Shown here: positions 1-49,841 of the stretch, piece by piece | Position numbering within the stretch: the stretch's first letter is position 1 | How the letters are laid out: every line of letters begins with the position of its first letter | DNA from: Oceanicaulis sp. | GTDB taxonomy: Bacteria > Pseudomonadota > Alphaproteobacteria > Caulobacterales > Maricaulaceae | DNA length: 49,841 nucleotides | NCBI GenBank assembly: GCA_022565365.1 | Contig: JAIUMW010000002.1 | Span: 1 to 49,841, forward strand | Direction of reading: 5' to 3' | The notes under the pieces: model-generated | What the model saw: the letters and a program-made list of their open reading frames with translations, nothing else | Databases searched by the model: none | What the model was told of the DNA's origin: nothing | Program-made: the position numbers and the translations under genes

Positions 1-2285
<2,285 letters not shown>

Positions 2286-2326
2286 GTCCGGGCTCCAGCC
2301 AAGCGGTGCGCCGGGGAGGGCGCACG

Positions 2327-2356
2327 AAAAAAGGGAGGCGGGCGGCCCGTCTCCCC
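2327..2356 (-). terminator. Rho-independent terminator of the rplU-rpmA operon
   Basis: On the minus strand: GGGAGACGGGC..GCCCGCCTCCC followed by TTTTTT, just downstream of rpmA. Confidence 0.7.
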
Positions 2357-2425
2357 TCCTTCAGCCTTGTGCCGGACCGGACCGCCCCTGTCGGGTGAGG
2401 CGGTCTCGCGGCCTGGCGCGCCGCC

Positions 2426-2695
2426 CTATTCAGCCGCCTCGGCAAGCGGGGCGACGTTGACGAAGGTGCGCTGGTTGGCCTTGGTGCGGAACTCAACCCG
2501 GCCCTCGGTCAGGGCGAACAGGGTATGATCCTTGCCCATGCCGACATTGTCGCCGGGATAATATTTGGTGCCGCGCTGGCGCACGATGATATTGCCCGGG
2601 ATGACCGCCTGGCCGCCGGATTTCTTGACACCCAGGCGCCGGCCTGCGGAGTCGCGGCCGTTGCGTGAGGAGCCGCCTGCTTTTTTGTGAGCCAT
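2426..2695 (-). CDS. rpmA: 50S ribosomal protein L27
   Basis: [62 protein letters not shown]. Confidence 0.98.
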
Positions 2696-2726
2696 ATCCG
2701 CTCTCCTTCAATTGTGCGCAGACGCG

Positions 2727-3380
2727 TTACGCGCCGGCCAGTTCTTTCGCCTGGGCGATCCAGCCGCCCGATTCCGCTTTCGCCTTCACGCCGGCGATCT
2801 CGCCGTCCAGACGGTCGAGATCCGCTTCGGTCCACGCCGCCACCTGGGCGAACGTGGTGACGCCCGCCTCTGCCAGCTTCTTGGCGTAGGCCGGGCCGAC
2901 GCCGTTGAGCTGGGTCAGATCGTCCGCACCCGCTGCAGCCTTCGCTTTCGCCGGCGCTTTGGCGGGCTTGGCCTCAGCCTTCGCCGGCTTGGCGGGCGCG
3001 GCGTCCGGCGCCGGTTCGGCTGCGGGCTTGGCCGCTTTTTTCTTGCCGCCGAGCGCGGATTTCGCGCCGGGTTTCAGAATTTCGGCGATCGAGATCACCG
3101 TGATCCACTGGCGGTGGCCGCGCTTGCGGCGGTAATTCTGGCGGCGGCGCTTTTTGAATATGAGGACTTTCTTGTCTTTGCGCTCGTCGAGCACCTCAGC
3201 CGTCACCGACGCGCCATCCACGCCCGGCGCGCCCACAAGGGGGTCGCCCTCGCCGCCGATCATGAGCACCTGGTCAAACGTGACCACGTCGCCCGCTTCG
3301 GCGTCGAGCTTCTCCACGCGCAGGATGTCGCCTTGCGCCACCCGGTATTGTTTACCGCCGGTTTTGATCACCGCGTACAT
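2727..3380 (-). CDS. rplU: 50S ribosomal protein L21 with Ala/Lys/Pro-rich linker and helix-hairpin-helix-like C-terminal extension
   Basis: MYAVIKTGGKQYRVAQGDILRVEKLDAEAGD...KKRRRQNYRRKRGHRQ..., then APAKPAKAEAKPAKAPAK linker and DLTQLNGVGPAYAKKLAEAGVTTFAQVAAWTEADLDRLD. Confidence 0.95.
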   Translation of the reverse strand: MYAVIKTGGKQYRVAQGDILRVEKLDAEAGDVVTFDQVLMIGGEGDPLVGAPGVDGASVTAEVLDERKDKKVLIFKKRRRQNYRRKRGHRQWITVISIAEILKPGAKSALGGKKKAAKPAAEPAPDAAPAKPAKAEAKPAKAPAKAKAAAGADDLTQLNGVGPAYAKKLAEAGVTTFAQVAAWTEADLDRLDGEIAGVKAKAESGGWIAQAKELAGA

Positions 3381-3660
3381 AGGTCTCTTCCTTCTGATCC
3401 GGTACCGTGACCGCGCGCGCCCCGATTGAAGCGCTCATTTCGCGGGCCGGGCCCCTTTTTCTTCGCCGGTTCTGATCCGATCCGGCGTTGTGAACATGGC
3501 AACCGCACCCGGGGCGCAAGGCCATAGACCCTGCCCGCCGCAGCGCGAGCGCGCGATATAGGCGCATGGGCCATTGTGAGTCAATGCGCGCGCCTGCCTG
3601 CGCACGGCCCTGCGCGCTTGATTTCGCCGCCGGACTGCGCCACAAACCGCCCCGCCGCTC

Positions 3661-3940
<280 letters not shown>

Positions 3941-3975
3941 CACTGCGGCTATGAGCCCGGCGACCAGGGTGCGTG

Positions 3976-4284
3976 TCAGCTCTTCCGGCGGCATTTCAGG
4001 GCGGCCTCGATGACGCCCCCGATCCACTCGAGCTCTTCAGGTTCCAGCTCCAGCAGCAGGCGGGAGATGTGACCATAGCGGGTCTGCTGGAGGGTGGAGC
4101 GTGGAAGGTCCGCGGCGACGAGCTCGGCCGGGTCGATCTCAAGGGCGACGGCAAGGCGCTCGATCATGGCGAAGCGGGTGCCAGATGCGCCGCTCTCGAT
4201 TTTGGATATCATGTAGACGCTGGCATCGACCGCTTCGGCCAGCTGCTGCTGGGTCATGCCAGCGCGGCGGCGGTGTGCCGCCAC
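3976..4284 (-). CDS. XRE/Cro-CI family HTH transcriptional regulator (GTG start)
   Basis: HRRRAGMTQQQLAEAVDASVYMISKIESGASGTRFAMIERLAVALEIDPAELVA is a canonical HTH_3 pattern. Confidence 0.82.
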   Translation of the reverse strand: MAAHRRRAGMTQQQLAEAVDASVYMISKIESGASGTRFAMIERLAVALEIDPAELVAADLPRSTLQQTRYGHISRLLLELEPEELEWIGGVIEAALKCRRKS

Positions 4285-4461
4285 CAGCCTGCCAAGGAGG
4301 CGCGAAAAGCGTCAGGGGTCACGCAGCCCGCCCTGGCGCCATGGCACGGGACGCTTCCAGCTCCCCGTGGCCCGAAAACGGGGTCAAGCTCACGAGGCCT
4401 TCAACAGCAAGCTTCGATTGGATGAAAAATGGGGTTCCGTCAGTGTGGGTTATTAAAATAA

Positions 4462-5535
4462 TCAATAGTCAGAGAGTGATATGAAAATATAATCATTCTC
4501 TCTTGTAACATAAACAGGCATTTCGGCCTCAAGAGCTGAGAGAAAGCTGTCGCTCTGGCCAGTCCGAAACACACCACTTACCCTCAATTGTGTCAGATCG
4601 CCGCGAATTTGTATCGGCTGCGTGAGGTAGCGATTGACTTCCCGAACGGCGTCGGGAATGGCTTCGTCTTCAAAAATGATCCGCCCGCTTCGCCAGCTTG
4701 TCGCCCGATCAATCTCGACGACTGATACTGTTCGCTCCGAGCTTCTGTTCCTGACGGTGATCTGCTCACCTGCCATGAGTGTTACGGGTGGCTCGCTGGC
4801 ACTGCGTTCAGCCGCGTTGGGTGTAGGGTGGTGATAGTGTTCCACTTCAACCAGGCCCTCCACCAGGAGCACGCTGACGGATTCGTCTTCGAGTCTGACA
4901 TCGAAGGCTGTTCCCAGTGCGGTTATGACCTGATTGCCCGCCCGCACGCGAAATGGCCGCGCCGCATCATGTGCAATATCAAAATGCGCCTGTCCGCGGC
5001 CCATAATTATTCGGCGTTCCTGATCGGAATATCGAACGTATATTAGACTATCGGTATTTAAAGTGATTACTGTATTGTCGACCAGTTCTATAACTTTTTG
5101 CTCTCCCACAGACGTTCTAATGGACTGTGTTTCGCGCGTAGTTTCATTTTGGGCGACATTGTCTTGAAATTCATCATTTGGACCGCCCAGCACCGCAACC
5201 ATCAACACAGCGATGCTGACGGTAATGATTGCCGCACAACCGGCCATGGCCCGATGCACCCAGTCATTGCGGCTGCAGCGCGCCGCCAGGGCGCTTTCGC
5301 GCATCGCCAGAATTCGAGGGTCCTGGCTGATCTCACCAGATGCTCTGAGCGCCATCACTGCGCGCGCGTAGGCGTCTTGATGGGCAGGGTCCGCATTGAG
5401 CCAGGCGTTCAACGCCATCAGCGACTCGTCATCATGCAGCCCGCCCGTCATTCGTTCAGCCCAGTGCAGGGCTGAACGCGAGAGCTCAATGTCTCTGTCA
5501 GGTGTTCTTGATGTGTTACGGTGCGATGGGTTCAT
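4462..5535 (-). CDS. FecR-family anti-sigma / signal transducer
   Basis: ALHWAERMTGGLHDDESLMALNAWLNADPAHQDAYARA...TSVGEQKVIELVDNTVITLNTDSLIYVRYSDQERRIIMGRGQAHFDIAHDAARPFRVRAGNQVITALGTAFDVR; single TM helix; ATGA overlap with the sigma factor gene. Confidence 0.93.
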   Translation of the reverse strand: MNPSHRNTSRTPDRDIELSRSALHWAERMTGGLHDDESLMALNAWLNADPAHQDAYARAVMALRASGEISQDPRILAMRESALAARCSRNDWVHRAMAGCAAIITVSIAVLMVAVLGGPNDEFQDNVAQNETTRETQSIRTSVGEQKVIELVDNTVITLNTDSLIYVRYSDQERRIIMGRGQAHFDIAHDAARPFRVRAGNQVITALGTAFDVRLEDESVSVLLVEGLVEVEHYHHPTPNAAERSASEPPVTLMAGEQITVRNRSSERTVSVVEIDRATSWRSGRIIFEDEAIPDAVREVNRYLTQPIQIRGDLTQLRVSGVFRTGQSDSFLSALEAEMPVYVTRENDYIFISLSDY

Positions 5536-6068
5536 TTTCGAGCCCCTAAAAGATCATCTATTGACGCTATGGCCCGCACCATATGCTTCTCGACGGAGCT
5601 GACGGATACGCCAAGTCGTTGGGCTATTTCTCCGTACCTCAGCCCCTCAAAGCGCCTCAGCACGAATACGTGCCTGGTGCGCTCTGGAAGTTTCTCGAGC
5701 GCTTTCACCAGCGCGTTCACATCATCCTTTCCGATCAGGACGCGTTCCGGTGACAGAAACTGGTAGCCATGGAACGACTCGTTGAACTCAACATGCGCCA
5801 TCCGGTTTGAGGTGGATGCCCTGCGCCTGTCGTCCCGGACCAGATTAACGGCGATCTGAAAAATATAACCCTCAAGGTTGTCGACGTCAGCAAGATCCGC
5901 GCGCCGCGCCAGTCTGAGGAACACCTCCTGGACATAGTCATCCGGGTCAGTCCCCGGGGGCAGGCGCTTTCTCAAAAAAGCTCTCAGTGGCCCACGAAAA
6001 TGCGCCGCCAGGTCTTCCAGCCTGTTGTCGGCGTGCTCGTGCGCCTGAGATTTTTTGCTATCCGGCAT
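5532..6068 (-). CDS. ECF (FecI-type) RNA polymerase sigma factor
   Basis: FRGPLRAFLRKRLPPGTDPDDYVQEVFLRLARRADLADVDNLEGYIFQIAVNLVRDDRRR...LEKLPERTRHVFVLRRFEGLRYGEIAQRLGVSVSSVEKHMVRAI; ORF extends to 6239 but MPDSKKS at 6068 is the likelier start. Confidence 0.92.
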   Translation of the reverse strand: MPDSKKSQAHEHADNRLEDLAAHFRGPLRAFLRKRLPPGTDPDDYVQEVFLRLARRADLADVDNLEGYIFQIAVNLVRDDRRRASTSNRMAHVEFNESFHGYQFLSPERVLIGKDDVNALVKALEKLPERTRHVFVLRRFEGLRYGEIAQRLGVSVSSVEKHMVRAIASIDDLLGARK

Positions 6069-6407
6069 ACGTTGTCTCTGAGGCGGCCATAGACAGGCCC
6101 TGTCTAACACTGACGCAGCCTCGGCCCTTTTCCTCACCAAAATGCTGATGTTTCCGCCGCACAATGTCAGTGTCCTTGGCGCGCGGACCGGCGCCACGGG
6201 CGCGTCAATCTGGTTCATGATGCTAAAAGGCAAATCCAAACAACAGGCTATGTAAATCTCGCTCCGCCTCTCGATGTAACGAATATGCTACAAAAATCTG
6301 AAATTGATGTGGATCAAGGGGCGCGCCCCGTCTTGATCTGTGAGCGGCGCCATTGTGCCGGTCAGCCAGCGGTGAAAACGCCGCGTGATCAATCGGGGAA
6401 AAAGGTA

Positions 6408-9400
6408 ATGGCAAAACGATTCACCGGGCGGAGCCTGCGGGCTTGGGCGATGGCAGGGGCGGCGGGCGCGGCCTTGGTGCTTGGCGGGGTTGGTCATGCG
6501 CAGGGCAGCCTTCCGAGCGAGCCCGTACGATATGACATACGGACAGGCAGCCTCGCCGAGGCGTTGGAGATTTATGCCATCCAGACCGATCTGGAGCTCT
6601 TTTCACCGTCCGAGCTCCTGCGAGGCCGGTCGGCGACCCCGTTGCGCGGTGATTACAGCCCCGCTGAGGCGCTTGAGCTATTGCTGCAAGGCACGAGTTT
6701 GACCTGGCGCATCAATGAACATGGTACGTTGATCATTGGCGAGGGGGGCGGCCTTCAGCCGATCTCCAACGTGTCGGGAAGCAGCCAGGCGAGCCGAACG
6801 AGCGGATCTCATGGCGCCGCGGCCGGCGCCCAGCAGCGAGTTGACGCCGGCGGGATGCAGGAGCTGGCGGCTGGAAATGGCGTTATTACCGGCAGGGTCA
6901 CCGACGCCCAGTCGGGCGCGCCTCTGCCCGGTGCGATTGTCCGGATCGGCGGAAGCAACAGGTCCAGCTCTGCAGACGCTCGCGGATTTTACCGGCTGCC
7001 TTCGCTGCCCGCTGGCGAGCATGAGCTGGAGGTCGATTATATCGGCGCCAGCCTCTATCGCCGGACTGTGACCCTCGCGCGCCAGGGCCAGATCACCGAA
7101 GATTTTTCGATCAGCACGACCACCGATGTAATTACCGTACAGGGGTATCGTTCGTCACTGGCGAGGGCGCTGAGCCAGCAACGGGCCGCTGCTAACGCAT
7201 CGACGATCGTGTCTGCTGATCTTCTGGGCAGTTTTCCAGCCGGAACCGTGTCAGAATCCCTGCGCCGTCTTCCCGGCGTGGCGTTTACACGCGACGACGA
7301 TACCGGTGAGGGATCAGGCATTACGGTCCGCGGGTTCGGGTCGGAAGCCATCAATATTCAGCTGAACGGCCTCGATCTCCAGGGCACGGGCTTCACGCGC
7401 TCCATAGACCTTTCCGGGGTTCTGGCCGGCAATATCTCTCAGGTGACTATCCAGAAATCCCTCCTGCCAAGCATGGAATCGACCGGTTCAGGCGGTCTGG
7501 TCCAGATCGAGACGCGTTCAGGCCTGGATTACGATGAAACCACGTTTTCAATAGGCGCCCAGCGGACGCAGGGTTTCGACAGTTATTTTGGCGGGCAAAA
7601 TCAGATCAATGCGACGGCGGCATATCAGTTCACGCCGACATTTGGCGTTGTCGGCGTTATTCAATATCGTGAAACGGATCAGAATAATATAGACGCCGCC
7701 TGGTTGAATACAACGCCGCCTGTTCTGCCTGCAGGATTCACGAACGTCATCCTGATACCATCCAGCAACAGCTTTCCGTTCGACCCCGAGTTTGACGAAG
7801 CGCTGCTGCGCGGCGCCACCTACCAGTTCCGCGACCGGAATGAAAGCAATCTCACGGCGTCGCTGAACTTTGCCTGGGACATCGCCGATCATACCCGGCT
7901 CAGGCTGGACGTCCAACATATCCGCCGGGAGGCAACCAATACGGCTGCGCGGGCGCAGCTGGGCTTTACGGTCACCGGCCAACCGGCGCCCATCGCCGAG
8001 CTGGGCGGTGAGGAGCGCCAGCGCTTCTTCCTCAACAATTTTCAGCGCAATCTGGGTCTGACCTCCTCCGACATTTCGACCGAGATCTCATCCATCAGCC
8101 TTCGCGGGGAAACGGATATCGGATCCTGGGGATTCCGTTACGGCGCCGGTACGACACGGACAGTGTCGCGGTCGGAGAATATCAATCTCACCCTCACTGG
8201 CGTGGTGCAGTCGGATCTGGCCAACATTATTGATCCGGACACCATACAGCTTGCTCCAAACTCTCAGGGGGTTCAGCGCGTCATTGATGGCGGGATGCTC
8301 GTCGTCGGCGATAATCTGCCGGTGCTCTCTCTCAGCGCCGAAGGCATGCAGAGGCTTTTTGACGCCGAAGCGCAAGAAGTCACGATCGCATCGCGCGCCC
8401 GGAGCAATGATCCGACCGAAGCCTATACCCTGAATGCCTCAGCCCAATACAATTTTGGCTCGGGACTCTTCGATTATCTGAAGGTGGGCGGCAAGTATGA
8501 CCGCAGTGAGCGCAGCAGCCTTTTCGACACCTTCCCGACGTCAGCGGCGGCGCTTCCAACCAGTGAAAGCTATATTCGTGTGGCCGGTCAGGGCGCCAGG
8601 CTCACAGAGCTGGGCATCGGGTCGCTAAACTCCCAGGATCTCTCGGTTGTAGGGGGGGGCGGCCGTTCTGTGCCCTCTATCGACTTGGAGATGGCGAGGG
8701 CGATCTTCGATGCGCTTCCAGCGCTCGCGGCTGGTGGGCGTTACAATTTCACGGACCGATCCGCACTGGATCCGATCATGGATTCCGGCGCGAGCCGGCC
8801 GTCGCGCACTGTCGAGGAAACCTTTGCGGGATATGTTGAGGGCCTCATTCGCATTGGCCGGCTGGAGCTGGCCGGCGGCGTGCGGTATGAGCGCAAAGAC
8901 CGTGTTGGCCGCACGATCACGCTCCCGTCCTTTACAACGGAAGACGGCGCGCTGCCTCGCGAGGTCATGATCAACGCCGGCCTGGTGACATTTCAGGACA
9001 CAGGCGGCGTCCAGGACACCTGGACGCCGAGCGCCCTGGCGACGTGGCGTCACAACGACCAGCTGGTGGCGAGGCTGGGTTACTTCCGCTCCACAATCAA
9101 TCCGGACTTCAGGCTGATCAGGCGCGGCACCCAGTACTTCGTCAATCTGACCACCACGACGCCATTGGCTATCTTGCGCGAGGCCAATCCGGACTTGCAG
9201 CCGTCTGTGACGGACAATTTCGACCTGGATATAGCCTATTACTTCCGGGACACGCCCGGCCTGGTCCGGCTGGCGTTCTTCTACAAGGACATCTCAAACA
9301 ACTTCACCAGCGTCTTGCTCGCCGACGAACCGGCGGATGTGCGGCAGCGCGTGTTAGACTTTTTCGCACCGCTTGAGGAATTTCAGCCTGGCATCACGAA

Positions 9401-9992
9401 CTTGCCGGACGACACCGAGTTTCGCTTGAACCGGCCTCAGAACGGTGAAGGCGGCTATACGTGGGGTGTCGAGGCCGAGGTCATCCGCCAGCTTGATTTT
9501 CTGCCCGGCTTTCTCAGTGACTTCGGTGTGCTGCTGAACCTGACCTATACAGACGGCAGCTTTCCGACACTGGTGAATGGCCGCAATGATGACAGCCAGC
9601 TGGTGACGATCAGCCTGGACAGGCCGCTGGCCAATCAGGCCAGATGGGCGGGGACTGCGTCGCTAAACTACGAACGTGGACCCTTCTCGGGCCGTGTTAT
9701 TTACACATATCAGTCCGTCACTGTGAACTCATACAGCCCGCTTGATCTGAATACGATTACGCCCGAGTTCTCGACCTTGGACTTCCGGGCCGACTATTCA
9801 CTTGAGCGCTGGGGCGGCCGGTTCAACTTGTATCTGCAAGGCAATGACTTGCTCAGAGGGCCGCGCGATGCGGATATCCGCAGTGCGACCGCGTCGACAT
9901 ACGGCCAGTCGGACGCCGACTTCTTCTTTCCGGGAACAGTACAGTACCGGGGAGGCAGGACAATCATGGCCGGCGTACGCGCGACTTTTTAG
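6408..9992 (+). CDS. TonB-dependent receptor with N-terminal STN signalling domain and carboxypeptidase-regulatory-like domain
   Basis: Signal peptide; VRYDIRTGSLAEALEIYAIQTDLELFSPSELLRGRSATPLRGDYSPAEALELLLQGTSLTWR (STN); GVITGRVTDAQSGAPLPGAIVRI...GFYRLPSLPAGEHELEVDYIG; plug and beta-barrel ending ...TIMAGVRATF. Confidence 0.93.
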   Translation: MAKRFTGRSLRAWAMAGAAGAALVLGGVGHAQGSLPSEPVRYDIRTGSLAEALEIYAIQTDLELFSPSELLRGRSATPLRGDYSPAEALELLLQGTSLTWRINEHGTLIIGEGGGLQPISNVSGSSQASRTSGSHGAAAGAQQRVDAGGMQELAAGNGVITGRVTDAQSGAPLPGAIVRIGGSNRSSSADARGFYRLPSLPAGEHELEVDYIGASLYRRTVTLARQGQITEDFSISTTTDVITVQGYRSSLARALSQQRAAANASTIVSADLLGSFPAGTVSESLRRLPGVAFTRDDDTGEGSGITVRGFGSEAINIQLNGLDLQGTGFTRSIDLSGVLAGNISQVTIQKSLLPSMESTGSGGLVQIETRSGLDYDETTFSIGAQRTQGFDSYFGGQNQINATAAYQFTPTFGVVGVIQYRETDQNNIDAAWLNTTPPVLPAGFTNVILIPSSNSFPFDPEFDEALLRGATYQFRDRNESNLTASLNFAWDIADHTRLRLDVQHIRREATNTAARAQLGFTVTGQPAPIAELGGEERQRFFLNNFQRNLGLTSSDISTEISSISLRGETDIGSWGFRYGAGTTRTVSRSENINLTLTGVVQSDLANIIDPDTIQLAPNSQGVQRVIDGGMLVVGDNLPVLSLSAEGMQRLFDAEAQEVTIASRARSNDPTEAYTLNASAQYNFGSGLFDYLKVGGKYDRSERSSLFDTFPTSAAALPTSESYIRVAGQGARLTELGIGSLNSQDLSVVGGGGRSVPSIDLEMARAIFDALPALAAGGRYNFTDRSALDPIMDSGASRPSRTVEETFAGYVEGLIRIGRLELAGGVRYERKDRVGRTITLPSFTTEDGALPREVMINAGLVTFQDTGGVQDTWTPSALATWRHNDQLVARLGYFRSTINPDFRLIRRGTQYFVNLTTTTPLAILREANPDLQPSVTDNFDLDIAYYFRDTPGLVRLAFFYKDISNNFTSVLLADEPADVRQRVLDFFAPLEEFQPGITNLPDDTEFRLNRPQNGEGGYTWGVEAEVIRQLDFLPGFLSDFGVLLNLTYTDGSFPTLVNGRNDDSQLVTISLDRPLANQARWAGTASLNYERGPFSGRVIYTYQSVTVNSYSPLDLNTITPEFSTLDFRADYSLERWGGRFNLYLQGNDLLRGPRDADIRSATASTYGQSDADFFFPGTVQYRGGRTIMAGVRATF

Positions 9993-10067
9993 GCAACGTT
10001 CAAACCAGGCGGCGGCGCGCAAGGCTGAATCGTGCGCCGCCGCCCAATCACCTTTCATACAAAGCGA

Positions 10068-12761
10068 ATGAGTTCTCTCATGATCACCGGTTTCAAAGCA
10101 CTAACGCGCCTCTCGTTCCTGGTCGCGTCTCTCAGTCTTGGCGCTCCGGCGTGGGCGGGCGGGATGCAGGCGAACCACACAGCTTCGATGGCCTGGTCTG
10201 CAAACGCACTCAGTGCGTTATCAGCTGCACGATTGGATGACGAGCCTGAAAACGCCAATGGGAGCACCGAAGATGATGAGGCGCCCGAGAGCGAAAAATG
10301 GGCTGACTTCATTGAAGACAAGGACCTGATCGAGGGATATTTCAACCTATACAGGGATCGTGAAACCGGCGAATTGTTTATGGAGATCGCGCCTGATCAG
10401 ATCGATGAGGAGTTTATATATTATAGTTATACACGCGACGGCTCCCGCCGCGACGGGATGCGCGTGGCCGGGCTGGTCGGCGAAAACTCGGTCCTGTCCT
10501 GGCGCCGCAGATACCAGCAAGTGGACGTAATATCTCGCAATACGGCCTTCAGCATCGATGAGGACAGCCCGCTTGCGCGCAGTGCCGGGACCAATATCTC
10601 AAATCCGATTCTGATTACCCTCGACATCATTTCAGAGAATGATGCAACCGGCGCGGTCGTGGTGAAAGCCAACGATCTTTTCATGACGAATTCGCTTGTG
10701 CGGATTGGCCAGCAGACTGTGATTGGCCGCCTTTTCGGGATTGCGCAAGGATCGCTGAGCGCCCGCAAGACAAATATTCAATCTGTGCGCGCCTATGAGG
10801 ACAATATTGAGGTCGTAGCCGAATATGTTTTCGATTGGTCGGGCGCGCGGACGCCGGCTGCGTTTTCAGACACGACCACTGTTCAACACAGTTTCGTGCG
10901 CATGCCAGAGGACGGCTTCGAGCCGCGCCGCGCCGACCCCCGGGTGGGGTTTTTCACGCAGCGCAGGACCAATCTGACCCGGGTTGACGGGAATCCTGCC
11001 GAAGACCTTATCCAGCGCTGGAGGCTTGAGAAAACCGATCCGGACGCGGAGGTTTCAGATGTCGTCGAGCCGATCGTGTTCTGGATTGAGAACACGACGC
11101 CGGTCGAGTATCGCGACTATGTCCGCCGCGGCGTGCTCGCCTGGAACCCGGCGTTCGAGGCGGCCGGTTTCCGCAATGCTCTCAGCGTGGAGATTCAGCC
11201 GGATGATGCGGATTGGGATGCGGGCGATGTTCGCTACAACGTGCTTCGCTGGATAAGCTCCCCGTCGCCGCTATTCGCCGGTTACGGGCCTCGATACACC
11301 AATCCCCGCACCGGAGAGGTCATTGGTGCGGACATTGTCATCGAGCATTCTGCGGTCAGGCGCTGGATCCAGACTGATCGCCTGTTTCCCGAATCCGCCT
11401 CTGCGGCGGGGACTGGCGCGTTTGAAGCGCATGATCCGCGCGATCATGAAGCCTCCGATTCCATCAACGCGGAAGAAGTCTTCGAGGCGGGTCTGGACAT
11501 CGATGTGAGTGAGCACGTCGCGATGAATGCGGGTTTTGCGCAGCTCGCCTCAGCCGCTCTGGCGGGGGGCGGGAGCGATCCGGAACTCTCGCAGCGTATT
11601 GTCGAAGAGGGGCTCTTGTACCTGGTTGTGCACGAGGTCGGACACACGCTGGGCCTCAGCCATAACTTTATGGGTGCCTTCTATTCGGCCCTGGACGACC
11701 TGAACGGCGAGACGGGGCGTCTGAGCAATAATCTGAGCGCCTCGATCATGGATTATCCCGGAATTAATATCTCCGCTGATCGCGACCGGCAGGGGTATTA
11801 CTTCCCAACGGCGCCCGGCCCGTACGATTACTGGGCTATCCGCTTCGGTTACGCGCCTGAAATTGCGGATCCGGACACCAGAACCGCCCATCTGAACCGT
11901 TCGACGGAACCCGGGCACGTTTTCGCCAATGATGCAGACGTTATGAGAGCGCCCGGCTCTGGCATGGATCCCAGAGTCAACACCCACTCCCTGTCGACGG
12001 ACCCGATCGGTTTTGCGGTTCGACAGATCGAGTTGTCACGCGTGACCATGGACTCACTGGTCGATATCACGGCTGTCGAGGGCGCGTCGTGGCAGGAGAC
12101 CCGCAATGCTTTCGATCTGTTGATGGGGCTCTACTTTCAATCGGTGAATGTAATCGCTCCCTTCGTTGGCGGCGTTTACAGCGACCAGGCTTTCGTCGGG
12201 CAGGACAATGCCCCGCCTGTCCCGCTCATGCCGGTGCCCGGCGATGAACAGAAACGCGCCATCCGGGAGCTTGGCCGTCTGATTTTTGCTGATGATGCCT
12301 TTGATTTTCCGCCTGAAGTCATCGCAAGGCTGCAAACCGAACGCCGCAGCTTCGACGCCAGGCTGAGGCCCACAGAACCGGAGTTGCAAAGGCTCGTTGG
12401 CCGGGTTCAGTCTCGCGCGCTGTTTTACATGCTGAACCCGCGTGCTCTGAACCGGCTCACAGATTCAACCGCTTACGGGGGAGATTATTCAGCCCGGGAG
12501 ATGCTTCACGATCTGACGCACGAAATCTTCTCCGGCCGGAGCGAGTCCGTTTATCGCCGGAACCTCCAGATCTTCTACGTAAACCAGCTCGACAGGATAC
12601 GCGCGTCCGGGAGGCTTCAGCAGGTTCCTGCCACGGCCATTCACGATACGCTGCGGCGTATTGAGAATATGCACTCGGGACCCGATTTCTGGATGTCGCA
12701 AGACACGCGCGCTCACCGCCGGTTTGTAAGGGAGATGGTGGCTCAGGCGCTGCAAGGCTGA
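10068..12761 (+). CDS. Zinc-dependent metalloprotease (DUF5117/DUF4953-like), exported
   Basis: Signal peptide MSSLMITGFKALTRLSFLVASLSLGAPAWAG; metzincin-like motif HEVGHTLGLSHNF; LSASIMDYPGINI downstream of the motif; overall architecture of large TBDR-associated metalloproteases. Confidence 0.85.
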   Translation: MSSLMITGFKALTRLSFLVASLSLGAPAWAGGMQANHTASMAWSANALSALSAARLDDEPENANGSTEDDEAPESEKWADFIEDKDLIEGYFNLYRDRETGELFMEIAPDQIDEEFIYYSYTRDGSRRDGMRVAGLVGENSVLSWRRRYQQVDVISRNTAFSIDEDSPLARSAGTNISNPILITLDIISENDATGAVVVKANDLFMTNSLVRIGQQTVIGRLFGIAQGSLSARKTNIQSVRAYEDNIEVVAEYVFDWSGARTPAAFSDTTTVQHSFVRMPEDGFEPRRADPRVGFFTQRRTNLTRVDGNPAEDLIQRWRLEKTDPDAEVSDVVEPIVFWIENTTPVEYRDYVRRGVLAWNPAFEAAGFRNALSVEIQPDDADWDAGDVRYNVLRWISSPSPLFAGYGPRYTNPRTGEVIGADIVIEHSAVRRWIQTDRLFPESASAAGTGAFEAHDPRDHEASDSINAEEVFEAGLDIDVSEHVAMNAGFAQLASAALAGGGSDPELSQRIVEEGLLYLVVHEVGHTLGLSHNFMGAFYSALDDLNGETGRLSNNLSASIMDYPGINISADRDRQGYYFPTAPGPYDYWAIRFGYAPEIADPDTRTAHLNRSTEPGHVFANDADVMRAPGSGMDPRVNTHSLSTDPIGFAVRQIELSRVTMDSLVDITAVEGASWQETRNAFDLLMGLYFQSVNVIAPFVGGVYSDQAFVGQDNAPPVPLMPVPGDEQKRAIRELGRLIFADDAFDFPPEVIARLQTERRSFDARLRPTEPELQRLVGRVQSRALFYMLNPRALNRLTDSTAYGGDYSAREMLHDLTHEIFSGRSESVYRRNLQIFYVNQLDRIRASGRLQQVPATAIHDTLRRIENMHSGPDFWMSQDTRAHRRFVREMVAQALQG

Positions 12762-12970
12762 TGCTATGTTCCTTGCTCCCTCTGGAACTTGTGAGCGTAA
12801 CGGACTTGAGACCCCTGGCTCGGTCAAATGACCTGAGCTTGGAAGCAATCTTTGTAGATGGTGTATGGTAAGGCGCGCCGTGGAAACGGGCTTTAATGAG
12901 TATCCCGCCTCGCATTGAGGCCTTTTCTGCGGCTCGCCGACCCCGGCTTGTTTACAGTCACGTCTGGCGC

Positions 12971-13165
12971 GCCACACTTTCCCAAATTATCGCCCTCCCT
13001 TGCAGGGGGCACCCCGGTAGGCCTGCCGGTGTGGGCGGATCGAGGCGGTGGGGCTGTTGGCTCTGATCCACGCCCGGGACGTCGATTTGACGGTCTCTGC
13101 GGCTGTTTTCCTTCGAGGCTGTTGACCCGATTTGCTGGAAAAGCGCGTGAAACCGGCGTTGCGTG
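12971..13165 (+). repeat. Copy 2 of ~190-bp imperfect dispersed direct repeat
   Basis: GCCACACTTTCCCAAATTATCG...GGCGGATCGAGGCGGTGGGGCTG...GGCTCTGATCC...GGCTGTTTTCCTTCGAGGCTGTTGACCCGATTTGC, same order and orientation as copy 1. Confidence 0.75.
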
Positions 13166-13244
13166 GCTTCGGCTGCGAGGTCGTTGCGCGCGGCGCGTTT
13201 CCGCTCTCAATGCGGCTTGTCAGGGGATCGCGTCATCGCCTGGC

Positions 13245-13733
13245 CTATTCGCCACGGGCGAACACCGCGCGCGCCACGGCCCAGCACGCCACAGCCGCCA
13301 CCACATGGGCGGCCAGGAGCGCCGTGCGCCAGAACAACGCCCCATGCTCGGAGGTGACGTGCTGGCCGGTGGTGTAGGCGGCCAGAACTCCGATCAGGCA
13401 AGCCGTCACGAGGGCGGCCCACAGTGAAATCCGGCCTGACCGCAGGTCCCAGCCCGCCACCACGGCGCCCGTCGCCAGGGCAGGCGCAATGCCCAGCATG
13501 TAGCCCAGAGGGACGGCGAACAACAGCGTGACCAGCGTCCCCCCAACGAACATTTTTGCGGCCTCAAGCCCATCGCCTGCCGCCAGGGGCGCCTGTGCGG
13601 CGATCCCGCCGAAGCCAAGGCAGATGACCAGCGCCCCGGTCAGCGGGCCGATCCCGGCGAAGACAGCCATGATGCCCAGCGCGCGAAGGGCGCGGTTGCG
13701 GGGCGGCGAAGCGGTGTGGGTCTGGTGTGTCAT
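13245..13733 (-). CDS. Hypothetical polytopic membrane protein
   Basis: MTHQTHTASPPRNRALRALGIMAVFAGIGPLTGALVICLGFGGIAA...; four to five predicted hydrophobic segments; ORF opens at 13796 but M at 13733 is the likelier start. Confidence 0.6.
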   Translation of the reverse strand: MTHQTHTASPPRNRALRALGIMAVFAGIGPLTGALVICLGFGGIAAQAPLAAGDGLEAAKMFVGGTLVTLLFAVPLGYMLGIAPALATGAVVAGWDLRSGRISLWAALVTACLIGVLAAYTTGQHVTSEHGALFWRTALLAAHVVAAVACWAVARAVFARGE

Positions 13734-13765
13734 GGCGCAATGATCACACCGGCCCGCCCGTTGCG

Positions 13766-13787
13766 CCCTCCCCTGAACAGGGGAGGG
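13766..13787. repeat. Palindrome P1: CCCTCCCCTG-AA-CAGGGGAGGG
   Basis: Perfect 10-bp arms with 2-nt spacer, in the divergent intergenic region 64 nt upstream of the 13851 start. Confidence 0.85.
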
Positions 13788-13850
13788 ACTTGCCACGCAA
13801 TGGCGGCCAGATTCTGCGGCAGGCTCACTTCAGTTCCGGGAGATTATTCG

Positions 13851-14330
13851 ATGAATTGCTTGGCTTGCGCGCCAGTCTTGTCCCTCGGCCTCGGCCTGGC
13901 CCTTGTCACCGCACCGGCCCTGGCCGGCATTCCTGAAGATGGCGAAGGCCTGACCGGGATTTATGGCGGCAGCTATGTATGCGCCGACGGCGAGCATGGC
14001 ATGATCCTCAACCTGACCACGATCAGCCCACGCAGCGAAAACCGCGGCTTTGAGGTTTATGGCGAGCTCAGCTTCTTCCCGGTGATTGGCGGCGCCGGCG
14101 GCGCCCGCGCCGATGTGGCGGGCCGTTTCGAGGTTTGGGGCCTGCTGGCCGCCAATTCCCGCGTGGTCCTGCGGGCGGGCGACTGGATCATTGAGCCTGA
14201 TGGCTATGGCGCAGCCGGGGTGAGCGGGGTGCTCAGCCAGCGCGAGGACGGGCTCTGGCAAATCATCGGCAGCCCGGCTGACGCGAATGGCCAGTGCGCC
14301 GACCTGATCGTCACGCGCGTGGCGCCCTGA
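13851..14330 (+). CDS. Hypothetical exported protein
   Basis: MNCLACAPVLSLGLGLALVTAPALAGIPEDGEGLTGIYGGSYVCADGEHGMILNLTTISP; signal peptide. Confidence 0.65.
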   Translation: MNCLACAPVLSLGLGLALVTAPALAGIPEDGEGLTGIYGGSYVCADGEHGMILNLTTISPRSENRGFEVYGELSFFPVIGGAGGARADVAGRFEVWGLLAANSRVVLRAGDWIIEPDGYGAAGVSGVLSQREDGLWQIIGSPADANGQCADLIVTRVAP

Positions 14331-14331
14331 C

Positions 14332-14934
14332 GTGGCCGTCCACGAATTCCAGCCCGGCCCGCTTTCCTCCAGACGCAGCTATCAGCTGGAACGTGACGGC
14401 GTCGCGTGGCGCATCGGGCGGCGGTCAGGCCGCATCGCCTTCAGCGACATCGCGTCGGTGCGTCTGAACCTCACGCCGGCCGCCAGTCAGTTTCACTCGG
14501 CCTGCGTGATCACCGGCCGCTCGGGCCGGCGCCACACCATCACCGAAGCGTACAAGCCGCGCTTTTTTGGCGACGCGACGAAGCGCACTGAAAGCTTCAT
14601 GGCCTTCACCCGCGCCTTGCTGACCGCCGTGCCCGCCGCCAATCCGGCGGTGGAGCTTGGCGCCGGGCCCAGCCGGTCAGAATGGATCACTGCCGTGATC
14701 GTCCTGACCGTCATCGCGGCCACGATTGCGGGCGGGATCGTGATCATGGCCATCCATGGCCGGATCGTTTGGAGCGCGCTGGCCTTTATGGGCGTTCTGC
14801 TGACCCTGGCGCCCGGCTTCTGGGGGATGGCGCGCTCGGGCGGGCCCAAGCCGCTGGACCCGGCTGCATGGCTGGCCGGGCACAGCCCGACACCCTGCCG
14901 CTCAAGGAGACAATCATGCCCAATCTGGTCCTGA
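14332..14934 (+). CDS. Hypothetical membrane protein, PH-like N-terminal region (GTG start)
   Basis: HEFQPGPLSSRRSYQLERDGVAWRIGRRSGRIAFSDIASVRLNL followed by two hydrophobic segments; immediately follows the upstream stop. Confidence 0.6.
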   Translation: MAVHEFQPGPLSSRRSYQLERDGVAWRIGRRSGRIAFSDIASVRLNLTPAASQFHSACVITGRSGRRHTITEAYKPRFFGDATKRTESFMAFTRALLTAVPAANPAVELGAGPSRSEWITAVIVLTVIAATIAGGIVIMAIHGRIVWSALAFMGVLLTLAPGFWGMARSGGPKPLDPAAWLAGHSPTPCRSRRQSCPIWS

Positions 14935-15230
14935 CCTATACCCTCAAGCCCGGCGTGCCGCGCGAGCAGTTCGAGGCCTGGGTGCGCGAGACCGACTATC
15001 CCGCCATGCGCGGGCTGAAGCGGGTGCGCGCCTTCACCACCTACCGCGCTGAGACGCTTCTGGTCGGCGAGGGCAAACCGCCTGTCGACTATGTCGAGCT
15101 TTTCGATATCGAGGACATGGACGGCTTCATCGCACAGGACATGCCCGGCGGAACCGTCCAGCGCATCATGGGCGAGTTCTTCACCCACGTGGACAATCCC
15201 GCCTTCATCATCGTCTCCGAAGTGACGTGA
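14916..15230 (+). CDS. Small dimeric alpha-beta barrel protein (REDY/HapK-like)
   Basis: MPNLVLTYTLKPGVPREQFEAWVRETDYPAMRGLKRVRAFTTYRAETLLVGEGKPPVDYVELFDIEDMDGF...; start preceded by AAGGAG. Confidence 0.65.
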   Translation: MPNLVLTYTLKPGVPREQFEAWVRETDYPAMRGLKRVRAFTTYRAETLLVGEGKPPVDYVELFDIEDMDGFIAQDMPGGTVQRIMGEFFTHVDNPAFIIVSEVT

Positions 15231-15353
15231 GGCGCGGCGCTGCAAGCATTGGGAGTACGGACGGTCTGGCGACCCGATCACGCCGTTGCCGATGCGCAGC
15301 AGGCGCCAGGCCCGACATCTGAACACCGATTGAACCGACCCGAGGAGGTTATC

Positions 15354-16610
15354 ATGTTGAAGCTTTCGGCCTGGCTCGCCATGGCCACCCTTGCCGTGTT
15401 CGCAGCCGCCGCCCCCGCCCTGGCCTCAGACCGGCAGGCCCGGCAAGCCTGGAATGAGGGCGCGCGCACCTATCAGGCCGGGGACATGGCGGCGACCCGC
15501 CAGCATTTCAGCCGGGCCTGCACCCTCGGCCACGATCGCGCCTGCTTCAATGTGGGCGTCATGCATCGCGACGGCGTCGGCGGCGACGCGGACGCCGAGC
15601 ATGCGCGCTGGCTGTTCGGACGCGCCTGCGAGCTCGGCAATGCGGGGGGATGCTTCAATCAGGGCCATATGGCGATGCACGCCCAGGGCGGGGCGGCCGA
15701 TGACGCGCGTGCGCGCATCGCGTTCGAGGCGGCCTGCGCCGGCGGCATCGCCGGGGGCTGCAACGGACTTGGCATCCTGCTTGAACAAGGCCGCGGCGGC
15801 GCCCCCGAACCTGTGCGCGCCCGCGCTCTCTACCAGCAGGCCTGCAGCGGCGGGGGGGCAGAGAGCTGCATCAACCTCGCAACCGTGCTCGCCAATGGAA
15901 TTGGGGGAAGCACGGATGCAGCGCGGGCGCGCCAGGTGCTCACCAGCTCGTGTGATGGAGGCGCGGCCGGGGCCTGCACGGCGCTGACCGCGCTCAACGC
16001 CGGCACGCTCGGCCAGCCCGAAGTGGTCGCCGGGATCGAGACCCTGCGCGCAGGGATCGAAGCCTATAACGCCGAGCGTTATGCCGACGCGCTCCGGCTC
16101 CTGCGCCCCAACGCCGAGGCGGGCGACGCCAGCGCGCAGTATATTCTGGGCTTCATCTACACCTACGGGCTCAGCGTTTCGCGCGACTATCTGGCGGCGG
16201 CCGACTGGCTGACCCGCTCGGCCGAGCAGGACTATGAGTACGCGCAAGATCTCATCGTGCGCATCGCCCCGAATATCGCCCAGGCCCGCTACGTCGATCA
16301 TATCGACCGCTTTGGCCCTGACCGGTCGAGCCTTCAGGCGTTTTCCTACGACGTGGCCGTGTACTGCACGTTCCGGGGCGCACAATGCAGCGCCCTGCGC
16401 AATCAGGAGCGCAGCTGGAGGACGTCGCACAACGCCGCCGCCGAGGCGGAGAACATGCGCCGCATCTGGAACAATTATGGTCAGGGTCAGACCATGGAGC
16501 AGTTCTACACCCAGTCGCGCGCCCGCAGCGAATGCCTGCGGCGGGTCGCCGAGTCGATAGAGGCCCAGTCACGCGGGCGCCAGCAATGGCGGTTTGTGAA
16601 TAATTGCTAG
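15354..16610 (+). CDS. Exported Sel1-like repeat protein (paralog 1)
   Basis: Signal peptide, then repeats RACTLGHDRACFNVGVMHRDGVGG, RACELGNAGGCFNQG, AACAGGIAGGCNGLGILLEQGRGG, QACSGGGAESCINLATVLANGIGG; AGGAGG upstream of ATG. Confidence 0.85.
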   Translation: MLKLSAWLAMATLAVFAAAAPALASDRQARQAWNEGARTYQAGDMAATRQHFSRACTLGHDRACFNVGVMHRDGVGGDADAEHARWLFGRACELGNAGGCFNQGHMAMHAQGGAADDARARIAFEAACAGGIAGGCNGLGILLEQGRGGAPEPVRARALYQQACSGGGAESCINLATVLANGIGGSTDAARARQVLTSSCDGGAAGACTALTALNAGTLGQPEVVAGIETLRAGIEAYNAERYADALRLLRPNAEAGDASAQYILGFIYTYGLSVSRDYLAAADWLTRSAEQDYEYAQDLIVRIAPNIAQARYVDHIDRFGPDRSSLQAFSYDVAVYCTFRGAQCSALRNQERSWRTSHNAAAEAENMRRIWNNYGQGQTMEQFYTQSRARSECLRRVAESIEAQSRGRQQWRFVNNC

Positions 16611-16692
16611 CCGGAGCAGACCGCTACCCAGGGCGTCGCCACACGACGACCAGACGCTCTGGCCACCGGCCGAAGAAAAATCGAGGTCTGAT

Positions 16693-16842
16693 ATGCGTTC
16701 ACCCCGGCCTATCCGCATCATTGCCCTCATCGGGCTGGCCGTCATCCTGACCGGCCTGGCTGCAATCGGCGCCCACAGCATTTATCACAACCACATCGTC
16801 AGGGATTGCGGCGCCGATTGCGCCCGCCTGGCCCCGGATTGA
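16693..16842 (+). CDS. Putative 49-aa single-pass membrane protein
   Basis: MRSPRPIRIIALIGLAVILTGLAAIGAHSIYHNHIVRDCGADCARLAPD; not in the supplied ORF track (short). Confidence 0.4.
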   Translation: MRSPRPIRIIALIGLAVILTGLAAIGAHSIYHNHIVRDCGADCARLAPD

Positions 16843-16973
16843 GGCGGCGAGCTCGAAGCCATGAGCCACGTCACACGCGGGGCGCCGGCGCTTGACGGGT
16901 TGCGATGACCAGCGTGCGGATCATGGCCGGTCCTTTGCGAAGGTTCGGTGATCTGGCCCCAGCCGGAGCTGCA

Positions 16974-18008
16974 TCAGTGGCTCCAGCAGGTCCGCATCGA
17001 GCCACTGCCCCTCACCGTGCCACCCTGGGCGCGGCAGTGGGCGACGTCGCGGGCATAGAGCCTGCTGGCCGGTCCGAGATCGACGGGCGCAAATTCCTGC
17101 ACGATCCCCTCCACGAAGGCGCCCACAGCCACACCCTCCGCCTGGCTCTCAAGCTGGGCGGTGCGGTGTGCGGCGAACATCACATTGCGGTTGTCATAGA
17201 GCGAACTGCGCAGAAGCCGGTCATTCGCCGCCGGTGACCGCATGAGCTGTGAAATGACGAAGTAATTATTGTACAGCGGCCTGCGGTTGCTCGGGTGAGC
17301 CAGAAGGAGGATGGCGTCATTCCACCGGCGCTCGCGGACAAGCTGCTCTATACCGGGGTCCACCCGGCTGGCGGGCGCCGCCCCTGAAGCGACGAAAAGG
17401 GGGCTCAGCCGGGTTTCGCAGTCGTCCAGCGCCGCAAACTGCTCTGCCGCCCCCGCCGCCTCCAAAGTCGTGGTGACGTCAATGTGGGTGAAGCGGAATG
17501 TGCCGGGAGCGCCCAGACTGTCGCGGATCAGAGCATCCATCTCCGGGGTCAAAGTCAGTATCAGGTACCAGCCGGTGGGCTCCATGGACACCAGTGCGTT
17601 GAAACCTGATGTGTGCTCAATCAGCACGGGCTGAGGCCCGGACACCGAAATCGCTCTCGCCGGTACGAAGGCCAAGTGTCTGCCACGCCGGCCAGCAGTG
17701 TAAATCAGGGACGGCGGAAGATTGCGATCGAGGCGTTCGGTCGTCAGGGCGCAAACCTGATGATGGCGGAACGCATAAACCGGCGATCCACGGGGTTGTT
17801 CGCTCACACTCCAGGTCAGCGGGGTGTCGTGACCGCTTGGCCTGGTATCAAAGGCCTGCCTTCGCTCGGATAATTGTTCGAGGCGAGGGCGCAGGTCGGG
17901 CGTCTGAGCGTCTGCTGGCTGAGACAGCACGGCCAGAACCACGCCCGCTGCGGCCGCAATAGCCGCCCCGAACATCCAGACCGCAAAGCGAGACAGGGCA
18001 TGGGTCAT
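16974..18008 (-). CDS. Hypothetical exported protein
   Basis: MTHALSRFAVWMFGAAIAAAAGVVLAVLSQPADAQTPDLRPRLEQLSERR...; signal peptide from M at 18008. Confidence 0.65.
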   Translation of the reverse strand: MTHALSRFAVWMFGAAIAAAAGVVLAVLSQPADAQTPDLRPRLEQLSERRQAFDTRPSGHDTPLTWSVSEQPRGSPVYAFRHHQVCALTTERLDRNLPPSLIYTAGRRGRHLAFVPARAISVSGPQPVLIEHTSGFNALVSMEPTGWYLILTLTPEMDALIRDSLGAPGTFRFTHIDVTTTLEAAGAAEQFAALDDCETRLSPLFVASGAAPASRVDPGIEQLVRERRWNDAILLLAHPSNRRPLYNNYFVISQLMRSPAANDRLLRSSLYDNRNVMFAAHRTAQLESQAEGVAVGAFVEGIVQEFAPVDLGPASRLYARDVAHCRAQGGTVRGSGSMRTCWSH

Positions 18009-18099
18009 CACCGGCTCCTTGAAGCAACACAGCCATCGCCAGACGACAGCGCGAACATCGCGCGGGCGCAACACTGACCTGCCCCTTACAATCGTCCCA

Positions 18100-18115
18100 T
18101 CCCCTGTTCAGGGGA
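18100..18115. repeat. Palindrome P2: TCCCCTG-TT-CAGGGGA
   Basis: Perfect 7-bp arms in the divergent intergenic region, 62 nt upstream of the 18177 start. Confidence 0.85.
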
Positions 18116-18176
18116 GCGTGCGCGCGGCGCGGCTTGGGCAGACTGCGCGGACGCATTCTGATGAGGATTTCCCGCA

Positions 18177-18878
18177 ATGACCGCATGCCGCCCTGCTTGC
18201 TTCCCGCTCACAACGCTGCTGCCGGCTTTCGCCGTCCTGACAATGGCCGCGTCCCTGCTCACCGCTGCGCCAGCAGGCGCCCAAAGCGGACCCGTGGTCC
18301 CGCCTGCCGCCGCCGAGGCTTACCGCCAAGGCGTCACCGCCCATGTGCGCGGCGATCACGCGGCGGCGCGCACCGCCTTCGAAACGGCTTGCAATGGCGG
18401 CTCGGTGACCGGCTGTGTGGATCTCGCCCTCATGCTGGCCGCAGGCGAAGGCGGGCCGGCGGACGCCGCGCGGGCGCGCACCATGCTGACAAGCGCCTGC
18501 GATGCGGGGGGCGTAGGTGTGGGCGCCTGCCATCCCCTGGCCGTGATGCGTCTGAATGGCGAGGGCGGCGCGGCGGACCCGGCCGGCGCGCGCGCCGCGT
18601 TCAACATCGCCTGGGAGGCGGACGAGCCGCACGCCTGCTACGACTACGCGGTCATGATGATCCGCGGCCAGGGCGGCGAGCGCGCGCCGGTCGACGCATT
18701 GGCGCCGCTCCAGAAGGCCTGCGACTGGGACCACCCCGCCGGATGCTATGTGCTGGGTGTGGTGATGCGTGAGTCCTACGGCTCGTTACGCGCCAACGAG
18801 ATCGCTGAGGCTTTCCGGCGCGCCTGTGATCTCGGCGATTTGCGCGGCTGTGACGCACCGCTCACGAGCCGGCCATGA
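18177..18878 (+). CDS. Exported Sel1-like repeat protein (paralog 2)
   Basis: ETACNGGSVTGCVDLALMLAAGEGGPADAARARTMLTSACDAGGVGVGACHPLAVMRLNGEGGAADPAGARAAFNIAW...KACDWDHPAGCYVLGVVMRE...RACDLGDLRGC. Confidence 0.82.
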   Translation: MTACRPACFPLTTLLPAFAVLTMAASLLTAAPAGAQSGPVVPPAAAEAYRQGVTAHVRGDHAAARTAFETACNGGSVTGCVDLALMLAAGEGGPADAARARTMLTSACDAGGVGVGACHPLAVMRLNGEGGAADPAGARAAFNIAWEADEPHACYDYAVMMIRGQGGERAPVDALAPLQKACDWDHPAGCYVLGVVMRESYGSLRANEIAEAFRRACDLGDLRGCDAPLTSRP

Positions 18879-19417
18879 CCGCTGGACTCCGCCTCGCCCT
18901 TGCGGCTCTCGCCCTGTCCGCAGCCGGGCAGCCCGCTGGGGCTGCAGCGCCTGCGTCCGCCCAGTCCCCCGATTTCGAGCCCTGGCAGGGGCCGGCGCAA
19001 GCCGCGGTGAACGCTCGGCTCGCCGCGCTGGCGCACGAATGCCGCGCGGACATGAACCGCGCGCTCAATTATGACCCGCAGGAGGTGATCATCGCCGCGG
19101 ACTTCAATCTCGACGGCGTCATCGATCCGGTTCTCGACCAGTCCAAAGTCTATTGCGGCGACTCGCTGGCGCTGTGGGCGGGCACGGGCGGCTCGCCGGT
19201 GCGGATTTACGTCTCCAACGCGCAAGGCGGCTGGGATGAGCATACTACGGGCGGTTTCGCGGGCCGGGTGGAGCTGATCGGCCATGTCCCGGTTTGGCTG
19301 TCGCTGGTGCACGGCACGGCCTGCGACGGCTACGGCGCCCTGCCCTGCGCACAGGCGCTGATCTGGGGCGACGGGGCGTTTCGTTCCGTCGCCGATGGGA
19401 AGACGGATGAACGCTGA
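18875..19417 (+). CDS. Hypothetical exported protein, translationally coupled to paralog 2
   Basis: MTAGLRLALAALALSAAGQPAGAAAPASAQSPDFEPWQGPAQAAVNARLAALAHECRADMNRALNYDPQEVIIAADFNLDGVIDPVLDQSKVYCG; ATGA overlap with upstream gene. Confidence 0.65.
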   Translation: MTAGLRLALAALALSAAGQPAGAAAPASAQSPDFEPWQGPAQAAVNARLAALAHECRADMNRALNYDPQEVIIAADFNLDGVIDPVLDQSKVYCGDSLALWAGTGGSPVRIYVSNAQGGWDEHTTGGFAGRVELIGHVPVWLSLVHGTACDGYGALPCAQALIWGDGAFRSVADGKTDER

Positions 19418-19420
19418 GTG

Positions 19421-19433
19421 CCCTGTTCAGGGG
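19421..19433. repeat. Palindrome P3: CCCTGTTCAGGGG
   Basis: Same core as P2, immediately after the 19417 stop and 75 nt upstream of the 19508 start. Confidence 0.75.
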
Positions 19434-19507
19434 ATGGCGGTGGAGACGCAGGCGCGTTGAACATAACGGTTGACGTCCAACAACCGCCAACCCTGCGGAG
19501 CGCCGAC

Positions 19508-20596
19508 ATGACCATGACGTCCCTACGATCCCCGATCCTGTTCGCCGCCCTGCTGGCGCTCACCGCCGCCGCACCGTCTGCGGCTCAGACGAGCGACGAT
19601 GAGCGCGCCGATCTCCTCTTTGAGGAAGCCGAGGCGTTTCAGGAGAGCGGGGATGCGGGCCACGCGCGCGACCGCTTCACGCAGTCCTGCGATCTCGGCC
19701 ATTACGGGGGATGCCTGGAGGCAGGCCCAATGTGGGCGATGGGGGATGGCGGGCCAGCGGACACCGCCATCGCTATCCGCATGTATCGGGGCATGTGCAC
19801 GATCAACAATGACGCGGCCGGGTGCCTGGCGGCCGAACTGACTGCGAACGGAAACGCTGCGCCGGGGCAAGCGCTCCATGCCGAGGGCGAGCGGCTCTTC
19901 GCTGAAGGCGACACCACGGGAGTGAACTTCGCCGCTCTCGCCTGCCGGCTTGGTCATGCTGCGGCGTGCCTTTCGATGGCCGGTAATCTCGACCGTCGAT
20001 TCCCCGGCTTCGATGATGAGGGCTATATGCAAGCCTGCCGGGGAGTTTGGGGTTGCACGGGTGTCGACGAGAATGCATTCGCCTTTCTCCGCAACAACCC
20101 CCAAGTGGTCTGGGCGTTCACGCGCGCCTGCGACCTCGGCTCGGGCGAGGGCTGCCTTGGGCTTGGCGATTTGCTGAACCCCACAGGCCTGTTCGGCGCC
20201 CCGTCCACGCCGGAAAACTGGCGCGGCGCCATCTCGGCCTTTCAGCGCGCCTGCGACGAGCATCAGATGAGCGATGGGTGCGAGCGTTACCGCCGGCTGG
20301 CGGAGCATCCGAGAAACCCCGGCGCCGCAGCGGCCATGGCCCCGCTGGACTGCGCCGTGGCGCTCTATCTGGTCTCAGTCGACGGCCCCCAGTTCCAGGC
20401 GCGCGCCATCGCCGAGGCGAGAGCGGCTGTGCAGGCCCATATCGCCGCCAATGGCGGCGATCAGCTGCAGCTGGAGAACCAGGTCCTCGCGGCGGCGCGG
20501 ACCCGTCTTCAGGCCGTTCAGTCCGGTGCGCAGTCACCGGACGCCGTGCGCCAGGACGTCCAGGCCTGCCGCCGCCAGTTCGGCTTCCAGCCCTGA
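19508..20596 (+). CDS. Exported Sel1-like repeat protein (paralog 3)
   Basis: Signal peptide; QSCDLGHYGGCLEAGPMWAMGDGG, RACDLGSGEGCLGLGDLLNPTGLFGAPSTPENWRGAISAFQRACDEHQMSDGCERY. Confidence 0.82.
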   Translation: MTMTSLRSPILFAALLALTAAAPSAAQTSDDERADLLFEEAEAFQESGDAGHARDRFTQSCDLGHYGGCLEAGPMWAMGDGGPADTAIAIRMYRGMCTINNDAAGCLAAELTANGNAAPGQALHAEGERLFAEGDTTGVNFAALACRLGHAAACLSMAGNLDRRFPGFDDEGYMQACRGVWGCTGVDENAFAFLRNNPQVVWAFTRACDLGSGEGCLGLGDLLNPTGLFGAPSTPENWRGAISAFQRACDEHQMSDGCERYRRLAEHPRNPGAAAAMAPLDCAVALYLVSVDGPQFQARAIAEARAAVQAHIAANGGDQLQLENQVLAAARTRLQAVQSGAQSPDAVRQDVQACRRQFGFQP

Positions 20597-20597
20597 G

Positions 20598-20620
20598 CCA
20601 TCCCCCCGATCAGGGGATGG
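20598..20620. repeat. Palindrome P4: CCATCCCC-CCGATCA-GGGGATGG
   Basis: 8-bp inverted arms directly after the paralog-3 stop, 66 nt upstream of the 20686 start. Confidence 0.8.
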
Positions 20621-20685
20621 CGCAGCGGCCTTGCTCACACAAGCATGTCCCTGGAGGCGGCGCGCCCCCGCATCGATGAAGGAGT

Positions 20686-22014
20686 ATGGACATGCCCGAG
20701 ACACTGATCCGCTGCACCGCCGCGCTCACAGGTCTTGCCGCCGCCGCCGGCGCCAGCCTCGCCATGATTGCCTCCGCACCCGCCCTCGCCCAGGACGCCG
20801 GCGCGCTGTTTGCGCAGGGGCAGCGGTATCTCGAGATCGATAATCGGATCGACGGACGTATCGCTCTGCGCAGCGCCTGCGAGCTTGATCATATCGAGGC
20901 CTGCAAGGCGTATGGCGACGACCTGAATGTATCAACATTCTTCGGTGACTCAGAAGCGGTGCAAGACCGTTTCTGGGCCTATGGCCGCGCCTGCGATCTG
21001 GGCGACGGCGAGGGGTGTATGAAGCTCGCGAACGCGCAAGCGCCCGACGGCATGTTCGGTGGACGGCGCACGCCGGAGAACTGGGCGGGCGGCGCTGCGG
21101 CCTACCGGCGCGCCTGTGACGAGCACGCCATCGCGGAGGCCTGCTTCCGGCTCGACGAGGTGCTGGGTCATCACGCCAACCCGAACCGCAATGCGATGGC
21201 GGGCCGGACCTATCGCGACCGCGCCTGTGAACTGGGGCTGCAGGCCGCGTGCAATGTTTCTGCGAACGAACGCGCCGCCGTCAATGTGCGCGCCCGTGAG
21301 GAGGCGGCGATCGAAGAACACGAGCGCCTCTACGGACCAACCGACAGCCGGGTCCCGGTCGGCCAGGCGTTCTACGATGTGCTGGAGCAAATTCTCCGGA
21401 GCGACGGGCGAACCACCTGGAGCGAGGCCAAGATAACCGCCCTGCGCCGTCACATTCTGGCTGACGGCGTGGTCGATAGCGAAGAGCGCGGCCTGATAGT
21501 GGAGATGACCTTTCCGCGCCTGCGGGTGTTCAACATCTATCCCTCCAGCCAACCGGACCCCTTCTCGGGAGATTATCTGTCATCCACCCCGGTCAGCGCT
21601 GAGGCGCTGCGGTCCAGCCTTCTGGCGCTCCTCGACCATACGTCGGCCGATCTGAGCTGGGACGAAGCCGACCGGCCCGGGACCATGCGGCGGCTGTTCG
21701 ACGCCACCCTTCGCTCGCCGGGACTGGAAGCGCAGGCCCGGGCGGTGATCGCTGAACAGGTCGCCCGGCTCGCCGCCGCCTCGACAGTGGAAAACGCCTA
21801 CGGGCCGCTGCGCGGGTTCATCAGCGAATCCATGGGCGTGGTGAACACTTATGAAGGCGGCGACAACGCCGCCGTGCGCTGGGTGTTGCACGACGCCATC
21901 GTTGAAGGCGTCGACGGCGCGCCGCTGACGATGCCCCGCTTTCTCTACAACTGGATCAGGCCCGGCGGGCATACGGGGCCGGAGAGACCCCGCCCGCAGC
22001 AGGAACAGCGCTAA
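20686..22014 (+). CDS. Exported Sel1-like repeat protein with unassigned C-terminal region (paralog 4)
   Basis: RACDLGDGEGCMKLANAQAPDGMFGGRRTPENWAGGAAAYRRACDEHAIAEACFRLDEVLGHH is closely related to paralog 3; C-terminal ~250 aa carries no recognised family. Confidence 0.82.
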   Translation: MDMPETLIRCTAALTGLAAAAGASLAMIASAPALAQDAGALFAQGQRYLEIDNRIDGRIALRSACELDHIEACKAYGDDLNVSTFFGDSEAVQDRFWAYGRACDLGDGEGCMKLANAQAPDGMFGGRRTPENWAGGAAAYRRACDEHAIAEACFRLDEVLGHHANPNRNAMAGRTYRDRACELGLQAACNVSANERAAVNVRAREEAAIEEHERLYGPTDSRVPVGQAFYDVLEQILRSDGRTTWSEAKITALRRHILADGVVDSEERGLIVEMTFPRLRVFNIYPSSQPDPFSGDYLSSTPVSAEALRSSLLALLDHTSADLSWDEADRPGTMRRLFDATLRSPGLEAQARAVIAEQVARLAAASTVENAYGPLRGFISESMGVVNTYEGGDNAAVRWVLHDAIVEGVDGAPLTMPRFLYNWIRPGGHTGPERPRPQQEQR

Positions 22015-22391
22015 GCCTCGATCCGCCATTCATGAGGGACCCGGTCCATACAAATGCTCGTCATCAGCCTCGCCTCCGCCAGGTTCACCGCGCCGGGCCG
22101 TGGAAGACGCAGGCTTCGACAATCGGGCCGTGACGACGGATCGGGCGGTTGAGCAACCGCGCGCCGGGCCGCGCTGTACGCATGAACAACAAGGCGCACC
22201 GGTGGCGCGCCTTCCGTTTCCCGGCGTCAGGCGTGGCGGACTCGGGCCAAGTCTGAAGCAGCTTCTCGCCTCGCGATGCAAGCGGCGAAGCCGGGAACGG
22301 CGCTTCACCTCTGACAGGGCTCTTGTCAGCAACGCCAATTGTCGCTATTAACATTCATGTAAGTGTGAATTGCTTTGTGAGGACCTGTCCC

Positions 22392-23249
22392 ATGGCGACC
22401 CATCGCGTTACACCCTCCGATCTCGTCATTCACCGGCGGGACATGAAGTTCGGCCGAGAGGCGGCGCATCCGCGCTGGTGGCTTGGTGAGGACCCCGGGC
22501 GCACGGCTTTCTTCAACGCCCTGTCCTCAACCTTCCCGATCGGGGAGAAATTCTTCATGACGTCGGTCAAGCACTTCCGTGACGGCGCGCCCGAACCGCT
22601 GCGCAGCCAGATCGACGACTTCATGTATCAAGAATCAATTCATTCGCGTGAGCACGCTCTTTTCAACCGCCAGGCCGAGGACGCCGGATACGACATCAAG
22701 CCGCTTGAGGCGCGCACGCGGGCGACCGTCGAGTGGGCGCGTTCGCGCCCGCCCTTGATCCAGCTGGCGGCGACCTGCGCTCTCGAGCATTTCACGGCGG
22801 TGCTCGCCCACGCCCTGCTCTCCGACGCCCGGCACATGAAGGGCGCAAGCTCAGACGCGCATAGCTTGTGGCGCTGGCACGCGATCGAGGAGATCGAGCA
22901 CAAGGCGGTCGCCTACGACACCTGGCTCTATGTCACGCGGCATCACACCGGGCTGCGCCGCTGGGCCCGGCGCAGCGTGGTGATGGCCACGGCGACGGCG
23001 CGTTTCCACTGGGTGATCTATCGCAATACCGCAGACCTTCTGAAACAGGACGGGAAGAACACGTTGGGCGCCTGGGCGAAGCTGCTGGGTTATCTCTATG
23101 GCAGGCCGGGTCCGATGCGGCTGCTGGTCCAGGGCGCAATCGGCTACATGCGGCCAGGCTTCCATCCGTGGCACAAGGATGATCGTGATCTTGTGGCCGG
23201 GGCGCTCGCCTCGCTCAACACGTCCGGCGCAAAGGCGCCCGCAGAATGA
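22392..23249 (+). CDS. Predicted metal-dependent hydrolase (PF10118-like)
   Basis: VTPSDLVIHRRDMKFGREAAHPRWWLGEDPGRTAFFNALSSTFPIGEKFFMTSVKHFRD...FMYQESIHSREHALFNRQ...AIEEIEHKAVAYDTW. Confidence 0.87.
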   Translation: MATHRVTPSDLVIHRRDMKFGREAAHPRWWLGEDPGRTAFFNALSSTFPIGEKFFMTSVKHFRDGAPEPLRSQIDDFMYQESIHSREHALFNRQAEDAGYDIKPLEARTRATVEWARSRPPLIQLAATCALEHFTAVLAHALLSDARHMKGASSDAHSLWRWHAIEEIEHKAVAYDTWLYVTRHHTGLRRWARRSVVMATATARFHWVIYRNTADLLKQDGKNTLGAWAKLLGYLYGRPGPMRLLVQGAIGYMRPGFHPWHKDDRDLVAGALASLNTSGAKAPAE

Positions 23250-23677
23250 ATATATGTGTGCTTCTCGCCGCAGCGGTCTCGGTGGTGGCCGCCGCCGGTT
23301 CGCCGCCGCCGCCGGACACGCCGGACATCACCGGTCTCTGGGACACGGGCTCCGGCGGCGGGCAGGTCGAGATCTATCATTGCGGCGCGGATCTTTGCGG
23401 ACGGCTCGCCGACGCTGCCGCCTTGCGCGTCGATCCCGATCAGCGCGACGTGCGCAATCCCGACCGTTCCCTACGTGACCGGCCGCTGCTTGGCCTGGTT
23501 GTCCTGCGCGATTTTTCGGGCGGGCCGGCCCAATGGCGCGGCGGACCGGTATATGACCCGCAAACAGGCGACGGGGCCCGCAATGGCGTGCTCCGTCTGC
23601 GCGAGGATGGGCGACTGGAGGTGAAGGGCTGCGTGGCCTTTGTGTGCAGAACGCGCATCTGGACGCGGGCCGGATGA
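23246..23677 (+). CDS. DUF2147-like exported protein
   Basis: PDITGLWDTGSGGGQVEIYHCGADLCGRL...LLGLVVLRDFSGGPAQWRGGPVYDPQTGDGARNGVLRLREDGRLEVKGCVAFVCRTRIWTR. Confidence 0.85.
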   Translation: MNICVLLAAAVSVVAAAGSPPPPDTPDITGLWDTGSGGGQVEIYHCGADLCGRLADAAALRVDPDQRDVRNPDRSLRDRPLLGLVVLRDFSGGPAQWRGGPVYDPQTGDGARNGVLRLREDGRLEVKGCVAFVCRTRIWTRAG

Positions 23678-23694
23678 CATCGTGGCGGCGGCGG

Positions 23695-24330
23695 TCAGAG
23701 ACCGCCCTTCGGCTTTTCCAGGAAAGCGGGCAGGAGGTCGGCGACGATGCGGCGGCCTGCGTTCTCGTCCTGGCCAAGCATGTCACGCAGCGCCGGGCCG
23801 ATCAGCGCATCGCCGAAGGCGCTGATGGCGATCAGCAGCACGGCGGCCTTGATCTGTTCGCGCGGCAGCTGGGGGGCGTGCCCCAGCGTGTCGTCGACGG
23901 CATCGACCAGATCGATAACAGCCTGCCGCACCGGCTCCAGGCGGGAAGGGTTGTCGGTGGTGACGATCCAGGCGGCGAGCCGCCCGGCGCCGCCCTCTCC
24001 GAAGGCGTCGAAGGCTGCGCCCACCAGCTCCAGCGGCGCGCCTTCGTCCGTTCGCAAGCGGGCCACCGCTGCGTCGAGCGCCTGGCGAAGATCGCTGACC
24101 ATGGATCCCATCAGCGCGGCCTGGAGGTCGGCGGCTGATCCGAAATGGTGGATGAGGTTGGCGTGCGTGACGCCGATCTTCTGGGCCACGGCCGCGAGGG
24201 TCACCGCGTCAGGGCCGCCTGCGAGCAGCAGGCTGCGCGCTGCGGCCAGCGCTTCTTCGCGCGCCTGTTCAGGCGTTCGCCGCCGCCGCTTGGCAGGTTT
24301 ATCCGTCGACCTTGGAGCTAATGACTTCAC
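23695..24330 (-). CDS. TetR/AcrR family transcriptional regulator (GTG start inferred)
   Basis: RTPEQAREEALAAARSLLLAGGPDAVTLAAVAQKIGVTHANLIHHFGSAADLQAALMGSM; the ORF opens at 24816 but the conserved part begins VKSLAPRSTDKP at 24330. Confidence 0.85.
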   Translation of the reverse strand: MKSLAPRSTDKPAKRRRRTPEQAREEALAAARSLLLAGGPDAVTLAAVAQKIGVTHANLIHHFGSAADLQAALMGSMVSDLRQALDAAVARLRTDEGAPLELVGAAFDAFGEGGAGRLAAWIVTTDNPSRLEPVRQAVIDLVDAVDDTLGHAPQLPREQIKAAVLLIAISAFGDALIGPALRDMLGQDENAGRRIVADLLPAFLEKPKGGL

Positions 24331-24474
24331 TGTAGATAGGCGCGTGTGGTTAGCCCGAACGCCCGAGGAGCACAAGTGAGCCCGGGCAGGCGGCGCCGGC
24401 CTGACGCGCCGGGCCGGGCGGGGAGATCGCTGCAGTCCGGACGCCGAAATCCCCTGTCGGTTGCAAACGGCCTT

Positions 24475-24512
24475 ATTGACATCGATATCAATAGTATTGA
24501 CACTTGCGTCAG
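24475..24512. promoter_or_regulatory. Two adjacent dyads in the tetR/TBDR divergent region, candidate TetR operators
   Basis: ATTGACATCGATATCAAT (16/18 palindromic) followed by TTGACACTTGCGTCAG. Confidence 0.5.
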
Positions 24513-24643
24513 TAACTGGTCGGATGGGTTGTTCCGGGGCAGAAACCGCCGCTGTCGCAAAACGGAGTACCCGGCGGGAACCGCCTTTCCCAAAGGCCGC
24601 CATAGAGAGTGGCCCGGAAAGGCAGGCAAGTGGGAGGACAACG

Positions 24644-27600
24644 ATGCGAGATTTCGCGAGCGAACGCGCATGCCTGGCTGCGGGCGTGTCTTTGATTGCA
24701 CTTTGTATGGCCACAGGGACGGCCCTGGCGCAGACCGCTCCCGAGCCGCAGGGCGATGATCGGCGGCAGGTCTCCGATGTGATCACCGTGACGGCGCAAA
24801 AGCGCGAGGAGAACATTCAGGATGTGCCGATCGCGGTGTCCGCGTTCAGCACTGACGACCTGAATATGCGCGGAATCGAGGGGGGGTCGGAATTGCTGCG
24901 CGCGATCCCGAACGTTGCTTTCTCGAAGAATAATTTCTCAATGTACAACTTCTCGATCCGCGGTATCGGGACTCAGGCCATTTCGGCGTCGAGCGATCCG
25001 GCCGTGGCGATCAGTTTCAACAACTCGCCGCTGATCCGGAACCGGCTGTTCGAACAGGAGTATTTCGACATCCAGCGGGTCGAGGTTTTGCGCGGACCTC
25101 AAGGCACGCTCTATGGCCGCAACGCGACCGGCGGCGTTGTGAACATGATCCCCAACCTGCCTGAGCCGGGCCTGTTCGAGGGCTCGATCGAGGGGGAAAT
25201 CGGGGGATATGACAGCCGGCGGCTGCGTGGCTTCATCAACCTTCCGCTCGGCGACACGTTCGCCGTGCGGCTGGCCGGCGCGGCGACCCGGCGCGACGGG
25301 TTCGACTATAATCTCTATTCGGACCGTCACGTGAATGATCGCGATTTGTGGTCGACCCGGGTCTCTGCGCTCTGGCGACCCAATGACCGGTTCAGCGCGA
25401 ATCTGATCTGGGAGCATTTCGAAGAGGATGACAGCCGGTCGCGCACCGGCAAGCAATTGTGCACCACGGATCCGGGCTCAACACAGATTGGCGGCACGCC
25501 GGTTCCCGCCGGGACCGTCGCCGGGTTGGAGATCGGCACGGTGCTCCAGGATCAGTTCAGCCAGGGCTGCCTGCCGGGGTCTCTGTATGCGGATGCCGCC
25601 TACAACGCGCCCAATGGCGGCTCGCTGACGATCGTGCGCGCGGCCAGCCTTTTCATGACGCATGGCTTTGATGCAAACGGCGATCTGATGCGTGCGCCTG
25701 CGCTGGGCCAGGATCCGTTCGCCGGCGCCGTGGTGTCCCGCGACATGCGCGAGATCAATGCCGCGATAGACCCGCGTTTCAGGGCCGAAAACGACGTCTT
25801 CCAGCTCAACCTGGCGCTCGAGCTGACAGACAATCTCACCCTTTATTCGCAGACGGCCTACACCACGGACTCCTACTGGTCGACCCAGGACTATGGCCGT
25901 TTCCTGTCCGACCCGATCTTTCCGGACACCAGCCAAAGCCTCGACGCCGGTGGAAACCCGGCCCCGTCCCCGTTCGCACCTGGCGGGATCTACACAGACC
26001 CGCAGCTCGGCCCGTCCTCGCGCATGCTGTCCGCCGATCTCAGCCGGTCCGACAACTCGCAATGGTATCAGGAGCTCCGCCTCCAATCGAGTTTCGACCA
26101 CGGATTCAATTTCAGCCTCGGGGCCAACTATCTCCGCTTTGAGTCGCAGGACGACTATTTCGTCTTCAGCAATCTCTTCACGGCGATGGCGGAGTACAAC
26201 TATAATGACCAGGTGTACCCGGTGACGACCCCGACCGCCCTGTGCGACGAAAACTATTATGGCGGGATCGCGGCGCCATCGCCGGTGTTTACCGAATGCG
26301 TCTATGTCGATCCCACCTCCATCGACAACCTCGCCGGGGACGGGCACAATTATTTCCGGAGCCTGAATGTTGTCGAAACACGCTCTTGGGCTGCGTTCGG
26401 CGAGGGGTATTGGGAGATCAGCCCCGAGCTGCGCCTGACCCTGGGCCTGCGCTATACTGACGACCGGAAGACCTCGACCCCCTATCCCAGCCAGCTCCTG
26501 CTGGGCGCTCAGATTGATGGCGGGCCGGGGAGTTGTCGGGCGGGTATTCCCGCCGGGGCTACCAGGCCGATCCCGATGTCGAACTGGGCTGGCGGGCCCT
26601 GACCGGCCGGGCGGTGGTCGACTGGATGCCGAACCTCGCGTTTACCGATAGTACGCTCGTCTACGCCTCCTACTCCCGCGGCTACAAGGGCGGCGGCACA
26701 AACCCGCCGCGGGCCGAGATCAATCCCGACGTTATTCAGTACCAGCCCCTGGAGGGGACATTCGAGCCGGAATATGTCGACGCGTTCGAGATTGGCGCGA
26801 AGAACACGTTCGCCAACGGCCGCGGCACGCTGAACCTCACGGGCTTCTGGTACGAGTATGAAGACTATCAGGTCTCCCAGATCGTCGATCGAATCTCGCT
26901 GAACGAGAATTTCGACGCCCGGATCTGGGGACTGGAACTGGAAGCCATGTTCCGCCCGGCGCCCGATTTCCAGGTCGACGGGAATATCGGCTATCTCAAC
27001 ACCCGGATCGCCGATGGGCAGGGGTCGATCGACGTCATGAACCGCACGGCGGGCCAAGACGGCTGGACCTTGCTGCGTCCCTGGGTCCAGGTGCCGTCGA
27101 ACTGCATTGCCCCGACAGAGCATGTCGAAACCATCCTGCAGATGGGGGCGATGTTTCCGGCGAACATCACCTCCGGCGCTCTGACGGCGCTGTGCGGCGG
27201 CGCCTACCGCTATGGCAGTTTCGATCCGAACTTCAACACCACGCTTCCGTTCTGGCAGTTTTACGGTTTCACCTATGACCCGTTCACCGAGGCGCCCAAT
27301 GGCGGGCGCGGGTTCGAGACCGATCTGAGCGGGAACGAACTGCCCAACGCGCCCAACTGGACCGTCAATATCGGCGCCCAGTACACCTTCCGTTTCAACG
27401 GTTGGGAGATGACGCCGCGGGTGGACTATTTCTGGCAGGGCGAAAGCTATTTCCGCGTCTACAACACCGATTACGACCGGCTGGAGGCCTGGGACAATCT
27501 CAACCTCACTGTGACCCTGGCGCGGCCGCGCGATGGCCTCGTCATCCAGGGTTATGTCAGGAACGCCCTGGACGATGCGCCCATCGTGGGCGCCTTCACC

Positions 27601-27684
27601 AATAGCGATGACACGGGTCTGTCGACCAATGTGTTCACCCTGGATCCGCGGATCTGGGGTCTGAGCATTCGTACATCGTTCTGA
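24644..27684 (+). pseudogene. TonB-dependent receptor disrupted by an apparent -1 frameshift at 26527-26530
   Basis: N-terminal part (24644-26602 frame): signal peptide, DVITVTAQKREENIQDVPIAVSAFS, VEVLRGPQGTLYGRNATGGVVN. C-terminal part continues in another frame (26533-27684): DVELGWRALTGRAVVDWMPNLAFTDSTLVYASYSRGYKGGGTNPP...LDPRIWGLSIRTSF. Confidence 0.85.
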
Positions 27685-27695
27685 CGGAATGACGG

Positions 27696-27719
27696 GCGGG
27701 CGCCGGTCTCGGCGCCCGC
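27696..27719 (+). terminator. Hairpin downstream of the TBDR (GCGGGCGCC-GGTCTC-GGCGCCCGC), no U-tract
   Basis: Perfect 9-bp stem and 6-nt loop 12 nt after the stop; lack of a T-run makes function uncertain. Confidence 0.35.
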
Positions 27720-27858
27720 ACGCGCCCGCACCTGCGGCTGGTTCGGCGCCAGCCGGCGTGTCCGGGGACGGACAGGCGACCACAAGCCAGGCGGGGGCGG
27801 CGACACGATCACGGGCATCATCTTCGCCCACCGCGCCCTGGCCCAGGCCCAGGAAAGG

Positions 27859-28716
27859 GTGCGTTTGGCCGAGCTCTCACTCCAACGCACTCGGATTCTG
27901 CTCGAAAGTAACCGGACCCTTGTGGAGGCTGGACGCATGGCTGCGGCCGACATTGTGCAGACGGAGTCCGCTGTCGCCGCTCAGGAAGTCGCCTTGTTGC
28001 AAACCATCCAGAGCCGCACCAGCGCCCAGCTCGGCCTGTCACGCCTGCTGGCGCTGGACCCGCGCACGAATGTTCACGCCGCCGGCCCTGTGGAGGCCCG
28101 GCGCGTACCCGTGGACGTGGAGCGGGCGGTGGCTCTGGCGCTCAACAGCCGCGTGGACGCGCTCGCTCAGGCCATCGCCGTGGAGCAGGCGCGCCAGGCG
28201 CTGGTGCTGGCTCGCGACCGGCGCCGCTGGGACGTTTCGCTGTTCGGGACGGTGACCCGGCGCGGCGCTGAGCGGGGAATGGGGCGAACCTTCGGAGATG
28301 AGACGGACGTCACCGCCGGCGTCCGGGTTGAAATCCCCTTGGGAGATGTGAGCGCAGAACAGGGCGAACTGCGCGCGCGGACCAATCTGGAGCTGGCCGA
28401 ACTGCGCTCGGCCGATCTGGCTCAGGCCGTGGAGATCCAGGTGCGCGATGCGGTCCAGCAGGTGGAGGCGCGCTGGCGCCAGCTGGAAACCGCCGGCCGC
28501 GCCCGGGACCTGGCCGAACGGGCGTTGGAGCTGGAGCAGGAGAAGCTCCAGGTGGGCCGAACCTCGAATTTCGAAATCCTGTCGCTCCAGACCGATTTGC
28601 GCGCTGCCGACATTCAGCTGCTGACGGCGCAGATCGACTACCTCAACGCACTGACAGCGGTTGACCAGCAGATCGGGAGCACGCTCGAAACATGGCGCAT
28701 CACGCTGGACCCCTGA
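27859..28716 (+). pseudogene. 5'-truncated TolC-family outer membrane efflux protein
   Basis: RLAELSLQRTRILLESNRTLVEAGRMAAADIVQTESAVAAQEVALL...RLLALDP...RVDALAQAIAVEQARQALVLARDRRRWDVSLFGTV...LQTDLRAADIQLLTAQIDYLNALTAVDQQIGSTLETWRI; no signal peptide or first half-repeat upstream. Confidence 0.75.
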
Positions 28717-29933
28717 TCGCGGGGGTCATCCTGCTCAGTCTCTCGCCCGGATGCGGTCCCGGCGAAGGCGCCGGCCCGCCCGGGGCGGAGCGCACGCTGG
28801 TCGTTGAGCCGCAGAGCTTCGAGGTCACGCTTGGCTTCACGGGACGCATCGGACCCGGTGAGCACGCCGAATTGCTGGCGCCCTTCGACGGTGTGATCAC
28901 CGCCGTCCATGCGGGTTTTGGCGACCGGGTGATGGAAGGCGAGCCCCTGGTCAGCCTCAATCCGTTCGAGCTGGAGCGTGAACGGGTCGAGGCCGAGGCC
29001 GCGCTTTTGCGTGCGCAGGCCGAAGCCGGGCAATTGCTCGCCTGGGCGGATGGGCTGGAGATGTCGCGCGCGCGCCGCGACGTGGCCAGCGCCGAGGCCG
29101 CGCTGGCCGATCTGGAGCGCCGGTTGGGTGAGACCGAAAGCCTGCTGGAACGCGGGCTTGTGCCGCGCATCGAGTTTGAGGGGCTGGTCCAGCGGCGCGG
29201 CGATCTGCGCAGGCAGCGCGCACAGGCGCGAGAGCAGCTTGAAGCGACCCGGCAACGCGGCGAGGGCGCGCGCCGCCGGATCGCCCTGCTGGAGCTGGAT
29301 CTGGCGCGCGAACGACTGGACCGGATCGAGGCGGACCTGGCGCGTGCGGTCCTGCGGGCGCCAGTGGCGGGCGTGGTCGTGCGTCCCCCCGGCAAGGAAG
29401 CCGAAACCGGCCCGGAGCTTCGGGCGGGCGCCTATGTGACCCGCGGGCGGTCGCTCCTGCTCATTGCCCGGCCCGATGGCCTGAATGTGAGCTTCCAGCT
29501 GGACGAAGCGGACGTGAATGCGCTGGCGCCCGGTGCGCCTGTGCGCGTCACAGGGCCGGGCTTTCCCGGCGTGGTGTTGAGCGGAAGCCTGACGCGTATC
29601 TCCGGTCAGGCCGAACCGGGCTCGAGCGGCCAGAACGCAGCGTTTGCAGCTGTTGCGCGTCTCGACCCGCCGCCGCAGGCGGGCTCGTCCGCCGTGCGCA
29701 TCGGTATGACCGCTGACATACAGGTCGTGGTCTTCCACAGCGACGCGGCGCTGGTCATTCCGTCCGAGGCGGTGGAGGGCGCGCCATCGGATGCCTGGGT
29801 GCGGGTGCGCGCCGCGCCGGGCGCGCCGGTTCGCCGGGTGCGTGTAGAGCTTGAAGCCGTCGGGCCGAACCGTGTGGCGCTCCGCTCGGGCGTGTCAGCT
29901 GGAGACACTGTCGTGTGGCGTGCGCGGGAGTGA
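28692..29933 (+). CDS. HlyD/RND-type periplasmic adaptor (membrane fusion protein), probable lipoprotein
   Basis: LSLSPGCGPG lipobox-like; GEHAELLAPFDGVITAVHAGFGDRVMEGEPLVSLNPFE...LARAVLRAPVAGVVVRPPGKEAETGPELRAGAYVTRGRSLLLIARPDGLNVSFQLDEADV. Confidence 0.87.
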   Translation: MAHHAGPLIAGVILLSLSPGCGPGEGAGPPGAERTLVVEPQSFEVTLGFTGRIGPGEHAELLAPFDGVITAVHAGFGDRVMEGEPLVSLNPFELERERVEAEAALLRAQAEAGQLLAWADGLEMSRARRDVASAEAALADLERRLGETESLLERGLVPRIEFEGLVQRRGDLRRQRAQAREQLEATRQRGEGARRRIALLELDLARERLDRIEADLARAVLRAPVAGVVVRPPGKEAETGPELRAGAYVTRGRSLLLIARPDGLNVSFQLDEADVNALAPGAPVRVTGPGFPGVVLSGSLTRISGQAEPGSSGQNAAFAAVARLDPPPQAGSSAVRIGMTADIQVVVFHSDAALVIPSEAVEGAPSDAWVRVRAAPGAPVRRVRVELEAVGPNRVALRSGVSAGDTVVWRARE

Positions 29934-29990
29934 CCCTGCAAGCAAAACAGTTTCAATACGCAATTCACGCTGGCCTGACCCGCCTGCCCC

Positions 29991-31001
29991 CTATCGCTTC
30001 AAATCCCGCCCCTCGCGCCAGGCGGCTATGTCTTCGCGGCGGACCTTGCACTGGTCGCCGGGCATGGAGTGTTTGACGGCCATAAGGGTGAGGGCGTCGG
30101 CCAGCGCGGTTTCGCGGGCGCCGCCGCGGGCGAGGCCGTCGATCAGGCCGGCGGCGAAGGCGTCGCCGCCGCCAATGCGCTCCACAATGCCGTCCATGAG
30201 CTCGGGCCCCGCATCGGTCACGCCGTCGCGGCTGATCAGGCGGGCGGAGAGGGTCTGGTCCAGCGTGCCGCGCGAAACGCGGAAGGTCGTGGCGATATGG
30301 GCAAGGTCAGGAAAGGCCGCGAAGGCGGCCTTGGCGCCGGCGGCGAGGCTCAGATCCGGGTCCGGGCCGGCTTCAAACTCCACCATGCGCGCCAGATCAC
30401 CTGCGCTGGCGAATAGCAGCGTCACATGGGCGGCGAGGGTGCGCAGCACCTGCGCCGCCTCGCCCTCGCGCCCGCCCCACAGCATGGGCCGGTAATTGAC
30501 GTCGAAGGAGACCTGCGCGCCGCGCGCCCGGGCGGCGCTGGCCGCGTCGAGGGCGGCGCGGGCGGGGCCTGCGCCCAGGGCCGGGGTGATGCCCGACAGA
30601 TGCAGCCAGCTCACGCCGTCCAGCGCGCGGCCCCAGTCCCAGCGCTCCGGCGCGGTGTGGCAGAAAGCCGAATGGGCGCGGTCATAGACGATCTCGGCGG
30701 GCCGCCGCATGGCGCCGCTGGTATGAAAATACAGCCCCATCCGCCCCTCGCCGCGCAGCACATGGCGCGTGTCCAGCCCGTTGCGGCGCAGCTCGCCCAG
30801 GCACCCCTGGCCGATCGTGTTGCCCGGCAGGGCGGTGATGATGCGCGCTTCATGGCCCAGCGACGCCAGCCCGGCGGCCACATTAGCCTCCGCCCCGCCA
30901 AACCAGGCCTCCAGCCGCCCCGATTGCAGCAGGGCTTCGCGCCCCGGCGCGGTCAGGCGGAGCAGGACTTCGCCGAACACGGCGGCATTGAGTGCGGTCA
31001 T
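29991..31001 (-). CDS. kdgK: 2-keto-3-deoxygluconate kinase (PfkB family)
   Basis: VFGEVLLRLTAPGREALLQSGRLEAWFGGAEANVAAGLASLGHEARIITALPGNTIGQGCLGELRRNGLDTRHV...ERIGGGDAFAAGLIDGLARG. Confidence 0.9.
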   Translation of the reverse strand: MTALNAAVFGEVLLRLTAPGREALLQSGRLEAWFGGAEANVAAGLASLGHEARIITALPGNTIGQGCLGELRRNGLDTRHVLRGEGRMGLYFHTSGAMRRPAEIVYDRAHSAFCHTAPERWDWGRALDGVSWLHLSGITPALGAGPARAALDAASAARARGAQVSFDVNYRPMLWGGREGEAAQVLRTLAAHVTLLFASAGDLARMVEFEAGPDPDLSLAAGAKAAFAAFPDLAHIATTFRVSRGTLDQTLSARLISRDGVTDAGPELMDGIVERIGGGDAFAAGLIDGLARGGARETALADALTLMAVKHSMPGDQCKVRREDIAAWREGRDLKR

Positions 31002-31004
31002 GGA

Positions 31005-32474
31005 TCAGGCTCCGTTCAGCTCAAGGGCCGGCCGCGCGCCGCGCTCCAGAGCGATTGCGTCACGATAGCCGCGCGACAGGGCGGCGCGAAAGACCGGGTG
31101 TTGCGCCAGCCTGGCGCTGAACACCGATTGCAGGGCCAGGAAGCGGGCCGTGTCCGCCTCCGGATCGTCCGTACATCTGAGCCCGGTGGCGGTCAGCTGG
31201 TCCGCCAGCGGATCGGTGAGGGCAGTCTTGTTGCGGGCGGCGCGCACGATCATGCGCATCCAGGCGGCGACAGCGCGCGAAAGCCGGTCAACGCGGCGCC
31301 CGGCGGCGAGATTGGCTTCCACAGTGCCGAGCAATCGCACGGGCAGTTTCTGCGAACTGTCCCAGGCGATCTGGGACAGGAGGTGGATGATGGCCGGGTT
31401 GGAAAAGCGCGCAAGCACGCTGCTGGCGTAGGCCTCGAGATCCAGCCCGTCGGGCGCGGCGAGACCCGGCAGGATTTCGCGCCGGATCAGCGCTTCGGTC
31501 TCGCCGCGCAGCCATTCATCGGCCATGGCGCCGGCCACGCTGGCGTGACCCATGGCGAGCCCCGTCCAGGCCAGCGCCGAATGGGCGCCGTTGAGAACGC
31601 GCAATTTGACGAGGGCATGGCCCTCCACATCTGACGTCAGCACCGCGCCGGCCCGCCCCAGCACATGCAGCGGCTCGGCGTCGGCGGCCTCGATGACCCA
31701 GGACGTGAACGCCTCGCGCTGCACCGCCGCCTCATCGCGCACGCCCAGCTCGGCTTCGATCCGGTCCAGAAACGCCGCATCGCTGGCCGGGGTGATGGAA
31801 TCCACCATGGAGCGCGGGAACAGCACCCGGGCCTCGATCCAGCCGGCCAGGCCAGGGTCGGTCTGGCGGGCGAGCGTGATGACGGCTTGCGCCAGCTTGC
31901 GCCCGTTATCCTCCAGATTATCGCAGCTCAAAATCACCGGCGCCCCGGCGCCCGACGCCTTGCGACGGGCCAGCGCCGCTGCCAGCCAGCCCGGCGCGCT
32001 GCGCGGCGCGGCCGGATGGGCGAGGTCGTGGATAATGTCGTGATGGCTCAGGTCGAGCGCGCCGTCCGGCGCCAGGCAATAGCCCTTTTCGGTGATGGTC
32101 AAGGTGATCAGCCGGGTTTGCGGACCGGAGAGGGCCATTATTGTCCCCTCAGGGTCCTGCTGTGACCCGAAAGCGCGCCTTATGGACCCGATCACGCGTG
32201 TTTGTGTCTCCGTCTGGAGACGCTTCAGCGTGAACAATCCGCCTTGCGCGCGCAGCGCATCAAGGGTCTCGCGGCTACGCAGGGCGATGACGTCAATGCC
32301 CCAGCGCGGGTCGGTTTCCAGAATATCATCAATGAGTTGCGCCTGGTGGGCGCGGTGAAATGCGCCCGGTCCGATATGGGCGATGCCGGTCTGGATCCGG
32401 GTGCGGTCATAGGCGGGCCGCGCGATATAAGCGGGCAAGGTTATCAGGCTCTCCGGCGTCAGGCGCGCGCTCAT
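31005..32474 (-). CDS. uxuB: Mannitol dehydrogenase-family hexuronate reductase (fructuronate/tagaturonate reductase)
   Basis: IAHIGPGAFHRAHQAQLIDDILETDPRWGIDVIALRS...VILSCDNLEDNG...PRSMVDSITPA...LRVLNGAHSALAWTGLAMGH. Confidence 0.87.
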   Translation of the reverse strand: MSARLTPESLITLPAYIARPAYDRTRIQTGIAHIGPGAFHRAHQAQLIDDILETDPRWGIDVIALRSRETLDALRAQGGLFTLKRLQTETQTRVIGSIRRAFGSQQDPEGTIMALSGPQTRLITLTITEKGYCLAPDGALDLSHHDIIHDLAHPAAPRSAPGWLAAALARRKASGAGAPVILSCDNLEDNGRKLAQAVITLARQTDPGLAGWIEARVLFPRSMVDSITPASDAAFLDRIEAELGVRDEAAVQREAFTSWVIEAADAEPLHVLGRAGAVLTSDVEGHALVKLRVLNGAHSALAWTGLAMGHASVAGAMADEWLRGETEALIRREILPGLAAPDGLDLEAYASSVLARFSNPAIIHLLSQIAWDSSQKLPVRLLGTVEANLAAGRRVDRLSRAVAAWMRMIVRAARNKTALTDPLADQLTATGLRCTDDPEADTARFLALQSVFSARLAQHPVFRAALSRGYRDAIALERGARPALELNGA

Positions 32475-33925
32475 AGCGTCACCCCCCGCTTCCAGATGGC
32501 GATCTCGCGTTCATCATTGATTTCATTGCGGGTTCGTGCGCCCGACGCGGTCGCCAGCAACAGCTCGAACAGGCGGACAGAGGCGGCCTCCAAGGGCTCG
32601 CCCTCTATAATTGTCCCCGCATCAAAATCGATCCAGTGCGCCTTCCGGTGCGCCAGATCGCTGTTCGATGCGAGTTTCAAAGTGGGGGCAGGAAAGCCCA
32701 GCGGCGTGCCGCGTCCTGTTGTAAAAACAATGATATGCGCCCCCGCCGCCGCCAGCGCCGTGGAGGATACCGCGTCATTTCCGGGCGCTTCCAGCAGAGT
32801 GAGGCCCGGCGTGTCCGCCGCCTGCCCATACCCGATGACAGATGTCAGCGCCGCTTGGCCGGCTTTCTGCACCGCGCCGAGGGACTTTTCCTCCAGCGTG
32901 GTGATGCCGCCGGCGATGTTTCCCGGCGACGGGTTTTCGTGAACCGGTTGATGATGATCAGTAAAATAGCGCTTGAAGCGGGTGATGAGGTCGGCGCCGG
33001 CGTTGAAGATATCCTCGCTCACAGCGCGGTTCAAAAGCAGGTGCTCGGCGCCGAACATTTCGGGGATTTCGGTGATCAGGCTGGTCCCGCCCGCCGCCGT
33101 GACAAGGTCCGTCATCCGCCCGGCCAGAGGGTTGGCTGTGAGCCCCGAAAACCCGTCCGATCCGCCGCATTTCACCCCTATTTTCAAAGCGCTGACAGGG
33201 CAGGGGGTGCGCCTGTCCCGAGCCGCTATCCCCGCCAGTTCGGCCGTCAGCGCCAGCCCGGCCTCCAGCTCGTCGCCATCGGCCTGCGCCCGAAGCGTGC
33301 GCACCCTAGCCGGATCGAGACCCGGCGCGGCCTCCAGCAGCGCGTCTATCTGATTGGATTCACAGCCCAATCCGACGATCAAAACACCGCCCGCATTGGG
33401 ATGGCTCGCCAGTGCAGCCAGGATCGCACGGGTGCCCTCCAGATCATCCCCCCGCTGCGAACATCCGAACGGATGGGTGATAGCGTGCACCCCGTCCACA
33501 TCGCCGGCATGGCGCCGCGTAGCTTCCGCCGCGATGCGCTGGGCAGTGCGGGCGACGCATCCCACTGTTGCTATGATCCAGATTTCATTGCGGATTCCGA
33601 CCCGCCCATCGGTGCGGTGATAACCGGCGAAGGTACGCTGCGCCGCCGGTGAAGCCTGTGCGGCGGGGGCTGTATCCGGCGCATAGATGAGCGCGCTGTC
33701 AGGCGTCAGCGCCGTCGCCAGATTATGCGAATGCACATGATCGCCCGGCGCGATTTCACACATCGCCCGGCCGATCGGCCAGCCGTATCGGATGACGTAA
33801 CCGCCTGTTTTGACAGGCTCCAGCGCGATCTTGTGGCCGCGCGGAACCGCGCCTTTGAGCGTCAGGATCTGACCGGCTGCTGCCACAGTTTCACCGGCGC
33901 TGACATCACGCAGCGCAATCGCCAC
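32471..33925 (-). CDS. uxaA: Altronate dehydratase (UxaA family); true start may lie further upstream
   Basis: GHKIALEPVKTGGYVIRYGWPIGRAMCEIAPGDHVHSHNLATAL; FAGYHRTDGRVGIRNEIWIIATVGCVARTAQRIA; HPFGCSQRGDD; LKIGVKCGGSDGFSGLTANPLAGRMTDLV. Confidence 0.93.
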   Translation of the reverse strand: MAIALRDVSAGETVAAAGQILTLKGAVPRGHKIALEPVKTGGYVIRYGWPIGRAMCEIAPGDHVHSHNLATALTPDSALIYAPDTAPAAQASPAAQRTFAGYHRTDGRVGIRNEIWIIATVGCVARTAQRIAAEATRRHAGDVDGVHAITHPFGCSQRGDDLEGTRAILAALASHPNAGGVLIVGLGCESNQIDALLEAAPGLDPARVRTLRAQADGDELEAGLALTAELAGIAARDRRTPCPVSALKIGVKCGGSDGFSGLTANPLAGRMTDLVTAAGGTSLITEIPEMFGAEHLLLNRAVSEDIFNAGADLITRFKRYFTDHHQPVHENPSPGNIAGGITTLEEKSLGAVQKAGQAALTSVIGYGQAADTPGLTLLEAPGNDAVSSTALAAAGAHIIVFTTGRGTPLGFPAPTLKLASNSDLAHRKAHWIDFDAGTIIEGEPLEAASVRLFELLLATASGARTRNEINDEREIAIWKRGVTL

Positions 33926-34015
33926 ATTGTCGCGTGGCGATACTTGGAACAGGCTGAGCCCTTCCGGGTTTTGCGTCTCGCCTAACAGCGCCGCCTCCTC
34001 TTGTCTCGCATGCAG

Positions 34016-34029
34016 GAAACCGGTGTCAT
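34016..34029. promoter_or_regulatory. Candidate LacI-family operator A (GAAACCGGTGTCAT)
   Basis: Contains ACCGGTGTCAT; lies between the divergent uxaA operon and lacI-type gene. Confidence 0.65.
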
Positions 34030-34162
34030 CCTGTGCAAGGTTCTAGATCAGCACAGCCGCCAACGCCATATCACGCCGCCACAAGCGGCTTGCCGCAAGG
34101 CTGGCGCTCCGTGCTATGGCTGTCACAAAGGTGCTGCGCGCCGATTTGTTCAGGGTTTTCAG

Positions 34163-35242
34163 ATGACGAGCAGACGCCCGATCTACCGTGACGATGCTGG
34201 CGACGCCGGTCGCGCCGGCGCCCTTCGCAAGCGCGCGACGATCAATGATATCGCCCGGCTGGCCGGCGTCTCAAAAAAGACGATCAGCCGGGTGATCAAC
34301 GATTCTCCGTTCGTCAAAGTCGAAACCCGCGACAAGATCCGCGCCATCATGAAGGAGCTGGGCTACCGCCCGGACCCGCAGGCGCGCGGGCTGGCGTTCC
34401 GCCGCTCCTTCCTGATCGGCATGATCTACGACAATCCGAACCCGCAATATGTGGTCAATGTCCAGCAGGGCATTCTGGAAGCCGTCCGGGATTCCGGTTT
34501 TGAGCTGGTGGTGCACCCGTGCAACCGGTCCGATCCCGGCTTCCTTGAAAAGGTCCGGTCCTTCGTCGAGCAGCTAAAACTGTTCGGCGTGGTGCTGACG
34601 CCGTCAGTCTCCGAGGACGATGATCTTGTGGCGATTTTGCGTGAGCTGGACTGCCCTTATGTGCGTGTCGCGTCGGTTTCGCTGGACGAGGCCGAGCGCA
34701 TGATCGTCACCCACGACTCTGAGGGCGCCGCCGAGGCGGCCCGTCATCTGGCGGCTCTGGGCCATTCCCGCGTCGCGTTCATCAGCGGCCCGCCCAGCTT
34801 CCGCTCCTCATATGAGCGCCGGCGCGGCCTGGCTGAAGGTCTGGCTGAAAATGGCATCGCGCTGCAGGACCGCTATGTGGTCGAAGGCGCCTATACCTTT
34901 GATTCCGGTGTCGATTGCGCGCGCAAGCTGTTGGCCATGGACGAACCGCCTACCGCCATTTTTACAGGCAATGACGAGATGGCGGCTGGCGTCTACACCG
35001 CGGCCCGAGACGCAGGCGTGGCCATCCCCGATGCGCTGTCAGTCGTCGGCTTTGACGACAGCCCGATCGCTGCGCGCCTGTGGCCGCCGCTGACTTCTGT
35101 GAAGCTGCCGATCAAGGACATGGGCCGGTTCGCCGCTGAAAAGCTGATCGATCTGGCGAGGCCGGAGGGCGAGCGGCGCAGCCGGAACCCGCTGGTGCGG
35201 CCCGGCCTTGCGGTTCGCGAGTCCACCAACACGCCAGGCTGA
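34163..35242 (+). CDS. LacI family transcriptional regulator, predicted uronate regulator
   Basis: RATINDIARLAGVSKKTISRVINDSPFVKVETRDKIRAIMKELGYRPDPQARGLAFRRSFLIGMIYDNPNPQYVVNVQQGI...SVVGFDDSPIAARLWPPLTSVKLPIKDMGRFAAEKLI; ORF opens at 34001. Confidence 0.95.
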   Translation: MTSRRPIYRDDAGDAGRAGALRKRATINDIARLAGVSKKTISRVINDSPFVKVETRDKIRAIMKELGYRPDPQARGLAFRRSFLIGMIYDNPNPQYVVNVQQGILEAVRDSGFELVVHPCNRSDPGFLEKVRSFVEQLKLFGVVLTPSVSEDDDLVAILRELDCPYVRVASVSLDEAERMIVTHDSEGAAEAARHLAALGHSRVAFISGPPSFRSSYERRRGLAEGLAENGIALQDRYVVEGAYTFDSGVDCARKLLAMDEPPTAIFTGNDEMAAGVYTAARDAGVAIPDALSVVGFDDSPIAARLWPPLTSVKLPIKDMGRFAAEKLIDLARPEGERRSRNPLVRPGLAVRESTNTPG

Positions 35243-35282
35243 GGCGGGCGGCGCCACGCGGCGTGCGGCCTTGAAATCACGC

Positions 35283-35297
35283 ATGACACCGGTTACC
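35283..35297. promoter_or_regulatory. Candidate LacI-family operator B (ATGACACCGGTTACC)
   Basis: Reverse complement contains ACCGGTGTCAT; 53 nt upstream of the uxaC start; same 15-mer as site E. Confidence 0.7.
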
Positions 35298-35349
35298 AAA
35301 GATGCATCCGGCGCCGGTGCGAAACACAAGATGACCGGGGAGGAACGCC

Positions 35350-36810
35350 ATGGCCCATCAGCCGCTGACGCTGAATCCAGACCGGTTATTGCCCGCTGAT
35401 CCGGCGACCCGCGCCATTGCGCGCGATCTGTACAAGTCCGTGCGCGATCTGCCGATCATCAGCCCCCATGGCCATACAGACCCGTCATGGTTTTCGCTGA
35501 ACGCGCCTTTTGGCGACCCGACCGAGCTGTTGCTGGCGCCGGATCATTATCTCTACCGCATGCTCTACAGTCAGGGCGTGACGCTGGAGGCGCTGGGGGT
35601 CTCTTCACGCGCTGGCGGGCCTGACACCGATCCCCGCGAGGCGTGGCGGACATTCGCCGGCCATTTCCACCTGTTTCGCGGCACGCCGTCGGCGATGTGG
35701 CTCAACCATGTCTTTGTGGACGTGTTCGGCCTTGATGTGCGGCTCAGCGCCCAGACGGCGGACCATTATTACGATGTGATCGACAATGCGCTGAAGACCC
35801 CGGCCTTCCGGCCGCGCGCCCTGTTTGACCGGTTTGGGATCGAGCTTCTGGCTACGACCGAATCCCCGGTCGATGCGCTTGACCATCATCATGCCATCGC
35901 CGCCTCCGGCTGGGGCGGGCGCGTCATCACCACCTACCGGCCTGACGCCGTCATCGCCGCGGAGTTTGACGGCTTTGCCGACGCTCTGGAGGCGTTCGGC
36001 GAGATCACCAATGAGGACGTGTTCAGCTGGCGTGGCTATCTGGAAGCCCACCGTGTGCGCCGGGGTGAGTTTCAGGCCGCCGGTGCGACCGCAACCGATC
36101 ATGGCCACCCCACGGCGGCCACAGCCGATCTGTCCAAAGCCGGCGCTGAAGCGTTGTTCGCCAAGGTGGTGCGCGGTGAAGCGGACGCAGCCGAGGCCGA
36201 GCTGTTCCGCGCCCAGATGCTGACTGAAATGGCGCGGATGAGCCTTGATGATGGTCTGGTCATGCAGATCCATCCCGGATCATTTCGCAATCACAATGCA
36301 GGCCTTCACGCCAGTCATGGGCGCGACAGGGGGGCGGACATCCCCACCCGCACCGACTATGTGCGCGCGCTGAAGCCGCTGCTGGACCGGTTCGGCAATG
36401 ACCCCCGGCTCGCCATCATCGTGTTTACGCTGGATGAAAGCGCCTATGCACGCGAGCTGGCGCCGCTCGCGGGGCATTACCCGGTGCTCAGGCTCGGCCC
36501 TGCCTGGTGGTTTCATGACAGCCCGGAAGGCATGCGCCGTTTCCGTGAGCAGACCACCGAGACGGCGGGCTTCTACAACACGGTCGGTTTCAACGACGAT
36601 ACCCGCGCCTTCCTGTCGATCCCGGCGCGCCATGACGTGTCGCGCCGTGTCGATTGCAGCTTCCTGGCGCGGCTCGTCGCCGAGCATCGGCTTGACCTTG
36701 ATGAGGCGGCCGAGCTGGCGCAGGACCTCGCCTATAACCTCGCCAAATCCGCCTACCGGCTGGACGAGCCGGACTATGGCGACACCCGCAATTCCCTGAA
36801 ATCAGCCTAA
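35350..36810 (+). CDS. uxaC: Glucuronate/galacturonate isomerase
   Basis: [44 protein letters not shown]...[47 protein letters not shown]. Confidence 0.96.
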
Positions 36811-36826
36811 AACGGAGGCATCAATC

Positions 36827-37675
36827 ATGTTCAACAAGACCCTTCAGGCGACCCATCCCGACATGATGGACGGCGCCAGCAATGATGATCTGCGCAATCG
36901 CTATCTGGCTGACGGGCTGTTCGAGGCAGGCCAGGTCCGGCTCGTCTACTCTCACAACGAACGCTTCGTCATCGGCGGCGCCTGGCCAGCCGGCAAGCCG
37001 GTTTCCCTGCCCGTCCAGACCGAACCGGAATCAGCCAAGGGCCATCCCTTCCTGGAACGGCGCGAAATGGCAGCAGTCAATGTCGGTGACGGGGCTGGCG
37101 CGATCATTGTGGATGGCCAGCGCCATGAGCTGGCCGAGCGTGACGCGCTCTACATCCCCATGGGGGTGAAAGAGGTCGTGTTTGAAAGCGCGTCGGCGGA
37201 CAAGCCGGCCCAGTTCTATATTGTCAGCTGTCCGGCTCACGCGGCTTACGAGGTGAAGAAAATCTCCATCGCGGATGCGACGCCTCTCGAGCGCGGCACG
37301 ATGGAGGAGAGCAATCAGCGCACCATTTATCAGTTCGTGGTGCCGGGCATTTGCCAGTCCGCCCAGCTGCTCATGGGCATGACGATCCTCAAACCCGGCA
37401 GCGTCTGGAACACCATGCCGCCACATCTGCATGACCGGCGCTCGGAGATCTACTTCTACTTCGGTCTGGGCGAGAAGGGCCGCGTCTTCCACTTCATGGG
37501 TGAGGCCGACAATGCCCGCCACATCGTGGTGTCCGACAAGGAGGCGGTGATCTCGCCGCCCTGGTCGATCCACATGGGTTCGGGCGTGTCCAACTACATC
37601 TTCATCTGGGCGATGGCCGGGGAGAATCTCGACTACACCGACATGAATGTCCTCGATATCTGCCAGCTCAAGTGA
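36827..37675 (+). CDS. kduI: 5-dehydro-4-deoxy-D-glucuronate isomerase
   Basis: [54 protein letters not shown]...[20 protein letters not shown]...[34 protein letters not shown]. Confidence 0.97.
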
Positions 37676-37679
37676 GGCG

Positions 37680-38441
37680 ATGATGGCCGCGTCTTTCAGT
37701 CTTGAGGGCAAGACCGCCCTCGTTACCGGGGCCAATACGGGCCTGGGCCAGGCCATCGCCGTCGCGCTCGCGCAGGCGGGCGCCAATATCGCCGCCGTTG
37801 GGCGTTCCAGTGCGCAGGCAACCGGCGAACAGGTCGAGGCGGCCGGGCGGTGCTTTGCGGAAATTACCGCCGATCTGGGCGACGTGTCCTGCGTGAAGGG
37901 CGTCGTCGATCAGGCGGTCGCCAGGCTCGGCGGCGTCGACATTCTCGTCAACAACGCCGGAATCATCCGCCGCAATGACGCGCTGGAGTTCACCGAGGAC
38001 GACTGGGACTCGGTGATGAATGTGAACCTGAAATCGGTGTTTTTCCTGTCCCAGGCGGCAGCCCGCCACATGGCCGCCGAAGGCAAGCCCGGCAAGATCA
38101 TCAATATCGCGTCCATGCTGTCCTTCCAGGGCGGGATTCGCGTGGCTTCCTACACCGCCAGCAAGAGCGGCGTTGCGGGGCTGACCAAGCTTCTGGCCAA
38201 TGAATGGGCCGCCCGGGGGATCAATGTGAACGCGATCGCTCCGGGCTATTTTGCGACCAATAACACCGAAGCCCTGCGCGCCGATGAAAAGCGCAATACA
38301 GAGATTCTCGCGCGCATTCCGGCCGGGCGTTGGGGCGATCCGGGTGATCTGGGCGGCGCGGCTGTCTTTCTGTCATCTTCCGCCGCCGACTATGTCCACG
38401 GGACAGTCCTAGCAGTGGACGGTGGCTGGTTAGCGCGTTGA
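37680..38441 (+). CDS. kduD: 2-dehydro-3-deoxy-D-gluconate 5-dehydrogenase (SDR family)
   Basis: FSLEGKTALVTGANTGLGQAIAVALAQAGANIAAVGR...DILVNNAGIIRRNDALEFTEDDWDSVMNVNLKSVFFLSQAAARHM...YTASKSGVAGLTKLLANEWAARGINVNAIAPGYFATNNTEALRAD. Confidence 0.95.
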   Translation: MMAASFSLEGKTALVTGANTGLGQAIAVALAQAGANIAAVGRSSAQATGEQVEAAGRCFAEITADLGDVSCVKGVVDQAVARLGGVDILVNNAGIIRRNDALEFTEDDWDSVMNVNLKSVFFLSQAAARHMAAEGKPGKIINIASMLSFQGGIRVASYTASKSGVAGLTKLLANEWAARGINVNAIAPGYFATNNTEALRADEKRNTEILARIPAGRWGDPGDLGGAAVFLSSSAADYVHGTVLAVDGGWLAR

Positions 38442-38485
38442 ATTGTATATCTAAAAACAGCAAATAAAGATTTTGAATCTATGTA

Positions 38486-38503
38486 TTGATACCGGTGTCA
38501 TCA
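38486..38503. promoter_or_regulatory. Candidate LacI-family operator C (TTGATACCGGTGTCATCA)
   Basis: Contains ACCGGTGTCAT at 38491-38501, upstream of the 38669 TBDR; overlaps a plausible TTGATA -35 element. Confidence 0.7.
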
Positions 38504-38581
38504 TCGTGCCATAGTTGATTGGACCCCGAGGCGTGACATCCAGGCCGGGAAGCAGCGCGGCGAGTTCTGCCGCCACGAAAA

Positions 38582-38599
38582 TTGCTACCGGTGTCATGG
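38582..38599. promoter_or_regulatory. Candidate LacI-family operator D (TTGCTACCGGTGTCATGG)
   Basis: Contains ACCGGTGTCAT at 38587-38597, exactly 96 bp from the same position in site C. Confidence 0.7.
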
Positions 38600-38668
38600 A
38601 CGGTTCGGCGGGAGTCGAAACAAAGTTCGAGGCAAGCCGAAAACGGCTGCCGCAGGGGAGGAAGAACG

Positions 38669-41404
38669 ATGTCTACAACCAACGGAATGGCGCGTGCGCG
38701 TTTCTGGCTCGCCAGCGTGTCCGCGATCGGCCTGTCCGCGGCAATGGCGTCCGCGCCGGCTTTGGCCCAGGACGAGGCCCCCGCAGCGAGCGGTCCCACC
38801 GATACCGTCACAGTCACCGGCTATCGCTCGTCGCTGCAGGCTGCGGCCGCGGTCAAGCGCGAGGAGACCGGCGTTGTCGACGCCATCGTGGCTGACGATA
38901 TCGCCGCATTTCCGGACCTTAACCTGGCCGAGGCGATCCAGCGCCTGCCCGGCGTGGCGATCGACCGTGACGCCGGCGAGGGGCGCCAGATCACGGTGCG
39001 CGGCCTGAGCCCTGACTTTTCGCGCGTGCGCATCAACGGCATGGAAGCGCTGAGCGTCACCGGCGGCACGGACTCGTCCGGCGGCGGCAACCGCTCGCGC
39101 TCGTTCGACTTCAACACGTTCGCGTCCGAGCTCTTCCAGTCCGTGGTGATCCGCAAAACCCAGTCCGCCTCGGTGGCCGAAGGCTCGCTGGGCGCTACGG
39201 TTGATCTGCGCACCGCGCGCCCGTTCGACTATAGCGGCTTCATCTTCGCCGCCGGCGCGCAGGCCGGATGGAATGACCTGTCCGAAGAGTTCAATCCACG
39301 TGTCACCGGCCTGATCTCCGATCAGAACCAGGCTGGCACGGTTGGCTGGCTGATCTCGCTGGCCTATTCAGACCGCGCCCAGCTTGAAGAGGGCCACTCC
39401 ACGGTTCGCTGGCAGAATGCGAACAGCTTCGGCGGCTGCACCGCCTGCGCCACCCCGGCGGATGTCACCGCCGTGAACAACGCCTTCCATCCGCGGATTC
39501 CGCGTTATGGCCGCCTGGTGCATGAGCAGGAGCGGCTGGGCATTACCGGCTCGCTGCAATTCCGCCCGAGCGCCGTGACCGAGATCACGTTTGATGTGCT
39601 GTACTCGCGCTTTGACGCGACCCGGAACGAGCAATTCCTGGAGAACTTCTCGTTCTCCCGGGGCGGCAGCGGCGTGCCTCAACTGGTCGGCAAACCGGCC
39701 CAGATAGTCACCGCCTACGAGATCGACGCGAACAACAACCTGATCTTTGGCCGCTTCGACAATAACGACATCTATGCCGAGCACCGGTATGACGAGCTGA
39801 CCACCGAGTTCAGGCAGTTCACGGCGAACATCACGCATGACTTCACGGACCGTTTCCGTGTGGACGCCCTCATCGGCATGGCGGAATCAAGCTTCTCCAA
39901 CCCGGTGCAGTCGACGATCCTGTTCACCAATTTCGATTCGCCCGGCTTCTCGTACGACTATCGCGGGAACAGCCGTACGCCGCTGATCGAATGGGGTTTT
40001 GATGTCAATGACCCCACCAACTACCTGCTGACCGAGACGCGTGACCGGCCGAACTATGTCGATAACTCGTACAACACGGCCCAGTTCAACGCCGAGTTCG
40101 ACTTCAGCGACACGATTACGCTGCGTGCTGGCCTGAACTGGAAGAGCTATGAGTTCGACAGCTGGGAAGCGCGCCGCGACCTGCTGCTGCCGGCGGCTGA
40201 CTGGATTCCGGTGACGGCGGCCATGGCTACACAGGTGAACGGTTTCGGCTCGGGCCTTGGCATGCCGTCGGGCAATGTCACCAGCTGGGCTATCCCGGAT
40301 GTCGCCGCGGTCGCCGCGATGGTGGGCCTGTATGGGCGCCCGCTGACACCGCAAAACGGCAATATCCGCAATGTGCAGGAAGACAATCTGGGCGGTTACG
40401 CCCAAATGGCGTTCAATTCCGAGCTTGGCGGCATGCCGGTGCGCGGTGATCTGGGCGTGCGGGTCGTGCGCACGGAAACCAGCTCCACCGGCATTATCTC
40501 GGGCGTTCAGGTGACGGTGGACAACGAGTACACCGACACCCTGCCCAGCTTGAACCTCGCGATCGAGCCGACCAGCAATATGGTGCTGCGCTTCGGCGCC
40601 GCCCAGGTGATCTCGCGGCCTTCGCTGGGTGCTTTGACGCCGGGCGGCAATGTCTCGGGCACCGCCTATACGGTCAGTTATGGCAATCCCTTCCTCGACC
40701 CCTTCCGCGCCAATAATTTCGATGTAAGCGCGGAATGGTATTTCGAGGATGACTCGCTGTTCGCGATCGCCCTGTTCTACAAGGATATCGGCTCGTTTGT
40801 GGCGCGCGCCACCGAGACCATTCCCTACAGTGCGACCGGCCTGCCCAACACGGCTGTTGCAGCTGGCACGCCGCTGGCAGGGGACCTGGCGGCCGGCCTT
40901 GACCCGCTGGTGGATGTCAGCCGGAACGTGAACGGTCAGGGCGGCGACCTCACCGGGTTTGAAGTGCAGTGGGTGCGCCCGTTCAACTTCCTGCCCGCCC
41001 CGTTTGACCGGTTCGGTGCGGTGATGAACTACACCTGGGTCGACTCCGAGGTGAATTACGGCGCCGCCGGGACCAACCAGCTGACCGGCCTGTCACGCAA
41101 CTCGTATAACGCCACGCTCTACTATGAAGACGAGCGTCTGAGCGCGCGGGTCTCGGTCAATGCGCGTGATGCGTATCTGACCAATTTCCCGGGCCGCAAC
41201 GGCAATGACGAAGAGGGCAAGGAAAGCACGTTCAACGTCGACGCCGCCGTCCGGTATCAGCTCACCGACCGGGTGACGCTGACCTTCGACGGAATCAATC
41301 TCACCGACGAGTTCAACAGCCAGTACGCCGACAGCTCCAACCGGGTGTCGGTCTATCACCACACGGGCCGCGAATACCTGTTCGGTGTCCGCTACCGCTA
41401 CTGA
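38669..41404 (+). CDS. TonB-dependent receptor, predicted oligouronide uptake
   Basis: Signal peptide; DTVTVTGYRSSLQAAAAVKREETGVVDAIVADDIAAFPDLNLAEAIQRLPGVAIDRDAGEGRQITVRGLSPDFSRVRINGMEAL...; C-terminal YHHTGREYLFGVRYRY. Confidence 0.95.
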   Translation: MSTTNGMARARFWLASVSAIGLSAAMASAPALAQDEAPAASGPTDTVTVTGYRSSLQAAAAVKREETGVVDAIVADDIAAFPDLNLAEAIQRLPGVAIDRDAGEGRQITVRGLSPDFSRVRINGMEALSVTGGTDSSGGGNRSRSFDFNTFASELFQSVVIRKTQSASVAEGSLGATVDLRTARPFDYSGFIFAAGAQAGWNDLSEEFNPRVTGLISDQNQAGTVGWLISLAYSDRAQLEEGHSTVRWQNANSFGGCTACATPADVTAVNNAFHPRIPRYGRLVHEQERLGITGSLQFRPSAVTEITFDVLYSRFDATRNEQFLENFSFSRGGSGVPQLVGKPAQIVTAYEIDANNNLIFGRFDNNDIYAEHRYDELTTEFRQFTANITHDFTDRFRVDALIGMAESSFSNPVQSTILFTNFDSPGFSYDYRGNSRTPLIEWGFDVNDPTNYLLTETRDRPNYVDNSYNTAQFNAEFDFSDTITLRAGLNWKSYEFDSWEARRDLLLPAADWIPVTAAMATQVNGFGSGLGMPSGNVTSWAIPDVAAVAAMVGLYGRPLTPQNGNIRNVQEDNLGGYAQMAFNSELGGMPVRGDLGVRVVRTETSSTGIISGVQVTVDNEYTDTLPSLNLAIEPTSNMVLRFGAAQVISRPSLGALTPGGNVSGTAYTVSYGNPFLDPFRANNFDVSAEWYFEDDSLFAIALFYKDIGSFVARATETIPYSATGLPNTAVAAGTPLAGDLAAGLDPLVDVSRNVNGQGGDLTGFEVQWVRPFNFLPAPFDRFGAVMNYTWVDSEVNYGAAGTNQLTGLSRNSYNATLYYEDERLSARVSVNARDAYLTNFPGRNGNDEEGKESTFNVDAAVRYQLTDRVTLTFDGINLTDEFNSQYADSSNRVSVYHHTGREYLFGVRYRY

Positions 41405-41433
41405 TGTCTCCTTGTAGCTGAGGTCCCCCTTGG

Positions 41434-41468
41434 CCCCGGATCAGCGTGCTGGTCCGGGGTTTTCTTTA
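41434..41468 (+). terminator. Rho-independent terminator of the TBDR
   Basis: CCCCGGA(41434-41440)...TCCGGGG(41453-41459) followed by TTTTCTTT. Confidence 0.85.
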
Positions 41469-41487
41469 TCTGGAGCCAGAGCCGGTC

Positions 41488-41856
41488 ATGAAATCGCTCG
41501 GACTTGTTGCGCATGACGCCTGCAAACCGGTCCTGCTCAGCTGGGTTGGTGATCAGCTGAGCTGGCTGGGGGACAAGGATTTGTACGCCACGGGCACCAC
41601 CGGCGCACAGCTGAACGCGGCTTATCCCGCGCTACAGGTGACGGCGCTCAAGAGCGGTCCGCTGGGCGGGGATCAGCAGCTTGGCGCGATGATCGCCGAA
41701 GGGCGTCTGGACGCGCTGATATTCTTCACCGATCCGATGAGCCCGCAGCCCCACGATGTGGATGTGAAAGCGCTGACGCGTCTGGCCGTGCTCTACGACA
41801 TCCCGCTGGCGCTGAACCGGGCGAGCGCCATGGCGCTGTTGAGCGCGCGCGCCTGA
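41488..41856 (+). CDS. mgsA: Methylglyoxal synthase
   Basis: MKSLGLVAHDACKPVLLSWVG...LYATGTTGAQL...VTALKSGPLGGDQQLGAMIAEGRLDALIFFTDPMSPQPHDVDVKALTRLAVLYDIPLALNRASA. Confidence 0.93.
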   Translation: MKSLGLVAHDACKPVLLSWVGDQLSWLGDKDLYATGTTGAQLNAAYPALQVTALKSGPLGGDQQLGAMIAEGRLDALIFFTDPMSPQPHDVDVKALTRLAVLYDIPLALNRASAMALLSARA

Positions 41857-41904
41857 TGGCCGGAGTCGGCATGGCGGTGCGCCAGCGCGCTGGCGGACGC
41901 GGTG

Positions 41905-43188
41905 CTAGCCGCGCATCAACGCCACCAGCCCCATGGTCAGGAAGGGCAGATAGGTGATGGCCATCAGCGCAGCGACGAGCGCGCCGTAGAAGGGCCAGAT
42001 CGTCTTCACGGTCTCTTCCATGCGCATGCCGCCGACGGCTGCGCCCACGAACAGCACCGAGCCCACGGGCGGCGTCACCAGCCCGATCCCCAGATTGAGC
42101 ATCATGATCACCCCGAAATGCACCGGATCAATGCCCAGGCTGACCGCGATGGGCAGGAAGATCGGCGTGGTGATCACGATCAGGGGCGACATGTCCATGA
42201 ACGTGCCCAGCGCCAGCAGGATCAGATTGATGATCAGCAGGATCAAAATGGGATTGTCCGTCACGGACAGGATCAGCTCGGCCAGCTGGGCCGGCGTCTC
42301 CAGGATCGCCAGCACCCATCCGAAGCCCGATGCGGCGCCGATGATGAACAGCACCATGGCGGTGGTTTTCGCCGCCGCCAGCGTCGCGTCCAGGAAGGCT
42401 CTGAAGTTCAGGGAGCGATAGACCAGCACCGCGACGATGAGTGTGTAGATCACCGCGATGGAGGAGGATTCGGTCGCGGTGAAGAACCCGCCGAGAATGC
42501 CGCCGACAATGATCACGGCGGTCATCAGGCCGGGCAGGGCCGCCACAAAGGCCGCCAGAAACGCCGGCCAGCCGGGAAACTCGCCGCGCGGATAATTGCG
42601 CTTCACCGCCACCAGCCAGGCGACGAACATCAGAAGCGCGCCGGTCAGCAGGCCGGGGATAATGCCGCCGATGAACAGCTCGCCCACGCTGACCCCGACC
42701 CCGGCGGCCGCAGCGTAGATGATCATGTTGTGCGAGGGTGGAATGAGAAGGCCCACCACCGCGGAGGTGGAGGTGACGTTCACCGCGTAGTCGGTGTCAT
42801 ACCCCTTCGCCTTCATCATGGGCATCAGCGTCGAGCCCAGCGCGGACACGCTGGCCACCGCCGAGCCTGACACCGCGCCGAACAGCATGGAAGCGCCGCC
42901 ATCCACCTGGCCAAGACCGCCGCGCGAGCGCCCGAAAGCGGCTTCGGCGATGCGCACAAGCCGTTCGGCGATGCCGGCGCGGTGCATCAATTCGCCGGCG
43001 AATATGAAGAAGGGTATCGCCATCAGCGAAAACACGCTCATCCCTGACGCCATGCGCTGGATGGCGACGATGACGGGGATATCAAGCAGCGCAAAGGCGA
43101 CCAGGGTGGCGCCGAGCAGGGCGAACGCCACCGGGACGCCGATGGCCAGCAGCACGACCAGCGTGCCCAGCAGAACGGCGAGTTCCAT
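41905..43188 (-). CDS. dctM: TRAP transporter large permease (DctM)
   Basis: VPVAFALLGATLVAFALLDIPVIVAIQRMASGMSVFSLMAIPFFIFAGELMHRAGIAERLVRIAEAAFGRSRGGLGQVDGGASMLFGAVSGSAVASVSALGSTLMPMM. Confidence 0.95.
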   Translation of the reverse strand: MELAVLLGTLVVLLAIGVPVAFALLGATLVAFALLDIPVIVAIQRMASGMSVFSLMAIPFFIFAGELMHRAGIAERLVRIAEAAFGRSRGGLGQVDGGASMLFGAVSGSAVASVSALGSTLMPMMKAKGYDTDYAVNVTSTSAVVGLLIPPSHNMIIYAAAAGVGVSVGELFIGGIIPGLLTGALLMFVAWLVAVKRNYPRGEFPGWPAFLAAFVAALPGLMTAVIIVGGILGGFFTATESSSIAVIYTLIVAVLVYRSLNFRAFLDATLAAAKTTAMVLFIIGAASGFGWVLAILETPAQLAELILSVTDNPILILLIINLILLALGTFMDMSPLIVITTPIFLPIAVSLGIDPVHFGVIMMLNLGIGLVTPPVGSVLFVGAAVGGMRMEETVKTIWPFYGALVAALMAITYLPFLTMGLVALMRG

Positions 43189-43691
43189 CAGACGCGTCCT
43201 TCCATGCGGCCGCGTTCACGCCCGGCGGCGAGTTCGGCGAGGCGCTCAACGGCGAACAGGGTGATCAGTCCGCCGCTGACCGGCAGCGGCAGATAGGCGA
43301 AGCCGCGCGGGATGCCGAGCGTCGGGTTCACATGGCTCCACACCGCCATCACCAGCTCTGTTCCCCACACCGCCAGCGCCACGCCGCACGCGGCGATGAT
43401 GAGCAGGGCCAGCGCCCGGCAGGCGGTGCGGATGCGCAGGGGCAGCGCCTCGACGAACACGCCGATGCGGATGTGGAAACCCTCATGCACCCCGGCAGCG
43501 GCGCCAAACATGACAAACCAGACCATCAGCACCAGAGCGGCCTGTTCGGTCCAGGCGGGACTGGCGTTGAGGACATAGCGGCCAAACACCTGCCAGCCGA
43601 TGATCGCGGTCATCACCACGATCCCGGCGCCGCCGATGAACATCAGCACGCGCGCCAGCCAGCGCGTCGCCATCGCGAAACGGTCAAGCAT
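43188..43691 (-). CDS. dctQ: TRAP transporter small permease (DctQ)
   Basis: Four hydrophobic segments; GGAGIVVMTAIIGWQVFGRYVLNASPAWTEQAALVLMVWFVMFGAAAGVHEGFHIRI; between dctP and dctM. Confidence 0.88.
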   Translation of the reverse strand: MLDRFAMATRWLARVLMFIGGAGIVVMTAIIGWQVFGRYVLNASPAWTEQAALVLMVWFVMFGAAAGVHEGFHIRIGVFVEALPLRIRTACRALALLIIAACGVALAVWGTELVMAVWSHVNPTLGIPRGFAYLPLPVSGGLITLFAVERLAELAAGRERGRMEGRV

Positions 43692-44691
43692 GGTCTTCAC
43701 TCCCGGCCATGTTGCGGATGTCTTCCAGCAGGCGCTGCTGGGCCGGGCTGCGCACAAACCGCTCCCACACCGGGCGCATCAGATCGGCGAAGGCGCCCAC
43801 ATCGTCCACTTCATTGACCTCGACGCCCGACGCGATGATGCGCTCGCGCGCCGCTGACACACGCGCATCCCACAGATCGCGCATGTAGGGGACGGACTCG
43901 CGCGCGCACGCCTGCACCAGCGCCTGGTCGGCCTCGCTCAGCTTGCGCCAGCTGCGCACGCTCATCACCAGCACTTCAGGCGCCATCACATGGCCAGTGA
44001 GGCTGTAAAAAGGGGCGGTCTCGAAATGGCGGGTGGATTCATAAGACGGCCAGTTGTTTTCCGCCCCGTCGATCACGCCCTGCATCAGGCCCTGATAGAC
44101 CTCGGACAGGTCCATGGGCGTGGCGTTGGCGCCCAGGCCCTCGACCATGGAGACATAGAGGTCGGAGTTCTGGACGCGGATCTTCAATCCGCGCAGATCG
44201 TCAGGGGTGCGGATCGGGCGGCGGATGTTGTAGAAATTGCGCGCCCCGGAATCGTAGAAGCACAGCCCGATCAGCCCGTGCGGCTCCAGCGCGTCCAGCA
44301 CGGCCTGTCCCGGCGCGCCATCCAGGGCCGCGCGCATATGTGGTTCGGATTCGAACACGAATGGCAGCGACAGGATAACGGTTTCCGGCGCAAAGGCGTT
44401 GAGCGGCGCCAGATTTACCCGGTTGAGGTCCAGCCCGCCAAAAACAGTGAGCTCCAGCGTGTCGCGTTCGGAGCCGAGCTGGCCGCCCGAATAGATGCGG
44501 ATCGACAAACGCCCGCCGGAGCGCTCTTCAAGCAGCCCGCTCATCATCCGCACGGCTTCGACCGTGGGGTAATCGCTGGAGTGGGTGTCCGAGGAGAAGA
44601 AGGGCCGCGCGATCTCCCCGCAGCCCGACGCCGCCAGCACCCCGCCGGTCACTAGCCCGCCTGTCACCGCCCGGCGTGTCAGCCTTGCCAT
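43684..44691 (-). CDS. dctP: TRAP transporter substrate-binding protein (DctP)
   Basis: ERSGGRLSIRIYSGGQLGSERDTLELTVFGGLDLNRVNLAPLNAFAPETVILSLPFVFESEPHMRAALDG...PDDLRGLKIRVQNSDLYVSMVEGLGANATPMDLSEVYQGLMQGVIDGAENNWPSY. Confidence 0.93.
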   Translation of the reverse strand: MARLTRRAVTGGLVTGGVLAASGCGEIARPFFSSDTHSSDYPTVEAVRMMSGLLEERSGGRLSIRIYSGGQLGSERDTLELTVFGGLDLNRVNLAPLNAFAPETVILSLPFVFESEPHMRAALDGAPGQAVLDALEPHGLIGLCFYDSGARNFYNIRRPIRTPDDLRGLKIRVQNSDLYVSMVEGLGANATPMDLSEVYQGLMQGVIDGAENNWPSYESTRHFETAPFYSLTGHVMAPEVLVMSVRSWRKLSEADQALVQACARESVPYMRDLWDARVSAARERIIASGVEVNEVDDVGAFADLMRPVWERFVRSPAQQRLLEDIRNMAGSEDHA

Positions 44692-44701
44692 GACCTGTCC
44701 C

Positions 44702-46342
44702 CTATCCGGCGAGGCTGTTGAGCCAGCGTTCGATCAGCGTATAGCCGCTTTCATCCGCCTCATTGGCGCGGCTGGGGCCCTCCGGGTCAATGCCTTGCGC
44801 AATCAGCCAGTCATCAGGAATGCCGTCCCCATTGGAGTCTGTGCGCGGCTCGCCTTGCGTGACCTCGACCCAGCCGCCGACATCGTCCGCGCTGTCAGGG
44901 ATGAAGCCGGTGCGGCCACGCACCTCGTCAATGACGCGTGCATCGATAGCATCGCGATAAAAGGAGGCGCCGGCGCGTTGCAGAACGCGCCCATAGGCTT
45001 CCTGCGCGGGCACAGTGGTGACCTCGCCTGACGGAAAGGCGCGGTCGACAAAGGTGCGGTCAGGCGCCGCCGAGCGCACCAGGTTGAGCTGGGGCAGAAG
45101 CTGGCCGTCGACCGTATTGCCTTCGAAATAGGCGCGCCCTGTCACATTGCGCATATAGAAAATGACCGGACCCAGCGTCTGGGGTCCCTGGACGTAGGCG
45201 TTGTTGACGAAGTTGTAGCGCGCCACCGAAGCCGGATCGAGATCGGTTCCGGCGGCGTAGTGATAGTCAAACCCCTCGCGCCCATAGAGCATGTCGCTCA
45301 CCAGGCCTTGCGCGGCGGTATAGTCGAAGCTGTCGCGCGCCGGGGTCCAGTTCCAGAAATCGGTCTCGGCGCCGTGCCCCCAATTGTAGAAGACATTATT
45401 GCGGAAATCGAAGAGCACGCCTTCGGGATCCATATAGGGCGTGGCGTAATTGCCCACGCGCGGCATGCGCGAATGGTTGTGGGCCCACAGATTATTCAGC
45501 CAGGAATAGCGCGCGCCATGGCTGCCCCGGATCAGACTGCCATAGGCCCGGTCGCCCTTCTCGTGGCCGGCGTCATACAGGCCTTCAGAGATGATCGACC
45601 ATTGCACCGTGACATTGGACAAATGATTGCCGCCGCGTTCGGGATCAAAGCTCTGTGACGCGGAGAGGTTTTCGTCGATGGCCCAGCTGGTCGAGACATG
45701 GTCGACGATAATGTGATGGCCGCCGCGGATGGAGATGGCGTCATCCTCATGACCGGACTCGCTGCCCATGCGTGAGCGGATATGGCGCACGATCACGTGG
45801 TTGGCGTTGATGGTGAGGTCATAGTCGCGCAGCGTGATCCCGCCGCCCGGCGCGCTCTGGCCGGCGATCGTGATGAAGTCATTGCGGATGATCAGCGGGC
45901 TTTCCAGCTGGATGATGCCGTCCACCTCGAACACGACGATGCGCGGACCCTCGGCCTCGACGGCCTCGCGCAGCGAGCCGGGACCGGAATCGTTCAGATT
46001 GGTCACCTTGAACACCTGTCCGCCGCGTCCGCCCAGCGCGTAGCGCCCGAATCCTTCCGCGCCGGGAAAGGCGGGGATGTCGCCAGGTTCAACGAACCAC
46101 GGCGCCGGTTCCTCGCTGAGCGGCGGAATGTCGGGGGCGGCCGGAACACGGGCGGGCCGGGCCGCGGCGGCGGCGAGCGCCGCCGCGGCTTGCTCTTCGC
46201 GGGTGCGGGTGGAGGCGTCTGCGGGCGGCGGGACCGCGTCCTGCGCGGCCGTCGCGGATGCAGTGGCGCCATTGTCAGGGGCGTCTTGCGAGCAGGACGC
46301 AATCAGAGAGCCGGCCAGAAGGGCCGCTAATACCGTGCGCAT
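44702..46342 (-). CDS. Pectate lyase-like right-handed beta-helix lipoprotein
   Basis: MRTVLAALLAGSLIASCSQD (lipobox); AFPGAEGFGRYALGGRGGQVFKVTNLNDSGPGSLREAVEAEGPRIVVFEVDGIIQLESPLIIRNDFITIAGQSAPGGGITLRDYDLTI...HIIVDHVSTSWAIDENLS. Confidence 0.9.
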   Translation of the reverse strand: MRTVLAALLAGSLIASCSQDAPDNGATASATAAQDAVPPPADASTRTREEQAAAALAAAAARPARVPAAPDIPPLSEEPAPWFVEPGDIPAFPGAEGFGRYALGGRGGQVFKVTNLNDSGPGSLREAVEAEGPRIVVFEVDGIIQLESPLIIRNDFITIAGQSAPGGGITLRDYDLTINANHVIVRHIRSRMGSESGHEDDAISIRGGHHIIVDHVSTSWAIDENLSASQSFDPERGGNHLSNVTVQWSIISEGLYDAGHEKGDRAYGSLIRGSHGARYSWLNNLWAHNHSRMPRVGNYATPYMDPEGVLFDFRNNVFYNWGHGAETDFWNWTPARDSFDYTAAQGLVSDMLYGREGFDYHYAAGTDLDPASVARYNFVNNAYVQGPQTLGPVIFYMRNVTGRAYFEGNTVDGQLLPQLNLVRSAAPDRTFVDRAFPSGEVTTVPAQEAYGRVLQRAGASFYRDAIDARVIDEVRGRTGFIPDSADDVGGWVEVTQGEPRTDSNGDGIPDDWLIAQGIDPEGPSRANEADESGYTLIERWLNSLAG

Positions 46343-46470
46343 GACGTTTCCTCCCGGACCCGGCCCATGATTGGACCTGAGCCATTCTTTTTATGACAAA
46401 TCCGTCCGTGCGAAGCGCGATTGCAAAAACAGACTTGCTATCCGGCCCGGTGTTCGTAACTATGATCGTA

Positions 46471-46485
46471 ATGACACCGGTTACC
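46471..46485. promoter_or_regulatory. Candidate LacI-family operator E (ATGACACCGGTTACC)
   Basis: Identical 15-mer to site B; in the divergent region between the pectate lyase/TRAP operon and the 46618 hydratase. Confidence 0.7.
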
Positions 46486-46617
46486 TAGGGTCAGGTTAGC
46501 GGGTTAATCACAGCGGCGGAAGCCCCAAAAAGCAAAATATCACCCCCGCTGGATCGGGCGCCCGTGCGCTGCGCGGCCCGGCCGTTCCAGCCTTCGGGTG
46601 ACATCAAAGGACGCGAC

Positions 46618-47445
46618 GTGGCAGAAGGTTCAACCAATACCCGGGTGATCTCGGACGCTTTCACAACGGCGCGCGCGCAAGGCGCAGCTGTGAAGGATTT
46701 CCCCGGTGCGCTGCCAGCCAGTCTGGACGAGGCCTATGACGTTCAAGACCGCGCCATCTCGCTCTGGCCGGACACCGTCGCGGGCTGGAAGATCGGACTG
46801 ATCCAGCCTGGATATCGGGCGCAGGCGCGCGCCGAGCGCCTTGCCGGGCCGATCTTCTCGCGGCAGATATTCACCCATGTCTCCGGCGCGGTCATTGATA
46901 TGCCGGTCTTTCGTGGCGGGTTCGCCGCCGTCGAGGCGGAGTTCGTGCTGCGCCTGAAATCCGGCCTGCCGGACCATGTGCCTGTCACAGCCGAGGCTGC
47001 GGCGGATATTGTGGAGAGCCTGCATGTCGGGGTGGAGATCGCCTCAAGCCCGTTTGCGGGGATCAATGAGCTGGGGCCCATGTCGGTGGTCAGCGATTTT
47101 GGCAACAATAACGGCCTGATTGTAGGCCCGGCCATCGAGGGCTGGCGTGATATCAGGCCGGATGACCTGCCGGCCCGGGTTGAGATTGATGGCCAGATCG
47201 CGGGTGAGGCCAGCGCGGCGGCGATCCCTGGCGGGCCCATCGCCGCCCTGTGTTTCCTGATCGAGCTGTGCCGCAAACGCGCGATCGAGCTGAAGGCGGG
47301 CGACCTCATCTCCACCGGCGCAGCCACCGGCGTCCACGAGGCGGTGATCGGCAGCCTGTCCAAGGCCGATTTTGGCGCCTATGGCGCAATCAGTCTGCGT
47401 CTCGTGGCCTCCACGCCAACTCAGGTCCAGCTGGCGAGCGCGTGA
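46618..47445 (+). CDS. 2-keto-4-pentenoate hydratase / FAH-superfamily protein (GTG start)
   Basis: AYDVQDRAISLWPDTVAGWKIGLIQPGYRAQARAERLAGPIFSRQIF...FAAVEAEFVLRLKSGLP...VEIASSPFAGINELGPMSVVSDFGNNNGLIVGPAIEGW...CFLIELCRKRAIELKAGDLISTGAATGVHE. Confidence 0.85.
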   Translation: MAEGSTNTRVISDAFTTARAQGAAVKDFPGALPASLDEAYDVQDRAISLWPDTVAGWKIGLIQPGYRAQARAERLAGPIFSRQIFTHVSGAVIDMPVFRGGFAAVEAEFVLRLKSGLPDHVPVTAEAAADIVESLHVGVEIASSPFAGINELGPMSVVSDFGNNNGLIVGPAIEGWRDIRPDDLPARVEIDGQIAGEASAAAIPGGPIAALCFLIELCRKRAIELKAGDLISTGAATGVHEAVIGSLSKADFGAYGAISLRLVASTPTQVQLASA

Positions 47446-47452
47446 TGGCGCC

Positions 47453-47556
47453 AGAGCGCAATCGGCAAAAGTGGGAACCGGTTTTCGGATAAATTGTGCT
47501 CCAGATCAAAAAGCTAGAGCGTGCGGCCCGACGCAGTAGGCCGGACAACGCTCTAG
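47453..47556. repeat. Intergenic alphaproteobacterial-type repeat with terminal inverted arms
   Basis: GCGCAATCGGCAAAAGTGGGAACCGGTTTTCGGATAAATTGTGCTCC...CTAGAGCGT(47514-47522)...ACGCTCTAG(47548-47556). Confidence 0.6.
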
Positions 47557-48188
47557 CGCTTCATGGCGGCCGCTGCCGCGGCGTTGCGCGCAATCGCTGA
47601 CCAATCACCCGCCGCGATGTCGGCGCTTGTGGCGATCCAGGAGCCGCCCACACACACCACATTGGACAGCGCCAGATAGTCCGGCGCTTTGTCCCGGCCG
47701 ATGGAGCCGGTCGGGCAGAATCGGATATCGGGCAGAGGGCCCTCCAGCGCTCTGAGATAGGCGATGCCGCCGGCCGGTTCGGCGGGAAAGAATTTCAGAA
47801 CCTCAAAGCCTTGTTCAACGGCCGCCATAGCCTCGCTGGCTGTCGCCACGCCGGGCAGGCAGGGCAGGCCGGACTCCAGCATCGCCTCGCCCAGCTGGCG
47901 CGTCAGGCCGGGGCTCACCAGGAAGGCGGCTCCGGCTTGGGCAGATGCGCGCGCCTGCTGCGGGGTGCGGATCGTGCCCATGCCGACAATCAGGTCCGGC
48001 GCGGCGTCCTGCATGGCTTTCATCGCATCAAGGGCGATATCGGTGCGCAAGGTCAGCTCGATGACGCGCAGTCCGCCATCGGCCAGCGCGCGCGCCAGCG
48101 CGGCCGCATCGTCCATGCGCTTGACGGCGAGCACCGGGATCACGCTGGCGGCGTCGATGATGTCCTGCAAGGCCGGCTGGCTGGTCAT
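47553..48188 (-). CDS. eda: KDPG aldolase (2-dehydro-3-deoxy-6-phosphogluconate aldolase)
   Basis: [44 protein letters not shown]...[27 protein letters not shown]...[56 protein letters not shown]. Confidence 0.97.
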
Positions 48189-49819
48189 GATACGGGCTCC
48201 GCAGCGGACGGGACGGGGTCAGGCTCACACAGGCCGGGAATGGAGAGCGCGCCTTCCTCGGCGCTGCTGGCGATCATCCGGAACCCGGCGAACAGCTCCC
48301 GCCCAAGCCCGCGATGGCTGGACGTCAGATCGCAGACGGCGGCCGGGCGGCTGGCCAGCGCCGCAGCCTCGTCATCGCGCGCCAGGGTCAGCACGCCCTT
48401 GTCCGCATCGACGGTGATCAGATCGCCGTCGCGCACGCGTGCGATGGGACCGCCCTCAAGCGCCTCGGGGCAGACATGAATGGCGGCAGGGACCTTGCCC
48501 GACGCGCCTGACATCCGTCCGTCCGTGACCAGCGCCACCTTGAAGCCGCGATCCTGCAGCACGCCCAGCGTCGGGGTCAGCTTGTGAAGCTCGGGCATGC
48601 CGTTCGCCCTGGGGCCCTGAAACCGGACCACGGCGACAAAGTCCCGCTCCAGCTCGCCCGCCTTGAAAGCGGCCAGGAGGCCGTCCTGGGTGTCGAACAC
48701 CAGCGCCGGCGCGGTGACTCTGCGGTGTTCAGGTTTCACGGCGGAGACCTTGATGACCCCGCGGCCCAGCACGCCGGACACGACGCGCAAGCCGCCATCA
48801 TTGGCGACCGGGTGATCAAACGGGCGCAGCACGTCGGTATCGAGGCTCGTCTCCGGCGCATCGCGCCAGCTCAGGGTGTCCCCGTCCAGGACCGGCTCGC
48901 GTGCGAAATCGGCCAGGCTGTCAGCGCCCGGGGTCAGCACGTCGCCGTGCAGCCATCCGGCGCCCAGAAGTTCGCGCACCAGGAATCCCATCCCCCCGGC
49001 GGCGTGGAAATGGTTCACGTCCGCCGGGCCATTGGGATAGATTTTCGCCAGCAGCGGCGTCACCCTGGAGAGCGCTTCAAAATCATCCCAGTTGACGATC
49101 AGGCCCGCCGCGCGCGCGATGGCGAAGATGTGCAGGGTGTGATTGGTGGAGCCGCCCGTGGCGTGCAGGCCGACAATGGCGTTGACGATGGCGCGCGCAT
49201 CAATCGCCTCGCCCAAAGGCCGGTAGTCGCGGCCCAGCGCGGTGATCTGGGCGGCGCGCCGGGCGGTGGCCTTCACCATCGCCTCGCGCAAGGGCGTGCC
49301 GGGATTGATGAAGGCGGAGCCGGGCAGGTGAAGGCCCATCAGCTCCATCATCATCTGGTTGGAATTGGCGGTGCCGTAAAACGTGCAGGTGCCCGGGCTG
49401 TGATAGCTGGCGCTTTCGGCGTCGAGCAGTTTGTCGCGCCCCACCTTGCCCTCGGCATGGAGCTGGCGCACGCGCGCCTTTTCGTTGTTGGGCAGGCCTG
49501 ACGGCATCGGCCCGGCAGGCAGGAACAACACGGGCAGATGGCCGAACCGCAAGGCCCCGATCAGCAGGCCAGGCACGATCTTGTCGCACACGCCCAGGCA
49601 AATCACCGCGTCAAACATGTTGTGCGACAGCGACATGGCGGTCGCCATGGCGATCAGATCGCGCGAAAACAGCGACAGCTCCATGCCCGGCCTGCCTTGC
49701 GTGACGCCGTCGCACATGGCCGGCACGCCGCCAGCGATCTGAGCGGTGGCGCCGGCCTCGCGCCCCGGCCGCGTGATGATGGCGGGGTAAGCGCCCAGCG
49801 GCTGGTGGGCCCCCAGCAT
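48185..49819 (-). CDS. edd: Phosphogluconate dehydratase, N-terminus not represented in the window
   Basis: AHQPLGAYP...[97 protein letters not shown]...[31 protein letters not shown]. Confidence 0.95.
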
Positions 49820-49841
49820 TTGAATTTAGGGGGTGACGCTG

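Follow-up and report, generated by a model that had tools for sequence, protein, structure and literature searches.

A predicted LacI-family regulon for pectin and hexuronate use with a conserved ACCGGT-centred operator in Oceanicaulis and its relatives

A stretch of Oceanicaulis sp. DNA of 49,841 nucleotides (the window), which is the whole of contig C2 of genome G000 (3.38 Mb, 419 contigs), carries genes for pectin and hexuronate catabolism together with a gene for a LacI-family protein. A sequence-only reading of the window reported five copies of one 11-mer, ACCGGTGTCAT, in the promoter regions of these genes, and proposed that they mark a uronate/pectin regulon of that protein. Do these repeats have the properties of operators, is the neighbouring regulator the protein that reads them, and how far does its control extend?

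The candidate regulator (34163..35242, plus strand) is a protein of 359 aa with an N-terminal LacI helix-turn-helix, ATINDIARLAGVSKKTISRVIN (Pfam LacI PF00356, 9e-20), followed by a periplasmic-binding-protein-like, sugar-binding effector domain (Peripla_BP_3 PF13377, 3e-38). Both scores lie above the Pfam cut-offs, which bears out its assignment to the LacI family; among the NCBIfam models of the family, none comes near its cut-off, all scores being far lower. Its nearest LacI relatives in named records come from an alphaproteobacterial MAG and from Glycocaulis. The recognition helix, V36 S37 K38 K39 T40 x S42 R43, is retained in 80 of 80 orthologues.

On the minus strand beside this gene lie uxaA, encoding altronate dehydratase (32471..33976; Pfam GD_AH_C, 1e-95; start uncertain), a uxaB-type uronate reductase of the mannitol dehydrogenase family (31005..32474; best matched by the fructuronate reductase model, below its cut-off) and a PfkB sugar kinase, by profile searches a probable 2-keto-3-deoxygluconate (KDG) kinase (29991..31001). 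The plus strand continues with uronate isomerase uxaC (35350..36810; Pfam UxaC, 3e-74), kduI (36827..37675; Pfam KduI, 9e-33), a kduD-type SDR (37647..38441; Pfam adh_short, 5e-58) and a TonB-dependent receptor (38669..41404; TIGR01782, 6e-204, above cut-off). Further on are a DctP-DctQ-DctM TRAP transporter (41905..44691, minus; Pfam), a PelZ-like pectate lyase (44702..46342, minus; NCBIfam PelZ at 1.7e-51, well below the curated cut-off, and no Pfam match), a protein resembling FAH-fold hydratases/hydrolases (46564..47445, plus; Pfam FAA_hydrolase, borderline at 4e-5), and eda with edd (47553..49819, minus), edd being cut by the window end. At the uxaA N-terminus (33925-34000, minus) there is no ATG, GTG or TTG at the expected start; an in-frame CTG near 33988 follows AGGAGGCGGCG (AGGAGG), and uxaA of G001, a genome of the same genus, has an ATG one codon further than this CTG position; a CTG start or an assembly error is possible. 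A methylglyoxal synthase gene follows the receptor gene (41446-41856, plus) and occupies the same place in the relative G027 and in locus L058, with no match in G001. Finally, a 440-aa open frame at 26509-27831 (minus) lies opposite a plus-strand fragment of a TonB-receptor barrel, has no family match and is probably a shadow ORF.

A full scan of the 49.8-kb window located exact copies of ACCGGTGTCAT at 34019-34029(+), 35283-35293(-), 38491-38501(+), 38587-38597(+) and 46471-46481(-), and no sixth, in agreement with the sequence-only reading. Between 0.017 and 0.053 copies are expected under Markov models of the window of orders 1-3, giving a probability of at least five copies of ~1e-11 to 3e-9. 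All five copies are intergenic or in 5' leaders, and the genes that follow them serve the utilization of hexuronates or pectin. Extended to 16 bp, the site in the uxaA/lacI gap (operator A, AGGAAACCGGTGTCAT, 34014..34029, plus) reads ATGACACCGGTTTCCT toward uxaA and is also upstream of lacI, where it predicts autoregulation. Operator B (ATGACACCGGTTACCA, 35283..35298, plus) is upstream of uxaC-kduI-kduD; operators C (TTGATACCGGTGTCAT, 38486..38501, plus) and D (TTGCTACCGGTGTCAT, 38582..38597, plus) are the distal and proximal members of a pair, 96 bp apart, upstream of the receptor gene; and operator E (ATGACACCGGTTACCT, 46471..46486, plus) separates the divergent lyase-TRAP operon (minus) from the hydratase gene (plus). 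Site D falls inside a mechanically called ORF that begins with TTG at 38582; the receptor ATG, at 38669, is preceded by GGGGAGGAAGAACG. The earlier reading had all five places right, with A, B and E drawn a few bases too wide, and the 15-mer that it saw in both B and E, ATGACACCGGTTACC, is there. Every site contains an ACCGGT core, and operator C is near-palindromic. An even palindrome with a central CG is thus present, as in LacI-family operators, the commonest form here being a partial palindrome only. Of the dyad TGACACC/GGTGTCA proposed earlier, one half stands, with GTCAT invariant, whereas the other half reads GGAA, GGTA, TGAT, TGCT or TGCA according to the promoter.

The sites are conserved far beyond their surroundings. 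In a core-anchored alignment of G000 with G001 and G027, the operators are identical at 15-16 of 16 bases and the surrounding 72 bases at 29-54%. Site by site, 15/16 bases are kept at A (flanks 38-42%), 16/16 at B (33-42%), 16/16 at C (29-50%), 15/16 at D and 15-16/16 at E (32-54%). Across 80 named orthologue loci (1.5 Mb) the 10-mer ACCGGTGTCA occurs 250 times and its reversal not once, while versions with a permuted tail reach no more than 20 copies. The sites recur before lacI, uxaA, uxaC, kduI, kduD, FAH and TonB receptor genes, for most targets at a median distance of ~46-135 bp, in Maricaulis, Caulobacter, Brevundimonas, Parvularculaceae, Pseudoxanthomonas, Stenotrophomonas, Lysobacter and others, so that the putative operator is unchanged across two classes, the Alpha- and Gammaproteobacteria. 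In Lysobacter sp. Root690 (L122, near the right end) a second LacI gene, 49% identical, lies beside ATGACACCGGTAGTCAT, which has one extra base in one arm; it is possibly a paralogue with a shifted operator spacing.

Operator and protein also occur together. Among 200 genomes of the order, with a close orthologue defined by E <= 1e-90 and a site by exact TGACACCGGTTWCC, 75 have both and 112 neither, while 7 have the site only and 6 the protein only (13/200 discordant; Fisher P = 5e-39, uncorrected for kinship and inflated by it). Genomes with the orthologue hold 213 of the 221 sites. Every genome of the mixed genera g1, g8, g9, g14, g23 and g25 has both or neither, and in mixed genus g27 a single genome with a lone site departs from this agreement. 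The footprints in two relatives, the 80 loci, the co-occurrence and the invariant helix together support the proposed uronate/pectin regulon as a prediction.

The genome-wide scan extended the regulon beyond the window. Eight copies of ACCGGTGTCA were found in the genome, against four of its reversed control: the five window sites, two copies within coding sequence and a further copy that precedes zwf (C256:2101). The copy ahead of zwf-pgl on contig C256 is the only one outside the window that precedes a gene, and it lies in a sixth predicted operator, ATGACACCGGTTGCAA (C256:2096-2111), ~95 bp upstream of zwf. It had been asked whether the motif might be equally common inside coding sequence or before unrelated genes; the genome scan and the genomes without the orthologue answer that it is not. 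The scan also adds a probable sixth target, zwf-pgl-edd-eda, that had been missed. The window ends inside edd, of which ~60 N-terminal codons are missing, and C256 starts inside pgl; no sequence overlap between the two was found. In G027, zwf-pgl-edd-eda is contiguous, occupies the corresponding position in the same cluster and has the sixth site as well. Because of this synteny, C256 is likely to continue the window across a gap of ~0.4 kb, and the Entner-Doudoroff operon zwf-pgl-edd-eda is therefore probably a target too. The last bases of the window (49820-49841), upstream of edd, depart from the edd sequence of the relative and include a stop, which gives the impression of a misassembled or chimeric contig end. 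A comparison of zwf promoters took in 14 loci; apart from G000 and G027, the remaining 12, that of G001 included, showed no such site. G001 has the LacI orthologue, with zwf elsewhere in the genome and without the site, and the link is therefore limited to G000 and G027 among the genomes examined. The absence of the site from these 12 loci suggests that the Entner-Doudoroff link is recent and location-bound.

The zwf site is also where another regulator could most readily be imagined. LacI-family regulators of alphaproteobacterial central carbon metabolism include GluR (CC2053), PckR and GapR, and Caulobacter GluR is predicted to control zwf-pgl-edd-glk (PMC4052901), much as LacI-family control of zwf-pgl-edd is predicted here; moreover, ATGACACCGGTTGCAA matches neither of the common operator forms described below. 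A GluR-like factor or a second LacI protein might then read some sites, above all that of zwf, and the 34163 protein would serve only a subset. The gluR gene directly follows zwf-pgl-edd-glk, and its listed targets include no uronate genes (PMC4052901), whereas the 34163 gene lies in the uronate cluster, ~13 kb from edd, and control of zwf appears here where the operon has joined that cluster. Against a second reader, the zwf site occurs only where the operon sits in the uronate cluster. The sole other LacI protein found in the genome, by a search with the 34163 protein as query, is 30% identical, has the helix VSTASV and a different, TGTAAACGCTTACA-type palindrome upstream, and is encoded on an atypical contig. 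We consider this alternative improbable, and regard the five sites and the sixth before zwf as very probably the operators of the 34163-35242 protein, acting as a local repressor of pectin and hexuronate catabolism. The contig with the other LacI gene, C86 (L140), also carries a tripartite tricarboxylate-type transporter, and possibly derives from another organism in the bin.

Alignment of the sites by target revealed a structure that the earlier dyad had missed: there are two forms, and one is oriented. Read toward the gene, the asymmetric form at enzyme and hydratase genes is ATGACACCGGTTWCC, found at uxaC in 33/33 cases, at kduD in 9/9, at uxaA in 35/37, at kduI in 25/29 (three more have one extra T) and at FAH in 21/35 (13 more, in Xanthomonadaceae, have one extra T, TTTACC). 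The sites of TonB receptors are near palindromes and often paired. The members of a pair lie 96-103 bp apart in Maricaulis-like genomes, and elsewhere 22-34 bp or, in some cases, 44 bp; with spacings that differ by group, the pairing is conserved and DNA looping with a fixed helical phase is unsupported. The 200 genomes hold 221 asymmetric sites, 50 fully symmetric TGACACCGGTGTCA sites, these in 36 genomes, and 28 GGWAACCGGTTWCC sites; many of the last are probably unrelated, since only 4 of the 28 have a symmetric site within 200 bp, and the reversed pattern also occurs several times. By a rough count in related genomes, asymmetric sites are far commoner than random combination of halves predicts.

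The motif might instead be a shared promoter or leader element and no operator. Its half ATGACA/TTGACA is -35-like, and at kduI in Xanthomonadaceae ATGACA stands at the -35 position, followed in 75% of cases by a TATAAT-like box at a distance of 17 bp. Yet the promoter register varies, with TTG at -17 in alphaproteobacterial uxaC and the site between the boxes at Xanthomonadaceae FAH, while the operator stays nearly constant, so that promoter constraint alone is insufficient for the asymmetry; the motif is, besides, limited to a single regulon and to those genomes that encode the LacI orthologue. A promoter or leader element is thus a very remote prospect. The same differences in register between groups give no support to a role of the TWCC half as -10 box. 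That an 11-mer should have clustered by chance in a GC-rich genome, for which one might cite the few copies in genomes without the orthologue (8 in G002, 5 in G045), has practically no probability left and is already refuted by the 80-locus counts, the 200-genome co-occurrence and the footprints, those copies being nearly all in predicted coding sequence and the probability of at least five copies here being < 1e-8.

For the operators of the LacI protein, the simplest reading of the asymmetry would be that one half is strong and that the other, weaker one determines the affinity. A bolder proposal, which we advance tentatively and consider rather doubtful, is a truly oriented operator across the Alpha- and Gammaproteobacteria, in which GTCA would be the obligatory anchor and TWCC a distinct gene-proximal half at catabolic promoters, with near-symmetric sites marking the receptor. 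This conserved directional asymmetry is the sole surprising part; the regulon itself is of an ordinary sugar type.

From the computed identity, positions and conservation of the sites and their co-occurrence with the protein, we infer binding, repression and an effector as follows. Without inducer, a LacI dimer would occupy 16-20 bp around an ACCGGT centre. It would thereby block the overlapping promoters of uxaA(-uxaB-kinase), lacI, uxaC-kduI-kduD, the hydratase, zwf-pgl-edd-eda and the PelZ-like lyase/TRAP operon and, through two sites, that of the TonB receptor. Once pectin fragments are taken up, the repressor would be released by an intermediate that the uxa and kdu branches share, KDG being the most likely one. 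The two branches meet at KDG. Xanthomonadaceae orthologue loci keep kduI-kduD, the hydratase, TRAP and the operator, with no uxa gene detected nearby; since these kdu-only loci keep the orthologue and the same operator, the signal should be common to both branches, and KDG is proposed because the branches meet there. Operators that overlap promoters, an intermediate as the releasing signal and a site at the regulator's own gene are standard for the LacI family (PMC4052901). The operators described for it are for the most part even palindromes around a central CG and stand 30-140 bp ahead of genes (PMC4052901).

For glucuronate/galacturonate, six groups of LacI-family regulators have been listed (Ravcheev 2014, PMC4052901). 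The present system resembles the UxaR, KdgR, UxuR and ExuR groups of hexuronate regulators (PMC4052901) in having a LacI protein beside its targets, an even CG-centred operator, uronate genes and a site at its own gene; operators before both the hexuronate catabolic genes and the regulator gene are a feature that it shares with the UxaR/KdgR type. What sets it apart is its predicted reach, which takes in a TonB receptor (with paired sites), a PelZ-like lyase and zwf-pgl-edd-eda, and an operator that in its main form is asymmetric and oriented. The SuxR/CUT loci of Xanthomonas likewise combine a LacI-type repressor with a TonB receptor, an inner-membrane transporter and degrading enzymes, and the Xanthomonas pectin locus has a polygalacturonate-induced TonB receptor; SuxR, however, serves sucrose and not uronate, and the available part of that paper gives no such operator sequence for the pectin locus (PMC1790865). 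A literature search found no paper giving this operator or regulator group; a search on ACACCGGT with LacI returned no relevant paper, and PMC5507952, which describes an Oceanicaulis bin without a complete carbohydrate pathway, and PMC5343134 contain nothing on this regulator. The regulon is thus new, or at least undocumented in the literature found; its type is already known.

In G000 and G027, control of an operon of central metabolism seems to have passed to a sugar-specific repressor where the operon joined the cluster. If the oriented operator is true, a LacI protein would read two half-site types, and the asymmetry would set affinity promoter by promoter, or the order of induction; this would be a small departure from the palindromic picture, and one that palindrome-only motif searches would blur. 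For Maricaulis-type, Caulobacter-type and Xanthomonad bacteria, the sites yield a confident prediction of a pectin-use regulon that can be put to the test, with TGACACCGGTTWCC as the search pattern.
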